DNA from: Bacillota bacterium
Lineage (GTDB): Bacteria; Bacillota; Limnochordia; Limnochordales; DUMU01
Assembly (NCBI GenBank): GCA_012839805.1
Contig: DUMU01000009.1
Span: forward strand, 1 to 47,068
Length of the DNA stretch: 47,068 nucleotides
Reading direction: 5' to 3'
The notes beneath the pieces are model-generated. The model saw nothing but the letters and a program-made list of their open reading frames with translations, did no database searches and was not told the origin of the DNA. Shown here one piece after another: positions 1-47,068 of this stretch. The translations under genes and the position numbers were made by a program. The first letter of the stretch is position 1. Every line of letters starts with the position of its first letter.

Positions 1-382
1 CTTGGACCTCCGGCCGGTATACCATCGCCTGGAGGACCGTATCCGGGCTCATGTCCTGCTTTGCTGGCTTGCCCTGCTTCTAATCCGGGTGGCGGAATAC
101 CGGACCGGCCAAACCTGGCGCACTCTTCGCAACCACCTACAGCTCATGCACATAGGGGAATTTGCCGGTCTGGATGGGCGCGTCCGCCAGCGTACCGAAA
201 TCACCGCTGAGCAGCACCAGATCTTCAAGGCGCTGAAGATCAAAGAGCCTCCCCGCGTCTTCCAGGTGACTCCTGCCCCCAAACCTCAGGTCTAGTTACA
301 CGCGCTCTTTGGCTCATGCCGAGAAACGCCCTTGCCAAGGACCTTTGCGCCATTGCCGTGTCTAGGGACTGTCGAACCGGGG
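1..382 (+). mobile_element. IS1634-family insertion sequence, right end (cut by window start)
   Basis: Right-hand part of an IS1634-type element: the transposase C-terminus, then a short non-coding tail. Its right terminal inverted repeat lies at about 358-382. Reverse-complemented, it starts CCCCGGTTCGACAGTCC, the same 17 bases that open the other copy at 46741. That match fixes the right boundary at 382. The left part is outside the window. Confidence 0.85.
2..295 (+). CDS. IS1634-family transposase, C-terminal fragment
   Basis: Last 97 residues of a DDE transposase, with the N-terminus beyond the window edge. The segment VYHRLEDRIRAHVLLCWLAL (about residues 6-25) is the helix that follows the catalytic glutamate region in IS1634/IS4-like transposases, where a his-rle-d-r-i-raH motif precedes a hydrophobic helix. 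The product would cut and paste the element. The stop at 293-295 is followed by about 60 bases up to the terminal repeat. The N-terminal part of the same family begins at 46897 in the same orientation. Family assignment is from motif recognition. Confidence 0.8.
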   Translation: MDLRPVYHRLEDRIRAHVLLCWLALLLIRVAEYRTGQTWRTLRNHLQLMHIGEFAGLDGRVRQRTEITAEQHQIFKALKIKEPPRVFQVTPAPKPQV

Positions 383-544
383 TTTAAGATCCTGTTCACT
401 AGGCTATCTGGGAGGGGTGGGCAACGGACGTACGGCTACGCGACTCGGGGGGAGGCAACTCCTTGGCACGGTTGGGCAGACGAACACGAGGGGCCGAGTT
501 CTCCGAGCGGTGCGCACCAGGTAGCGTTTCGCCGTGACCTGCGA

Positions 545-790
545 GGGCACCGCGTTCAGCTTGGCGGGGCCATCATCGCCTCGCGGTAGGGCACGGCGTT
601 GCCCAGCTTGTGCCGGAGGTACGCCTCCACCACGAAGGCCAAGAAGGAGACCACGAGGTGGCCCCGCACGTGTACCTCGGTCTAGACGTACACCGGCCGA
701 CCCTCGAGCGGGTTTTTTAGTCAGCCAAACGCCCGCTCGAGCCGCCAGAGAGAGTGTCTTGTCCCTCTGGGCCCCCCACCTTAGCAGCAC
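545..790 (-). pseudogene. Decayed IS1634/IS4-like transposase C-terminus
   Basis: Reading the minus strand from about 770 to 540 gives a transposase C-terminus interrupted by two in-frame stops: LWRLERAFG, stop, LKNPLEGRPVYV, stop, TEVHVRGHLVVSFLAFVVEA. Further on come KLNAVPSQVTAKRYLVRT-like residues. This is the same region as in the copy at 2-295 (E-R-a-F, then R-a-H, then hydrophobic helix), but the sequence is clearly diverged. It is therefore a second, older element and not a duplicate of the end copy. No terminal repeats were recognised. Confidence 0.6.
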
Positions 791-1000
791 CTCGGATAGT
801 GTTGATCACCAGGTACATCAAAAACGGCTCGTCCCGCAAAAACCCCAGGGCCACCTCGCCGCATGGGCCAGCCCCAGGGACGCCTCGTGCGTGACAAAGC
901 CAGGATGATGCCGACCTCCTGGATGCCGCAGTGGGCGATCTGGTTCATGACGTAGCGCAAGATGACCGGTAGGCCACGGGCACAAGTTGCGTGGGCATCA
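785..1000 (-). pseudogene. Fragment of glucose-1-phosphate thymidylyltransferase (rfbA-like)
   Basis: On the minus strand, pieces in more than one frame read TQLVPVA, then PVILRYVMNQIAHCGIQEVG, then LGLAHA, then LRDEPFLMYL. This is the order found in long-form RfbA/RmlA nucleotidyltransferases: nucleotide-loop end, K-P-i-l, GI-e-vgiil, LGLAHA, flgdePFvmYLGDN. Frameshifts separate the blocks, and both the N-terminal GG-x-GTRL loop and the C-terminal half are absent. It is a relic. The intact rfbA at 45715 is of the shorter type, so this is not simply a broken copy of it. Confidence 0.5.
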
Positions 1001-1005
1001 TGTAG

Positions 1006-2481
1006 TTAAGCGGCTGAAGCCGCGTGGGCTTCCAGCCTGCCAGCACCAACGCCTTGGCTGTCCCTGGCTACCCATTTCGTCCGTTGAGGTATCAGGTTTA
1101 CACCTCGAGTACGCTGTGATGCAAAGCCCGACTGCTGGCTCCACCAGTCAGCGGCGCTGGCGGCCAGTGATCCCAATTGCTGTAAGTCATCCTGGCCGAG
1201 GAGAGCAATTTGGCTGGCACGGAAGCTAGCCCAGTCCTGAGGACCCAACGCCGAAGTGTCTCCTCGCCACACAAAGACCGGCGTAACCGTCCAATCTCCA
1301 CACCGAGAAATCACGAAATCCTGGAAACGAGCCATTGCCTGCACCAGCTTTCTACGTTTGTCATCTATCCCATACTTCTGGTCGGTAACTTGTATGAGCG
1401 CGATGCGCCGGGACCGGGGATCCACTGCCACCAAGTCTACGCCTGGCGTCTGTACTCCTTTGTCTCCTCCGTAAAACACAACAAACCCCAAGGCAGCCAG
1501 GCCATTGAGAACCCCTGTTTCAAGCTTCTCTCCAGATGCCATGATAGACCCCGACGCTCTCTCTGTAGAACTATACATGAACTCACGTATGCGCTGCAAC
1601 ACGCTACGTCCAGGAGCGACGCGCTCCGCCAGCACCTTCGGGATAGTGGGCGAGCCGGTGTACCGAACCCAGACGGTGGGCTCGCGCATTCCATCCAAAA
1701 CCTTGGCCGCGTCGGCTCTAACCCATCTCCAGCCATTCCCGTCGGGATCTTTTCTGTCCAAGTAGCATCGTAAAGGCCTAAGGTCATCGCTCCAACGAGC
1801 GTCAGGTGAGAGGAACACTTTAATATCCTTTCCTACAATGGGCTCGCGGAAGTACACCCTAATCCTTCCTGCTGCAAGTTCATCTGCGTCCAGCATGAAG
1901 CCCAGCGGAAGGTACACCCAGACCAAAGTCTGCCGGTTGCTCAGGTCTAATCCCATGTAGGCTGTGGAGAGCTCTGCGAAACCTACATACCCGCGCGTTT
2001 CGGCGAAACGATCCAAGCTCTCTTTAAGCGTAGTTGCCCGACAGACGCGTTCTTCCAGCCATTCAGCCTTCACGACGTGCCATACTCGACCTGATATAGC
2101 ATCGGGTCCTGTCCAGTCGGATCGCGATGTACCTGCCCACTCATGCATATCCCACCGTCCCGTCGGGTTCACGTAAGCCTCACACCCGTCGAGTAGCTCC
2201 AAGACAGATCTCTCTGCGAGCTGCGCAAGGAGAGTCTCGAATCTAGACGAATCAATAACTTGGTTTACTGCGAGTAGCCAATCGCTCTTGATTAGCGCAT
2301 CTCTAGGAACTGCGCCTCGGTTGAACACCCCTGTTATCTTACATCCCATCAGAGTCCAACCTATGTCCGACCGAGCAGCGATGGCCTGCAACCAATATGC
2401 CTCCCACATGGCGCGGAACTGGCGCCACCGCTCCACAATCTTGGTAACACCCTGTGCTATCTCCGCAAGGTCCAGTTGCAT
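1006..2481 (-). CDS. Unrecognised 491-residue protein with possible nuclease-fold C-terminus
   Basis: A long single ORF of ordinary composition and no family I can name. ATG at 2481 was chosen because an AGGAGG lies 12 bases upstream; a GTG at 2493 also keeps frame but sits only one base from that site. The N-terminal 300 residues are tryptophan-rich and globular. Around residues 325-365, ETGVLNGLAALGFVVFYGGD is followed by PGVDLVAVDP and IALIQVT. That resembles the E, D and (E/Q)-x-K core of PD-(D/E)XK nucleases, with the usual lysine replaced by threonine. No signal peptide or membrane segment is visible. It stands alone between IS relics, and a role in defence or DNA metabolism is a guess. 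Confidence 0.7.
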   Translation of the reverse strand: MQLDLAEIAQGVTKIVERWRQFRAMWEAYWLQAIAARSDIGWTLMGCKITGVFNRGAVPRDALIKSDWLLAVNQVIDSSRFETLLAQLAERSVLELLDGCEAYVNPTGRWDMHEWAGTSRSDWTGPDAISGRVWHVVKAEWLEERVCRATTLKESLDRFAETRGYVGFAELSTAYMGLDLSNRQTLVWVYLPLGFMLDADELAAGRIRVYFREPIVGKDIKVFLSPDARWSDDLRPLRCYLDRKDPDGNGWRWVRADAAKVLDGMREPTVWVRYTGSPTIPKVLAERVAPGRSVLQRIREFMYSSTERASGSIMASGEKLETGVLNGLAALGFVVFYGGDKGVQTPGVDLVAVDPRSRRIALIQVTDQKYGIDDKRRKLVQAMARFQDFVISRCGDWTVTPVFVWRGDTSALGPQDWASFRASQIALLGQDDLQQLGSLAASAADWWSQQSGFASQRTRGVNLIPQRTKWVARDSQGVGAGRLEAHAASAA

Positions 2482-2499
2482 ACCATCCGACACCCTCCT

Positions 2500-2880
2500 A
2501 GGCGCAGCGCAACCTGCTCACTGGTCTCGCGGGCTGGGAAACCGACCAAGTATTTCTCTCTGTTCCTTTACAGTTTAACTGTGAATGCTGCTCGTGTCTA
2601 CGTCCAACGCGGCTGCGAAACCGTCAAATGCCATCTTCCGACACCCACGTAGGAGCCGACCGCGCCCAACTCGCAGCTATCCTCACGTACCCGCTACCCG
2701 CAGCTTCCGGATCGTATCCAAGGACATGACGGGAGAACAGTGTGGGCGACAACCTGGTCGGCGAGCCGGTCCGGCAGGTAGTGGGAAAGGTCAGACCGGA
2801 CTTTCGCCACTAAATTGCCCCTTACGTCCAAGATCCAGAGGTAGCGGGGCTAGGTGGCGCGGGGAGGCATATATCTAACA
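2500..2880. other. Gap with an IS1182 3-prime relic
   Basis: No gene is supported here. On the minus strand, 2640-2745 resembles the last codons and downstream flank of the IS1182 transposase at 13090-13200: shared blocks are TCCCGTCATGTC, TTGGATACGAT and CGGAAGCT, followed by diverged but alignable sequence. I read it as the 3-prime end of an old IS1182-family copy. The remainder shows nothing recognisable. Confidence 0.45.
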
Positions 2881-2986
2881 ATGGCGTGGCCGGTCAGCCA
2901 TCCCGGGTCTTGACTTGCAGCCGGGCTTTTGCCGCGAAGGACCAGTCTGTGGTATTTGCGATGTAGTCGATTCTGGGCCTTCCAGG

Positions 2987-2994
2987 CGATAGCC
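2987..2994 (+). repeat. 8-bp target duplication of IS256 (left copy)
   Basis: CGATAGCC directly left of the IS256 terminal repeat. An identical octamer lies at 4365-4372 on the right. IS256 elements normally duplicate 8-9 bp on insertion. Confidence 0.85.
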
Positions 2995-4364
2995 GAGGTA
3001 CCCTCAATAGGTGTGGAAATGTGCTTAGGCGGTGTACCCTCCTCTTGAGACAAGAACCTGGGGTCATGGACTCCAGTAAGGAGGAGAGCCACCGCCATGG
3101 ACAAGCGCACCACATCGAGCAGCCTGTCGTCAAGCCCCACTTGGGAAGGGCTGCATGAATGGCTTCGGTGTAAGATCCAGGAGCTTATCCAGGAATTGCT
3201 GGAGGCGGAGGTGACTGAACTGCTGGGCCGCGTCCGGTATCAGCGCCGGGCCGTCGTTGACGGCCCACCCGGCTACCGAAACGGCTACGGCAAGCCGCGG
3301 GAGCTGACGACACCCCTGGGTACCGTCACCCTCCGCCGTCCGCGGGTGCGAGGCCTGGAGGAACGGTTCGAGAGTCGGATCCTACCCTTGTTTGTGCGGC
3401 GCACGCGAGAGGTTTCAGAGCTCTTGCCGGAGTTGTATCTGCACGGGCTGGCAGAGGGGGACTTCGACCTAGCTCTGCGAGGGTTGTTGGGAGAGGGAGC
3501 GCCTGTATCGGCCAGCACGGTGGCCCGCCTGAAGGAGCAGTGGCAGGCCGAATGGGAAGCCTGGCGAACACGACGGCTGGACGGCCTACAGGTGGTCTAC
3601 CTGTGGGTAGACGGGGTCTACGTGAAAGCGGGATTAGAGCGAGAGCGGGCCGCGTTGTTAGTGGCCGTGGCGGGCCTGGTGGACGGCCGCAAGGTGGTGG
3701 TGGCGGTTACCCCGGGCTACCGGGAGTCAGTGGAGAGTTGGTCCGAGGTGTTGCGGGACTTGCGGGACCGGGGGATGAATGCACCGCGGCTGGTGATCGG
3801 GGACGGGCATCTGGGGATATGGGGCGCGCTACGAGTCTCTGCCGGAGGCCGACGAGCAGCGGTGTTGGAACCACAAGGTGCTCAATGTGCTGGAGCAACT
3901 GCCGCGCTACCAGCATGCGGCTGCTAAGGCCAGGCTCCGCGAGATCGTCTATGCCTCGACCCGGGGGGAAGCAGAACGTAAGCGGAAGGAGTTCGAGGCC
4001 TGGTGTCGCCAGCACGGGTACGGGAAGGCAGCGGAGACCTTAGGCAGGGATTGGGAACGGATGGTGACCTTCTACCGCTACCCCAAGGAGCACTGGGTGC
4101 ACCTAAGAACCACGAACGTGGTGGAATCGCCCTTTGCGGCGCTGCGGCTACGGACAGATGCGGCCAAGCGGTTCAAGAAAGTGGAGAGGGCAACAGCGGT
4201 AATCTGGAAGATGCTGATGGTAGCTGAGAAGAGGTTTCGGCGGCTGAATGCCCCGGAACTCCTGGCGGAGGTTTGCGCCGGCGCACGGTATGAGGACGGC
4301 ATGGAGGTCACGCGGGAGGGGACCGCCGCCTGATGCGCATTTACACACCTATTGACGAAACCTC
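2995..4364 (+). mobile_element. IS256-family insertion sequence, 1370 bp, complete ends
   Basis: Both terminal inverted repeats are visible. The left end begins GAGGTACCCTCAATAGGTGTG; the right end, reverse-complemented from 4364, begins GAGGTTTCGTCAATAGGTGTG. Similarity continues for about 30 bases. The element is flanked by the octamer CGATAGCC on both sides and lies inside an IS110 transposase gene. Perfect duplication and high end similarity suggest a fairly recent insertion, although its own transposase gene is frameshifted. Relics of the same family lie at 7600-7700 and 26109-26229. Confidence 0.9.
3097..4333 (+). pseudogene. IS256-family (mutator-type) transposase, frameshifted
   Basis: Starts at ATG 3097 after AAGGAGGAGAGCC. 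The first frame covers about 240 residues: RYQRRAVVDGPPGYRNGYGK, the first catalytic Asp in YLWVDGVYVK, and the second in VIGDGHLGIWGALR. Near 3820-3835 the frame moves by one base and continues as ESLPEADEQRCWNHKVLNVL, then the catalytic Glu in TNVVESPFAALRLR, ending at 4333 near the right terminal repeat. All three catalytic residues exist but in two frames. I see no obvious slippery heptamer, so a mutation or sequencing indel is more likely than programmed frameshifting. Confidence 0.85.
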
Positions 4365-4372
4365 CGATAGCC
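4365..4372 (+). repeat. 8-bp target duplication of IS256 (right copy)
   Basis: CGATAGCC, identical to 2987-2994. Confidence 0.85.
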
Positions 4373-5355
4373 TGGAGTTGTGGGTTTTGTCCCTCCTGAC
4401 GTTTGCGCAAACCACCCTTAAGGGCCGGAGCATAACGGTAGCTCCAGGTAGCTTCAAGGAGCACTCGTCGGACGTGGGCGTTGCTCGCTTTGGTAATTCC
4501 ACCTTTGCGTGTGGTACCACTGCTCGAGTGCTCTCTGGGCGTTACCCCAGCAAACGCCATTAGCTGGGGTGGATTGCTGAACCGTGAAAACTCTCCAATC
4601 TCAGCCGCTAGTGTGACCGCAGTGACCTCCGCTACTCCTCGTAATGTCTCCAAAGCCTGGATCACTGGCGCATGTACGCTATTGGAAGCTTGCTCATGGA
4701 TCTCCGCTTCCAAACTCTTGACCCTCTCCGTGATCTCGTCGATAGCGTGCAGATACTCCTGGAAGGTCACCTGCAATGCCTTGTTTTCAAAGTGCAGCCC
4801 ATCCAGCCACCTTCTATGGGCTGCCCCCCAAGGTTTAACCTTTTCAGGAGCATATAGCCCGTGACGCAGCAAGAACTTCGACAAACGGTGGCGTGCCGCT
4901 AACAAATCCTTCTTGGCATCTTCACGAGCCCGGGTGAGATCCCGCAGTGCTTCATCCTCTTCTCCAGGCACCCAAACTGCTGTTAACTCACCCGCACGTA
5001 GAAGCTGTGCCTGACGCAACGCATCCCGGCGATCGGTCTTGACCCTATCGCGAGGCCTAACTGGGGTCAGCGAGGGAGCAACAACGATGCACTGAATGCC
5101 CATCCTGGTCAACTGACGGTACAGATCATACCCGGTCGGCCCTGCCTCATAGCAGACAAGAAGCTCTTTCGGGTCACCCAGCTTGCGCATGAGCTTGCTC
5201 ACCGCCTCTGGACAGTTGGGGATCTTTCCCCAATACCGAGGAGCTTCCCGGCCATGGTCCGCTACCGCCACGTCCACGCTCTTCTTCGATACGTCCAAAC
5301 CAACGTACTTTGTGATACTCTTCATGGTACCGGCTCCCTTCACTTGTGGCTCTGT

Positions 5356-5384
5356 CCTGGTGTGCGCTATCGCACGCATCCAGG
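5356..5384 (-). ncRNA. Hairpin in IS110 upstream region, possible part of a bridge RNA
   Basis: CCTGG-T-GTGCG-CTAT-CGCAC-GCAT-CCAGG folds into a two-part stem: five pairs, a bulge, then five pairs closing a four-base loop. It lies 31 bases upstream of the IS110 transposase start, inside the element's non-coding left region. In IS110-group elements this non-coding region is transcribed into the bridge RNA that pairs with target and donor DNA. The hairpin is seen; its role is inferred. No loop complementarity to target could be tested because the ends are uncertain. Confidence 0.35.
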
Positions 5385-5439
5385 ATAACCCACGTAGCGT
5401 GAAGCGGAGCCGGCCTCGTTCATTATGACTAACCTAGTG

Positions 5440-5830
5440 GCACTTTGGGTCCGGCAGTGCGGAGCTGATGGCGAGGTTGCGTTTTCCGCAAGGTGCCGTA
5501 GCTTGCGACTTGACGCCCCCGAGTTGAGGGAGGTCCAGCCGGAAAACAGCAGCTCAAGAAGCTGCTGGATAAGAAAGACCTTGAGATCACTACTCTCCGT
5601 GGCCTTCAAAAACAACCGAACCCTGAAGGATCGGCTGGAGGTGGTGGAGAAGTGAATTCAAAGGGGGGCACCCAATCACCTTGGTTCTTCGCATAGCGGG
5701 GGTGGGGTCGGCCGGCTGCGACCGCAGCGGTCCAAGAGCCCCCCACCATCCCCGCTGGCTAGCCGGTAACCGCAAGGGAAGACCGGTTCTTCTTCGTTAT
5801 GCCTATCCTGGACGGGTACGGTCGTTCGGT
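5440..5830 (+). pseudogene. Relics of an IS3-family orfA/orfB pair
   Basis: Around 5535-5625, one frame reads ENSQLKKLLDKKDLEITTLR, the leucine-zipper end of IS3 OrfA (E-N-x-x-L-K-K-L-l-a-d-x-x-L-e). A frameshift precedes it. At about 5680-5800, LVLRIAGV followed by a basic stretch with RAPHHPR looks like the start of IS3 OrfB, which often opens with vLrvaGVs-r-stYY. Neither frame is intact and no integrase core remains. The rest of the gap to 6032 shows only the promoter-proximal region of the next gene. Confidence 0.45.
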
Positions 5831-6032
5831 GGTATAGCTATATCTTGGCCTGACTTGTCAAGCGGAGGAGGCGGCCTAGACACTCAGAGAAGCGCCGCGG
5901 TGACGCGGACCTGAGTGGCAGGAGACCAAACCCGTAATCCGAATCGACAATGGGCCACAATCTTACCCAGCTGTTCGCGGAGTAGCCATAGTCTAAGGCT
6001 GCACCAGGCTGAACTGTAGAGGAGGGAGACGG

Positions 6033-6359
6033 ATGGACGTAGTAAGCATGCCCCAAGAGATACCGGACATCTATTGCGACCAATTCCAGAGCAGCATCGG
6101 TCCTTACGGATGTGTCCTCAACTTCTCCGTGTCGCAGCCCATTCCTCCAGCTCCCGGCAGTCCTATGGGCTATGTACGGCGAGCGACCGTGAGGATGAGC
6201 TTGGAGCACTTGAAGGTTATGCTGTTCATACTATTGAGGCAGGTAAAGCAGTACGAAACTGAACAAGGTGTCACGGTCGAAGTGCCTAAATTCCTCCTCA
6301 ATCAGCTGGGCATCCCCCTTGAGGATTGGGAGGCCGTCTGGGGGAGGCGTGAGCTATGA
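6033..6359 (+). CDS. DUF3467-like small protein
   Basis: 108 residues, start at ATG 6033 after GAGGAGGGAGACGG. The order PDIYCDQFQSSIGPYGCVLNFS, then RRATVRMSLEHLKVMLFILL, then a K-x-Y-E pattern and VEVPKFLLNQLGI matches the DUF3467 layout: y-d-n-f-x-v-g-v-s-p-y-d-f-x-l-x-F, then v-r-m-s-p-x-h-a-k-x-l, then a helix with y-e. Function is unknown in the family. It overlaps the next gene by four bases (ATGA), so the two are probably translated together, followed by a HEPN gene. The assignment rests on pattern memory, not a search. Confidence 0.7.
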   Translation: MDVVSMPQEIPDIYCDQFQSSIGPYGCVLNFSVSQPIPPAPGSPMGYVRRATVRMSLEHLKVMLFILLRQVKQYETEQGVTVEVPKFLLNQLGIPLEDWEAVWGRREL

Positions 6360-6904
6360 GCAACGTGGCAACCACGGAGGCCTGGATTCGTAACAGCTGG
6401 CCCGGTCTGGGCGAGGACAGGTACAAGCTTCACCCAATCCGGCTACGGAGCCTGCATGGGCATCCCACCACGGGCGAAAACATATACTGGCACCAAGAGG
6501 AAACGGGCCCGACGACCATGTGCTCGGTGCTCACAACTAGAGCAAGCGTCGAAATCACGTCAAAGGGTCCAGTGCTGTGGTGGGATGAGTTGGTTGACAT
6601 TGGCGAGCTGTACGAATTCGAAGATAGGCAGGAAGTCCTCCAGTACCTTGCGGCACGTCCATACTTGGTCGAGCAGCTTCGCAGGTTACCTGAGCGCGTC
6701 GAATCGTTGTGGGGTCAAGACACCCATCGAACATTTCGGCTGAGCCTCGTTGTAGACCCAGAGGAAGGAGGTCAACGGCTGGTAGTCCAGTTCGAGGGCA
6801 CTGGTGACCCGGAGCGAGACTCCTATCTTCTGGAGAAACTTGACGCCGAGCGCGCCGCAAGCGGTGAAGCGGTCGAAGATGGTCTTGTTGTCTTAGCTTC
6901 CTGA
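6356..6904 (+). CDS. Hypothetical protein, partner of the DUF3467-like gene
   Basis: 182 residues, not recognised. ATG at 6356 overlaps the previous stop. The composition is acidic and globular, with no signal peptide and no membrane span. The middle holds WWDELVDIGELYEFEDRQEV and a short aromatic patch. The C-terminal third alternates beta-like strands (TFRLSLVVDP, QRLVVQFEGTGD) with an acidic helix. The position between a DUF3467-like and a HEPN gene suggests a three-gene unit. Its job cannot be inferred from sequence. Confidence 0.65.
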   Translation: MSNVATTEAWIRNSWPGLGEDRYKLHPIRLRSLHGHPTTGENIYWHQEETGPTTMCSVLTTRASVEITSKGPVLWWDELVDIGELYEFEDRQEVLQYLAARPYLVEQLRRLPERVESLWGQDTHRTFRLSLVVDPEEGGQRLVVQFEGTGDPERDSYLLEKLDAERAASGEAVEDGLVVLAS

Positions 6905-6933
6905 ACACAGTCTGATCACAAAGCGGTCGTGGC

Positions 6934-7326
6934 TTGCTCGAGTGGGGGGCTGCCCGCGAGGTGCTCTTTAACTGGCAAAACTTCCTGAATCTTTCGGTGC
7001 AGCTGGCTTCTGGCGTCTCGGAAGCTGAGTGGCGAAGTGCAATAAGTAGAGCATACTACGCCGTGTACCATATCTCTCGTCGCTTTGCGTGCAGCCAGGC
7101 GTACAGCGAGCCGGCCCATGGACGACATCAGGCGCTCATCAAATGGTTTAAATGTTGCGCAGAACGAGAGTACAAGGTTCTCGGCATGGGCATAGAGCGG
7201 TTGTACGTCAAGCGTTTGATAGCTGACTACAACGATAAGCAAGCCGTTGCAAAGAAAGATGCGGAAGCCGCCATAAACGAGGCGAAGTTGCTCTTAGCTC
7301 GGCTGCGCGGGCTTAGTTCTGTCTGA
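6934..7326 (+). CDS. HEPN-domain protein
   Basis: About 130 residues from a TTG at 6934, the only in-frame start that keeps the first helix. SEAEWRSAISRAYYAVYHIS (residues 29-48) is the hallmark first helix of HEPN proteins (s-x-x-R-s-A-i-s-R-a-Y-Y-A-v-f). GRHQALIKWF (about 65-74) is the second-helix H-x-x-L-i-x-x-f pattern, and a basic C-terminal helix follows. HEPN domains are all-helical and often act as RNases or as partners of nucleotidyltransferases. A clear R-x4-6-H catalytic motif is not obvious. It lies 29 bases after the preceding gene, in the same operon. Confidence 0.7.
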   Translation: MLEWGAAREVLFNWQNFLNLSVQLASGVSEAEWRSAISRAYYAVYHISRRFACSQAYSEPAHGRHQALIKWFKCCAEREYKVLGMGIERLYVKRLIADYNDKQAVAKKDAEAAINEAKLLLARLRGLSSV

Positions 7327-7599
7327 TTGAAATTGAAATTGCCGAACCCTGCTGCGTACGGTGCCCCGTTCACTGGGCGGTTCATTGGATTCGGCGCGGT
7401 CAGGATGGTTGCAGGGTCAACTGAAGTGGACACAGCTGCACATGCAGCTGGTACGGGCTTGGCGGTACTATCCTGCGGGTGGGGGACATGACGTCTCTGT
7501 GTGGCATAGCTCGCGGACTGCCTACCCCGCGGCGGCGAGCGTTTTCGGCTCGAAGTGAGTGGTACGCGAGGATGCTTAGTGGGCCATGACCTATTGGCT

Positions 7600-7700
7600 C
7601 CATTAGAGAGATTTCGAGAACCGGATCCTGCCCTGGTTCGTGTGGCGCGCACGGGAGGTTCCAGGGCTGTTGCCGGAGCTGTAGTTGCACGGTTTTACGC
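7600..7700 (+). pseudogene. Fragment of an IS256-family transposase
   Basis: The frame reads RILPWFVWRAREVPGLLPEL, stop, LHGF, which aligns with RILPLFVRRTREVSELLPEL and LYLHGL in the complete copy at about 3380-3450. Nucleotide similarity is plain (TCGGATCCTACCC against CCGGATCCTGCCC). It passes at about 7700 directly into an IS1182 relic. Confidence 0.7.
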
Positions 7701-8012
7701 AGGGAAAGTTCTCTCTAAGAGACCGTTTAGGAAATATGTTCCAGGAGGCAGGAAAAGGGGTAGCACACGGTGAATCCCTCGAGGAGTATCAGCCTGACCA
7801 GATGATGCTGTTGCCTCCTTCTCTGGAGGAATGGTTACCGAAGCGTCACCTTGCTTGCTTTATCTGTGACGTCGACGTCGTTGTCCAGACGGGCCTCTCC
7901 CGAATTACACGGCGGTACGAGACCTGGGTAACGGGGCAGCCCCACACAACCTGCGGATGATGGTGAAGGTCCGTTTCTACGCCTGGGCGACAGCGATTCG
8001 AAAGAGTTTGAG
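7700..8012 (+). pseudogene. Fragment of an IS1182-family element and transposase N-terminus
   Basis: From about 7710 the DNA follows the upstream flank and first 80 codons of the intact IS1182 gene at 11700-12000. Shared text includes GAGACCGT, then QPDQMMLLPPSLEEWLP, SRITR and MMVK followed by FYAWAT. The frame is broken near 7955. Similarity stops near 8005, where manC begins 20-25 bases later. The fragment may have supplied sequence upstream of manC, but I see no outward promoter in it. Confidence 0.75.
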
Positions 8013-8029
8013 GGGCAGGAAGTCCGACC

Positions 8030-9592
8030 ATGAGCGAATCTTCTCGCGTACGGGTTACGGCTGTGATCATGGCTGGCGGCAGAGGCGAGCGACTTTGGCC
8101 TCGGAGCCGCGCTGCTCTGCCCAAGCAGTTCGTTCAACTTCGGGCGGCCAACTGGCAAAGCGACCGGACGCTGATTCAGGCGACCGTGGACCGCATCAGG
8201 CCGCTTGTTTTCAAAGAGGATATCTTTGTGGTCACGGGCAGGGAGTGGGCCGGCCTGGCCCGTGAACAGTTACCGGACATCCCGGCCGAGAACATCATTG
8301 TCGAACCGGCAGCCCGCAACACCGCACCCTGCGTGGCCCTGGCGACAGCAATTATCCGCCGGCGCTATCGGGGCGAAGACCCGGTCATGATAGTGTTGCC
8401 AGCGGACCATGTGATCAGAGATGAAGCGGCTTTCCGTATGGCCCTGCGAGCGGCAATCAGTGCGGCCCGGTATCGTTTTACACCGGAAGTGTCAGAAGCC
8501 GATGCGTCGACTTTTTCAGCCGGTAGTTCACAAGCTGCGGCAGGCGGGAGCGGGATCGAAATGGCCGAGAGCGGGCCTGGCCCTGAAGCTGAAGGTTGGG
8601 CGGACGTGGCGGCGACCGCCGATAACGCCCGTGGTCAAGCTGATGCAAGGGCTCGGGCTAAGGTTGGTGCCGCGGATGATGTTCAGAACGGTGCTGCGAC
8701 CGACCAGTTACCATATCCCCTCGTTACCCTTGGGATCTGGCCGACCAGGCCGGAGACGGGGTACGGGTATATCAAGATTGGCAGATTCTTCCGCAGCGCC
8801 TACGGGCACTTCGCCTATGAAGCTGCCGAGTTCTCCGAGAAACCCGATGCCGTAAAAGCTCAACATTTTGTCGCAAGCGGTCAGTACGTGTGGAACAGCG
8901 GCATGTTCATCTGGCGGGCCAGTGCTATCTGGGAGGCGTTTCGCCGTTACCTGCCGGATGTGTACGCTATCTTCGAGGGCGCGGAACGCGTGGACGGCGT
9001 GGATTGGGTGGACGGGATGGACGCCACGGACGCGACGGGCGCCATGGACGGCATGGACGGCATGGACGGTACGGACGGCGCAGGCGGCGTGGACGGCGGG
9101 GACGACGTGGACGACGTGGACGACGTAGGCGGCGTGGACCCGATCTCGGCTACAAAAGGGGCAGTAGCTTCTGGTTCGGATAATGCGGTAGCCCGGGCGT
9201 ACCGGCAGCTGCCTTCAATTTCTATCGATTATGGCGTCATGGAGAAGGCTCGGCCGATTGTGACAATTCTTTGTAGCTTCGGCTGGGACGATGTGGGTAG
9301 CTGGTCCGCGCTGGAGAGGTTGCTTCCCGCCGATGAACAGGGGAATGTGATCGAAGCGGCAGCGTGTGTCGCCGTCGACAGCCGCAACTGTATTGTCGGC
9401 CAGGATGGAAACTACGGGCGTGTGCAGGCAGCGTCAGGGGCGCGTCCCCGCCTCATCGCCCTGCTCGGCGTTGAGGACCTGATCGTGGTGGACACCGACA
9501 ACGTGTTGCTGGTGGCCAGCAAAAGCCGAGCTCAAGATCTCAAGAAACTGTTGGAGCGGCTTCGGAGCGAAGGCTTGGAGGAGTACTTGTAG
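8030..9592 (+). CDS. manC: Mannose-1-phosphate guanylyltransferase with two low-complexity inserts
   Basis: Makes GDP-mannose from mannose-1-phosphate and GTP. Core motifs: AVIMAGGRGERLWPRSRAAL with PKQF (nucleotide loop), VEPAARNTAPCVALATA, VLPADHVI, GYGYIK, EKPD, WNSGMFIWRA, ISIDYGVMEKA and GWDDVGSW. The start at ATG 8030 has AGGAAG upstream. The family core is about 360 residues, yet this protein has 520. The excess lies in two inserts: about 145-225 (mixed, Ala/Gly/Asp-rich) and about 314-386, made of D-G-M, D-G-V and D-D-V triplets. The C-terminal isomerase domain of bifunctional ManC is absent. A paralogue at 21440 has inserts at the same two points but of different sequence. Catalytic motifs flank the inserts and are intact, so activity is likely. 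Confidence 0.9.
   Translation: MSESSRVRVTAVIMAGGRGERLWPRSRAALPKQFVQLRAANWQSDRTLIQATVDRIRPLVFKEDIFVVTGREWAGLAREQLPDIPAENIIVEPAARNTAPCVALATAIIRRRYRGEDPVMIVLPADHVIRDEAAFRMALRAAISAARYRFTPEVSEADASTFSAGSSQAAAGGSGIEMAESGPGPEAEGWADVAATADNARGQADARARAKVGAADDVQNGAATDQLPYPLVTLGIWPTRPETGYGYIKIGRFFRSAYGHFAYEAAEFSEKPDAVKAQHFVASGQYVWNSGMFIWRASAIWEAFRRYLPDVYAIFEGAERVDGVDWVDGMDATDATGAMDGMDGMDGTDGAGGVDGGDDVDDVDDVGGVDPISATKGAVASGSDNAVARAYRQLPSISIDYGVMEKARPIVTILCSFGWDDVGSWSALERLLPADEQGNVIEAAACVAVDSRNCIVGQDGNYGRVQAASGARPRLIALLGVEDLIVVDTDNVLLVASKSRAQDLKKLLERLRSEGLEEYL
8971..9140 (+). repeat. Degenerate 9-bp in-frame tandem repeat (GACGGCATG type) in manC
   Basis: Around 17 imperfect units with consensus GACGGCATG, GACGGCGTG or GACGACGTG, encoding Asp-Gly-Met, Asp-Gly-Val and Asp-Asp-Val. 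The period is exactly nine, so the reading frame is kept. Two adjacent GACGGCATG units are identical. Confidence 0.9.
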
Positions 9593-9783
9593 TTCCTGAG
9601 GGCCGGGGGTGCGCACGGTTGGTATTCGCAAACGCTTAGCGTCGGCCGATCGGTCGACGGGCCGGGGCACGATACGTATAGGTGCCCGGTCTGGTTTTGG
9701 CACTCTACTAGCATTTGATATATAGACATAATCACTGCCAATGTTTACCATTGCCCTTTAGCCAGTCAGGGGGGTGGGGCCAG

Positions 9784-9843
9784 GTGCATTGCCGTCGACA
9801 GCCGTAACCGGATCGTCGGCCAGGATGGAAACCATGGGCATGG
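9784..9843 (+). pseudogene. Short duplicated manC C-terminal segment
   Basis: GTGCATTGCCGTCGACAGCC and CGTCGGCCAGGATGGAAACC repeat, with a few changes, manC positions about 9365-9415 (cVAVDSRNcIVGQDGNyG). Only about 20 codons remain, with no start or stop of its own. It lies 190 bases downstream of the gene it copies. Confidence 0.75.
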
Positions 9844-9977
9844 CGTTTCGGCGTGGTAACATACGCCTACTTGATGAGAACGTGATCCCGCAAAGTGGGT
9901 TGCCTGCGATCACCTGTTCGGTTACAATAGAGCCGGACTTACTGGTTTCGGCTGGCAGCTAACGGGGGGTGGGCGGG

Positions 9978-10085
9978 CTGCACGAAGTGCGGGACCCCAT
10001 CCACGGGTTCATTAGCATTGCCGAGGCCGGGGCGTTCGTGCCCACTTAGCCGGGTTCGACGCGGTTGCAGAGCCTCGGCCAGCGC
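9978..10085 (+). pseudogene. Possible HD-phosphohydrolase N-terminal scrap
   Basis: One frame reads LHEVRDPIHGFISIAEAGAF and then stops. Some codons later come PGSTRLQSLG-like residues. dNTPase-type HD proteins open with h-e-i-r-D-P-i-H-G-f-i and later have Y-P-G-A-t-H-t-R-F-e-H-S-l-G. The match is short and compressed, so this is a weak call. The rest of 9593-10281 holds GAGCCCGG-rich low-complexity DNA at about 10085-10170 and no gene. Confidence 0.35.
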
Positions 10086-10281
10086 CTGAGCCCGGTCGTG
10101 AGCCCGGTCCGCCCCCCGGCCGTAAACCCGTGCCAGAGCTGAACGTGAGCCCGGACTCGAGCCCGGGCGGAAGTCGAGCAGAGTTGAGCCGTGACGATCG
10201 GCCCGTTATCGGCGGACGGCAGGTTCGAGGTCGTGGTCGAGGGTGTCGTCAGAGGCATCTTATGAGAAAGGTCAGGAGACG

Positions 10282-11460
10282 ATGGCGGAGCACGAGCAAG
10301 AGCACAAGCACGAGCAGGACCCCACTCACGAGCAGGAGCCTGAGCAAGAGCAAGAGCAGGAGCAAGAGCAACAACAACGGCAGCAGGCAGCGATCGAGTG
10401 GCATTCGCCGGCGGAGAAACCGTTCCGGCTTACCGGTTTCCCGTGGTTTGAGCAGGACCGGGTTTACCGCCGGTTGCCGGTCAAGCCGGATTATCCGATC
10501 CGGCCGGAGGTCGACTGGCTCGCCAACCACACCGCCGGGGGGCAGATTGCCTTCCAGACCGACAGCCGGCAGATCTGGGTCAAAGTCCGCCTGCGAGCCC
10601 CCGCCGACATGAACCACATGCCCGCCACCGGACAATGCGGTTTTGACCTGTACCTGGGCCGTCCGGGTGAGCAGAGGTTTTACGGCGTCACCAAGTTCGA
10701 TCTGAAGGCGACGAGCTACGAGTACAAGTTGCTCGAAACGGGGGCGGCTGCCGCCGGGCTCAAGGCGGTCACCCTCAACTTCCCGCTCTATCAAGGCGTA
10801 GAAGAGGTGTTGATTGGCCTTGACGCCGGCGCGCAAGTGTTGCCCTTCCCAGCGTACGCCTACAGAGGTCGGTTGATCTTCTATGGGACGTCCATCACCC
10901 AGGGCGGTTGCGCCTCGCGCCCCGGCATGGCCTACACCAACATCCTGAGCCGGCGTCTCAACATCGAGACCGTAAACCTTGGATTCTCCGGCAATGGCAG
11001 GGGCGACCCTGAACTGGCCAAGCTCATCGCCCAAATCCCCAACCCCCGGTTGCTCGTCCTCGACTACGAACCCAACTGCGTCAGCACCGAACTGCTGCGG
11101 GAGACGCTGCCACAGTTCATCCGCATCTATCGGGAAGCACACAGGCGCGTGCCCATTCTGGTAGTATCGCGCATCCCGTATGCGCACGATCTCGTACACG
11201 AGGATGTGCTGCAGGCACGTGAGGAGCGAGGGGAGTTTCAGCGCCAGACGGTCAAAATGTTCCGGTCGAGCGGCGATGCCAACATCTTCTTTTATGATGG
11301 TTCGACGTTACTGGGCGACGACTTCGACGAGTGCACGGTCGATGGCATCCATCCGACCGATCTTGGTTTCCTGCGCATCGCCAACGGCCTCGAGCCCGTG
11401 CTGCGGGGGATCCTGGGTGCTCCGATTCCGGCTGCTCCGAGAAGCGTGCGTTCCAGCTAA
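10282..11460 (+). CDS. SGNH/GDSL-type esterase with a Glu/Gln-repeat N-terminus
   Basis: 392 residues from ATG 10282, preceded by GGTCAGGAGACG. Residues 1-36 are almost wholly E, Q, H and P (EQEPEQEQEQEQEQQQRQQ). The folded part starts near 40 with a beta-sandwich domain containing CGFDLYLGRPGE, the GxDLY module. The hydrolase domain follows: nucleophile serine in FYGTSITQGG, block II in NLGFSGNGRG, a DYEPN strand, and the acid/base pair in DGIHPTDLG. Proteins of this architecture are predicted carbohydrate or lipid esterases. No signal peptide is visible, because the charged repeat occupies the N-terminus. A decayed second copy lies at 37821-38400 next to namZ. Confidence 0.85.
   Translation: MAEHEQEHKHEQDPTHEQEPEQEQEQEQEQQQRQQAAIEWHSPAEKPFRLTGFPWFEQDRVYRRLPVKPDYPIRPEVDWLANHTAGGQIAFQTDSRQIWVKVRLRAPADMNHMPATGQCGFDLYLGRPGEQRFYGVTKFDLKATSYEYKLLETGAAAAGLKAVTLNFPLYQGVEEVLIGLDAGAQVLPFPAYAYRGRLIFYGTSITQGGCASRPGMAYTNILSRRLNIETVNLGFSGNGRGDPELAKLIAQIPNPRLLVLDYEPNCVSTELLRETLPQFIRIYREAHRRVPILVVSRIPYAHDLVHEDVLQAREERGEFQRQTVKMFRSSGDANIFFYDGSTLLGDDFDECTVDGIHPTDLGFLRIANGLEPVLRGILGAPIPAAPRSVRSS
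10285..10390 (+). repeat. 6-bp in-frame repeat (GAGCAR) at the SGNH gene start
   Basis: Units of GAGCAG/GAGCAA/GAGCAC encode alternating Glu with Gln or His. About fifteen imperfect units end in CAACAACAACGGCAGCAG. Confidence 0.9.
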
Positions 11461-11699
11461 CGGGGGGCGGCGCGTTAAGATTTGCTGGGCGATGGGGCAC
11501 GCCAGCCTGGCTGTAGAGCCTCAGCTATTGCAAGCAGCTTCTCCGTTCGTTGCCAGCCAGGCGCGCAAATGCTCCGTGCTGCCGATTTCGAACAAAGGGT
11601 CAGCAAGTTCGAGCACCTTCGCCGGCGGCAATGCACGGACCGAGGATTCAACATCAGCCAGCACCTGGCCCAATCGGTTGCGAAACTGGCGTAGAACCA

Positions 11700-13230
11700 C
11701 CTCTACGAGACCGTCCAAGAAATAATCTCCAGGGACGAGGAAAAGGAGCAGCGCATGGCGAATTCCTCCAACATGAGCAAGCGATACAAGGACTATCAGC
11801 CTGACCAGATGATGCTGTTGCCTCCTTCCCTGGAGGAATGGTTGCCGGAGGGTCACCTCGCCCGCTTCATCAATGACGTCGTTGACGAGATGGACCTCTC
11901 CCGCATCACACGCTGGTATGAGAAAGGGCTGAGGGGGCAGCCCCGCTACAATCCGCGGATGATGGTAAAGGTCCTCTTTTACGCCTGGGCGACAGGGACC
12001 CTTTCCTCGCGGCAAATCGCCCGGCGTCTTTACGACGATGTCGCTTTCCGGTATCTATCGGCCAATACCCGGCCCGATTTCCGCACGATCAACAACTTCC
12101 GCCAGCGCCATAGAGACGAGATGATGCACCTCTTCGCTCAATTGGTACAGGTGGCAGTCAAGGCTGGTATAGCCACGTTGCGCCACATCAGTGTGGATGG
12201 TACCAAGATCAAGGCAAACGCTTCCAAGCACAAGGCCATGAGCTACGGGTGGATGAAGAAAGAGAAAGAAGAGCTGGAAGCGGAGATCAAGGAACTGCTG
12301 GCCAAGGCGGAGGCCATTGACCGGCAAGAGGATGAGGAATTTGGAGCGGACCGTCAGGACGACTTTCCTACGGAGCTGGCCTTCCGGGAGAAGCGGTTGG
12401 CCAAGATCAAGGAAGCCATGACTGCCTTGGAAGCGGAAGCGGCAGCTAAGGCTGAAGAAGGGCACAAGTCTGGGTCAGGCGATCACTCCGATCATCCCGG
12501 CAACTCCACAGCTCCGTCCGATCGGCCCCCGGCAGCGCCAGATCCGAAAGCGCAGCGGAACTTCTCGGACCCGGAGTCTCGCATCATGCTCTCGGCTGAC
12601 AAGGCATTCATCCAGGCCTACAACGCTCAGCTGGCCGTGGATAGCGACAATCAGATTATCGTAGCTGCCCTGGTAACCAACCAGGCCAACGACAAGGGCC
12701 TTCTCACTCCGATGGTGGAAATGACACGGCAGATCGGCGGCCGAGCCGCCGACAAAGTCTCTGCCGATGCGGGATACTTCAACCAAGCCGAACTTCAGGA
12801 GCTGGAAGACAGGGGCATTGACGTGCTTGTGCCGCCTGACAAGATGCGCCATGGTCGCAAGCTGGATCCAGCCCTGAGAGGTCGTATTCCATCGAGCCTA
12901 TCCTATCCCGATCGCACGCGCCGCAAGCTGCGGGCCAAGCGGGGTCGGGAGGGATATGCCAAGCGGATGATAACAGTCGAACCGGTTTTTGGTGAGATCA
13001 AACGTGGGTTGCGCTTTACCCAGTTTCTGACGCGGGGATTGAAGAACGTCAGCGTAGAGTGGATCTGTGTGGCCATCGGCCATAATCTTCGGAAACTGGC
13101 ACTGTTTTCCCGTCATGTCTTGGATACGATGCGGAAGCTCCTGGCAGCAGCTGCGTGGGCATAACGGTGAAGCTGGTCGCGGCCAACCCCCATGCGGGGG
13201 TCGTACGACTGCACCGCAGGTTTTTGAGGT
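11700..13230 (+). mobile_element. IS1182-family insertion sequence, apparently complete transposase
   Basis: Contains an intact IS1182 transposase gene. The left limit is set from similarity between 11700-11755 and the relic at 7710-7770. The right limit is set from similarity between 13165-13200 and the relic at 2640-2700. Terminal inverted repeats and target duplications were not found by eye, so the ends are approximate. Confidence 0.7.
11755..13164 (+). CDS. IS1182-family transposase
   Basis: 469 residues, full family length, ATG 11755 after AAAAGGAGCAGCGC. N-terminal domain: DYQPDQMMLLPPSLEEWLP and RYNPRMMVKVLFYAWATG, then FRYLSANTRPDFRTINNFR. Catalytic region: ISVDGTKIKANASKHKAMSY (first Asp), SADAGYFNQAELQELEDRGI (second Asp), and ITVEPVFGEIKRGLRFTQFL (Glu, Y-(2)-R-(3)-E-like block). 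A charged, variable linker sits at about 160-250. No frameshift is seen, so this is the only transposase in the window that is intact and complete. Fragments of the same family occur at 2640-2745 and 7700-8012. Confidence 0.92.
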   Translation: MANSSNMSKRYKDYQPDQMMLLPPSLEEWLPEGHLARFINDVVDEMDLSRITRWYEKGLRGQPRYNPRMMVKVLFYAWATGTLSSRQIARRLYDDVAFRYLSANTRPDFRTINNFRQRHRDEMMHLFAQLVQVAVKAGIATLRHISVDGTKIKANASKHKAMSYGWMKKEKEELEAEIKELLAKAEAIDRQEDEEFGADRQDDFPTELAFREKRLAKIKEAMTALEAEAAAKAEEGHKSGSGDHSDHPGNSTAPSDRPPAAPDPKAQRNFSDPESRIMLSADKAFIQAYNAQLAVDSDNQIIVAALVTNQANDKGLLTPMVEMTRQIGGRAADKVSADAGYFNQAELQELEDRGIDVLVPPDKMRHGRKLDPALRGRIPSSLSYPDRTRRKLRAKRGREGYAKRMITVEPVFGEIKRGLRFTQFLTRGLKNVSVEWICVAIGHNLRKLALFSRHVLDTMRKLLAAAAWA

Positions 13231-13864
13231 CAACTTTAGCGCTCCGATATGACAGCATGAGCAAGATTAGGAATTCACCTGTCAAGGATCAGGCCAATAC
13301 CTTGGACGGTCTCCTAGCCCGCTGAAACAAAGCAATTGGAACGTACCGGAGCGCGCAACCCACCCCGCGACCGATCCCCCGTGCCACACACTAGGCTCCT
13401 CGCTTGCTGATCTGCCGCCCTGCACGTAACAACCAACAGGCACCGACACACCCCTACTCCGCACCCACGTGAACTAGACCGTTGACGCGGCAGGTCTCGT
13501 GCCCGACTCGAAACACTCTTGCTTACGTGACTATGCATACCCTGCAGAGCAAAAAGATTTACCGGCAGGAATCGGTCTACCAACCACGAAATACCATGGA
13601 GCTGTTTGGATTGTTTGGGCTGATGGTTATCGCAGTGCGTGGGCGCGGGCAACGAGCCCCTGGGATGTCCTGGTACGGTAGCTGGAGTTTGCTGGTAGTG
13701 CCCCCGCGGCGGTGCTGAAGGCCACAACACCGACAACACCGACGAAGAGGCGGGCGAACAGAGTCAGTCAGGGCACCACGCGCCTTTCGGAATCAGGGGG
13801 AATGCCTCAGTTTACTCGAAACCGTGACTAGAGCTCAGTCTGAGGATCTTGTCCGTGAGGCGGT
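13231..13864. other. Gap without a recognisable gene
   Basis: Several open frames exist on both strands but none has a convincing ribosome site, composition or family motif. The region probably contains scrambled IS flank and the lost N-terminal part of the Hsp70-like gene that follows. GACAACACCGACAACACCGA-type short repeats lie near 13728-13742. Confidence 0.5.
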
Positions 13865-14233
13865 GTGATGTCCTATTTGATGAGGTACAAGCAGTCTTGC
13901 TTGTCTCGGTCAGGACCGAAAGCCGGTGATGTTGACTTAGTGTTGATGACCGGAGGGAGTTCTCTATTTACTTTGGCAGACAGGGAAATGCGGCGTTTGT
14001 CTGGAGCGCGAATGGTGTGGCTGGATCGTCTCGATACGACCATCACCGTAGGGGCTGCGCTTCTCGCGCGCAACCAATGGCTGCCGTCCCTGCCCTACCC
14101 TCTATGTGTCCAGCTCTCAGACAATACCCTGCACGAGTTCTTTCTTGCCGGGTTACGTAGTTGGCAGGCGACAATTATGGCAGAGGTACAATGTGAATGG
14201 ATGCATACCGGGTTGAGCGCAAGCTTTGACTAG
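13865..14233 (+). pseudogene. Hsp70-like ATPase, C-terminal remnant
   Basis: The 122-residue frame contains AGDVDLVLMTGGSSLFTLAD (about 21-40) and later TTITVGAALLARN. In Hsp70/actin-fold ATPases the pair d-i-D-x-V-l-l-v-G-G-s-S-r-i-P and v-A-x-G-A-A-x-x-A closes the nucleotide-binding domain. Everything upstream (phosphate-1 and phosphate-2 loops) is missing, so the product would not bind ATP. The frame ends 25 bases before the methyltransferase gene, so an Hsp70-like gene was probably the first member of this operon and was truncated by rearrangement. The family call rests on two short motifs. Confidence 0.5.
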
Positions 14234-14258
14234 AGGATGGCCAGGGAGGTGAACTTCT

Positions 14259-15773
14259 GTGGGTCTGCAAGGGGAATGTGTCGTCCGGCCGCAAGAGGAC
14301 ATTGCGCTTCGCTTGCCATGGCCGGACGCTTGTCGCGATACCTTAGGAGAAGACGAGCTCCTTGAGCAGCATCTTAACGCCAGTCGGAAGTCGGTGTACG
14401 GCGCAATCACCTCCACTGTCGAGGACCTGATCAACAGGTACAAAATACCTGCAGCAGACATCGAAACGGCCCGTGACCGGCTGCATCAATGCTACGTGAA
14501 GGACGACTCGCCAGCAGACTTGTACTGCAGCCCGGCAGCGGTCGTGGCCTACCTTCAGAAATACACCCCAAGGTATGCGGACGCATTTCTTCTAACACTA
14601 CTGCAGCTTGCTCACTGCGGCCTTATTCCATTCCGGCCACGCATACTGGACCTGGGGGCTGGCTGTGGAACGAACTCTTTGGCTCTGATAGCGTTCTTGC
14701 GATCGGTTAGAGCAATGCGAGCCAGTAACTCGAGATTAACGCCCAGTGAGGTAGTCGCTGATTTGACGTCGGTAGACCGTGCGCACTTATTGCTGAAGGT
14801 AAACAGCAGTTTGACAAAGCATGCTTTACGGGAGGCCCCTGAAGTTAAGCTGCGACACACCTTCGTGAGACTGGACTTGCGCAACGATGCCGGATTAGGC
14901 GTGCTGAACAAGAGACTGGGTTCCTTCGATGTCGTCGTATTGTCGAATGTGATGTGTGAACTTCCTCAACTAGATCGTACAGCTGTACTTCGTCGCGTTG
15001 CGGACCTGGTTACCACGGAAGGGACGGTTGTCATCATTGATCCTGCTCAAGCTGGTCCGAAGTTCGCGGGAGTACGTCGAGCCTGTTTTGCTGCATCCGC
15101 TGTTGGATTGAACGTCTACGGTCCGTGTTTTGGAGACTGCGTCGGATCTCACGATTGCTGGGCGTACATGAGAGTCCCGACAACATCGCTAGATGGGACG
15201 GCGGAAGAGGTGCGTTATTCAGTTTGCGTTTTGCGACGCGATGGACTGTTTCGGTCTCAGCGGCCCAAGCAGCTGCCCGCAGTTCGGTTGAACGTTCCCA
15301 TGAAACTGGATTTACAGGTATTGGTTATCGCTGACGTTGCGAAGCACGATTCTTATAAGGTTTGTGTGGGTAAAGATGTAGAGCGTGGCAGGGAGATATG
15401 GCTAAGGAAAAGGACGGAGCTCGGTGAGCTCAAGACGGGCTGGGTGTACAGGTTAGTCTCGGATAACGCGGTGTGGTCCATCAAGTCATCGCCCGCGGAA
15501 CACTACGAACTTGATCTGGGAGAAGGTGGCAAGGCCGAGCCTTGCCCCTGCTCTCGGCGTACGGTGGGTCCGGGCTTGCGGGTTGACCACGAGACTTTCG
15601 GTCCCGGTACACTGGTTGATGTAAGCCACGGATGCTACGGGACGGCGCAGTTCATTCCAGACGGAGGTCGGGTGCCCAAGCGTTTGCACCTTCGTTCGTG
15701 TTTCAATCGTCTCTACTTGCGCCGTATCGATCAGCTACCCGAAGGGGGACCAAGAGATGATAGTGAGCGCTAG
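14259..15773 (+). CDS. SAM-dependent methyltransferase (Rsm22-like) with Tudor/KOW-like C-terminus
   Basis: 504 residues, GTG 14259 after AGGGAGGTGA. A helical N-terminal region with DLYCSPAAVVAYLQKYTPRY (about 88-107) precedes a Rossmann methyltransferase: RPRILDLGAGCGTNSLAL (126-143, SAM loop), a DLTSVDRAHLLL acidic strand, FDVVVLSNVMCELP (about 223-236, motif IV region) and VVIIDPAQ. This arrangement recalls Rsm22-type methyltransferases, although their cysteine cluster is not clear. Residues about 445-490 (HETFGPGTLVDVSHGCYGTA, then a hydrophobic strand) resemble the small beta-barrel at the C-terminus of UvrD/PcrA helicases, which suggests nucleic-acid or polymerase contact. It overlaps the DUF1848 gene by 17 bases. 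The substrate is unknown. Confidence 0.75.
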   Translation: MGLQGECVVRPQEDIALRLPWPDACRDTLGEDELLEQHLNASRKSVYGAITSTVEDLINRYKIPAADIETARDRLHQCYVKDDSPADLYCSPAAVVAYLQKYTPRYADAFLLTLLQLAHCGLIPFRPRILDLGAGCGTNSLALIAFLRSVRAMRASNSRLTPSEVVADLTSVDRAHLLLKVNSSLTKHALREAPEVKLRHTFVRLDLRNDAGLGVLNKRLGSFDVVVLSNVMCELPQLDRTAVLRRVADLVTTEGTVVIIDPAQAGPKFAGVRRACFAASAVGLNVYGPCFGDCVGSHDCWAYMRVPTTSLDGTAEEVRYSVCVLRRDGLFRSQRPKQLPAVRLNVPMKLDLQVLVIADVAKHDSYKVCVGKDVERGREIWLRKRTELGELKTGWVYRLVSDNAVWSIKSSPAEHYELDLGEGGKAEPCPCSRRTVGPGLRVDHETFGPGTLVDVSHGCYGTAQFIPDGGRVPKRLHLRSCFNRLYLRRIDQLPEGGPRDDSER

Positions 15774-16788
15774 TCGGCGCACGGATATCCCGAGATTTTA
15801 CTCAACCTGGTTTATGAACCGCATTAGAGCGGGATACTGTACCTACCCCAATCCGTTCAATCGTAATCAGGTGGTGCAGGTCTCGCTGAAGCCGGAAGAT
15901 GTGGACGTGATTGTCTTCTGGACCAAGAATCCGCGGCCATTAATGCAGCACCTGCAGGAGCTGGATGAACGTGGATACCGCTATTACTTCCAATTTACCG
16001 TAAATGGTTACCCGCGGCAGATCGAGCCGCGGGTGCCCACGTTGGAGGAATGCATCGACACGTTCAGAGAGCTAGCACGGAGGGTGTCACCGCAACGGGT
16101 TATTTGGCGTTACGACCCGATTATATGGGCCGCAGCCTTCGATGAAGGTTATCACTTCAACATGTTCGCTCGGATTTCTGCTGCTCTCCGGGGCTATACG
16201 GAACGGGCTGTTATCAGTCTTGTCGACGATTACCGGGGGGCGTGGAAGCGCATGAGCACAATCGAGGGACTCAGACCATGCACTCCGGAGAGTCCGGGAG
16301 TCGCCTCACTCCTACGCAGAATGAGTGACTGTGCCCGTGCTGCCGGTATGGAGATTGTGTCTTGTGCAGAGCCATATGATCTCCAGGACTTCGGAATACG
16401 GCCGGGTAAGTGCATCGATGAGGAGCTTATTCAGCGGGTCTTTGGTATTCGGGTATCGGCTGACAAGGATACAGGGCAGCGCCAGGCTTGCGGTTGTATA
16501 CTCAGCCGGGATATCGGCGTTTATGGTACTTGCCGCCACGGCTGCGTTTACTGCTATGCTGCTGGTCTTCCGGGCCTCAAGCTAGAGCACCACGATCCGG
16601 ACTCCCCGTCCTTGGTGGGCCGCTATGAGGCTAATCCGTCTGCTCTCCCGGTACAAGACTCACCGTCGGGTGCCCCAGAGATAGCTCCAGTGCAACACCA
16701 GCTTCCCTTGCTGCTTGACGAACCGGCTTCGAGGAGCTGTGAGAACGTCAATCGTTATCTTGATGAAGGGAGATGTGAGCTCAAATGA
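15757..16788 (+). CDS. DUF1848 family cysteine-cluster protein
   Basis: 343 residues, ATG 15757 inside the end of the methyltransferase gene and after GAAGGGGGACC. The N-terminus MIVSASRRTDIPRFYSTWFM is characteristic of DUF1848, as are VFWTKNPRPLM, YYFQFTVNGYPR, RVIWRYDPII and, at about 243-266, CGCILSRDIGVYGTCRHGCV followed by YCYA. The C-x-C and C-x3-C-x2-C cysteines form the pattern expected to hold an iron-sulfur cluster. The family shows remote similarity to radical-SAM-like TIM barrels (related to SplB-type proteins), but no function is established. The last 70 residues are variable. It overlaps the helicase gene by four bases, so coupled expression is likely. Confidence 0.88.
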   Translation: MIVSASRRTDIPRFYSTWFMNRIRAGYCTYPNPFNRNQVVQVSLKPEDVDVIVFWTKNPRPLMQHLQELDERGYRYYFQFTVNGYPRQIEPRVPTLEECIDTFRELARRVSPQRVIWRYDPIIWAAAFDEGYHFNMFARISAALRGYTERAVISLVDDYRGAWKRMSTIEGLRPCTPESPGVASLLRRMSDCARAAGMEIVSCAEPYDLQDFGIRPGKCIDEELIQRVFGIRVSADKDTGQRQACGCILSRDIGVYGTCRHGCVYCYAAGLPGLKLEHHDPDSPSLVGRYEANPSALPVQDSPSGAPEIAPVQHQLPLLLDEPASRSCENVNRYLDEGRCELK

Positions 16789-19700
16789 GGGTGACTGAGA
16801 TACCCCGATTCACAAACCATATGGCAAAGCACGGTCTTACCCAAGCGTGGCAGGATCTGAAACGGCGGCTCCAGACTTCCGGGCCTGAAGGTTCCGAGTT
16901 GTTCGAACCGCTGGGTGCCTCCCGGCTCGTTAAGAGGAGGCTTGGTAACTGGCGGCTGATCGGGCTAATGCTTCAGGAGTCTGGCCATCCAGTTCTTTGC
17001 ATGGTGGACATGGTCGCTAGGGATGACCCACGGTATAGGCAATTATGCTCAGACCCCGAGAAATTCGAGGCCATGTACTTCAAAGAGAAGGATGTCCAAG
17101 ACTTTGTGAAGGATTGCACCCGTAAGGGCGTTGAGATTGCAGTAGCCGTAGAGCCTAAGGTTGAAGATATACGTCGGCTTCCACCCAGTTACGAGGCCTG
17201 GTTTGATCCCCCGGGTATCACACTTGAGCCGTGCGATGATGATGCAGTGTATGAGGGTGCCGGGTGGGTGAACGCGTTTCGCTCCAGGGAGATAGACGAC
17301 TACTGGCAGGATTACCACAAGATGGTGTCTAAAATCGCAGATGACCGATCGACAGGTCGCCCGGTCTCACCCAAGCATCCTTGGCTGCTCGTCTACTCGG
17401 AGGGAAGCAGAGGTGTTCTCTTTGCCCGAGTCATACTAAGCGATCAAGCCTCCAGGCGTGTGCTATTTTTATTGCGGCCGATCGCTAGGACCGGTGGCGC
17501 GGACACGCTGCAAGATGATAATCTGATAGCTCAAGTCACAGATATTGTTGATACCACCGCCTTGGCGGAGCTCGCGAAACCGACATCTGGTGACGAAATA
17601 AGTCTTACGTCCGATCAAACGGCAGGGTGTGCAGCACGCGCCTATCCAGCATACGTTCTTGCAGACCCCGACGTCTGGCGCGCGATACAGAGGGACGACC
17701 CATTCGCAGGGCAGCCAGGCGGATTGGCAAACATCGCCCTCTCAGGCGAGGAAGAGCAAATACTACGAAGCGTCACATACAATCGCAACGGAGGGTTCCC
17801 TCTGTTTATCAACGGCAGAGCCGGGAGCGGTAAGTCGACCTTACTACTATACCTGTTTGCTGACTATTGCTACAAGAAGCTGACACACCCTGGGATTGCA
17901 GGTACGCCACTATTCTTGACTTACAATGACCGCCTGCTCAACGCTGCTGCAGATACTGTTGCACGAATCATTAAGAGTCATCATACCTTTGCAGTCAGGA
18001 GCAGCGCAGGCAGCGACCATCGAGACGAGAAGGCAATCCGGACCGAGATCCAGAGCTACTTCCGTAACTTCCGGGAGCTCATGCTATCGTTCTTGCCTCC
18101 CGAAGACCGAAACAGCCGCTTCGCACCCGGCAAGCACATGTCGCTACGACTGTTCAAGGACCTATACAAACCCAGCGATACGCTTCCTAGCCGCTACAAC
18201 AGGTGGAAAATGAAGTTACCCCATATTGACTGGTCGCCAGAACTATGTTGGTACGTAATCCGCACCTTCATAAAGGGCACGCCAGCCGCGGGGTACCTTG
18301 ACCCGGACGCCTACTCAAGGATACCGAAAAGAGACAAAGTAGTCCCCGAGATCGAATACGAGAAAATCTATAATACAGTCTGGGAACGGTGGTACAAGGA
18401 CTTGACATGTGGTGAAGGGGCCCCCTTCTGGGACGATCAAGACTTAGTGCGCCAGGTTATCTCGTCAGACGGGCTGCAGTCAATGCCGGAATATACCGCA
18501 ATATTTTGCGACGAAGCCCAGGATTTCACGAGACAAGAGCTTCGCGTCATCCTACGCTTATCAGTCTTGCCACGATTTGAAGTCCATTGCCGGGATAGGG
18601 TTGGTTTTCCGTTTGCTTTTGCTGGCGACCCGCTGCAAACCCTCAATCCTACAGGGTTTAGGTGGGAAAGTCTTAGAGCCGCGTTCTTTGAGACCTTAAT
18701 ACAGCCTCTTGTTGATAAAGGGCTGAAAACCCGGGACATGAACTGTCAAGAGTTGCATTTCAACTATCGTTCGGCCGCGCCAATAGTTCATTTGTCTAAC
18801 TTAGTTCTTCTATGGCGATCGGTACTGTTCCGAATTCCCAAGATCAGCCCGCAGCAAGCGTTCCTCATGCGAAAGCAAGTAGAGTGCGTACCTCTGAAGT
18901 TCGTGATCGGTGACAATATTACTGTAGATCAGCTGGCACGTCACATTCAAAACACGGTTATCATTGTGCCTGCTGAGGAGGGCGAGGAGGCGCGTTTTGT
19001 TGAAATGGATCCGGAGCTTAAGAAGGCTCTAGCTGTTGAGAGGGGAGCAGATTCAACGAACAAGAACGTGTTCAGTCCGATGAGTGCAAAGGGACTTGAG
19101 TTCGATCGGGTTATTGTTTACAAATTTGGTGAGTATATGCCGCCTTCTGCATTCAAGGGTAGCGAAGACGAAAAGCAAGCGATGAGTAGCGAGTTCTTCT
19201 TTAACAGGTTGTATGTTGCACTGACCCGGGCTAAAAAGTATTTGTTTATAGTTGACACCGTGGAAGGAGACAGGAAGTTATGGCAGCAGTGCGTTCCAGA
19301 GAAGAGGATGGAGTTCTTGGAGCGCGGCAAGGAACTTGGGTGGTGCGATGGGGATGCAGCTCTGCTGGGCGAACCGCAGAAGGGTACTCAAGAAGAAATC
19401 CTGGGTATGCAGGAACTGAACCCGGTCGGCGTCGCTAAGGTTCTTGAAAGTGAGGGGAGAGAGACGAATAACCCCGATTTGCTGCGTCGCGCGGCCCGGT
19501 ACTATGAGGATGCCGGGCAGGAAGCCGAGGCATCCGCGTGCAGGGCGCTTGCGTACGAACTATGTGAGCAATGGGGGAAAGCTGGAGATGAATACCTTAA
19601 GCAACGACAAGTGCGTGCTGCGGTGAGATGCTATAGGCGGGGATGTCTGTTCGGAAAGCTGGTTGACACATACGTCACGTTTGTGCCTGCGAATGAGCGC

Positions 19701-21248
19701 GATGAGGACTACAGGCTGGCAAGATTCATGACTGGGGACTCTCGTGACTCGTCGACATCGGTAGCGTTCGCGGAGGTTATTGTCGATATGGTTGAGGACG
19801 GCCGTTTGGATGGCAAACTAGGCCTGGTATGGTGGCAAAAGGGTATCGAGAGGTTTGTTGCTACAGTCCAGAGTCTGGTCAGTAGCCAGAGAGAAAGCGT
19901 GCTCGATCGGAAGGCCTGGGATGTCTTGGCCGCGGCAATCGCAGCCCTCAGAAAAGGTGGTGTGAACGCTCCGGATGGATGTGCCAGCCTGACCTCGTTG
20001 GAGGCAGGCTGCGCCTACAAGGGGGAGCGTTATGAAAAGGCAGTAAGACTGTGGGAGGAGGTCGGGGGTCCGCGCCGAGAGGAGTATTGGCACGCGAAAG
20101 CTATGATTACGAGCATGCCTGAGCGCGTGTTGTATCTTGGTAAGGCGGGGATGGACGAGCAGTTGCTGGCGCTGTGGGAAACCTATCCCCACAAAGCTGA
20201 AGCGAGTCGGGAGGTTGTTAGGGAAGTAGCTGGAGCGATGCATCGCTCCGGGCGTTACAGGGACGCATTCCGTATGTACTTTGAGCTGGGTGATCTCGCG
20301 TCGGCACAGGCTTGTATGTCTGATGCACTGAGAAAAGGGCAGCGCGTACTGACGGAGATCGCGATGTTAGCCAAGGCTGGTGTGTACCAGGGGAAGTGGG
20401 ACGAGTTACCCACCGACGGTCTTGGAGACTTGCGCGCTGATGTTAGCCTTGATGAGGATGCGATCATGGCGATCGCTCGCCTTGTGGCTAGTTGTGCATC
20501 GCCGACAGGGCTACACCAAGCCTCGCTACGGACACGAAAGGCCATCACCGCCTGCTGCCGGATCTTGCTTGGACAACCTTCGTGGCAGTCGTACATTGCG
20601 CCCCAGAATTTGGGTGCGGTCCTTGAGCAGGCGGCTGAATACAAGGACACGTTACAGTTCTACGAGACCTTCACAAGATCCAGTGATGAAGAGCTACGGC
20701 AGTTTGCTCGCCTGCGTTGGCTCAAGGTAAAGCAGCGTCAAGTTGAGAACTCTAGGAAACAGACAGCCAATTCGCACGATTTCAGGAGGCGGTACGAAGA
20801 CGAGCTCTGGAGGAGGTGTGAAATGTGGGGGATTAAACGGGAGGAATTGGCTAAACTTCCTGAATACCCGGAATGTCACGTTGTTAACCGCGCGGGGAGC
20901 CAGCCGCGAATAGTTGGGTTGCCTGATGGAGTAGCACCCGAGTTTAGCGATAACGGGGTGCGTTTTCGTCTGGGGGATACAGTTGTACGAGTAAGACCAG
21001 CATGGCTGTTTCTTTCCAACAATGACACCGGGCAAGCGATTAAGGTCATGTTTGACTCTGCGCAAGTGACGGGTACCGATGAGGTCCAGATAACCCGTGA
21101 AGGTGAAAACTGTATTTGTGTGGTTTGTCAGGACTCGTCGGTCCGTTGTCGCGTTACAACGTCAGCACATGAGAGGTATATCGTTCTTACCTTAGCTGGT
21201 CACACCGTTCATATTTGGCTGCCCCGGTCTCTGAATTGTGGCAGCTGA
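16785..21248 (+). CDS. Very large SF1 (UvrD/Rep-like) helicase with TPR-like C-terminal half
   Basis: 1487 residues, ATG 16785 overlapping the DUF1848 stop. Residues 1-310 form an unassigned N-terminal domain. Helicase motifs: Walker A INGRAGSGKSTLLLYL (about 342-357), Walker B YTAIFCDEAQDF (about 568-579), motif III FAGDPLQTLNPTGFRWESLR (about 610-629), motif IV region LHFNYRSAAPIVHLSNL (about 658), motif V SAKGLEFDRVIVYKFGE (about 767) and motif VI RLYVALTRAKKYLFIVD (about 808). Residues 870-1390 are alpha-helical, with repeated A-x-x-Y/W patterns such as AARYYEDAGQEAEASACRAL that look like TPR or SPOR-type helical repeats. The last 90 residues form a beta-rich end. All ATPase motifs are intact. 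The length is about twice that of UvrD. It acts with the methyltransferase and DUF1848 proteins by context. Confidence 0.88.
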   Translation: MRVTEIPRFTNHMAKHGLTQAWQDLKRRLQTSGPEGSELFEPLGASRLVKRRLGNWRLIGLMLQESGHPVLCMVDMVARDDPRYRQLCSDPEKFEAMYFKEKDVQDFVKDCTRKGVEIAVAVEPKVEDIRRLPPSYEAWFDPPGITLEPCDDDAVYEGAGWVNAFRSREIDDYWQDYHKMVSKIADDRSTGRPVSPKHPWLLVYSEGSRGVLFARVILSDQASRRVLFLLRPIARTGGADTLQDDNLIAQVTDIVDTTALAELAKPTSGDEISLTSDQTAGCAARAYPAYVLADPDVWRAIQRDDPFAGQPGGLANIALSGEEEQILRSVTYNRNGGFPLFINGRAGSGKSTLLLYLFADYCYKKLTHPGIAGTPLFLTYNDRLLNAAADTVARIIKSHHTFAVRSSAGSDHRDEKAIRTEIQSYFRNFRELMLSFLPPEDRNSRFAPGKHMSLRLFKDLYKPSDTLPSRYNRWKMKLPHIDWSPELCWYVIRTFIKGTPAAGYLDPDAYSRIPKRDKVVPEIEYEKIYNTVWERWYKDLTCGEGAPFWDDQDLVRQVISSDGLQSMPEYTAIFCDEAQDFTRQELRVILRLSVLPRFEVHCRDRVGFPFAFAGDPLQTLNPTGFRWESLRAAFFETLIQPLVDKGLKTRDMNCQELHFNYRSAAPIVHLSNLVLLWRSVLFRIPKISPQQAFLMRKQVECVPLKFVIGDNITVDQLARHIQNTVIIVPAEEGEEARFVEMDPELKKALAVERGADSTNKNVFSPMSAKGLEFDRVIVYKFGEYMPPSAFKGSEDEKQAMSSEFFFNRLYVALTRAKKYLFIVDTVEGDRKLWQQCVPEKRMEFLERGKELGWCDGDAALLGEPQKGTQEEILGMQELNPVGVAKVLESEGRETNNPDLLRRAARYYEDAGQEAEASACRALAYELCEQWGKAGDEYLKQRQVRAAVRCYRRGCLFGKLVDTYVTFVPANERDEDYRLARFMTGDSRDSSTSVAFAEVIVDMVEDGRLDGKLGLVWWQKGIERFVATVQSLVSSQRESVLDRKAWDVLAAAIAALRKGGVNAPDGCASLTSLEAGCAYKGERYEKAVRLWEEVGGPRREEYWHAKAMITSMPERVLYLGKAGMDEQLLALWETYPHKAEASREVVREVAGAMHRSGRYRDAFRMYFELGDLASAQACMSDALRKGQRVLTEIAMLAKAGVYQGKWDELPTDGLGDLRADVSLDEDAIMAIARLVASCASPTGLHQASLRTRKAITACCRILLGQPSWQSYIAPQNLGAVLEQAAEYKDTLQFYETFTRSSDEELRQFARLRWLKVKQRQVENSRKQTANSHDFRRRYEDELWRRCEMWGIKREELAKLPEYPECHVVNRAGSQPRIVGLPDGVAPEFSDNGVRFRLGDTVVRVRPAWLFLSNNDTGQAIKVMFDSAQVTGTDEVQITREGENCICVVCQDSSVRCRVTTSAHERYIVLTLAGHTVHIWLPRSLNCGS

Positions 21249-21259
21249 TGTGATGTGGC

Positions 21260-21415
21260 ATGACTAAGGAGGTGCAGAGCACGCAGACAGGCAGCATGGC
21301 AAGGCCTTACGGGCAAGCACTTGCTGGGCAAACAGGTCTGATGGAGGAGGTCCACAAGGCTCGTGAACGGACGGTTGAATGGATACTGCAGCAGGAGACG
21401 AGTCCGGGACTTTAG
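21260..21415 (+). CDS. Possible 51-residue ORF after the helicase
   Basis: ATG 21260 lies 12 bases after the helicase stop, and the frame runs to TAG at 21415. The peptide ends in EEVHKARERTVEWILQQETS, an amphipathic helix. An AAGGAGG at 21265-21271 lies inside the frame and could instead serve a later ATG at 21299. No homologue is recognised. It may be a fourth small member of the operon or a chance frame. Confidence 0.35.
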   Translation: MTKEVQSTQTGSMARPYGQALAGQTGLMEEVHKARERTVEWILQQETSPGL

Positions 21416-21439
21416 GCCAGACCGCTAGGGAGGCCGGAC

Positions 21440-23332
21440 TTGAGAGACTATCGACCGCCATGCGGCCAGGCTGAGGCGGGGACGATGGATGGGGTTGGTT
21501 CACGACTGCGGTCGAGTCTTGGGGGAGGGCTTGCGGTGGAGGGGTCAAGGTCTATGAGGAGTGGGCGTGCCGAGGAACATGGCGGTGGGCATGCCAGTGG
21601 TCATACCAGTGGTCATGCCAGCGGTCATACCAGCGGACACGCCAGTAGCCACGCCCGCGGCGGTGGCTCTGCCGGTGCCGCCCGGGTCACGGCCGTGATC
21701 ATGGCTGGCGGCAAAGGCGAGCGGCTCTGGCCCCGGAGCCGGGCTGCCCTGCCTAAGCAATTTGTTCAGCTGGCGGCAGGGGGTTCGGGTTCGCAGGGCG
21801 GCCGGACGCTGATCCAGGCGACTGTGGACCGCATCTGCCCGCTGGTGGCCCTGGAGGACACCTTCGTGGTCACAGGGAGCGAATGGGCCGGCCTGGTGAG
21901 TGAACAGTTGCCGGAGATCCCGCCCGAGAACGTGATCATTGAACCGGTCGCTCGCAACACCGCACCCTGCATTGCCCTGGCCACGTTCATTATCCGGCAG
22001 CGGTATCGGGGCGAAGACCCGGTCATGGTAGTGCTGCCCGCCGACCACGTCATTCGGGATGATGAGGCCTTCCGATCGGCGTTGCAGGCCGCGGTCAGGG
22101 TGGCGGTCGGCGTGGCCGATGGGGGTTACCGGGCCGCGAGTGAGGAGGAGGTCGCTGACGGGGCGGCGGGAGCAGAGGTTGCCGAGGCGACGGCGGGGGC
22201 AGAGGTGGCAGCTGGGGCAGAGGCGGCTGCGGCGCCAGGGGCGGAGATAGACCCGGCGGGGGCGGAGGGGGCGGCGGCCGCCGAAGTTTCGGCGGGGACG
22301 CCGGCGTCGTACCCTTTGCCCTTACCCCTACCCTATCCTCTCGTGACCCTCGGGATCTGGCCGACGCGGCCGGAAACGGGCTACGGGTACATAAAGATAG
22401 GAAGGCTGCTTGGCAACATTGACGTGCTGTCGGTGTATGAAGCCGCGCAGTTCACCGAGAAACCCGGGGCGGTAGTGGCTCAACATTTCGTGGCCAGCGG
22501 CCGGTACCTGTGGAACAGCGGCATGTTCATCTGGCGCGCCAGCACGATTTGGGAGGCTTTCCGGCGATACATGCCGGAGGTTTACGGGACGTTGGCTCGG
22601 GTTGAGGCGATGGCTACGGCTGCGGCTACCGCCTCGGCTACGTCCATGACTGCAGCCACGTCTGCGGCTGCGTCCATGACTACGGCCACAGCTACGTCCA
22701 CGAGTGCGGCTACGGCTGCGACTACGGCCCCGGCTAAGCCTGGGGGTACGGCCACGTCGACGGCTACGTCCGGAGCTGCGGCCACGTCCACAGCTTCGGC
22801 CACGTCGATGGCCACGCCCACCTTCTTGCCGGGGGCTCGTGCTGCTGGGGCTCTCGCTGCTCCTGGCCCTGCGGGGCCTAGTGCTTCTGACTCTCCCGGG
22901 GATGGGTGGAGCAAGGCCTTCGATGAAGTGTACCGGCAACTGCGGTCAATCTCCATTGATTATGCAATCATGGAGAAGGCGAGGCCGATCATTACCATTC
23001 CGTGCAGTTTCGGTTGGGACGACGTGGGAAGTTGGCCGGCGCTAGAGCGCCTGTTGCCCGGCGACGAACATGGGAACGTCGTCGGGGCCGGGAAGTGCGT
23101 CGTCCTTGACACGCGCAACTGCATAGTAAGCGTCAGCCAGGACCGGGAGCGGGAGGTTCAACCCGGGAGAGGAAGCCGGGAGAGAGGGCAAGAGGCGTCC
23201 CTGAACGGCGAGCGTCACCTACCTCGCTTGATCGCCCTGTTTGGGGTCGAGGACCTGGTGGTGGTGGACACCGAGAACGTTTTGCACGTGCCGCTCATGG
23301 AGGAGAACCCGGGCGAGGCCGAGCCCAACTGA
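21440..23332 (+). CDS. manC: Second mannose-1-phosphate guanylyltransferase, larger repeat inserts
   Basis: 630 residues from TTG 21440 (AGGGAGG seven bases upstream); an ATG at 21485 is an alternative. Same core motifs as the copy at 8030: GGKGERLWPRSRAALPKQFV, VEPVARNTAPCIAL, VLPADHVI, WNSGMFIWRA, ISIDYAIMEKA and GWDDVGSW. Extra sequence appears in four places: an N-terminal extension with Gly-His-Ala/Thr-Ser repeats (about 50-75), an Ala/Gly/Glu insert at about 220-295, a 110-residue Ala-Thr-Ser insert at about 381-490, and an Arg/Glu/Gly insert near the C-terminus. The middle two sit exactly where the paralogue has its Asp-Gly repeats. The core is well conserved, so the inserts are probably surface loops. 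A capD remnant follows immediately. Confidence 0.88.
   Translation: MRDYRPPCGQAEAGTMDGVGSRLRSSLGGGLAVEGSRSMRSGRAEEHGGGHASGHTSGHASGHTSGHASSHARGGGSAGAARVTAVIMAGGKGERLWPRSRAALPKQFVQLAAGGSGSQGGRTLIQATVDRICPLVALEDTFVVTGSEWAGLVSEQLPEIPPENVIIEPVARNTAPCIALATFIIRQRYRGEDPVMVVLPADHVIRDDEAFRSALQAAVRVAVGVADGGYRAASEEEVADGAAGAEVAEATAGAEVAAGAEAAAAPGAEIDPAGAEGAAAAEVSAGTPASYPLPLPLPYPLVTLGIWPTRPETGYGYIKIGRLLGNIDVLSVYEAAQFTEKPGAVVAQHFVASGRYLWNSGMFIWRASTIWEAFRRYMPEVYGTLARVEAMATAAATASATSMTAATSAAASMTTATATSTSAATAATTAPAKPGGTATSTATSGAAATSTASATSMATPTFLPGARAAGALAAPGPAGPSASDSPGDGWSKAFDEVYRQLRSISIDYAIMEKARPIITIPCSFGWDDVGSWPALERLLPGDEHGNVVGAGKCVVLDTRNCIVSVSQDREREVQPGRGSRERGQEASLNGERHLPRLIALFGVEDLVVVDTENVLHVPLMEENPGEAEPN
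21588..21663 (+). repeat. 12-bp in-frame repeat encoding Gly-His-Ala/Thr-Ser
   Basis: About six units of GGTCATGCCAGC/GGTCATACCAGT near the manC 5-prime end. Alternating GCC and ACC codons suggest the original unit was 24 bp. Confidence 0.9.
22605..22815 (+). repeat. 6-bp-based in-frame repeat encoding Ala-Thr-Ser in manC
   Basis: Built from GCYACG hexamers interspersed with TCCATG and TCCACG, giving ATA, ATS and TSA strings. The repeats are shuffled rather than strictly tandem but stay in frame throughout. Confidence 0.85.
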
Positions 23333-23791
23333 CCAACAACATCTTCGGAACGTCGAACGTGGGCCAGACACCGGCCGGGGTGGGGGCAGAGCGCTTGGCC
23401 CTGCTTTGTCCTAAGCAGCACGGGCAAAACGGTCAACCCGGTGAACTGCATGGGCGCGAGCAAGCGGGTGGCCGAGATGATCGTTCAGGCAATGAGCCGG
23501 GGGATGGGGTTGGGCACGGGCAACCGCACCCGGACGCGGTTTGTGGCCGTCCGCTTTGGCAACGTCTTGGGCAGCCGGGGCAGCGTCATTCCGATTTTCA
23601 AACGGCAGATCGCCGCGGGCGGGCCGGTCACGGCCATCCGCCCGGAGATGAAGCGGTATTTCATGACCATTCCGGAGGCAGTTCAGCTGGTGTTGCAGGC
23701 GGGGGCGCTAGGCGAGGGTGGAGAGATCTACGAGACGGTAGAGCCCACACCGCACAAGGACATCGTGAAGCTACAGTGCGGTAGGCGTTAA
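23333..23791 (+). pseudogene. CapD/PglF-type nucleotide-sugar dehydratase, truncated
   Basis: Begins just after the manC stop with [10 protein letters not shown] (part of the k-T-N-v-x-G-T-x-N-v motif), loses frame near 23415, and continues as [37 protein letters not shown] and [17 protein letters not shown]. These are C-terminal motifs of the membrane-linked UDP-GlcNAc 4,6-dehydratase family. The Rossmann GxxGxxG segment and the catalytic centre are gone, and the last residues ([10 protein letters not shown]) diverge from the family. No product is expected. Confidence 0.8.
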
Positions 23792-23879
23792 GGGGTGGGG
23801 CATAGGGACATTGTGTGGTAGACTATTGCTGGGAGCTCAAGCGCCTCCCGGCAGCGGTCAGGAGCGAAAGGTCTCTTCC

Positions 23880-24737
23880 ATGGCACACAGTCCTTTGACG
23901 CGGGAGGCTACTGGCCGTGCCGAGGGTATGGGAACGAGGGATCTGAAGTTGGGCAGGAAACTCCCGAACAAACCGCTCGTCGAAGCGATCGCGGAGCTGA
24001 GGTGGGAGCTACAGCAAGTAGGTCCCGATCAGTTCAAAGACCCGGGTTTCCCTCTGCTGGTAGGGGCCCTCTACGGCCTGCTGAGGAATTCTTACAGCGT
24101 GGCAGAGGAGCTCCCTACCGCCCAGGTACCGGACGAGATGCTCCCTTATGTGGTGAGGTACCGATTCCGAAGGGGCAAGAACAGCTGGCCGCTCGTTCAA
24201 GTCGGTCCAGGAATAGCTACGCTTAACTTCACGAAGGAGTACGATTGGGAGTCGTTTTTGGCGGCTGCTCTTGAGTTTTACGATAAGCTCGTAGAAGCTC
24301 ATCAGGTCCGCTCCGACCATGTGAAGCCCAAGTTCACGAGTATAGTTCTACAATTTATCAATGCAATTCCGGCTGATCCTGCTCAAATGGATGTTCTACA
24401 TTTTGTGTCTTCCAAACTCCACACATCGGTCACCTTGCCCCGCGGCATAACGGAGTCACCTAGTATCGCCGGAGGTGTAACGGGATTCCAGCTCAGCTTG
24501 GCCTATTCGCTTGGGTCTCCGAAGGGTATCGGGGCCATCCGACTGAGTACGGGTAGCCAAAACGAGGTGCCATCACTCTTGTGGCACCTGTACGTCCAGT
24601 CCGTGGAACTGGACGTGCCCCAAGAACGTTCTGCATTCAAGGAGTGGCTAGAACAGGCCCATACCGTTGTTGAAAGCTGGTTCTTTGCCCTCATTGAGGG
24701 AGAGCTTGAGAAACAATTTGGGGGTGATCTGGGGTGA
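23880..24737 (+). CDS. TIGR04255-like protein
   Basis: 285 residues from ATG 23880 (AAAGGTC upstream); ATG 23928 is possible. LPNKPLVEAIAELRWEL near the N-terminus, then an aromatic beta-rich middle with FRRGKNSWPLVQVGPGIATL, and a C-terminal helix FKEWLEQAHTVVESWFFALI fit TIGR04255. That family, sporadically distributed and about 250 residues long, starts l-x-x-P-l-v-E-a-i-f-E-l-r and ends with a helical h-x-x-i-x-x-x-F segment. Its function is unknown. It is the first gene of a coupled trio and overlaps the next by four bases (GTGA). Confidence 0.75.
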   Translation: MAHSPLTREATGRAEGMGTRDLKLGRKLPNKPLVEAIAELRWELQQVGPDQFKDPGFPLLVGALYGLLRNSYSVAEELPTAQVPDEMLPYVVRYRFRRGKNSWPLVQVGPGIATLNFTKEYDWESFLAAALEFYDKLVEAHQVRSDHVKPKFTSIVLQFINAIPADPAQMDVLHFVSSKLHTSVTLPRGITESPSIAGGVTGFQLSLAYSLGSPKGIGAIRLSTGSQNEVPSLLWHLYVQSVELDVPQERSAFKEWLEQAHTVVESWFFALIEGELEKQFGGDLG

Positions 24738-25201
24738 AAGCCGTCGCAGGACTTGACGTCATACTCAGTACCCGCGCGGCCTCGAATATACAAGAGATGA
24801 ACACCTTCGACGACCCCGCTAAATTAGTGCGGCGTGGCCGTCTCGGTCCGGTTTCCTCGGTGACCGTGTCTGCACTGCTGGCACTTCCGTTGCTCACGTC
24901 CTCTATTGGTGCTGGAGGTGGGCCCACCTCCGTAAGTCGGTCAGCGTTTGATGTGGTGGACGAGCTCAACTATTCTACTTGGGCGACGCACCTTTCGTCC
25001 GTTGGTCAAGGCTCAATGCCAGGGAGTATTGTTAGCGCAGTTGTACCACAAGAAGAGCCGCATAACGTGCCGGATGTCCTTGCCGTACGTGTGCCAAGGA
25101 GAGTCATCGCAACGGTTGCGGTTCAGTGGAAACCGGGCACGTTGCCCCGAAGGGCACCATTCATTCGTCCCGACCTGGGGCCTTGGGAGGAAGATGAGTG
25201 A
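24734..25201 (+). CDS. Hypothetical protein with one hydrophobic segment
   Basis: 155 residues from GTG 24734, which overlaps the previous stop. A single hydrophobic stretch SVTVSALLALPLLTSSIGAG (about residues 42-61) could span the membrane once. The remainder is polar, with a proline/arginine-rich tail. No family is recognised. The four-base overlaps on both sides argue that it is a true gene and the middle member of a three-gene unit. Confidence 0.6.
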   Translation: MKAVAGLDVILSTRAASNIQEMNTFDDPAKLVRRGRLGPVSSVTVSALLALPLLTSSIGAGGGPTSVSRSAFDVVDELNYSTWATHLSSVGQGSMPGSIVSAVVPQEEPHNVPDVLAVRVPRRVIATVAVQWKPGTLPRRAPFIRPDLGPWEEDE

Positions 25202-25785
25202 CGCTGCGCTGGTACGCGGAAGTCGGGCCTCAAGAACCGCTTGACCAAGGCGACATCATTGCGCTCTGCCCGGTTGTTTCCTGGAAGGATGCACCGATCG
25301 GTGTCGAGCGCGAGGAGAACGTTCCGGAGTTACTCAAGAACAGCCTCGAGCTGAGTGAGATGGCTGTAGTGGTAATGACTCAGACTTGCGATCTGGCAAA
25401 TGCGAAGGTTAGGAACGTCACCCTTTGCCCCTATTATCCAGTGGACGAGTATCGGAGTGGCTGGGAGGCGGCTCAAAGCATTCAAGGCCGTAATCCAACA
25501 GATAAAACATGGTATGCTTTTCTCGACTCGGTGCGCAAAGGACAGGTCTTTAGTTTGGCGTTGCTCAATTCGGATCCGGAATTGGGAGTACCATTAGCGT
25601 TGGTGGACTTTCAAGAAGTCTTCACGCTGCCGAGGAAATTTCTTGAGTCATACATAGCTGTCACGAGTGAACGAAGAGTGCGTTTGTTGCCTCCGTATCG
25701 AGAACACCTTTCGCAGGCATTTGCAAGGTTCTTCATGCGCGTTGGGCTACCGACGGATATTGACCTTTCTAAGTACCGACGCTAA
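25198..25785 (+). CDS. Hypothetical protein with MTQTCDL motif, third gene of the trio
   Basis: 195 residues from GTG 25198. The middle contains EMAVVVMTQTCDLANAKVRN (about 59-78), followed by VTLCPYYPV. A buried strand ending T/S-Q-x-C-D-L is a pattern I have seen in uncharacterised bacterial proteins, where the Cys-Asp pair looks conserved. The start, EPLDQGDIIALCPVVSW, is likewise a beta strand with a D-Q-G-D turn. No catalytic assignment is possible. By overlap it is co-translated with the TIGR04255-like gene and the membrane-segment protein. Confidence 0.65.
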   Translation: MTLRWYAEVGPQEPLDQGDIIALCPVVSWKDAPIGVEREENVPELLKNSLELSEMAVVVMTQTCDLANAKVRNVTLCPYYPVDEYRSGWEAAQSIQGRNPTDKTWYAFLDSVRKGQVFSLALLNSDPELGVPLALVDFQEVFTLPRKFLESYIAVTSERRVRLLPPYREHLSQAFARFFMRVGLPTDIDLSKYRR

Positions 25786-25869
25786 GCTTGAATAGCTGGG
25801 TTTTAGGAACCCCGGGACCGGGGGCAAACCTGACACCGTGGCAGCCCCACCACCCCTAGGGGCGAGGGG

Positions 25870-26108
25870 CCTGCGTTTTGCAACGTAAAAGTGGGCCAGG
25901 GTTGTCATGTGAATCTGGGCCACTTTTTGTCATCTAATAAGCCTGGGCCCCTCCTCCCGGGCCGGGAGGGGTCGGAGCGAATCTATGCTTGATTCCCCTC
26001 CTTCCGTTGAGCCCGCGTCTGCTTGAGCCGGTACGACTCGCCGTTCATGTCCAGCAGGATGGCCCGGTGTGCCAGACGCTCCACCAGGGCTGGTGTCAGC
26101 GTGGGGTC
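25870..26108 (-). pseudogene. IS21-family istB C-terminus and element end
   Basis: The minus strand from about 26108 to 25983 reads TPALVERLAHRAILLDMNGE then SYRLKQTRAQRKEG and a stop, the C-terminus of the IstB helper ATPase (r-L-v-d-R-L-l-H-r-a-x-i-l-n-i-x-G-e-S-Y-R-l-k). Between 25890 and 25930 the text has GTGGCCCA/TGGGCCA motifs twice, as at IS21 ends. The rest of the gene is absent, cut by an IS256 fragment. Confidence 0.65.
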
Positions 26109-26229
26109 ACAATGCGCCGGAACTCCTGGCGGAGGTTTACACCGACGCACAGTACGAAGACGGCAAAGAGGTCACGCGGGAGGGGACCGCCACCTGATTG
26201 CGCATTTACACACCTATTGACGAAGCCTT
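26109..26229 (+). pseudogene. IS256-family right end (last codons plus terminal repeat)
   Basis: NAPELLAEVYTDAQYEDGKE, the TREGT-type end and the stop match the intact copy at 4245-4333 nearly codon for codon. GCGCATTTACACACCTATTG and GACGAA then reproduce the right terminal repeat. It joins the istB remnant directly, so an IS256 copy once inserted into an IS21 element and most of it was later deleted. Confidence 0.85.
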
Positions 26230-26388
26230 TGGAGGCGGTCGAACAAATTCCCCTTACCCTGTCCGGCCGCCCATCGACGACGCGGCAACGGTGTGCTGAG
26301 ACTCGGCGAATGACCGCGGGTATAATGGGGCCGGGCAAGCTGTAGTGGACAATTGGCTAGAGTAGCCACGAGAGGGGAGCGGGTTGTT

Positions 26389-26712
26389 GTGTCTCTTGCT
26401 CGAAGCCTGCCTGTGCCTTTGGAAATGGACCGGGAGGGGGTTATACGGGTCTCCGGTGCCCGCGTAACCTTCGACTCCGTTATCTCTGCGTTCGACCGAG
26501 GGGCCACCCCGGAAGAGATAGCGAGCCAATACCCTACTGTTCTGCTGCCGGACATTTACGCAGTCATCGCCTATTACCTGAGTCACCGCGGAGAGGTTGA
26601 AGAGTACCTGGACGGGCGAAGAAGAGAGGCTGCCCGGGTGAGAGCCGAAAACGAACGGCGTTTTCCGCCGCACGGAGTGCGCGAGCGTCTCATGGCTCGC
26701 CAGCAACCTTAA
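26389..26712 (+). CDS. DUF433 antitoxin
   Basis: 107 residues from GTG 26389, with GAGGGGAG ten bases upstream. That start keeps the usual LPVPL lead; ATG 26425 would trim it. GVIRVSGARVTFDSVISAFD, GATPEEIASQYP and DIYAVIAYYL are the defining winged-helix motifs of DUF433. Such proteins are antitoxins paired with DUF5615 PIN-like toxins encoded immediately downstream. A TATAAT lies at 26321-26326, but no good -35 was seen. The next gene starts inside its stop codon (TAATG) and is broken. Confidence 0.85.
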   Translation: MSLARSLPVPLEMDREGVIRVSGARVTFDSVISAFDRGATPEEIASQYPTVLLPDIYAVIAYYLSHRGEVEEYLDGRRREAARVRAENERRFPPHGVRERLMARQQP

Positions 26713-26768
26713 TGCTGCGGCTGGCAGTCTACAAGAACTTCAATAACGACATCGTGCGCCGGTCCTGA
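26712..26768 (+). pseudogene. DUF5615 PIN-like toxin, only the first 18 codons remain
   Basis: MLRLAVYKNFNNDIVRRS then a stop. DUF5615 toxins start M-l-r-l-l-a-D-E-n-F-n-n-d-I-l-r-x-L. The overlapping start with the DUF433 gene is the normal arrangement. The metal-binding Asp-Glu pair is replaced by Tyr-Lys, and the rest is lost or frameshifted. The antitoxin is therefore an orphan. Confidence 0.65.
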
Positions 26769-26914
26769 AGATACTTTCCGCTGACGACCGGCCGCCAAGG
26801 AATCGCTCAGAGCGTCTGGCATCCAGGGGCCCGCCTTACCCCCAGGAGACGTGCCAACCGAACTAGTCGTGGCCTAAGCAGGCAACGCAGAAGACGTGAG
26901 AATAGTCCCTACCC

Positions 26915-27835
26915 CTAAAGAGGGAGACTCTGCTGGCCGGTGTGATCTTGGATTATGCGGAGCGGCCGCTCTATGTAAATACGGCTTCGTGCGCGCTCTA
27001 TTGTCCGCAGTTCATCCAGGGGGAGTTGGATGCTCGGAAAGAAGCTCACGCTGCAGCGATGGTGATAGCGATAGCGACTATTGGGATTGGATGCTCGTTT
27101 GGGGTCAGTGAGTCGTTCCAATAGTGGCAGGACAACTCTAGCCACTTCGACGTGGCCCTGCTTCTTGCTGGTATAGTCCAGGCACTCACGGGTTGCTCCG
27201 AGTAGGATGTCAATAAGCTGTATGAAGTGGCTCTCCGAAGGGAATGCCTGTTCCTTCCTGTGATCCGAGTCAATGAAGTGAATCCGGTCGCTTTCAAAAA
27301 CGATTTCTGGCTCGTCTTGCTCCAGGCGCCATACGAGATGCCAATCGAACAAATCGTCCTGCTCCATCTCGGACCGATCATGAAAAATCGCCGTCACGCG
27401 CACACTATGAACCCGTGGATCACTTAAGAAGAACCCCTTCAACACGTAAGCCGTTGTGGAGCGGAAGAAGCGGTTGTAGATACGACGGTTTTGCTCGCGA
27501 CCAGAATAACCGAAGGCCTCCTTACGTAGCTTCGATAAGTCGATGCCGAAGATGTGAAAGTGGAAGCACTTGCATGTGTCATATAACACCAACTGAACCC
27601 ACGCTTTGGCGAGCTCGATCTTCGGACGCTGGCTTAGATGCGTGAAGTGCAGCTCTCCGTCGTAGCCCGCGTTGCGACGAGCCCTCTCGAGAGCGTCAAG
27701 GGCGTACGCGTGGAGCTCTTCGGGAACGGCGAGCATGCCGATATAGAGCCACGGGTGGCCGCCCGCCGGCTTCACCTCGTCTGCGTAGAGTCGTACGGCA
27801 ACTTCCTTGCTGGGGGACGGGTCAAACCACTCCAT
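26915..27835 (-). CDS. DUF3800 domain protein
   Basis: 306 residues from ATG 27835, GAGGGG just upstream; ATG 27847 is also in frame. EVAVRLYADEVKPAGGHPWL is the first strand with the family aspartate (y-l-D-E-s-G). Later come HFHIFGIDLSKL, IHFIDSDHRKEQAF and SESHFIQLIDILLGATRECL. These fit the DUF3800 fold, an RNase H-like domain ending i-Q-l-A-D-x-i-a. Biochemistry is unknown; members cluster with phage-defence and mobile genes. It is transcribed away from the GmrSD-like gene, with 262 bases between them that could hold divergent promoters. Confidence 0.8.
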   Translation of the reverse strand: MEWFDPSPSKEVAVRLYADEVKPAGGHPWLYIGMLAVPEELHAYALDALERARRNAGYDGELHFTHLSQRPKIELAKAWVQLVLYDTCKCFHFHIFGIDLSKLRKEAFGYSGREQNRRIYNRFFRSTTAYVLKGFFLSDPRVHSVRVTAIFHDRSEMEQDDLFDWHLVWRLEQDEPEIVFESDRIHFIDSDHRKEQAFPSESHFIQLIDILLGATRECLDYTSKKQGHVEVARVVLPLLERLTDPKRASNPNSRYRYHHRCSVSFFPSIQLPLDELRTIERARSRIYIERPLRIIQDHTGQQSLPL

Positions 27836-28097
27836 GCTACCCCTCATCCTTTCTTGGCCATAGCGTCGCGTGTTGGTGCTCGACAGCTTGGCTTGGCTTC
27901 CGTCGGTGCGAAATCCAGCTGCCCAACCCTTTTCCGCCTACTCCTTCAGACATTCCCTGCCTTGCCCCCGGCGTGGTAGACTGCTATTGGTGTCTCCTTC
28001 CTTCAGAGGCATTCTTCACCCCTGTTGTACCATAGAGGTGCGATTTCAGTTTCCACGAAACCCGGGATGAGTTTTGGAGGGGGTTTCAAAGACACCG

Positions 28098-29807
28098 ATG
28101 GGCCTGCAACAGTTCAAGGTGCGGGAAATTGTGGAGCAGGCGGTCAACCCAGGGCTTAACATTCCGGAGTTCCAACGAGATTTCGTGTGGGACCCCGAGC
28201 AGGTAAAGCTGCTGGCGGAATCGCTCTTCCGGCGCTATCCCATCGGGACACTCCTGCTGTGGCAGCATAGCGCCTATCCGTGGGCCAAGACGGCGCAGGA
28301 CGCATCCGAGTCCCTGACGTGGATCGTCGACGGACAGCAGCGGGTCACCTCGCTTTGCTTGCTGCTCGGGCGAAAGCCGTACTGGTGGCCGGAGGCGGCC
28401 GAGTGGAACAAGGCCCTTGAACGCTATGATGTCATGGTCTATATCCTGCCAGACAGTTCCGACGAGCGGCTCGAATTCGCCCTGGCCAACCCGGTGCGCC
28501 GTAAGGACCCGCGCTGGCTGAGCGTGCGCGATGTCCTTCGTCTATCGAAGGTCGAGGAGCTCGCTTCCATCGCGCAGGAGCGCGCCCAGCGACTTGCGGC
28601 GGAGTGCGGCTGCGATCCCATGGAGATTGTTGGCAAGCTCCTGGCGCGCCTTCAGGCGCTTTGGGACATCCGCAACCAGGACCTGCCGGCTGTCACCATC
28701 GACCACGAGGTCGAGGATGTGGCGGAGATTTTCGCCCGGCTCAACCAAGCCGGGACCCGCGTCAAAGAGGCTGACGTGGTATTGGCGCTTGTTGCAGTGC
28801 GCAACCGGGGATGGGTGAACTCCGAGTACCTGCCTTTCCGCGCACAGCTGGAAGGGCAGGGCTGGGACCTCGAGGCCGGGGTGATCGTACGAACGCTCAC
28901 GGGGATCGGAGCCGGGCGGGCGCGCTTCGCAGAGGTGCCGCAAAGCCTGTGGGACTCAGCGGAACTCAACAGGGTGTGGGCCAGGACGAAGGAGACCATC
29001 GCCGAGGTTCTGCTGCGTCTGGCCGAGCGAGGGATCGTGTCGCCCGACCTGCTTCCGTCCACCAACAGCCTGATTCCCCTGTTTGTTTTGCACGATCGAT
29101 GGAAGGGGCGGCCCGAGGCGCGCTTCGGGGCGGCTCTGCGGTGGTTTCTGCTGGCCAATCGAGATGGGCGCTACAGCGGCTCGGCCGTCACCAGCCTCAA
29201 CGAGGACGTGCGGGCGATCAGTGAGGCCCGGTCGTTCGACGAGGCGATTGAGGCACTGATGAAGCGGCTCCAGGTGCCGGAGCGGGTGGGGGCCGAAGAG
29301 TTCCTCAATCGGTACGACCGGGCGGGCAGTCGTTTCCTAAGGCTGATGCTTTATTTGAGCCTGTACCGGCGCGGTGCCCCGGATTGGGTGGACGGCACCC
29401 GCATCGGGTTCGACCACAGCGGTACGAAAGTCATCGCCGGCTTTGAACCGCAGTGGCACCACATCTTTCCCAGGAACTTGCTAAGACAGACCGGGCGGTA
29501 CGATGATGACGAGATTCATGCCCTGGCGAACATCACCGTGCTCAACGCAAAGACCAACGTGAACCGCATCTCTGGCAAGGCGCCGGCGCTATACATCAAA
29601 CAACTGGGCCTGAACCGGGCTGGTAGCGGCGGCCTGGAGGCACTGCGGGCGCACCTGATCCCGGAGGACTTCGTCGAGGCGGCCGCTGATGAGGCAAGGC
29701 GCGCGCAGCAGTGGTCCATCGATCGGTACAAGGACTTCCTGCTTGCCCGCTCGCAGCTCCTCGCGCAGGCAGTGAACGACCTCCTGGACGAGCTGGTGAG
29801 GGCGTAG
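28098..29807 (+). CDS. DUF262-HNH protein, GmrSD-like restriction factor
   Basis: 569 residues from ATG 28098; GGAGGGGG lies 14 bases upstream, and an in-frame TTG at 28074 is an alternative. N-terminal DUF262 (ParB/Srx-like) domain: NIPEFQRDFVWDPEQVKLLA (about 20-39), YPIGTLLLW and WIVDGQQRVTSLCLLLG (about 75-91), where D-G-Q-Q-R is the nucleotide-hydrolysis signature. A long helical middle follows. The C-terminus holds an HNH-like nuclease of the DUF1524 type: WHHIFPRNLL (about 453) and LANITVLNAKTNVNRISGK (about 476). Single-chain GmrSD homologues cut modified phage DNA. With both halves intact this is a probable type IV restriction enzyme. Confidence 0.85.
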   Translation: MGLQQFKVREIVEQAVNPGLNIPEFQRDFVWDPEQVKLLAESLFRRYPIGTLLLWQHSAYPWAKTAQDASESLTWIVDGQQRVTSLCLLLGRKPYWWPEAAEWNKALERYDVMVYILPDSSDERLEFALANPVRRKDPRWLSVRDVLRLSKVEELASIAQERAQRLAAECGCDPMEIVGKLLARLQALWDIRNQDLPAVTIDHEVEDVAEIFARLNQAGTRVKEADVVLALVAVRNRGWVNSEYLPFRAQLEGQGWDLEAGVIVRTLTGIGAGRARFAEVPQSLWDSAELNRVWARTKETIAEVLLRLAERGIVSPDLLPSTNSLIPLFVLHDRWKGRPEARFGAALRWFLLANRDGRYSGSAVTSLNEDVRAISEARSFDEAIEALMKRLQVPERVGAEEFLNRYDRAGSRFLRLMLYLSLYRRGAPDWVDGTRIGFDHSGTKVIAGFEPQWHHIFPRNLLRQTGRYDDDEIHALANITVLNAKTNVNRISGKAPALYIKQLGLNRAGSGGLEALRAHLIPEDFVEAAADEARRAQQWSIDRYKDFLLARSQLLAQAVNDLLDELVRA

Positions 29808-30121
29808 GTCGCCGCCGGCCCCTGCCGCGGCCGGGGCCCGACAGCGCTAACAGGTGTTGGCTCCCGTCAAAAACGGGGGCGGGCCCCGGGCATCAGCGCC
29901 ATGGGGATTTCGGCGGGGTTGGCAATTGGCCCCACCTTAAATAGATACCGGGGGAGATACCGGGGGTGCAGTAACGGAAGGGTCGCGGTGAACCGAACGA
30001 CCTGACCGCCCGGTGCGGCCCGAACTCCGACAGTCGCGGTGGAGGCGAACCGGCCACGGAACGCAGCCCAAGGGCCAGCTCTATGCAGGTTTCACCGAGC
30101 GGGCCAATCCGGCGGCTTACC
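29808..30121. other. Gap, low-complexity GC-rich DNA
   Basis: No gene. Contains a short CCCGT-CAAAA-ACGGG hairpin at about 29867-29881 without a T-run and a direct repeat GATACCGGGGG at about 29945 and 29957. Confidence 0.5.
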
Positions 30122-30325
30122 ATGCACAGCTTCGAATCCATCCACATAACGGAAACCGGGGAAGACAAGGGTCCTCCATCATCTGGAACGCAGGGAGCCC
30201 CTCCTGGTCGAAGCGTCTTTGAGACCGTTATTGGGCAGGGGCGGGATCTCTGGAGCGACGGCAGCGAGTTCTATACTTTCCTGAAAGAGATCTACGAGAG
30301 ACAGCGTGAGGATGCCAAGCGGTGA
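30122..30325 (+). CDS. Small hypothetical protein followed by a terminator
   Basis: 67 residues from ATG 30122; 30083 is the alternative start. The C-terminal half, SVFETVIGQGRDLWSDGSEF then YTFLKEIYERQREDAKR, has a natural amphipathic pattern, while the N-terminal half is polar and disordered. No clear ribosome site is seen. A strong hairpin with a T-run lies 41 bases after the stop, which supports a transcribed gene. It reads like a short bacterial regulator or antitoxin-like peptide, but no family is recognised. Confidence 0.5.
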   Translation: MHSFESIHITETGEDKGPPSSGTQGAPPGRSVFETVIGQGRDLWSDGSEFYTFLKEIYERQREDAKR

Positions 30326-30365
30326 GTTCGACTCTCGGGTAGCGGACGCGGGGGATAGCGTTGCC

Positions 30366-30403
30366 AGGGCGGAGCGGCAAGCAAGCCGTTGCCCGCCCTT
30401 TTT
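30366..30403 (+). terminator. Rho-independent terminator
   Basis: AGGGCGG (30366-30372) pairs with CCGCCCT (30393-30399), with further internal GGC/GCC pairing, and ends in TTTTT. It separates the small ORF from the convergent vapC gene. Confidence 0.8.
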
Positions 30404-30472
30404 ACCCGCGGCAGCACCAGGTTATAATGACCGGTCAACAGCAGGCACACTGCTTAACATGGCCGTCGAACC

Positions 30473-30859
30473 CTATCGCACCGCCCGTACGCTGACGTTG
30501 ACCTTCAGCGTTGTCCACCCGCGGTCGGCCGTCAGCGCCGCTACACCCGTTCGTTGGGCCAAGGCTAGGCAAGCACGATCTCCCAGGGATAGTCCGGCTC
30601 CTCTGGTTGCCTGGCGCAGCAGGCCTGCACGGTAGGCCAGATCTTCGTCAAAGTCTACGACCGTCATCGGCAGGGCGCCTAACGCTTGGCGAATGGCTTG
30701 CTCGGGCATCCCTGCGTCGTTCAGTTTGGCCACCACCTCCGAGAGGTTTACGGCTGTCACCGAGGCTCCTTTAGCTAGGGCCTCCTCTACCTTATCGCTG
30801 CCGGGCTCACGGTTCAGAAGGACGAGGAGGGCGGAGGCGTCCAGAACCCACTTACTCAT
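30473..30859 (-). CDS. vapC: PIN-domain toxin VapC
   Basis: 128 residues, start ATG 30859. PIN-domain acidic residues are all present: WVLDASALLVLLNREPG (Asp at 7), VNLSEVVAKLND (Glu at 40), LSLGDRACLALAQ (Asp at about 93) and LTADRGW (Asp at about 111). VapC proteins are metal-dependent RNases that cut tRNA or rRNA. The ATG overlaps the stop of the upstream AbrB-like antitoxin gene by four bases, the usual vapBC order. Confidence 0.9.
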   Translation of the reverse strand: MSKWVLDASALLVLLNREPGSDKVEEALAKGASVTAVNLSEVVAKLNDAGMPEQAIRQALGALPMTVVDFDEDLAYRAGLLRQATRGAGLSLGDRACLALAQRTGVAALTADRGWTTLKVNVSVRAVR

Positions 30860-31107
30860 GACTCATCTTGTGCCTCCTGGCGACGCTCCCGAATCAGTTC
30901 GTCCGCCAGCGACCGATCGGCCGCCACGTACCGGCGCACAACCTCCTGTGCATAGCGAACTGCCTGCCGAACCGCGAATACACGCAGCCCGTCGTCCGCC
31001 AGCTGTACCATCACCTCGTCTCCTTCGCGGAGACCCAGCGCTTTTCGATAGTCGGCCGGGATCACAAGCCGGCCGCCTTTTCCCACCCTGACCTTTACCG
31101 TCCTCAT
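30856..31107 (-). CDS. vapB: AbrB/MazE-type antitoxin VapB
   Basis: 83 residues from ATG 31107 (an ATG 31116 is also in frame). VRVGKGGRLVIPADYRKALG followed by LREGDEVMVQLADDGLRVF is the swapped-hairpin SpoVT/AbrB DNA-binding domain. The C-terminal helix (about 45-83) would wrap the VapC toxin. It likely represses its own promoter, and a good promoter sits about 75-100 bases upstream. Confidence 0.88.
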   Translation of the reverse strand: MRTVKVRVGKGGRLVIPADYRKALGLREGDEVMVQLADDGLRVFAVRQAVRYAQEVVRRYVAADRSLADELIRERRQEAQDES

Positions 31108-31182
31108 GTGACACACATCCCGAATTGATCGCCATCAAAGATGGCCCATGTCATCCAGAGCCACTCATGTCACTTCGCTCCC

Positions 31183-31211
31183 AACATACCATGATACCCA
31201 CTCAATGACAA
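31183..31211 (-). promoter_or_regulatory. Sigma-A-type promoter of vapBC
   Basis: On the minus strand TTGTCA (31211-31206), 17-base spacer, TATGTT (31188-31183). TGTCAC/GTGACA words at 31108-31113 and 31168-31173 lie downstream in opposite orientation and could be an operator for the antitoxin. Confidence 0.55.
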
Positions 31212-31434
31212 TACCCCGATAAGATAGGCTCACAGAGCCACAGGGGTTGGGCTATCGCCGCGCTCTTCTCATCCGCCTCATCCGCCGGCCATAGGCCGGG
31301 GCGGCCGGGAGGGCGACCTGCATTCGCTGGTCTTGTGACCTCGCCGCTTGGGGGGCGATGCCGGGGCGCCGCGGCACAGCCCGAGCCGAGCTACGCCATC
31401 CGAGCATGGCAAGAGAGTAGGTCAAGGAAGTACG

Positions 31435-32550
31435 TCAAGGTACGTACTCCATTTCAACGAACGTCGGCTTCCCGAGCAACTCCTTTCCGAGGAACACGTA
31501 GATTTTAAAAAAGGTCATGCTGGTCGGCCTTGCCTCAGGGATGACGACGGCATCTTCGGCGATGAACCGGTGAGCCTCGTCGTACACGCTAACCTTAAAC
31601 TTGAGGTCACGGTAATGTACGGATGTATCATTGCGAAACTCACCGGTTACCGGAACACCGTAACCAAGGCGGCCTCCAAACCAGTCCCGACCAATGTCTC
31701 CAGCCCACACTCTCAGAGAAGCCAGGGTCAGGCCTGGTGGGAGTCCCGTTACGGTAAACTTCGGCTGCTCTCCCAGCCGCGCAGTCACTACGGTCTGAAC
31801 CGTGCCATCGGCGACGGTTAATGCCCGTAAAATGACGACCGGGTTTCCTTCGAGGGAACGGACCGATCCGATGACCAGGTAGTCCGCGCCCAGGAACTGT
31901 CCGAGCTTTTTCACCGCATCCGGCCGGGCGAGGCCTGATTGCCCGAAACCGAGCTCCTTCACGGCAGCCTCGATCTGAGCTCGTTCCAGGAGTACGACCC
32001 GCTTGGTGCGGGCCAGGGAGGTCAGCAGCAGGTCCGGCAGCAGTGTGCCCAGTTCCCTGGCTGAATCGGACGCTTCGACTTCCAGAACCGCCACCCTGGG
32101 TGGCACTATGCCGGTTCTGGCAACCATCCCCACCTCGACTTCTGCACTTTTCTCAACGATGCGGGCCACTGCGAAGCGCTCCTGAACGTGGTACACCTCC
32201 AGCGATGCCACGGGGAAGAGCAGAGGGCCGAGGCTTTCGCCCGTGACGGGGTCAATCACCTCCCGGCCCTTCCGGAATACTTCAAAGCGCACAGCAGGCC
32301 GTATGCCCGCCTCCGAGCCGACGTTGAGGTACACATCGTTACCTTCCACCGCAATGACTCGCGCCTCGGGGACTTCGAGCCCGCGTACGAGCTCGGTAGC
32401 GAGGTGTTCGGCGAGCTGGGCTACGTCCGTCGGGGCGGTCTCGGCGACCGCCACCGCCTGGTTACCGGGGCCACCGGTAACGACAAGAACGGTGAACGTC
32501 AAGACGGCGAGCAGCGAGGCACCGAGTCTGGGCATATGAACCCTGCTCAT
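31435..32550 (-). CDS. Secreted CsgG/FlgT-like protein
   Basis: 371 residues, ATG 32550. An N-terminal signal peptide has hydrophobic core LLAVLTFTVLVV and a likely cut after AVAVAE. Residues about 60-140 form a FlgT-like beta domain (VIAVEGNDVYLNVGSEAGIR). Residues about 150-255 resemble the CsgG/TolB-N Rossmann-like module (PPRVAVLEVEASDS, VVLLERAQIEAAVKELGFGQ, LGADYLVIGSVRSLEG). The last 90 residues look like an immunoglobulin-type FxLYD domain (FRNDTSVHYRDLKFKVSVYD). It lies five bases after the other CsgG-like gene. An envelope role is likely; no lipobox cysteine is seen. Confidence 0.8.
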   Translation of the reverse strand: MSRVHMPRLGASLLAVLTFTVLVVTGGPGNQAVAVAETAPTDVAQLAEHLATELVRGLEVPEARVIAVEGNDVYLNVGSEAGIRPAVRFEVFRKGREVIDPVTGESLGPLLFPVASLEVYHVQERFAVARIVEKSAEVEVGMVARTGIVPPRVAVLEVEASDSARELGTLLPDLLLTSLARTKRVVLLERAQIEAAVKELGFGQSGLARPDAVKKLGQFLGADYLVIGSVRSLEGNPVVILRALTVADGTVQTVVTARLGEQPKFTVTGLPPGLTLASLRVWAGDIGRDWFGGRLGYGVPVTGEFRNDTSVHYRDLKFKVSVYDEAHRFIAEDAVVIPEARPTSMTFFKIYVFLGKELLGKPTFVEMEYVP

Positions 32551-32555
32551 GGTGT

Positions 32556-33413
32556 CTACTCCTCTCCGGCCGCCTTCTCATACGTCTCTGGTGCCAGTGT
32601 TACGCTTACCTTTAACCCCTCATACGCTTGAATGCGCTTCTCCCAGGCTCGAAACCCACCCTTCGCGATCACTACCTGATGAACTCCCTCCGTAAGGCGC
32701 AAGTCCAGGGGCGTGATGCCCACGTACAGCCCGTCTACCTCTACCTCGGCTCCCGCCGGCACGGATTCGAAGTGCACCAAGACCTGAGCCGCGGGTTCAG
32801 CTGGACTCGACGCGGTAATGGCCAGCACCAGCTCCCGGACGGCTTTCTCCAGGAAGTCGCGGACCAACTCCCTCTCAACGTCGGCCGGTTTCACTTGTAG
32901 GTAAGAGGTCGAGAGGAAGGTTCGCTGGCTTTCCAGCACCCGGGCGAACTCCACCTTCCCCGTAGTCACGTTCAGGGCCCGCACCGCCCCGGTGAGCTTA
33001 AAGACCGTCTGCTCCGAGGTGAACCCATAACCGCTGAATTTGGTTTGCACCGACTCGACAGACAGGAGGGCCCCCGTAACGAGCCAATCTGCACCAATTA
33101 AGCGCCCCACCTGCACCGCGGTGCTGGTTTGGTCGACTAGCCCGGACAAGATGAGACTCTGCTCCCGGATGACGTGATTCAGTTTTTCACGGTCAACCAC
33201 CTGCACCTGGCCGGTTTCGGCAAGCAGAGTAGCCAGCAGTTCAGTTGCCATAATGTCAATGTCGAGCAGGTCCCGACCGGTCTTGTTGGTGAACTCCACG
33301 ACGGCCACGGTAGGCGGTGCGCCGGCCAATGCTGCTGAAGGAATACCAACCGCCGCCGCAACGGCTCCGGCCAGGGCCAGGCAAGCAGAGACTAACGGGT
33401 TACGTTGCAGCAC
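32556..33413 (-). CDS. Secreted CsgG-family protein with PEGA domain
   Basis: 285 residues from GTG 33413, which sits seven bases after AAGGAGGA; the long frame upstream lacks a ribosome site. Signal peptide with core ACLALAGAVAAAVG, cut near ALA. CsgG-like domain at about 32-195: PTVAVVEFTNKTGRDLLDID, VQVVDREKLNHVIREQ, LIGADWLVTGALL. C-terminal PEGA domain at about 210-275: VHFESVPAGAEVEVDGLYVG followed by TPLDLRLTEGVHQV. PEGA domains occur in cell-surface and S-layer proteins. It is the first gene of a two-gene operon; both products would be exported and could form an assembly together. Confidence 0.82.
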   Translation of the reverse strand: MLQRNPLVSACLALAGAVAAAVGIPSAALAGAPPTVAVVEFTNKTGRDLLDIDIMATELLATLLAETGQVQVVDREKLNHVIREQSLILSGLVDQTSTAVQVGRLIGADWLVTGALLSVESVQTKFSGYGFTSEQTVFKLTGAVRALNVTTGKVEFARVLESQRTFLSTSYLQVKPADVERELVRDFLEKAVRELVLAITASSPAEPAAQVLVHFESVPAGAEVEVDGLYVGITPLDLRLTEGVHQVVIAKGGFRAWEKRIQAYEGLKVSVTLAPETYEKAAGEE

Positions 33414-33624
33414 AAGCCCATCCTCCTTCCAGGCTTCATCGTGAATCAAACCCAACCTGAGTACTGCCTTCCATTGTACGCTTCGAGTGATCCAGACGGA
33501 TTCCTCCTTAGACCCGCCCCACATACCCGGCGACAACGCGCCGGAGAGGAACGCGTTGTCGTTGTGGTATGCTATGCTCACGCCGTTGATGCCGATCCTC
33601 GACAGCAGGAGATGGTGAGATACG

Positions 33625-34014
33625 TTGGCAGCAGATGACAAGTACCGGCAGAGCGTTCTTAATTTCGCGCGTACTTACGCTCCGCATTCCAAGAGTGTAG
33701 ATATCACGCTCACGTTCGGTGCTGGGATTTCGTTGCCAGAGCTGGTGAATGCCGTGCGCAGGATCGCCGGCGAGAACCAGATGGTAATCGAGTGGGGCTA
33801 CTACGACAAGCGGCTCGCTCCTGATGCCGATGAGGATACCGAGTCTGTTATCTTGGCCGGTGTGTACTATGATGGCGGCCCCGAGGAAACGTCTTTGTAC
33901 GTCACTCTGCGTATTCCAGGAGCAGCCTATGAACTTTGTGAGACTGTCTGGGGCCGGCCTCAAGTCATCGAGTGTTGTGATCCTTGGGATATCGGCGAGC
34001 TATCGCGTCCGTGA
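33625..34014 (+). CDS. Small hypothetical protein, tandem paralogue A
   Basis: 129 residues from TTG 33625, AGGAGA 12 bases upstream. Not recognised. Shares with the next gene a layout of ENQMVIEWGYYDK, DGGPEETSLYVTLRIP and AYELCETVWGRPQVIEC, then a D-x-W-x-I-x-E-L ending. The invariant Glu-Trp, Tyr-Glu-Leu-Cys-Glu and Trp-Gly residues suggest a common fold. No signal peptide. It runs divergently from the secreted CsgG-like pair. Confidence 0.7.
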   Translation: MAADDKYRQSVLNFARTYAPHSKSVDITLTFGAGISLPELVNAVRRIAGENQMVIEWGYYDKRLAPDADEDTESVILAGVYYDGGPEETSLYVTLRIPGAAYELCETVWGRPQVIECCDPWDIGELSRP

Positions 34015-34091
34015 GTGGGGGCGATTAGAGACTCGAACTCGCCTCTCGAGGCGTACGGTGAGGGCGGTTTCCCGGTTGCAAACGCGAAGAG

Positions 34092-34475
34092 GTGGTAGCT
34101 ACGTCGCCAGTCAACCAAAAACGGCTGGAAAACGTTGTGCGGTTCGTGCAAAGCTATTCGGACCAGTGCAGCTCCATGTGTGTAGGTATGGTTCTTGTCC
34201 CGGAGACACCGGTGGGGCGGCCGGTTACTTCGCTTCACAACATCGCGCAAGAAAACCAAATGGCGGTAGAGTGGACTTACTTCAATGAAGATGTTTCGCC
34301 CAAAGCAGGCGAGCCTTTCGTTGTAACCTCACTCCGTCATGACGGAGATCCAGAAGGAAAGCAGATCAAGTTGAGTGTCTGTCTGCCTTCGTGGGCATAT
34401 GAGCTTTGTGAGGCACTGTGGGGCCCACCCCGAAGCATCGGCTGCCAAGATACCTGGGAGATCGAGGAGCTGTAG
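34092..34475 (+). CDS. Small hypothetical protein, tandem paralogue B
   Basis: 127 residues from GTG 34092. Paralogue of the preceding gene (ENQMAVEWTYFNE, HDGDPEGKQIKLSVCLP, AYELCEALWGPPRSIGCQD, then W-E-I-E-E-L). Identity is clear in the C-terminal two thirds and weak in the first 40 residues. A terminator follows at 34531, so the pair forms a closed unit. Function is unknown; nothing in it suggests an enzyme. Confidence 0.7.
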   Translation: MVATSPVNQKRLENVVRFVQSYSDQCSSMCVGMVLVPETPVGRPVTSLHNIAQENQMAVEWTYFNEDVSPKAGEPFVVTSLRHDGDPEGKQIKLSVCLPSWAYELCEALWGPPRSIGCQDTWEIEEL

Positions 34476-34530
34476 GCTCGCAACCGTGGCTTGATCGACC
34501 GCCACGGTCAACATGGCGGTTTAGGAAAGA

Positions 34531-34571
34531 AGGGCGCCGGCAGTTTTGTCGGCGCCCTTATCTTATCTTAT
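34531..34571 (+). terminator. Rho-independent terminator after the tandem pair
   Basis: AGGGCGCCGGCA-GTTT-TGTCGGCGCCCT: a 10-12 pair stem followed by a T-rich stretch (TATCTTATCTTATTTC). Confidence 0.85.
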
Positions 34572-34649
34572 TTCGTTCCTGCCCCGGAACCGGCAGCGGC
34601 ACGTCGCGGAACCCTGGGAGGAACTGCAGCAAGTTCAGCCAAGGGGGTG

Positions 34650-34750
34650 CCAACCCCCGAGTGGCAACCCGCGGATGGCAACCCGGGGGTGCGGCCCGGG
34701 AATGGCGGCCGGGGGATGGCGACCGGGGGATGGCCGCTCGGGGGTGGGCG
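34650..34750. repeat. Intergenic degenerate tandem repeat, CCGGGGGATGGC type
   Basis: Roughly eight units of 12-15 bases such as CCGGGGGATGGCGA and CCCGCGGATGGCAA between the terminator and the hemolysin III gene. Non-coding, unlike the in-frame repeats elsewhere in the window. Confidence 0.8.
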
Positions 34751-34785
34751 GTTCTCTCGGCGCGGCTTATTTTCACGGGTTGCGT

Positions 34786-35442
34786 TCACCGGGGCGTCAC
34801 GAACCGCCAGATGGCCCAGAAGTGGCCGAAACTGCCGGCCATGACGAAGAGGTGCCACAGCTCGTGGAAGCCGAAGCGCCCGGGCGCAAGGCGGGGCCAC
34901 TTGAGGCCGTAGAAGAGGGCCCCAACCAGGTAGAAGAGGCCGCCGATCCCGATCCACAGGAAGGCCCCGGCCGGCAGCACCTGCCGCAGCAGTGGGAACA
35001 ATGGAAACACCAGGTTGCCGAAGGCCACGTACAGCAGCACCGTGAGCCACCTCGGGGTATCAAACCAGAGCATCTTCGTGACGATGCCGGCCGCCGCGAC
35101 GGCCCACACCAGGGCAAACAAGCTCCATCCCCACGGGCCCCGAAGAGGCCCCAGGAAGATGGGGCTGTACGTGCCGGCGATGAGCACGTAGATCATGGAG
35201 TGATCGATGCGCCGCAGAACGGCCGTCCCCCGAGCTGACAGCGGCAACAGGTGGTACAGGGCGCTGGCCGTGTACAGGAGAACGAGGCTCGTGCCGAAGA
35301 CCACGAACCCCACTACGGCCCACGAGCTGCCCCTCGCCGCGGCCGTTCGGACCAGCAGCACCAGGCCCACTGCGGACAGTACAGCGCCGGCGCCGTGCGT
35401 GAGCCCGTTCACCGGTTCCCGTAGATGAAAGGACAAGTTCAT
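34786..35442 (-). CDS. Hemolysin III / PAQR-family membrane protein
   Basis: 218 residues from ATG 35442 with GAGGGGAG upstream; the longer frame to 35526 has no ribosome site. Seven predicted membrane helices. Family motifs: REPVNGLTHGAGAVLS (first His), SALYHLLPLS (Ser and His), RRIDHSMIYVLIAGTYSPIF (Asp-His), and near the C-terminus FHELWHLFVMAGSFGHFWAI (His-x3-His). These Ser, Asp and His residues bind zinc in the related adiponectin receptors, which hydrolyse ceramide. Bacterial members are poorly characterised; the hemolysin name is historical. It is single and convergent with the tandem pair. Confidence 0.9.
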   Translation of the reverse strand: MNLSFHLREPVNGLTHGAGAVLSAVGLVLLVRTAAARGSSWAVVGFVVFGTSLVLLYTASALYHLLPLSARGTAVLRRIDHSMIYVLIAGTYSPIFLGPLRGPWGWSLFALVWAVAAAGIVTKMLWFDTPRWLTVLLYVAFGNLVFPLFPLLRQVLPAGAFLWIGIGGLFYLVGALFYGLKWPRLAPGRFGFHELWHLFVMAGSFGHFWAIWRFVTPR

Positions 35443-35832
35443 CGCTCCCCTCGTTTTCGCTCCCGGGTGCCGGCAGGGAAGTGCTGGTGCGCGCCCGCAA
35501 CCGGTGGCTGGACGCCCTGAGTACATCCGCCTCTCTTTTCGGCGGCCAGTTCAAGTTCCTGATGGTAACATCCTACACCCGGGACGTCACGGGGTCACCC
35601 CTTGGCGCGGCGTTGCCGGTGGTGCTCTCGGGCGGCCGGGTCGCATCTGGTCGGCCACAACGTGTTCTTCGACATGCGCCCACGGATACAGCGGCTTCAC
35701 GCGCTGCTGCCCCCTGGCGGCGCAAGGAACCTCCCCGACGAGGTTGCTGTCGGGGTCTTCCCCTTTGCCGTCGGAGTAGGTCATGCTAGGATGGACTCGC
35801 CGCGCAGGACCGGGGGACGAGGGGTGAATAGG
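35443..35832. other. Gap upstream of HEPN gene
   Basis: No gene is supported. One frame at about 35641-35675 reads LVGHNVFFDM, which recalls a DnaQ-type exonuclease strand, but nothing around it fits. The last 50 bases carry the HEPN ribosome site GGGGTGAATAGG. Confidence 0.45.
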
Positions 35833-36333
35833 ATGGAGCCTGTCGATGCGGAGGAGTACCGGCGGTGGCTAGGGCAGAGCGAGCACACGCTCGGTTCGGC
35901 CGCCCGCGATGCCCGGGAGTCGGACTACGGATGGGCCTGCTTCAAGGCTCAACAGGCTGCAGAGTACGCGCTCAAAGCCTTGCTCCGGGCAATCGGAGAC
36001 CCGGCCGCGGGCCATTCTCTGATCAAGTTGATGGAGATGCTCGAAACACGTGCCAGCATCAGCATCCCCGAAGAACTCCGGCAGGCGGCGCGCTTGCTCG
36101 ACAGGCACTATATTCCGCCACGGTACCCAGACGCCTTCCCCAGCGGCATGCCCTACGAGTTCTATGATGCATCCACGGCCGCTGAAGCCCTCGATGAAGC
36201 AAGGCGGGTCGTGGCGTTCGTCCGTGATCAGGCCGTGGCACTGGGCATTGAACGCCGCGACGAACCGCCGAGGCGGGGGTCGGAGGCGGACCAGGAAGCG
36301 GAGCCGGGGCGGGCACAGGACGAGAAGGCATGA
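35833..36333 (+). CDS. HEPN-domain protein of a HEPN-MNT pair
   Basis: 166 residues, ATG 35833. EYRRWLGQSEHTLGSAARDA, then DYGWACFKAQQAAEYALKAL (helix with the family s-x-A-c-F-h-a-Q-Q-a-a-E-k-a-L-K-A-l), HSLIKLMEML and ARLLDRHYIPPRYPDAFP. The last is the d-x-x-Y-i-p-x-R-Y-P-d motif of the HEPN group that pairs with minimal nucleotidyltransferases. A basic/acidic tail of 25 residues follows. The partner starts seven bases after the stop. Such pairs act as toxin-antitoxin modules, with the nucleotidyltransferase modifying or binding the HEPN RNase. Confidence 0.88.
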   Translation: MEPVDAEEYRRWLGQSEHTLGSAARDARESDYGWACFKAQQAAEYALKALLRAIGDPAAGHSLIKLMEMLETRASISIPEELRQAARLLDRHYIPPRYPDAFPSGMPYEFYDASTAAEALDEARRVVAFVRDQAVALGIERRDEPPRRGSEADQEAEPGRAQDEKA

Positions 36334-36340
36334 GCGAGGC

Positions 36341-36778
36341 ATGAGCAACGACGCGAGAATGCACCCGGCACTGCAGCGACGCATCAAAGAGCGGGAGGAT
36401 CTACTCCGCATCGCCCGCCGCTACGCTCGGAAGCTTGCTGAGAGAGTGCCGCTGCGGTGGGTCGTCGTGGCAGGGTCGGTGGCGCGCGGGGACTTTCACG
36501 ACGGTTCGGACGTCGACGTGCTGGTCGTCAGTGACGCGCTGCCGCCGCAACCCCTACGCCGGACCGAGATACTGTTTGCCGTCGCCGAGGGCGGCGTGGA
36601 GCCCAAGGGCCTGACCTCAGAAGAGGCGAGGCGCGAAGCCGAGCGGCGCAACCCGCTGGTGCTCGAGGCCCTTACCGGTGGCGTGGTCGTCTACCCCGAG
36701 GGGCTTTCGCTGGAAGAGGTGCGTGTCGGGCTGGGGATCGACCATGGCGGCGACCCGCAGCCGTCGGCCCACGAGTAG
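36341..36778 (+). CDS. Minimal nucleotidyltransferase (MNT) of the HEPN-MNT pair
   Basis: 145 residues from ATG 36341. VVVAGSVARGDFHDGSDVDV (about 40-59) is the pol-beta-type G-S-x-A-R-G-x-x-x-x-x-S-D-x-D signature with both metal-binding aspartates. A third acidic position is not obvious. Residues 90-145 form helical caps with EEARREAERRNPLVLEALTG. In known pairs the MNT adenylylates or otherwise blocks the HEPN toxin. Gene order here is HEPN first, MNT second. Confidence 0.88.
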   Translation: MSNDARMHPALQRRIKEREDLLRIARRYARKLAERVPLRWVVVAGSVARGDFHDGSDVDVLVVSDALPPQPLRRTEILFAVAEGGVEPKGLTSEEARREAERRNPLVLEALTGGVVVYPEGLSLEEVRVGLGIDHGGDPQPSAHE

Positions 36779-37116
36779 CCACGACCCACACCGCCAGTAC
36801 CGGCAGGACGCCAGCGACCATCTCCCCATTGACACTCGCGCTGCACCTACAGGCAAGGAAAGACGGAACCCTGGTCGGTGGTAGCGGGAGCGCTGCGGCC
36901 GCGCAGTGGTATACTGGGTCTGCCGACACTATCCCGAAGGCCAAGGGGCGTCCGCGCGAATGGTGTAGGCCACCGGAACCCATGGATGGCCGCGACGGTT
37001 GTCGACGGCAGGCGGTTCATCGAGTGGCTGCGCCAGGCAATCACTCAGGATGAAGAGAGCGCAATCAAGCGGTGGGGCTAAACGGCAGTTCCGTGGAAAA
37101 GTAGGAGGGGGGAAAG
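36779..37116. other. Gap with one possible gene scrap
   Basis: A frame ending at 37081 reads VVDGRRFIEWLRQAITQDEE and SAIKRWG before its stop, a coherent helix that may be the end of a lost gene. A V-V-D-G-x-x-x-x-x-W-L motif is common in restriction-linked proteins. No start or upstream domain is visible. AGGAGGGGGGAAAG at 37103-37116 is the ribosome site of the next gene. Confidence 0.4.
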
Positions 37117-37323
37117 ATGGCTTCGCAGGTCCGTTATCTGGTTAATGAAGAAGGCCAGCGCGTGGGGGTTGTGCTCGACCTCAAGGAGTACGAGAAGATG
37201 TTGCAGGAGCTTGAGGAACTGGAGGCGATCCGGGCTTACGATGCTGCTAAAGCCTCGGGTGATGAGGCCATTCCATTGGATCAGGCCGTGGCTGAAATCG
37301 AGCGGGACAGGACAGCTAAATGA
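37117..37323 (+). CDS. Antitoxin of a RelE-type pair
   Basis: 68 residues from ATG 37117 with a strong AGGAGGGGGG site. QVRYLVNEEGQRVGVVLDLK and EYEKMLQELEELEAIRAYD match the short Phd/RelB-like antitoxins that open with a beta hairpin, carry an L-x-E-Y-E-k-m-l-e-x-L-e-d-L helix and end in an acidic tail, which wraps the toxin. The stop overlaps the toxin start (ATGA). Confidence 0.85.
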   Translation: MASQVRYLVNEEGQRVGVVLDLKEYEKMLQELEELEAIRAYDAAKASGDEAIPLDQAVAEIERDRTAK

Positions 37324-37574
37324 AGTACTCCGTGTTCATTCTGCGCCGGGCGCAGAAGGAACTGGGCGGCCTGTCGCTCGAGGTTTACCCTCGGGTACTG
37401 GATGCCATCCGCAACCTGGCTCATGACACGAGGCCCCCGGGCGTCCGCAAGCTTATCGGTCGCGAAGGGTGGCGGCTCCGAGTAGGTGACTACCGGGTTA
37501 TATACGAAGTAGACGATGAAAACCGACGCGTCACAGTGCTTCACATTGGCCATCGTCGCGACGTGTACGACTGA
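37320..37574 (+). CDS. RelE/ParE-family toxin
   Basis: 84 residues. MKYSVFILRRAQKELGGLSL, then GVRKLIGREGWRLRVGDYRV and IYEVDDENRRVTVLHIGHRR plus DVY show the complete RelE fold: two helices, then R-l-R-v-G-d-Y-R-v-i-Y-e-i and a C-terminal H-R-x-x-v-Y. RelE proteins of this type cleave mRNA on the ribosome. It is complete and co-translated with its antitoxin. Confidence 0.9.
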   Translation: MKYSVFILRRAQKELGGLSLEVYPRVLDAIRNLAHDTRPPGVRKLIGREGWRLRVGDYRVIYEVDDENRRVTVLHIGHRRDVYD

Positions 37575-37663
37575 ACGGCCCCGCTCCAGTGTGAGAGTGG
37601 AAATCGGACCGGTGATGAGCGGTCGATACTCGTGTTGCGCTAGGATCAAGGAACCCGGTCGCT

Positions 37664-37843
37664 ATGACGGTATGTTTCGTGTCACATGACGCAGGGCTGG
37701 GCGGGGCCAGCCGAGCGCTCATCGAGTTGGTGGATGCCTTGCAGAACCTGGGCATCCGGTGCCGGGTCGTTGTGCCGGGAAAAGGGCGGCGGTGCGACAA
37801 GGTAGGGCTCGGCGCGGGCCGGTGTTTCAAGCGACCGACATGA
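37664..37843 (+). pseudogene. Glycosyltransferase N-terminal stub
   Basis: 59 residues: MTVCFVSHDAGLGGASRALI followed by ELVDALQNLGIRCRVVVPGK is the typical first strand-loop-helix-strand of GT4-type glycosyltransferases (h-h-x-l-G-G-a-x-x-x-l-x-x-L-a-x-x-L). It then runs into unrelated sequence and stops inside the SGNH pseudogene. The acceptor/donor domains are missing. The junction with the SGNH fragment lies at about 37815-37835. Confidence 0.7.
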
Positions 37844-38400
37844 ACCACATGCCTGCCACCGGCCGGTGCGGTTTAGACCTCTACCTCGGGCGGCCGGGTG
37901 AACCGCGCTTCTGCAGTGTCACCAAGTACGACCTCAAGGCGACGGCTTACGAGTACAAGCTCCTCGATATGGGTACGGGGACGCCCACCGGCAGCGGGGC
38001 CGGGCTCAAGGCTGCCACCATCAACTTCCCGCCCTACGCGTACACCGGTCGCTTGATCTTCTACGGGTCGTCCATCACCCAGGGCGGATGCGCCTCCCGG
38101 CCGGGGCGACCCGGAAGTGGCCCGGCTCATCGCTCAGATCCCCGATCCTCGCCTGCTGGTTCTCGATTACGAACCCAACTGCGTCAGCACCGAGCTGTTC
38201 CGCCAGACGCTACCGCAGTTCATCCGGATCTTCCGGGAAGCACACCCGCTCGTCCCCATTCTGGTGGTCTCGTGCATCCCCTTTGCTTCCGATCTGGTGG
38301 ATGAGAATGTGTTGCAGGCACGCTGGGAGCGAAGGGAGTTCTAGCGGCAGGCCGTCGCCGATCTCCGTGCCGGCCCCCGCCAATCGCCTTCAGCCCGTCC
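37821..38400 (+). pseudogene. Decayed SGNH esterase, copy of the gene at 10282
   Basis: Aligns from DMNHMPATGRCGLDLYLGRP through the GRLIFYGSSITQGGCASRPG nucleophile block to YEPNCVSTEL, QFIRIFREAH and NVLQA. Three lesions are visible: the N-terminal third is replaced by the glycosyltransferase stub; about 21 codons are missing after NFP, between short CTTCCC repeats; and about 24 codons are missing after CASRPG (block II lost), with a frame change. A CAG to TAG change then ends the frame at 38344, and the catalytic Asp-His block is absent. It stands beside namZ, a likely original context for this esterase. Confidence 0.85.
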
Positions 38401-38470
38401 CCGGATCTTGCGGCAGCTCTGCAGCTCTTCACTTGCTGCCGGAAGTTTGCCGCTGCCTATCACTCACGCG

Positions 38471-39670
38471 TCACTCATACAGGTGGTACTTCCGGGTCTG
38501 GGCGGCAAAGCGCCGCGCCTGTTCGTCCCAGCCGGCCAGGATTGCCTCCGCTTCGTCGCCCGCGTCAATCCGGCGGCGCAACTCGTCTCCCCCGGCGAGC
38601 AGGTCAATAAAGTAATGCCAGGGTGAACGGTCCCCTACCTCTGTCGCCGGTTGATGCGGCCGGCGCCAGTCAAACTTATCGGGAAATAGCTTGTGCGCGG
38701 TCGCCAGCATGTGCACACCGACGGAGACGGCGCGCACCGCGGACCGTTCAACAATGTGAACTTGTACGCCGCCACACAGCTGACCCTGATGCTTGCTGAA
38801 GGTCGGTACGAACCACAGGGGGCGAAAGATCACTCCTGGCAAATCCAGCGCGTTAAGAGCCTCGGCCCAGCGATACGGATCAATACCGGGAGCGCCGATG
38901 ATCTCAAACGGCCTGGTCGTCCCCCGGCCCTCCGAGAAGGTCGTTCCCTCGAAGAGACAGGTGCCGGGATAGAGGGTAAGCCCCTCCAACGTGGGCAGGT
39001 TGGGCGACGGCATCACAAACGGCAGGCCGGTATCGTCATACCACATCTCCCGCCGCCAGCCCGAGAGAGGTACTACTGTCAAGTCGGCGGGCTTAGCTTG
39101 GCCGTCGTTGAAGAGCAGGGCGAGTTCCCCGATGGTCATTCCGGTCCGTATCGTAATCGGCCGCCGGCCCACGAATGAGGCGAACTGCTCATCGAGGATG
39201 TTGCCCTCGGTAACCGCGCCCGTAATGGGGTTGGGGCGGTCGAGGACAACCACGGGCAGGTCGTATTCCGCCGCCGCTTCCAGCAGGTAGGAAAGAGTGT
39301 AGAGGTAAGTATAATAGCGGCAACCGGCATCCTGGATATCAAAGATGAAAAGATCAAGGTCACGCACCATCTCCGGCGTCGGGCGCCGGGTTTTGCCGTA
39401 TAGGCTGTACACGGGTAAGCCGGTACGGGGATCGATCTCATCATCAATGTGAACTCCGTCCTGTGCCGCCCCTCTGACGCCGTGTTCGGGGCCGAACAGC
39501 GCCTTCAGCCGAACCAGTTCTCCTCTGGAGAGCAGCTCGATGTTGGCCCGCGCCCGGGAGTCGATGCCGGTCGGGTTGGTTACCAGACCCGCCCGGGCCC
39601 CCCGAAACCGCCTGGTTGCCTCATGGCTACCGGATAGAAAGACTTCCAGGCCACTGGCCACTATGCTCAT
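38471..39670 (-). CDS. namZ: Exo-beta-N-acetylmuramidase NamZ (DUF1343)
   Basis: 399 residues from ATG 39670, preceded by AAGGAGGTTAGCC; the longer frame to 39718 is ignored. DUF1343 motifs: GLVTNPTGIDSRARANIELL, FGPEHGVRGAAQDG, DLDLFIFDIQDAGCRYYTYL, VVVLDRPNPI, MPSPNLPTLEGLTLYPGTCL and FEGTTFSEGRGTTRPFEIIG. NamZ removes terminal N-acetylmuramic acid from peptidoglycan fragments for cell-wall recycling. The conserved Glu in GPEHG and the F-E-G-T block are intact. No signal peptide is seen at this start, so it may be cytosolic. Confidence 0.92.
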   Translation of the reverse strand: MSIVASGLEVFLSGSHEATRRFRGARAGLVTNPTGIDSRARANIELLSRGELVRLKALFGPEHGVRGAAQDGVHIDDEIDPRTGLPVYSLYGKTRRPTPEMVRDLDLFIFDIQDAGCRYYTYLYTLSYLLEAAAEYDLPVVVLDRPNPITGAVTEGNILDEQFASFVGRRPITIRTGMTIGELALLFNDGQAKPADLTVVPLSGWRREMWYDDTGLPFVMPSPNLPTLEGLTLYPGTCLFEGTTFSEGRGTTRPFEIIGAPGIDPYRWAEALNALDLPGVIFRPLWFVPTFSKHQGQLCGGVQVHIVERSAVRAVSVGVHMLATAHKLFPDKFDWRRPHQPATEVGDRSPWHYFIDLLAGGDELRRRIDAGDEAEAILAGWDEQARRFAAQTRKYHLYE

Positions 39671-40111
39671 GGCTAACCTCCTTGCGTCTCCTTCTCTCAG
39701 GCTATAGAGTCGGACCAACCCTTGGCGGCCGGCCGCTGGAATGGGGGTTCGGTACGAGCCACCCGTATCCTCTTGGAGGGTGTGGCGGCGTGGAACGAGG
39801 GGACGGCAACAAACGAAGATGACCCGTTACTCTCGGAGACGAGAGTCTGCTGGCCGGAGCGATCGTGCCCGCCACTCTTGCCGTTTTTCGGCCCTTGTCA
39901 TTCGGTGTGATCCTCCCCTCCGGAGATTCCGGGGAAATTAACGCCGAGGCCACGGGAAGTAACCGGGTGGGCATAGTTTGACGCTCACGGTCGAAGCGAA
40001 AGCCTGGAAGTTCATCTCCCCGTTGGATATAGTATGGGCAGACAGCAGAGCCGCCGACGTTAGCGCATGCGAACATGTGTGTGGCAACCTGCCATGGGGA
40101 GGACCGGCCGA
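39671..40111. other. Gap between divergent namZ and the SDH protease genes
   Basis: No convincing ORF. Presumably holds divergent promoters; none was clear enough to mark. Confidence 0.5.
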
Positions 40112-40318
40112 ATGCTCAAGGCGCTTGAGCGCGCTATAGCAGATCAGGGGGGCGACCCCTGCGATCTGCAGCGCATACGCGAGGCAAGAAGAGTGCTGAG
40201 GGACTACCACCGGCTAAGGGAGAAGCTCGGTCTTGACACGGTTGGGGAGGAACGCGAGGAGCGACACAGCCACGCGCAAAAGCCGAGGAGGCGGGATGGT
40301 GGACGCCCCGCCGGATGA
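40112..40318 (+). CDS. Small helical protein upstream of the SDH protease
   Basis: 68 residues from ATG 40112, GGGGAGGA eight bases upstream. MLKALERAIADQGGDPCDLQ and RIREARRVLRDYHRLREKLG are two charged helices, and the C-terminus is basic. It overlaps the start of the protease gene by 23 bases in another frame, so translation is probably coupled. No family is recognised. It may be an adaptor or inhibitor of the protease. Confidence 0.55.
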   Translation: MLKALERAIADQGGDPCDLQRIREARRVLRDYHRLREKLGLDTVGEEREERHSHAQKPRRRDGGRPAG

Positions 40319-41204
40319 TAGTAGTGAAACCCAGATGGGGCAGCGCTTGGAGCAGGTGGCCTTGCTGCTGAGACACCTGGAGGTGCTACGGGGGCGCCCT
40401 GTCATTGCGCTGATTGCACCTGAGTTTCCCATTGTGCCGGAAATGGTCCAGGCATTCAACCAGGTTCTTCGTAGAATGCCCGAGGTCTCGCAACTTGATC
40501 TCCTGCTTGAATCCTCTGGCGGCGACGTTGACTCCGCCGTCAAGATCGCGAAACTGTGCTTCAATTACACACAGGACTTTCAAGTGCTCGTACCGTTCTA
40601 CGCGAAGAGCGCGGCAAGCCTTCTTGCTCTCTATGGTAAAACCCTTGTGATGACGAAGGCCTCTGAGCTGGGGCCTGTGGACCCTCAGGTGCGGCCACCT
40701 GGCGTGAGGGACCAATGGGTTCCCGCGCACTCCGTTGATGAAGCCGTTAAGTTCATCGGCGAGGTTGAAGAGCCCATCGTCAAGGCAGCCCTCGTCGAAA
40801 AGCTGGATCCGTACATCATTGGCGCCTATCGGAACGCGCAAGAAGCATCGAGGCAGTACCTGTCAGAGGCCCTCGCGCTGCACTCACAAGCGAAGAGAGA
40901 CGAGGTCGTCGAGGTCTTCACCCGGCGCCTACGCTCGCATGGGTACCCTATTGACCGCGAGCGCTGCCGTGAACTGGGGTTGAACGTGCAATTCCCCGAC
41001 CCGCAGGTGGAGAAGGCCATGGAAGACGTACAGGAGTTGTACGAGGAGATCCTGACCACCGTCGGGCGGTTCGCGTTTATTGTCCAGTCCCAGGTGGGGT
41101 GGTACGTGCAGGTTCGGAGCCGAATCTACAAGCGCTACCTCGGTTCGGAAGCAACAACCTCGGGAGCTCTACCAGAGGTGGCGCCCGCCTCGGACGACGG
41201 GTGA
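40296..41204 (+). CDS. Serine dehydratase-type (SDH) ClpP-fold protease
   Basis: 302 residues from ATG 40296, AGGAGGCGGG upstream. RPVIALIAPEFPIVPEMVQA then LDLLLESSGGDVDSAVKIAK (crotonase/ClpP oxyanion loop, S-G-G), VPFYAKSAASLLALYGKTLV (nucleophile serine in K-S-A-A-S) and KASELGPVDPQ match the SDH_sah family of SppA/ClpP-like proteases. The family is often membrane-associated in archaea. Here no membrane helix is evident, and the C-terminal half is helical. The substrate is unknown. Confidence 0.82.
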   Translation: MVDAPPDDSSETQMGQRLEQVALLLRHLEVLRGRPVIALIAPEFPIVPEMVQAFNQVLRRMPEVSQLDLLLESSGGDVDSAVKIAKLCFNYTQDFQVLVPFYAKSAASLLALYGKTLVMTKASELGPVDPQVRPPGVRDQWVPAHSVDEAVKFIGEVEEPIVKAALVEKLDPYIIGAYRNAQEASRQYLSEALALHSQAKRDEVVEVFTRRLRSHGYPIDRERCRELGLNVQFPDPQVEKAMEDVQELYEEILTTVGRFAFIVQSQVGWYVQVRSRIYKRYLGSEATTSGALPEVAPASDDG

Positions 41205-41219
41205 CTCGTCGTGAGGCTC

Positions 41220-41335
41220 CTCATCCGCTCATGCCGTTTTTGAAGGAGCTGGACGGGTGCGGGTACGGGCAGTACTTCCAGCTCGCCGTGAACAGGTATC
41301 CCCTCGAGCTCGAACAACCCCTGGAGGAGGTCCTG
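41220..41335 (+). pseudogene. DUF1848 fragment
   Basis: PLMPFLKELDGCGYGQYFQL and AVNRYPLELEQPLEEVL align with PLMQHLQELDERGYRYYFQF and TVNGYPRQIEPRVPTLEECI in the intact DUF1848 gene at 15940-16050. Only about 40 codons remain. It abuts a helicase fragment. Confidence 0.7.
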
Positions 41336-41379
41336 CCTGGCGGCTCTCGATGGGGTTCGGCGAGGTTTGCGCCGGAGCC

Positions 41380-41763
41380 CAAGAGTAAGCCCAGCTCGGG
41401 GTGTGGGATGCAAGCAGATGGCAGGTCGCGCAGTGCATCAACGGCGACCCGCATTCGCCTCGCGAGCTCGAGGGAGCGGCCCAGCCCGAGGGTCGCGTGG
41501 CTCCGGGCGATCTGGACGTCGCTTCGCCGGTCCGAATCCCGAAGGAGCTCAAGGATCTCTACCGCAAACTCGAACGGTTGCGCAGGGGAACGCGGACCAT
41601 CTACGAAGAGCAAGGGGTCCACACGCTCTTCGTCCCGCTCGGTCTGTTGCAATGGCGAGAGACGTACCATTCCGGGGAGCAAATCCGCAGCCCGCTCCTG
41701 CTCGTTCCGGTGCAGTTGGAGCGAACCGTGCAGCGCCTGCGCTTTCTTTTCAAGCATGCGTAG
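41380..41763 (+). pseudogene. DUF4011 helicase N-terminal fragment
   Basis: ELKDLYRKLERLRRGTRTIY, EEQGVHTLFVPLGLLQWRE and RSPLLLVPVQLERT give the DUF4011 signature: a-r-x-x-x-e-E-q-G-v-n-t-L-y-l-a-l-G-f-L-x-W, then a-P-l-l-L-v-P-V-x-L-e-r. In full-length proteins this domain precedes an SF1 helicase and often a Vsr-type nuclease, in predicted defence systems. The frame ends at 41763 without the helicase domain. Confidence 0.75.
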
Positions 41764-41929
41764 ATGGCCAGGCAGATGGGAGCCAACGGTTACCGCCGGG
41801 ACAGTTAAGCGTTTCACGAAGGAACGCTGCGGCAGTGCAATCGGTGACATCCTCGCCCAGGTCGTTTCCCAACAGCCCCGAGGACGGGGCGGGGCGGGCG
41901 CTGCGTCTGCTAGCCGGTCGTCGGGCCGT

Positions 41930-42030
41930 TTTCAATTAGCGTAATGTCGTCGATGGCGCAATCACCGCCGTTGTGCAAGCCAAAGACGAGCCGGTAGTCG
42001 CTTGCCTCACCCGTTTGGAATGTGCTGGTC
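41930..42030 (-). pseudogene. Carbohydrate-binding-module end fragment
   Basis: The minus strand reads IETSTFQTGEASDYRLVFGL, then HNGGDCAIDDITLIEN. A closing strand of the form y-r-l-x-f-x-l-g-g-x-x-x-x-x-x-i-D-D-v-x-l is the C-terminus of CBM4/9-type beta-sandwiches. About 33 codons remain. Confidence 0.6.
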
Positions 42031-42312
42031 TCAATATCACTGAGCGAGTTGAGCAGAAGGGTCGGCTTAAGCCCTTACCACCTTACTCGTAGTTTTCGCG
42101 AGGCTTACGGGATGCCGGCAATGGAATACTATCGTCACCGCAAGATGAGTCGCGCCTGCGCTCTGCTCAAGCTGGGCCACATGTCAGTAGGTGAAATCGC
42201 CAACCGCCTTGGGTTCAAGTCGGTACAGTCCTTTAGTCGTGCCTTTACCAGGGAGATCGGCGTGAGTCCCCAGGCCTACAATCGAAGAGCGCTGCCATCC
42301 AGCCCATTCTGA
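42022..42312 (+). pseudogene. AraC-family regulator, DNA-binding domain only
   Basis: 96 residues: SLSELSRRVGLSPYHLTRSF with REAYGMPAMEYYRHRKMSRA, then LKLGHMSVGEIANRLGFKSV and FSRAFTREIGVSPQAYNRR. Both helix-turn-helix motifs are present, but the first starts almost at the beginning of the frame, and the upstream DNA codes for a CBM scrap on the other strand. The sensor domain has therefore been lost. A GTG/TTG start could still give a small DNA-binding protein. Confidence 0.75.
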
Positions 42313-42720
42313 GCAACTACCGGAGCGCCAAGGTCTCCGGGATTCCGGCGTCCGACAGTAACCCAGGGCGAAGGGAGCCCAGTCAAGCGGTGGACGCCAA
42401 GTTGGAGCAGGGGAGGAATTCGAGCCACCCGACGCCGGCGGCGCAGCTCCCCAAGCTTGCGAGCATACGACGGCCGGATGCCGGTTCACTCGGCATTGTA
42501 TTCAAAGAAGGAAATACGTGCTATACGGAAGAAGTTCGAAGTACGTGGTGTGTCGGTAAGCGGGGGATGGCCGTGAAGCTCGAGCAGGTTCGCATCACCC
42601 ATTTAGCAGGTCGGTAAGAGGCTCGCTAACGGGATCAGGCGGAGTTGTGAGACCACCAGCCCTGTCGGCGTGATATCGTGATACGTCGAAGACAAAGTGC
42701 GTTTGCGGAGGACCGAAGGC
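42313..42720. other. Gap upstream of the rhamnose operon
   Basis: No firm gene. A 32-residue frame at 42478-42576 with YSKKEIRAIRKKFEVRGVSV resembles the start of short phage/plasmid regulators but then breaks. GGAGGACCG just before 42721 is the rfbB ribosome site. Confidence 0.45.
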
Positions 42721-43878
42721 ATGATCTTACTGGTCACGGGGGGCGCGGGGTTCATCGGGAGCAATTTCATCCGCTACTACCTGCGGCAGCATCGGCAGGG
42801 GGCGGTGGTGAACCTGGATGCGCTGACGTACGCCGGGAATCTCGAGAACGTGGCCGAGTGCGAGGGCGATGAACGCTACCGGTTCATCAAGGGGGATATC
42901 ACCGACCCGCAGGCGGTGGAGCAGGCCTTCCGGCTGGCCGAGCAGCAGCTGGGCGGGGCGGTGACGGCGGTGGTTCACTTCGCGGCGGAGTCGCATGTGG
43001 ACCGGAGCATCGCCGAGGCGGGGGCGTTCGTGCGCACCAACGTGCTGGGAACGCAGGTGATGCTGGAGGCCGCCCGCCGGCATGGCGTGGAGAGGTTCAT
43101 CCAGGTGTCGACGGATGAGGTGTACGGGTCGCTGCCCTTGGACGACCGGGAGGCCCGTTTCGAAGAAAGCACGCCGCTTGCCCCCAATAGCCCGTATGCG
43201 GCAAGCAAGGCGGCGGCGGATCTGCTGGCCCGGGCGTACTGGCGCACGTACGGCCTGCCGGTGATCATCACTCGCTGTTCCAACAACTATGGCCCGTACC
43301 AGTTCCCCGAGAAGTTGATTCCGCTGATGATCAGCAATGCTCTGGAGGAGAAGCCGCTGCCGGTCTACGGCGACGGGCAGAACGTTCGCGACTGGATCTA
43401 CGTGGAAGACCACTGCCGGGGGATCGAGGCGGCGCTGGAGCGGGGGCGGCCGGGAGAGGTGTACAACTTCGGCGGGCACGCCGAGATGAGCAATCTGGAC
43501 GTGGTACGGGCGATTCTGCGGCTGGTCGGCAAGCCCGAAAGCCTCATCACCTTCGTGGCGGACCGGCCGGGGCACGACCGGCGGTACGCCATGCGGACGG
43601 AGAAGGCGGAGCGGGAGCTGGGCTGGCGACCCCGGTGGAGTTTTGAGAAGGGGCTGGCGGCGACGGTCGAGTGGTACGTGGAGCACCGGGATTGGGTGAA
43701 CCGGGTGCGTAGCGGCGCGTACCGGGAGTATTACCGGCGGATGTACGAAGAGCGGGAGGAGTGGGTTAAGCAGGTAAAGCAAGTGAACTACGTGAAGCAG
43801 GTAGAGCAGGTGATGCAGGTAAAGCAGGTAAAGCAGGTGAAGCAGGTGAGGGAGGCAGGCGGGAGCGGGTGGAAGTGA
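42721..43878 (+). CDS. rfbB: dTDP-glucose 4,6-dehydratase
   Basis: 385 residues from ATG 42721 with GGAGG nine bases upstream. Extended SDR: LLVTGGAGFIGSNFIRYYL (NAD loop), HFAAESHVDRS, VSTDEVYGSL (catalytic Thr-Asp-Glu), SPYAASKAAADLL (Tyr-x3-Lys), NNYGPYQFPEKLIPL, GQNVRDWIYVEDHC. Converts dTDP-glucose to the 4-keto-6-deoxy sugar, the second step of dTDP-L-rhamnose synthesis. The normal enzyme ends near YREYYRRMY; here a further 35 residues of Lys-Gln-Val triplets follow. It overlaps the extended rfbD frame. Confidence 0.93.
   Translation: MILLVTGGAGFIGSNFIRYYLRQHRQGAVVNLDALTYAGNLENVAECEGDERYRFIKGDITDPQAVEQAFRLAEQQLGGAVTAVVHFAAESHVDRSIAEAGAFVRTNVLGTQVMLEAARRHGVERFIQVSTDEVYGSLPLDDREARFEESTPLAPNSPYAASKAAADLLARAYWRTYGLPVIITRCSNNYGPYQFPEKLIPLMISNALEEKPLPVYGDGQNVRDWIYVEDHCRGIEAALERGRPGEVYNFGGHAEMSNLDVVRAILRLVGKPESLITFVADRPGHDRRYAMRTEKAERELGWRPRWSFEKGLAATVEWYVEHRDWVNRVRSGAYREYYRRMYEEREEWVKQVKQVNYVKQVEQVMQVKQVKQVKQVREAGGSGWK
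43765..43853 (+). repeat. 9-bp in-frame repeat (CAGGTAAAG) at the rfbB 3-prime end
   Basis: About ten units of CAGGTAAAG, CAGGTGAAG and CAAGTGAAC encode Lys-Gln-Val. Several adjacent units are identical, so the repeat is young or active. Confidence 0.92.
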
Positions 43879-43916
43879 TCGGCCGGTCGTTCACCGGGGC
43901 GGAGGCAACAGCGGGT

Positions 43917-45035
43917 ATGGGGGGAGGGAAGAAGGTCTACCGGGTACTCATTACCGGAGGCCGCGGCCAGCTGGGCCGGGAGCTGCAGCGCCTGCTGGAG
44001 CAGGCCGGCGTGGAGTACGAGGCGGCCGGCTTGCCCGAGCTGGACGTGACGGATGAACGGGCGGTGCGGGAGGCGGTTCGGCGAGCGGTGGAGCAGGCCC
44101 GGGACAGAGGCCGGAGCCAGGGACAGGGCGAGGGCCATGGCCAGGGCCAAGGCTACGGCCGGGGCCCGGCCCGGGCCGTGCTGGTGATTCACGCGGCTGC
44201 GTACACGGCGGTGGACCGGGCGGAAGATCCGGCCGAGCGGGAGGTGGCCGCCCGGGTGAATGTTCTGGGGACGCGGAACGTGGCGCGGGCGTGCGCGGCA
44301 GCCGGCGCCCCGCTGGTTTACGTCAGCACCGATTTTGTATTTGGCGGGGAGAAGCGCGTGCCCTACGAAGTCGACGATCCGCCGTCTCCCCTCAACGTGT
44401 ACGGGGCGACGAAGCTCGCCGGCGAGCAAGCGGTACGAGAGATATGCCCGCAACATTACATCGTCCGGACGGCGTGGCTGTTCGGAGTTCACGGGCGAAA
44501 CTTCCCCAAGGCGATTCTGGAGGCGGCACGGGCCAGTGTGACCGGCGGCGAGAGCCGCGGCGGGAACGTTAAGCCGCTCCGGGTGGTGAACGACCAGGTG
44601 GGGTGCCCGACCTACGCCCGGGATCTGGCCGAGGCTATCTTGCTGCTGGCCGGGGTGGAGGTGATCGATCCGCAGGGGGTACGGGTGGTGACCGGGGCGA
44701 CCCGGGGGGCGAGCGACCTTGCGGAGCGAGTGAGGGCGACGACGACCTTGCCCGCGCCGGCGCCGTTCGGGACGTACCATATCACGAACGGCGGCAGCTG
44801 TTCGTGGTACGAATTCGCCCGGGAGATCGTCCGGCTGGCCGGGTGGCCGGTCGAGGTTGAACCCATCACCAGCGCGCAGCTGAACCGCCCGGCCCGTCGC
44901 CCTGCCTATTCGGTCCTGTCGCCGGCCAGGCTTCGCTCGGTGGGGTTAGAGCTCCGGCCCTGGCCGGAGGCCTTGCGGACCTTCATGGCGGAGCTGCGAA
45001 CGCACTCTCCGGAGCTCTTTCCGGAAGGTGGCTAG
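43917..45035 (+). CDS. rfbD: dTDP-4-dehydrorhamnose reductase
   Basis: 372 residues from ATG 43917; GTG 43869 also keeps frame and overlaps rfbB. VLITGGRGQLGRELQRLLEQ (nucleotide loop), ELDVTDERAVREAV, HAAAYTAVDRAEDPAE, YVSTDFVFGGEKRVPYEVDD (catalytic Ser/Thr), YGATKLAGEQAV (Tyr-x3-Lys), RTAWLFG, VNDQVGCPTYARDLA. Reduces dTDP-4-keto-L-rhamnose with NAD(P)H, the last step of the pathway. Family members have about 290 residues. Additions here are a Gly-Gln-rich insert (SQGQGEGHGQGQGYGRG) at about 65-85 and longer loops near 235-280. Confidence 0.9.
   Translation: MGGGKKVYRVLITGGRGQLGRELQRLLEQAGVEYEAAGLPELDVTDERAVREAVRRAVEQARDRGRSQGQGEGHGQGQGYGRGPARAVLVIHAAAYTAVDRAEDPAEREVAARVNVLGTRNVARACAAAGAPLVYVSTDFVFGGEKRVPYEVDDPPSPLNVYGATKLAGEQAVREICPQHYIVRTAWLFGVHGRNFPKAILEAARASVTGGESRGGNVKPLRVVNDQVGCPTYARDLAEAILLLAGVEVIDPQGVRVVTGATRGASDLAERVRATTTLPAPAPFGTYHITNGGSCSWYEFAREIVRLAGWPVEVEPITSAQLNRPARRPAYSVLSPARLRSVGLELRPWPEALRTFMAELRTHSPELFPEGG
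44098..44175 (+). repeat. 6-bp in-frame repeat (GGCCAG type) in rfbD
   Basis: Units GGCCAG, GGACAG, GGCCAA and GGCCAT encode Gly-Gln and Gly-His between the first helix pair and the HAAAYTAVD strand. Confidence 0.85.
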
Positions 45036-45177
45036 ATTGATTCGTCGTTGAAGTTCCGCCGTTGATGGTCATGAAACCGCGCTCCTGAGATCGCGCAAAT
45101 CTCCGGCAAACCGTTGCGTTGAACGTCGTGCCTGATGATCATTAATAATGACAGAAGGATGCTGAGGGGCGACGAAG

Positions 45178-45633
45178 ATGATCGAGGGCGTGAAAGTAAA
45201 GCAGTTGGTCCGCCACCCGGATGACCGCGGTTTTTTCCAGGAGATCTTGCGGGATGACGACGGCCTTCTGCGCCGATTTGGCCAGGCTTCCATGGCGAAG
45301 ACCTATCCCGGGGTAATCAAGGCTTTTCACTATCACGAACGCCAGGATGACCTCTGGTTCTTTCCCGTGGGCAACGTGCAGGTGGTCTTGTACGACTTAC
45401 GGGAAGGTTCACCGACCCATGGTGAGACCAACGTATTCTACATGGGTGAGGATAACCCCATCCTGCTCTTGATTCCGGCGGGCGTAGCCCACGGATACCG
45501 AACCCTGGGCGAAAAGCCGGCAATCATCATTTATTTTACTACCGAGTCCTACAACCGCGACCATCCGGATGAAAAGCGCTTGCCGTTCAACGATCCTCGC
45601 ATTGGCTTTGACTGGACGACCAAGATGCGTTAG
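45178..45633 (+). CDS. rfbC: dTDP-4-dehydrorhamnose 3,5-epimerase (short form)
   Basis: 151 residues, ATG 45178, GAGGGG upstream. Cupin fold: PDDRGFFQEILRDDDGLL, GVIKAFHYHERQDDLWFFPV (catalytic-base His), VQVVLYDLREGSPTHG, LLIPAGVAHGYRTLGEKPAI, YNRDHPDEKRLPFNDPRIGF then W. Inverts C3 and C5 of the 4-keto sugar. Shorter than the 180-residue RmlC but with its key residues. This enzyme carries no repeat insert. Confidence 0.88.
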   Translation: MIEGVKVKQLVRHPDDRGFFQEILRDDDGLLRRFGQASMAKTYPGVIKAFHYHERQDDLWFFPVGNVQVVLYDLREGSPTHGETNVFYMGEDNPILLLIPAGVAHGYRTLGEKPAIIIYFTTESYNRDHPDEKRLPFNDPRIGFDWTTKMR

Positions 45634-45714
45634 TCTCAACCGGGCCATCACGTGGGCCATCGCGACCACCGGTTGGGGAATCCGTGCAATCTACTGCTGA
45701 ACGGGGGGCGGCGC

Positions 45715-46632
45715 ATGAAGGGCGACAACCTTAAAGGAATTGTCCTCGCCGGCGGAACAGGTTCAAGATTGTTTCCCCTAACCAAGGTCACGAACAAACA
45801 TTTGCTGCCCGTGGGGCGCTACCCGATGATTTACCATCCCGTGGCCAAGCTGGCGGCGGCCGGCATCCGTGACATCTTGATCGTCACGGGTACCGAACAC
45901 ATGGGGGCGGTGGTGGGCGTCCTTGGCAGCGGCCGGGCGCTGGGTTTGGAGTTCACGTATCGAGTGCAGGATGAAGCGGGGGGTATCGCCCAGGCGCTGG
46001 GCTTAGCCGAGGGTTTTGTGGGCGACGGCCGCTGCGTGGTCATCCTGGGCGACAACATTTTCAGTGCCGATATCACCCCTTATGTGGAGCACTTCCGGCG
46101 CCAGCGGGCCGGAGCCCGCATACTCCTCAAAAGAGTGCCCGACCCGCAGCGCTACGGCGTAGCGGTGGTGGAGGAGGATGAGCCGACGGGGGAAGGGCCG
46201 CGGAGAACTGCGCAGGTGGCCGAAGGACGGCTGGCACAAGCTCCTGAACCTACAATTAAGGCGGTTGGCCCCAAGCGCCGCATCATAAGGATTGAAGAGA
46301 AACCCGTTCACCCGAAGAGCGATCTGGCAGTGACGGGGATCTACATGTACGATGCTCGGGTCTTCGACATCATCAGGACGCTGCGGCCGTCGGCCCGGGG
46401 CGAACTGGAGATCACCGACGTCAACAACACGTATCTGCAAATGGGTGAACTGGAGTACGACATTCTGGACGGCTGGTGGACCGACGCCGGCACCCACCCG
46501 TCGTGGGCATTGGCCAACCAGCTGGCCAAAGACGTGGTGCTGCCGCTCTTCGAGGAAAGCCCCCGTTACCGCGTGGGGGCCACCGCGCAGGAGATCGCAG
46601 CCAGCCGGTTCGAGGAAAGTGAGCGCGTCTGA
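45715..46632 (+). CDS. rfbA: Glucose-1-phosphate thymidylyltransferase
   Basis: 305 residues from ATG 45715 after GGGGGGCGGCGC. GIVLAGGTGSRLFPLTKVTN (nucleotide loop), KHLLPVGRYPMIYHPVAKLA, ILGDNIF (metal Asp), RIEEKPVHPKSDLAVTGIYM, LEITDVNNTYLQMGEL, WWTDAGTHPSWALAN. Makes dTDP-glucose, the first step of the rhamnose pathway. Between YGVAVVEEDE and IIRIEEKP there is an extra loop of about 35 residues compared with usual RfbA, a mild version of the inserts seen in manC. It is last in the cluster although it acts first. Confidence 0.92.
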   Translation: MKGDNLKGIVLAGGTGSRLFPLTKVTNKHLLPVGRYPMIYHPVAKLAAAGIRDILIVTGTEHMGAVVGVLGSGRALGLEFTYRVQDEAGGIAQALGLAEGFVGDGRCVVILGDNIFSADITPYVEHFRRQRAGARILLKRVPDPQRYGVAVVEEDEPTGEGPRRTAQVAEGRLAQAPEPTIKAVGPKRRIIRIEEKPVHPKSDLAVTGIYMYDARVFDIIRTLRPSARGELEITDVNNTYLQMGELEYDILDGWWTDAGTHPSWALANQLAKDVVLPLFEESPRYRVGATAQEIAASRFEESERV

Positions 46633-46652
46633 AGGAGAGTCAACGGGTCTGA

Positions 46653-46740
46653 GCGCGTCCGCACCGCACCCGGTCACGGCCGTGATCATGGCCGGCGGCA
46701 AAGGCAAGCGGCTCTGGCCGCATAGCCGTGCCGCCCTGCC
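46653..46740 (+). pseudogene. Third manC copy, 5-prime stub cut by IS1634
   Basis: HPVTAVIMAGGKGKRLWPHS followed by RAALP equals the nucleotide-loop region of both intact manC genes, and the DNA is near-identical to 21690-21755. It ends exactly where the IS1634 terminal repeat starts (46741). The rest of this copy is either beyond the window or lost. Confidence 0.85.
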
Positions 46741-46861
46741 CCCCGGTTCGACAGTCCTTAGGCACATTTAGCGGGGGTAGCGCCACCAAACCCCGGTCCG
46801 ATCTGTGTCGCAGTGCGCGAGAGCTGTGGATGACATAGGCACACGATATGCTTCATGAGGC

Positions 46862-46890
46862 TTGACAGCAGCCGGATGACATGATATAGT
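46862..46890 (+). promoter_or_regulatory. Promoter of the IS1634 transposase
   Basis: TTGACA at 46862-46867, 17-base spacer, TATAGT at 46885-46890, six bases before the ATG at 46897. The short leader implies a nearly leaderless transcript, or a start further in. Confidence 0.75.
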
Positions 46891-46896
46891 CTGGGC

Positions 46897-47068
46897 ATGT
46901 ACATACGGACAGTGATCCGCAAGAACAAGGATGGTTCTGTCGTCCGCTACCTCCAGCTGGCCCACAATGAGTGGGATTCCGAAGCCGGCTGTGCCAAAGC
47001 CAGGGTACTCTATAACTTCGGTCGAGAGGAAAACGTCGACCGGGAGGCCTTGAAGCGTTTGGTGGCCA
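46897..47068 (+). CDS. IS1634-family transposase, N-terminal fragment
   Basis: First 57 codons before the window ends: MYIRTVIRKNKDGSVVRYLQ, LAHNEWDSEAGCAKARVLYN, FGREENVDREALKRLVA. The m-y-i-R-x-v-x-x-k-n-k-d-G-x-x-x-x-Y-l-x-L-v-e-n-x-r-x-x-x-g-x-x-r-x-r-v-L-x-n-l-G pattern is the standard N-terminus of IS1634 transposases. Same orientation as the C-terminal fragment at 2-295. Confidence 0.88.
   Translation, partial: MYIRTVIRKNKDGSVVRYLQLAHNEWDSEAGCAKARVLYNFGREENVDREALKRLVA

Follow-up and report, generated by a model that had tools for sequence, protein, structure and literature searches.

A methyltransferase–DUF1848 gene pair coupled to a giant SF1 helicase in a candidate defence operon of a Bacillota bacterium

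In the window analysed here, the whole 47,068-nt stretch of contig DUMU01000009.1 (assembly GCA_012839805.1, a Bacillota bacterium), three overlapping genes encode an Rsm22-like class I SAM-dependent methyltransferase, a DUF1848 protein and a giant SF1 helicase. Judging from comparison with other genomes, the conserved unit is the pair of methyltransferase and DUF1848, with the helicase as an optional partner. The chances are about even that the operon acts against mobile elements, coupling a SAM methyltransferase and a predicted radical-SAM DUF1848 protein to the helicase, a defence role that we infer from the neighbours of related genes only.

Operon anatomy and the Hsp70 remnant

The methyltransferase gene (14259-15773, forward strand, 504 aa) begins with a GTG codon preceded by a strong ribosome-binding-like sequence (AGGGAGGTGA) and overlaps the DUF1848 gene (15757-16788, forward strand, 343 aa) by 17 nt, which in turn overlaps the gene of the giant UvrD-like SF1 helicase (16785-21248, forward strand, 1487 aa) by 4 nt. 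A gap of 25 nt separates the methyltransferase from an upstream ORF of 122 aa that contains an Hsp70-like remnant (13865-14233, forward strand). A sequence-only reading of this DNA had listed the same four ORFs, the gap and both overlaps, all of which were reproduced from the ORF coordinates, its end coordinate of 21415 lying 167 nt past the helicase stop; its proposal that the three large genes are co-translated is supported by the overlap geometry.

The same reading took the truncated Hsp70 gene as a sign that a chaperone ATPase belonged to the original unit. The match is weak but real, with residues 5-68 of the scrap aligning to positions 283-346 of the 572-position DnaK profile (E 0.016); residues 10-68 also align with full-length DnaKs from many relatives, and a protein encoded on a Calothrix plasmid gives an E-value of 3e-4. 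What is left is the end of the ATPase domain only, without complete ATPase and substrate-binding domains. A complex that included Hsp70 and whose chaperone gene was later truncated would agree with the short distance to the methyltransferase and with the Hsp70-like proteins known from other systems, CoCoNuTs for example (PMC11090510), but in the other loci the only Hsp70-like genes near the helicase, DUF1848 or the pair were housekeeping dnaK genes in two Planktothrix genomes. Hsp70 was therefore rejected as a component, and such a complex is very improbable; with no Hsp70 gene conserved beside helicase or DUF1848, this part of the reading did not hold, and the scrap is probably unrelated debris outside the unit. 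Direct truncation by the upstream insertion sequence is not supported either, since the element stops at 13317, leaving 548 nt to the scrap in which no Hsp70 sequence was detectable. A lone Hsp70 scrap, with neither helicase nor DUF1848, also occurs in locus L010 (loci are denoted by L and genomes by G).

The three proteins

The methyltransferase consists of an N-terminal helical part, a methyltransferase core at about residues 88-263 with motif I ILDLGAGCGTNSLAL, and a C-terminal extension. Pfam matches to Methyltransf_12/23 and Rsm22 were obtained at 1e-4, the score against Rsm22 (PF09243) being 21.6 bits and thus slightly under the curated cut-off of 23; the protein is of class I and resembles Rsm22 without being filed as a member. 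In profile-profile alignment, residues 88-263 match the methyltransferases of L071 and L128 (E about 3e-6 for a single comparison), and the likeness to other DUF1848-paired methyltransferases is moderate and lies at the profile level. Close homologues were absent from plasmids, from 398 genomes of the window's phylum and from viral contigs. The structure model is poor (pLDDT 42), and for the UvrD-C-terminal-type barrel attributed to this protein earlier, only a weak match to PcrA_UvrD_tudor was obtained (E 0.097).

The second protein is a certain member of DUF1848 (PF08902, E 8e-102, 341 bits against a cut-off of 30.5) and also matches the PADLOC model RTasDUF1848 (2e-47). The family is present in 126 of the 398 genomes sampled from the phylum, about a third, and a full-text literature search returned no mention of it. 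The cysteine cluster that had been pointed out earlier is present as a CxxxCxxC motif (C259-RHG-C263-VY-C266) that, together with C203, C219, C245 and C247, does not vary among 28 relatives. This motif is that of radical SAM enzymes but stands at the C-terminal instead of the N-terminal end. The predicted fold is TIM-barrel-like (pLDDT 84), and the eight best structural matches, with Z of 8.3-9.1, all belong to the radical SAM enzymes; Elp3, pyruvate formate-lyase activase and viperin align best, and Cfr is next at 7.8. Residues 1-202 align to residues 71-245 of the activase, the barrel that follows the cluster loop, while the CxxxCxxC of DUF1848 (259-266) comes behind this stretch; barrel before cluster motif fits, and on the basis of the model suggests, a circularly permuted radical SAM enzyme. 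Other TIM barrels reach Z of about 7-8, and values near 8 can be background, so that the radical-SAM reading is a prediction based on Z values modestly above those of other TIM barrels. Foldseek returned generic TIM barrels only; Pfam gives DUF1848 as the only family, and the NCBIfam model rSAM_PA0069 scores far below its cut-off. Spore photoproduct lyase, an expected structural match, is absent among the matches listed, which excludes nothing.

The helicase has a conserved N-terminal domain (about residues 1-285), a core (about 320-850) with intact SF1 motifs and a UvrD_C match (2.4e-9), a helical-repeat half (about 865-1320) and a beta-rich C-terminus. Over residues 865-1275, the profile of the family finds solenoids of the PPR/TPR type (E 1.6e-11), which bears out at the family level the helical-repeat half that had been read from the sequence. 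Scanning one genome per species brought up 107 relatives, and 80 loci were retained; complete members are mostly about 1350-1740 aa long and share the N-terminal domain, the SF1 core and the repeat half. The window helicase belongs to this family by full-length homology including the N-terminal domain, the SF1 motifs and the solenoid half. Cyanobacterial relatives have the same full-length architecture at 28-41% identity and are mostly solo, with no constant neighbour, no defence genes and, unlike the window, neither methyltransferase nor DUF1848 nearby. Elsewhere a relative adjoins a type III methylase and a restriction gene (L060, type III R-M) or HsdS and HsdR genes (L041), lies between DrmMI-like and DrmA-like genes (L065, DISARM-like) or follows a DUF2326/ABC-3C pair (L089). 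The helicase thus belongs to a widespread family that has defence-linked members and is not tied to Hsp70. Relatives of the core occur in plasmid records that are named as Shigella/Escherichia (25% identity), many of them virulence plasmids, and one viral contig (L101) carries a relative, the trio being absent there; none was found in phage records.

A conserved methyltransferase–DUF1848 pair with an optional helicase

Conservation of the neighbourhood beyond this genome, on which the earlier proposal of a system depended, was found in an Acidobacteria MAG (L071, JALWHA010000296), where a giant SF1 helicase, a class I methyltransferase and DUF1848 follow one another on one strand. There the order is helicase, methyltransferase, DUF1848, the methyltransferase is short (332 aa) and the helicase is only 23% identical to that of the window. 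In the tree the two helicases are not sister but separated by supported branches, and hence the trio either came together on two or more occasions or has been lost repeatedly. A related arrangement is found in L128, a viral/mobile contig on which a methyltransferase, an SF1 helicase and DUF1848 likewise lie in one gene run; in contrast to the window, the methyltransferase also carries a fused NERD nuclease domain, the helicase is small (343 aa) and an extra 807-aa protein precedes DUF1848. Across 1.31 Mb of helicase loci, the sole match to the methyltransferase family lies in L071, which carries DUF1848.

The pairing of methyltransferase and DUF1848 recurs in the window's phylum. An HMM built from DUF1848-adjacent methyltransferase genes of viral/mobile contigs was run on the 398 phylum genomes and matched 18, in 14 of which a DUF1848 gene lies within 3 kb, where a fraction of about 0.1% would be expected; the binomial probability is 4e-39, and leaving out the four training sequences gives 1e-27. 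The four matches without a nearby DUF1848 comprise two weak ones in genomes for which DUF1848 is not listed, one broken frame and G220, a real exception in which the two genes are 35 kb apart. Because its training set consisted of DUF1848-adjacent genes, the HMM could miss distant methyltransferases that lack this neighbour. Among the viral/mobile DUF1848 loci, 10 of 33 have a methyltransferase within 1.5 kb, to which L128 adds one in the same gene run; the methyltransferase lies a few bases upstream of DUF1848 in L118, L120, L121-L123, L125 and L127 and just downstream in L138/L139. Of the four-gene unit proposed earlier, methyltransferase and DUF1848 thus stand as the core, the helicase is optional, since its family mostly occurs without the pair, and Hsp70 falls away.

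A subgroup of the DUF1848-paired methyltransferases, those of L125 (180-1031), L127 (6084-6989) and L198 (3295-4320), has a short N-terminal Cys cluster (CNHNCKEC, CGNCKQC and CSANCNVC, respectively) that possibly binds metal. In L138/L139, the gene directly downstream of DUF1848 (8036-10546) encodes an 836-aa protein with an N-terminal methyltransferase-family match (1.2e-7), and a 721-aa protein upstream reads like DUF262.

Genomic contexts of the pair and of DUF1848

Among the closest described relatives are the UG25-class reverse transcriptases with DUF1848 (PADLOC DRT models RT_UG25 and RTasDUF1848), which, like the window, have an Rsm22-like methyltransferase domain beside DUF1848. In L225/L228, L252 and L253 the methyltransferase forms the N-terminal part of a reverse transcriptase of roughly 880-930 aa with DUF1848 adjacent; PADLOC assigns that of L225 to the UG25 type, and the others match its reverse transcriptase part. 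L251 contains the same fused frame in broken form, with DUF1848 present. In the window, by contrast, the methyltransferase stands by itself, with the giant helicase as third partner; no reverse transcriptase domain was matched in the four ORFs, which places them outside the UG25 DRT class. A second relative is the PADLOC 'methyl transferase' model C3a159, whose name suggests an association with type III CRISPR and which scores 6e-20 for L127, 4e-16 for L198, 3e-6 for L121 and 7e-5 for the window, all DUF1848-adjacent. In L198/L230 the pair adjoins Cmr-like genes, whereas no cas10, cmr or csm gene was found among the part of the window ORFs that was scanned with Pfam. As read from sequence, the pair further lies near apparent Csm1/CARF genes and CRISPR repeat reading frames (L255, L258 and L259) and near apparent type III R-M genes (L257).

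The idea that the locus is an undescribed system is only partly right: the combination of the three genes was not found in a full-text literature search, the main UG/Abi RT paper lying outside the searched text, but its pieces already figure in PADLOC as RTasDUF1848, RT_UG25 and C3a159. The broader suggestion of a nucleic-acid or defence theme is supported by the R-M, DISARM-like, reverse transcriptase and CRISPR neighbours of the helicase family and of the pair. From its occurrence next to reverse transcriptases, next to type III CRISPR genes and on mobile elements, the pair probably serves bacterial immunity as a module for chemical modification. Against defence it must be said that most helicase relatives, those of cyanobacteria, stand alone without defence genes and that many DUF1848 genes adjoin alkylation-repair or Sir2/macrodomain genes instead. 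The separation of the window and L071 helicases in the tree, the lack of a close relative of the window methyltransferase in the 398 phylum genomes, its moderate likeness to the other methyltransferases and the generic Foldseek result for DUF1848 also count against this reading.

The alkylation-repair neighbours bear on a reading as nucleic-acid damage repair, in which DUF1848 would repair lesions by radical-SAM chemistry, much as spore photoproduct lyase does, with helicase and methyltransferase serving repair. Read from sequence, genes of alkylation-repair type stand beside DUF1848 in L119 (Ada-AlkA-Ogt), L195 (AlkA-like), L200 (AlkD-like) and L201 (Ogt), and a DinB-like gene in L106, while the AlkB gene in L102 is annotated. 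Sir2/macrodomain genes are annotated beside DUF1848 in L103 (6313-8942) and were read from sequence in L212, L120 (446-1462) and L144 (4963-5460). Such DUF1848 genes without a methyltransferase speak for repair, as does the radical-SAM-like fold of the model. Yet most of these neighbours owe their repair names to sequence reading, the DUF1848 genes concerned lack an Rsm22-like methyltransferase except possibly in L102 (weak match, 1.8e-9), and the loci that do have one are those with reverse transcriptases, type III CRISPR genes, nucleases and mobile contigs; repair is an unlikely alternative to defence. More doubtful is an arrangement of toxin-antitoxin type, where the methyltransferase would make a harmful modification that DUF1848 reverses in self and where helicase, reverse transcriptase or CRISPR genes would act as trigger. 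The tight pairing in mobile contigs and the repair and macrodomain neighbours of DUF1848 are in line with it, but the gene order varies and DUF1848 without methyltransferase is common, and we consider it improbable.

Proposed role of the operon

If the operon does serve in defence, the helicase would load on DNA or RNA that is invading or aberrant and unwind it, the helical-repeat half would offer a docking surface, and methyltransferase and DUF1848, made together, would add or remodel a modification on the unwound nucleic acid or on host RNA, with the result that the invader is blocked or damaged, host RNA is disabled, or self is marked or protected. SAM enzymes that are made together and recur with polymerases, CRISPR complexes, nucleases and helicases would most simply act on nucleic acid. 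The gene anatomy, the overlaps and the recurrence and placement of the pair are observed directly, whereas the permutation, the joint action, the substrate and the chemistry are, like the defence role, inferred. Going further, the methyltransferase and the permuted radical-SAM DUF1848 might form a general plug-in chemistry module for reverse transcriptase, type III CRISPR, nuclease and giant-helicase immunity that makes, or makes and reverses, a novel nucleic-acid or nucleotide modification, an idea that we advance tentatively and with less confidence than the defence role itself. If it is true, radical-SAM modification chemistry would join bacterial immunity beside viperin-like enzymes, and loci now filed as separate candidate systems would be tied together. 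What merits further attention is this idea of a modification module common to several immune systems, and the near-obligate methyltransferase partner, the radical-SAM-like fold and the shared immune contexts make the chemistry of DUF1848 directly testable.

Genomic setting and a possible chance association

The operon is part of an exopolysaccharide locus. On either side of the island stands a ManC-like gene (8030-9592 and 21440-23332); the two are divergent and contain low-complexity inserts. The second is followed by pieces of a CapD-like sugar epimerase (about 23359-23791), and sugar-nucleotide genes lie downstream (42697-46632). Upstream of the operon, an IS1182-family insertion sequence of 1615 bp (11703-13317, forward strand) carries 17-nt terminal inverted repeats (11703-11719 and 13301-13317, 94%) and a transposase gene (11755-13164, forward strand, NF033551 E 5e-107), and an IS110-type transposase gene (4078-5379) is also close. 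The exopolysaccharide locus and the IS elements, together with the lack of a match to helicase or methyltransferase in the same-genus genome G001, fit a mobile island.

In such an island a solo giant helicase could have landed by chance downstream of a mobile methyltransferase–DUF1848 pair, without any joint action. That the helicase usually occurs without the pair, that the helicases of the window and of L071 do not group as sisters and that the island lies in an exopolysaccharide locus with insertion sequences would all agree with this. Set against it are the 4-nt and 17-nt overlaps, the second, independent occurrence of the trio outside this phylum and the helicase genes that adjoin DUF1848 in L128, L132 and L218, so that chance assembly seems unlikely, slightly more so than repair, and a joint defence role is still preferred.

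Further genes of defence type lie downstream of the operon, namely a GmrSD_N/DUF262 gene (28074-29807, forward strand, E 5e-27) and a gene with weak matches to DUF3800 and PADLOC PDC-M04A (26915-27847, reverse strand). Between these and the operon, three overlapping genes (23811-25785, forward strand) encode a TIGR04255 family protein (E 4e-29) and proteins of 155 aa and 195 aa without matches, and read like a further sporadic cassette, possibly one of defence. In L225 (2238-4154, the same as L228 8737-10653), the UG25-type reverse transcriptase/DUF1848 cassette comes directly after Wzz/CapD-like polysaccharide genes, as if such cassettes shared polysaccharide loci as landing sites. Finally, at 41219-41314 on the forward strand of the window, a stretch of 32 residues in an otherwise unrelated frame is 56% identical to residues 59-90 of the DUF1848 protein and by this similarity appears to be the remnant of a second, broken DUF1848 gene.
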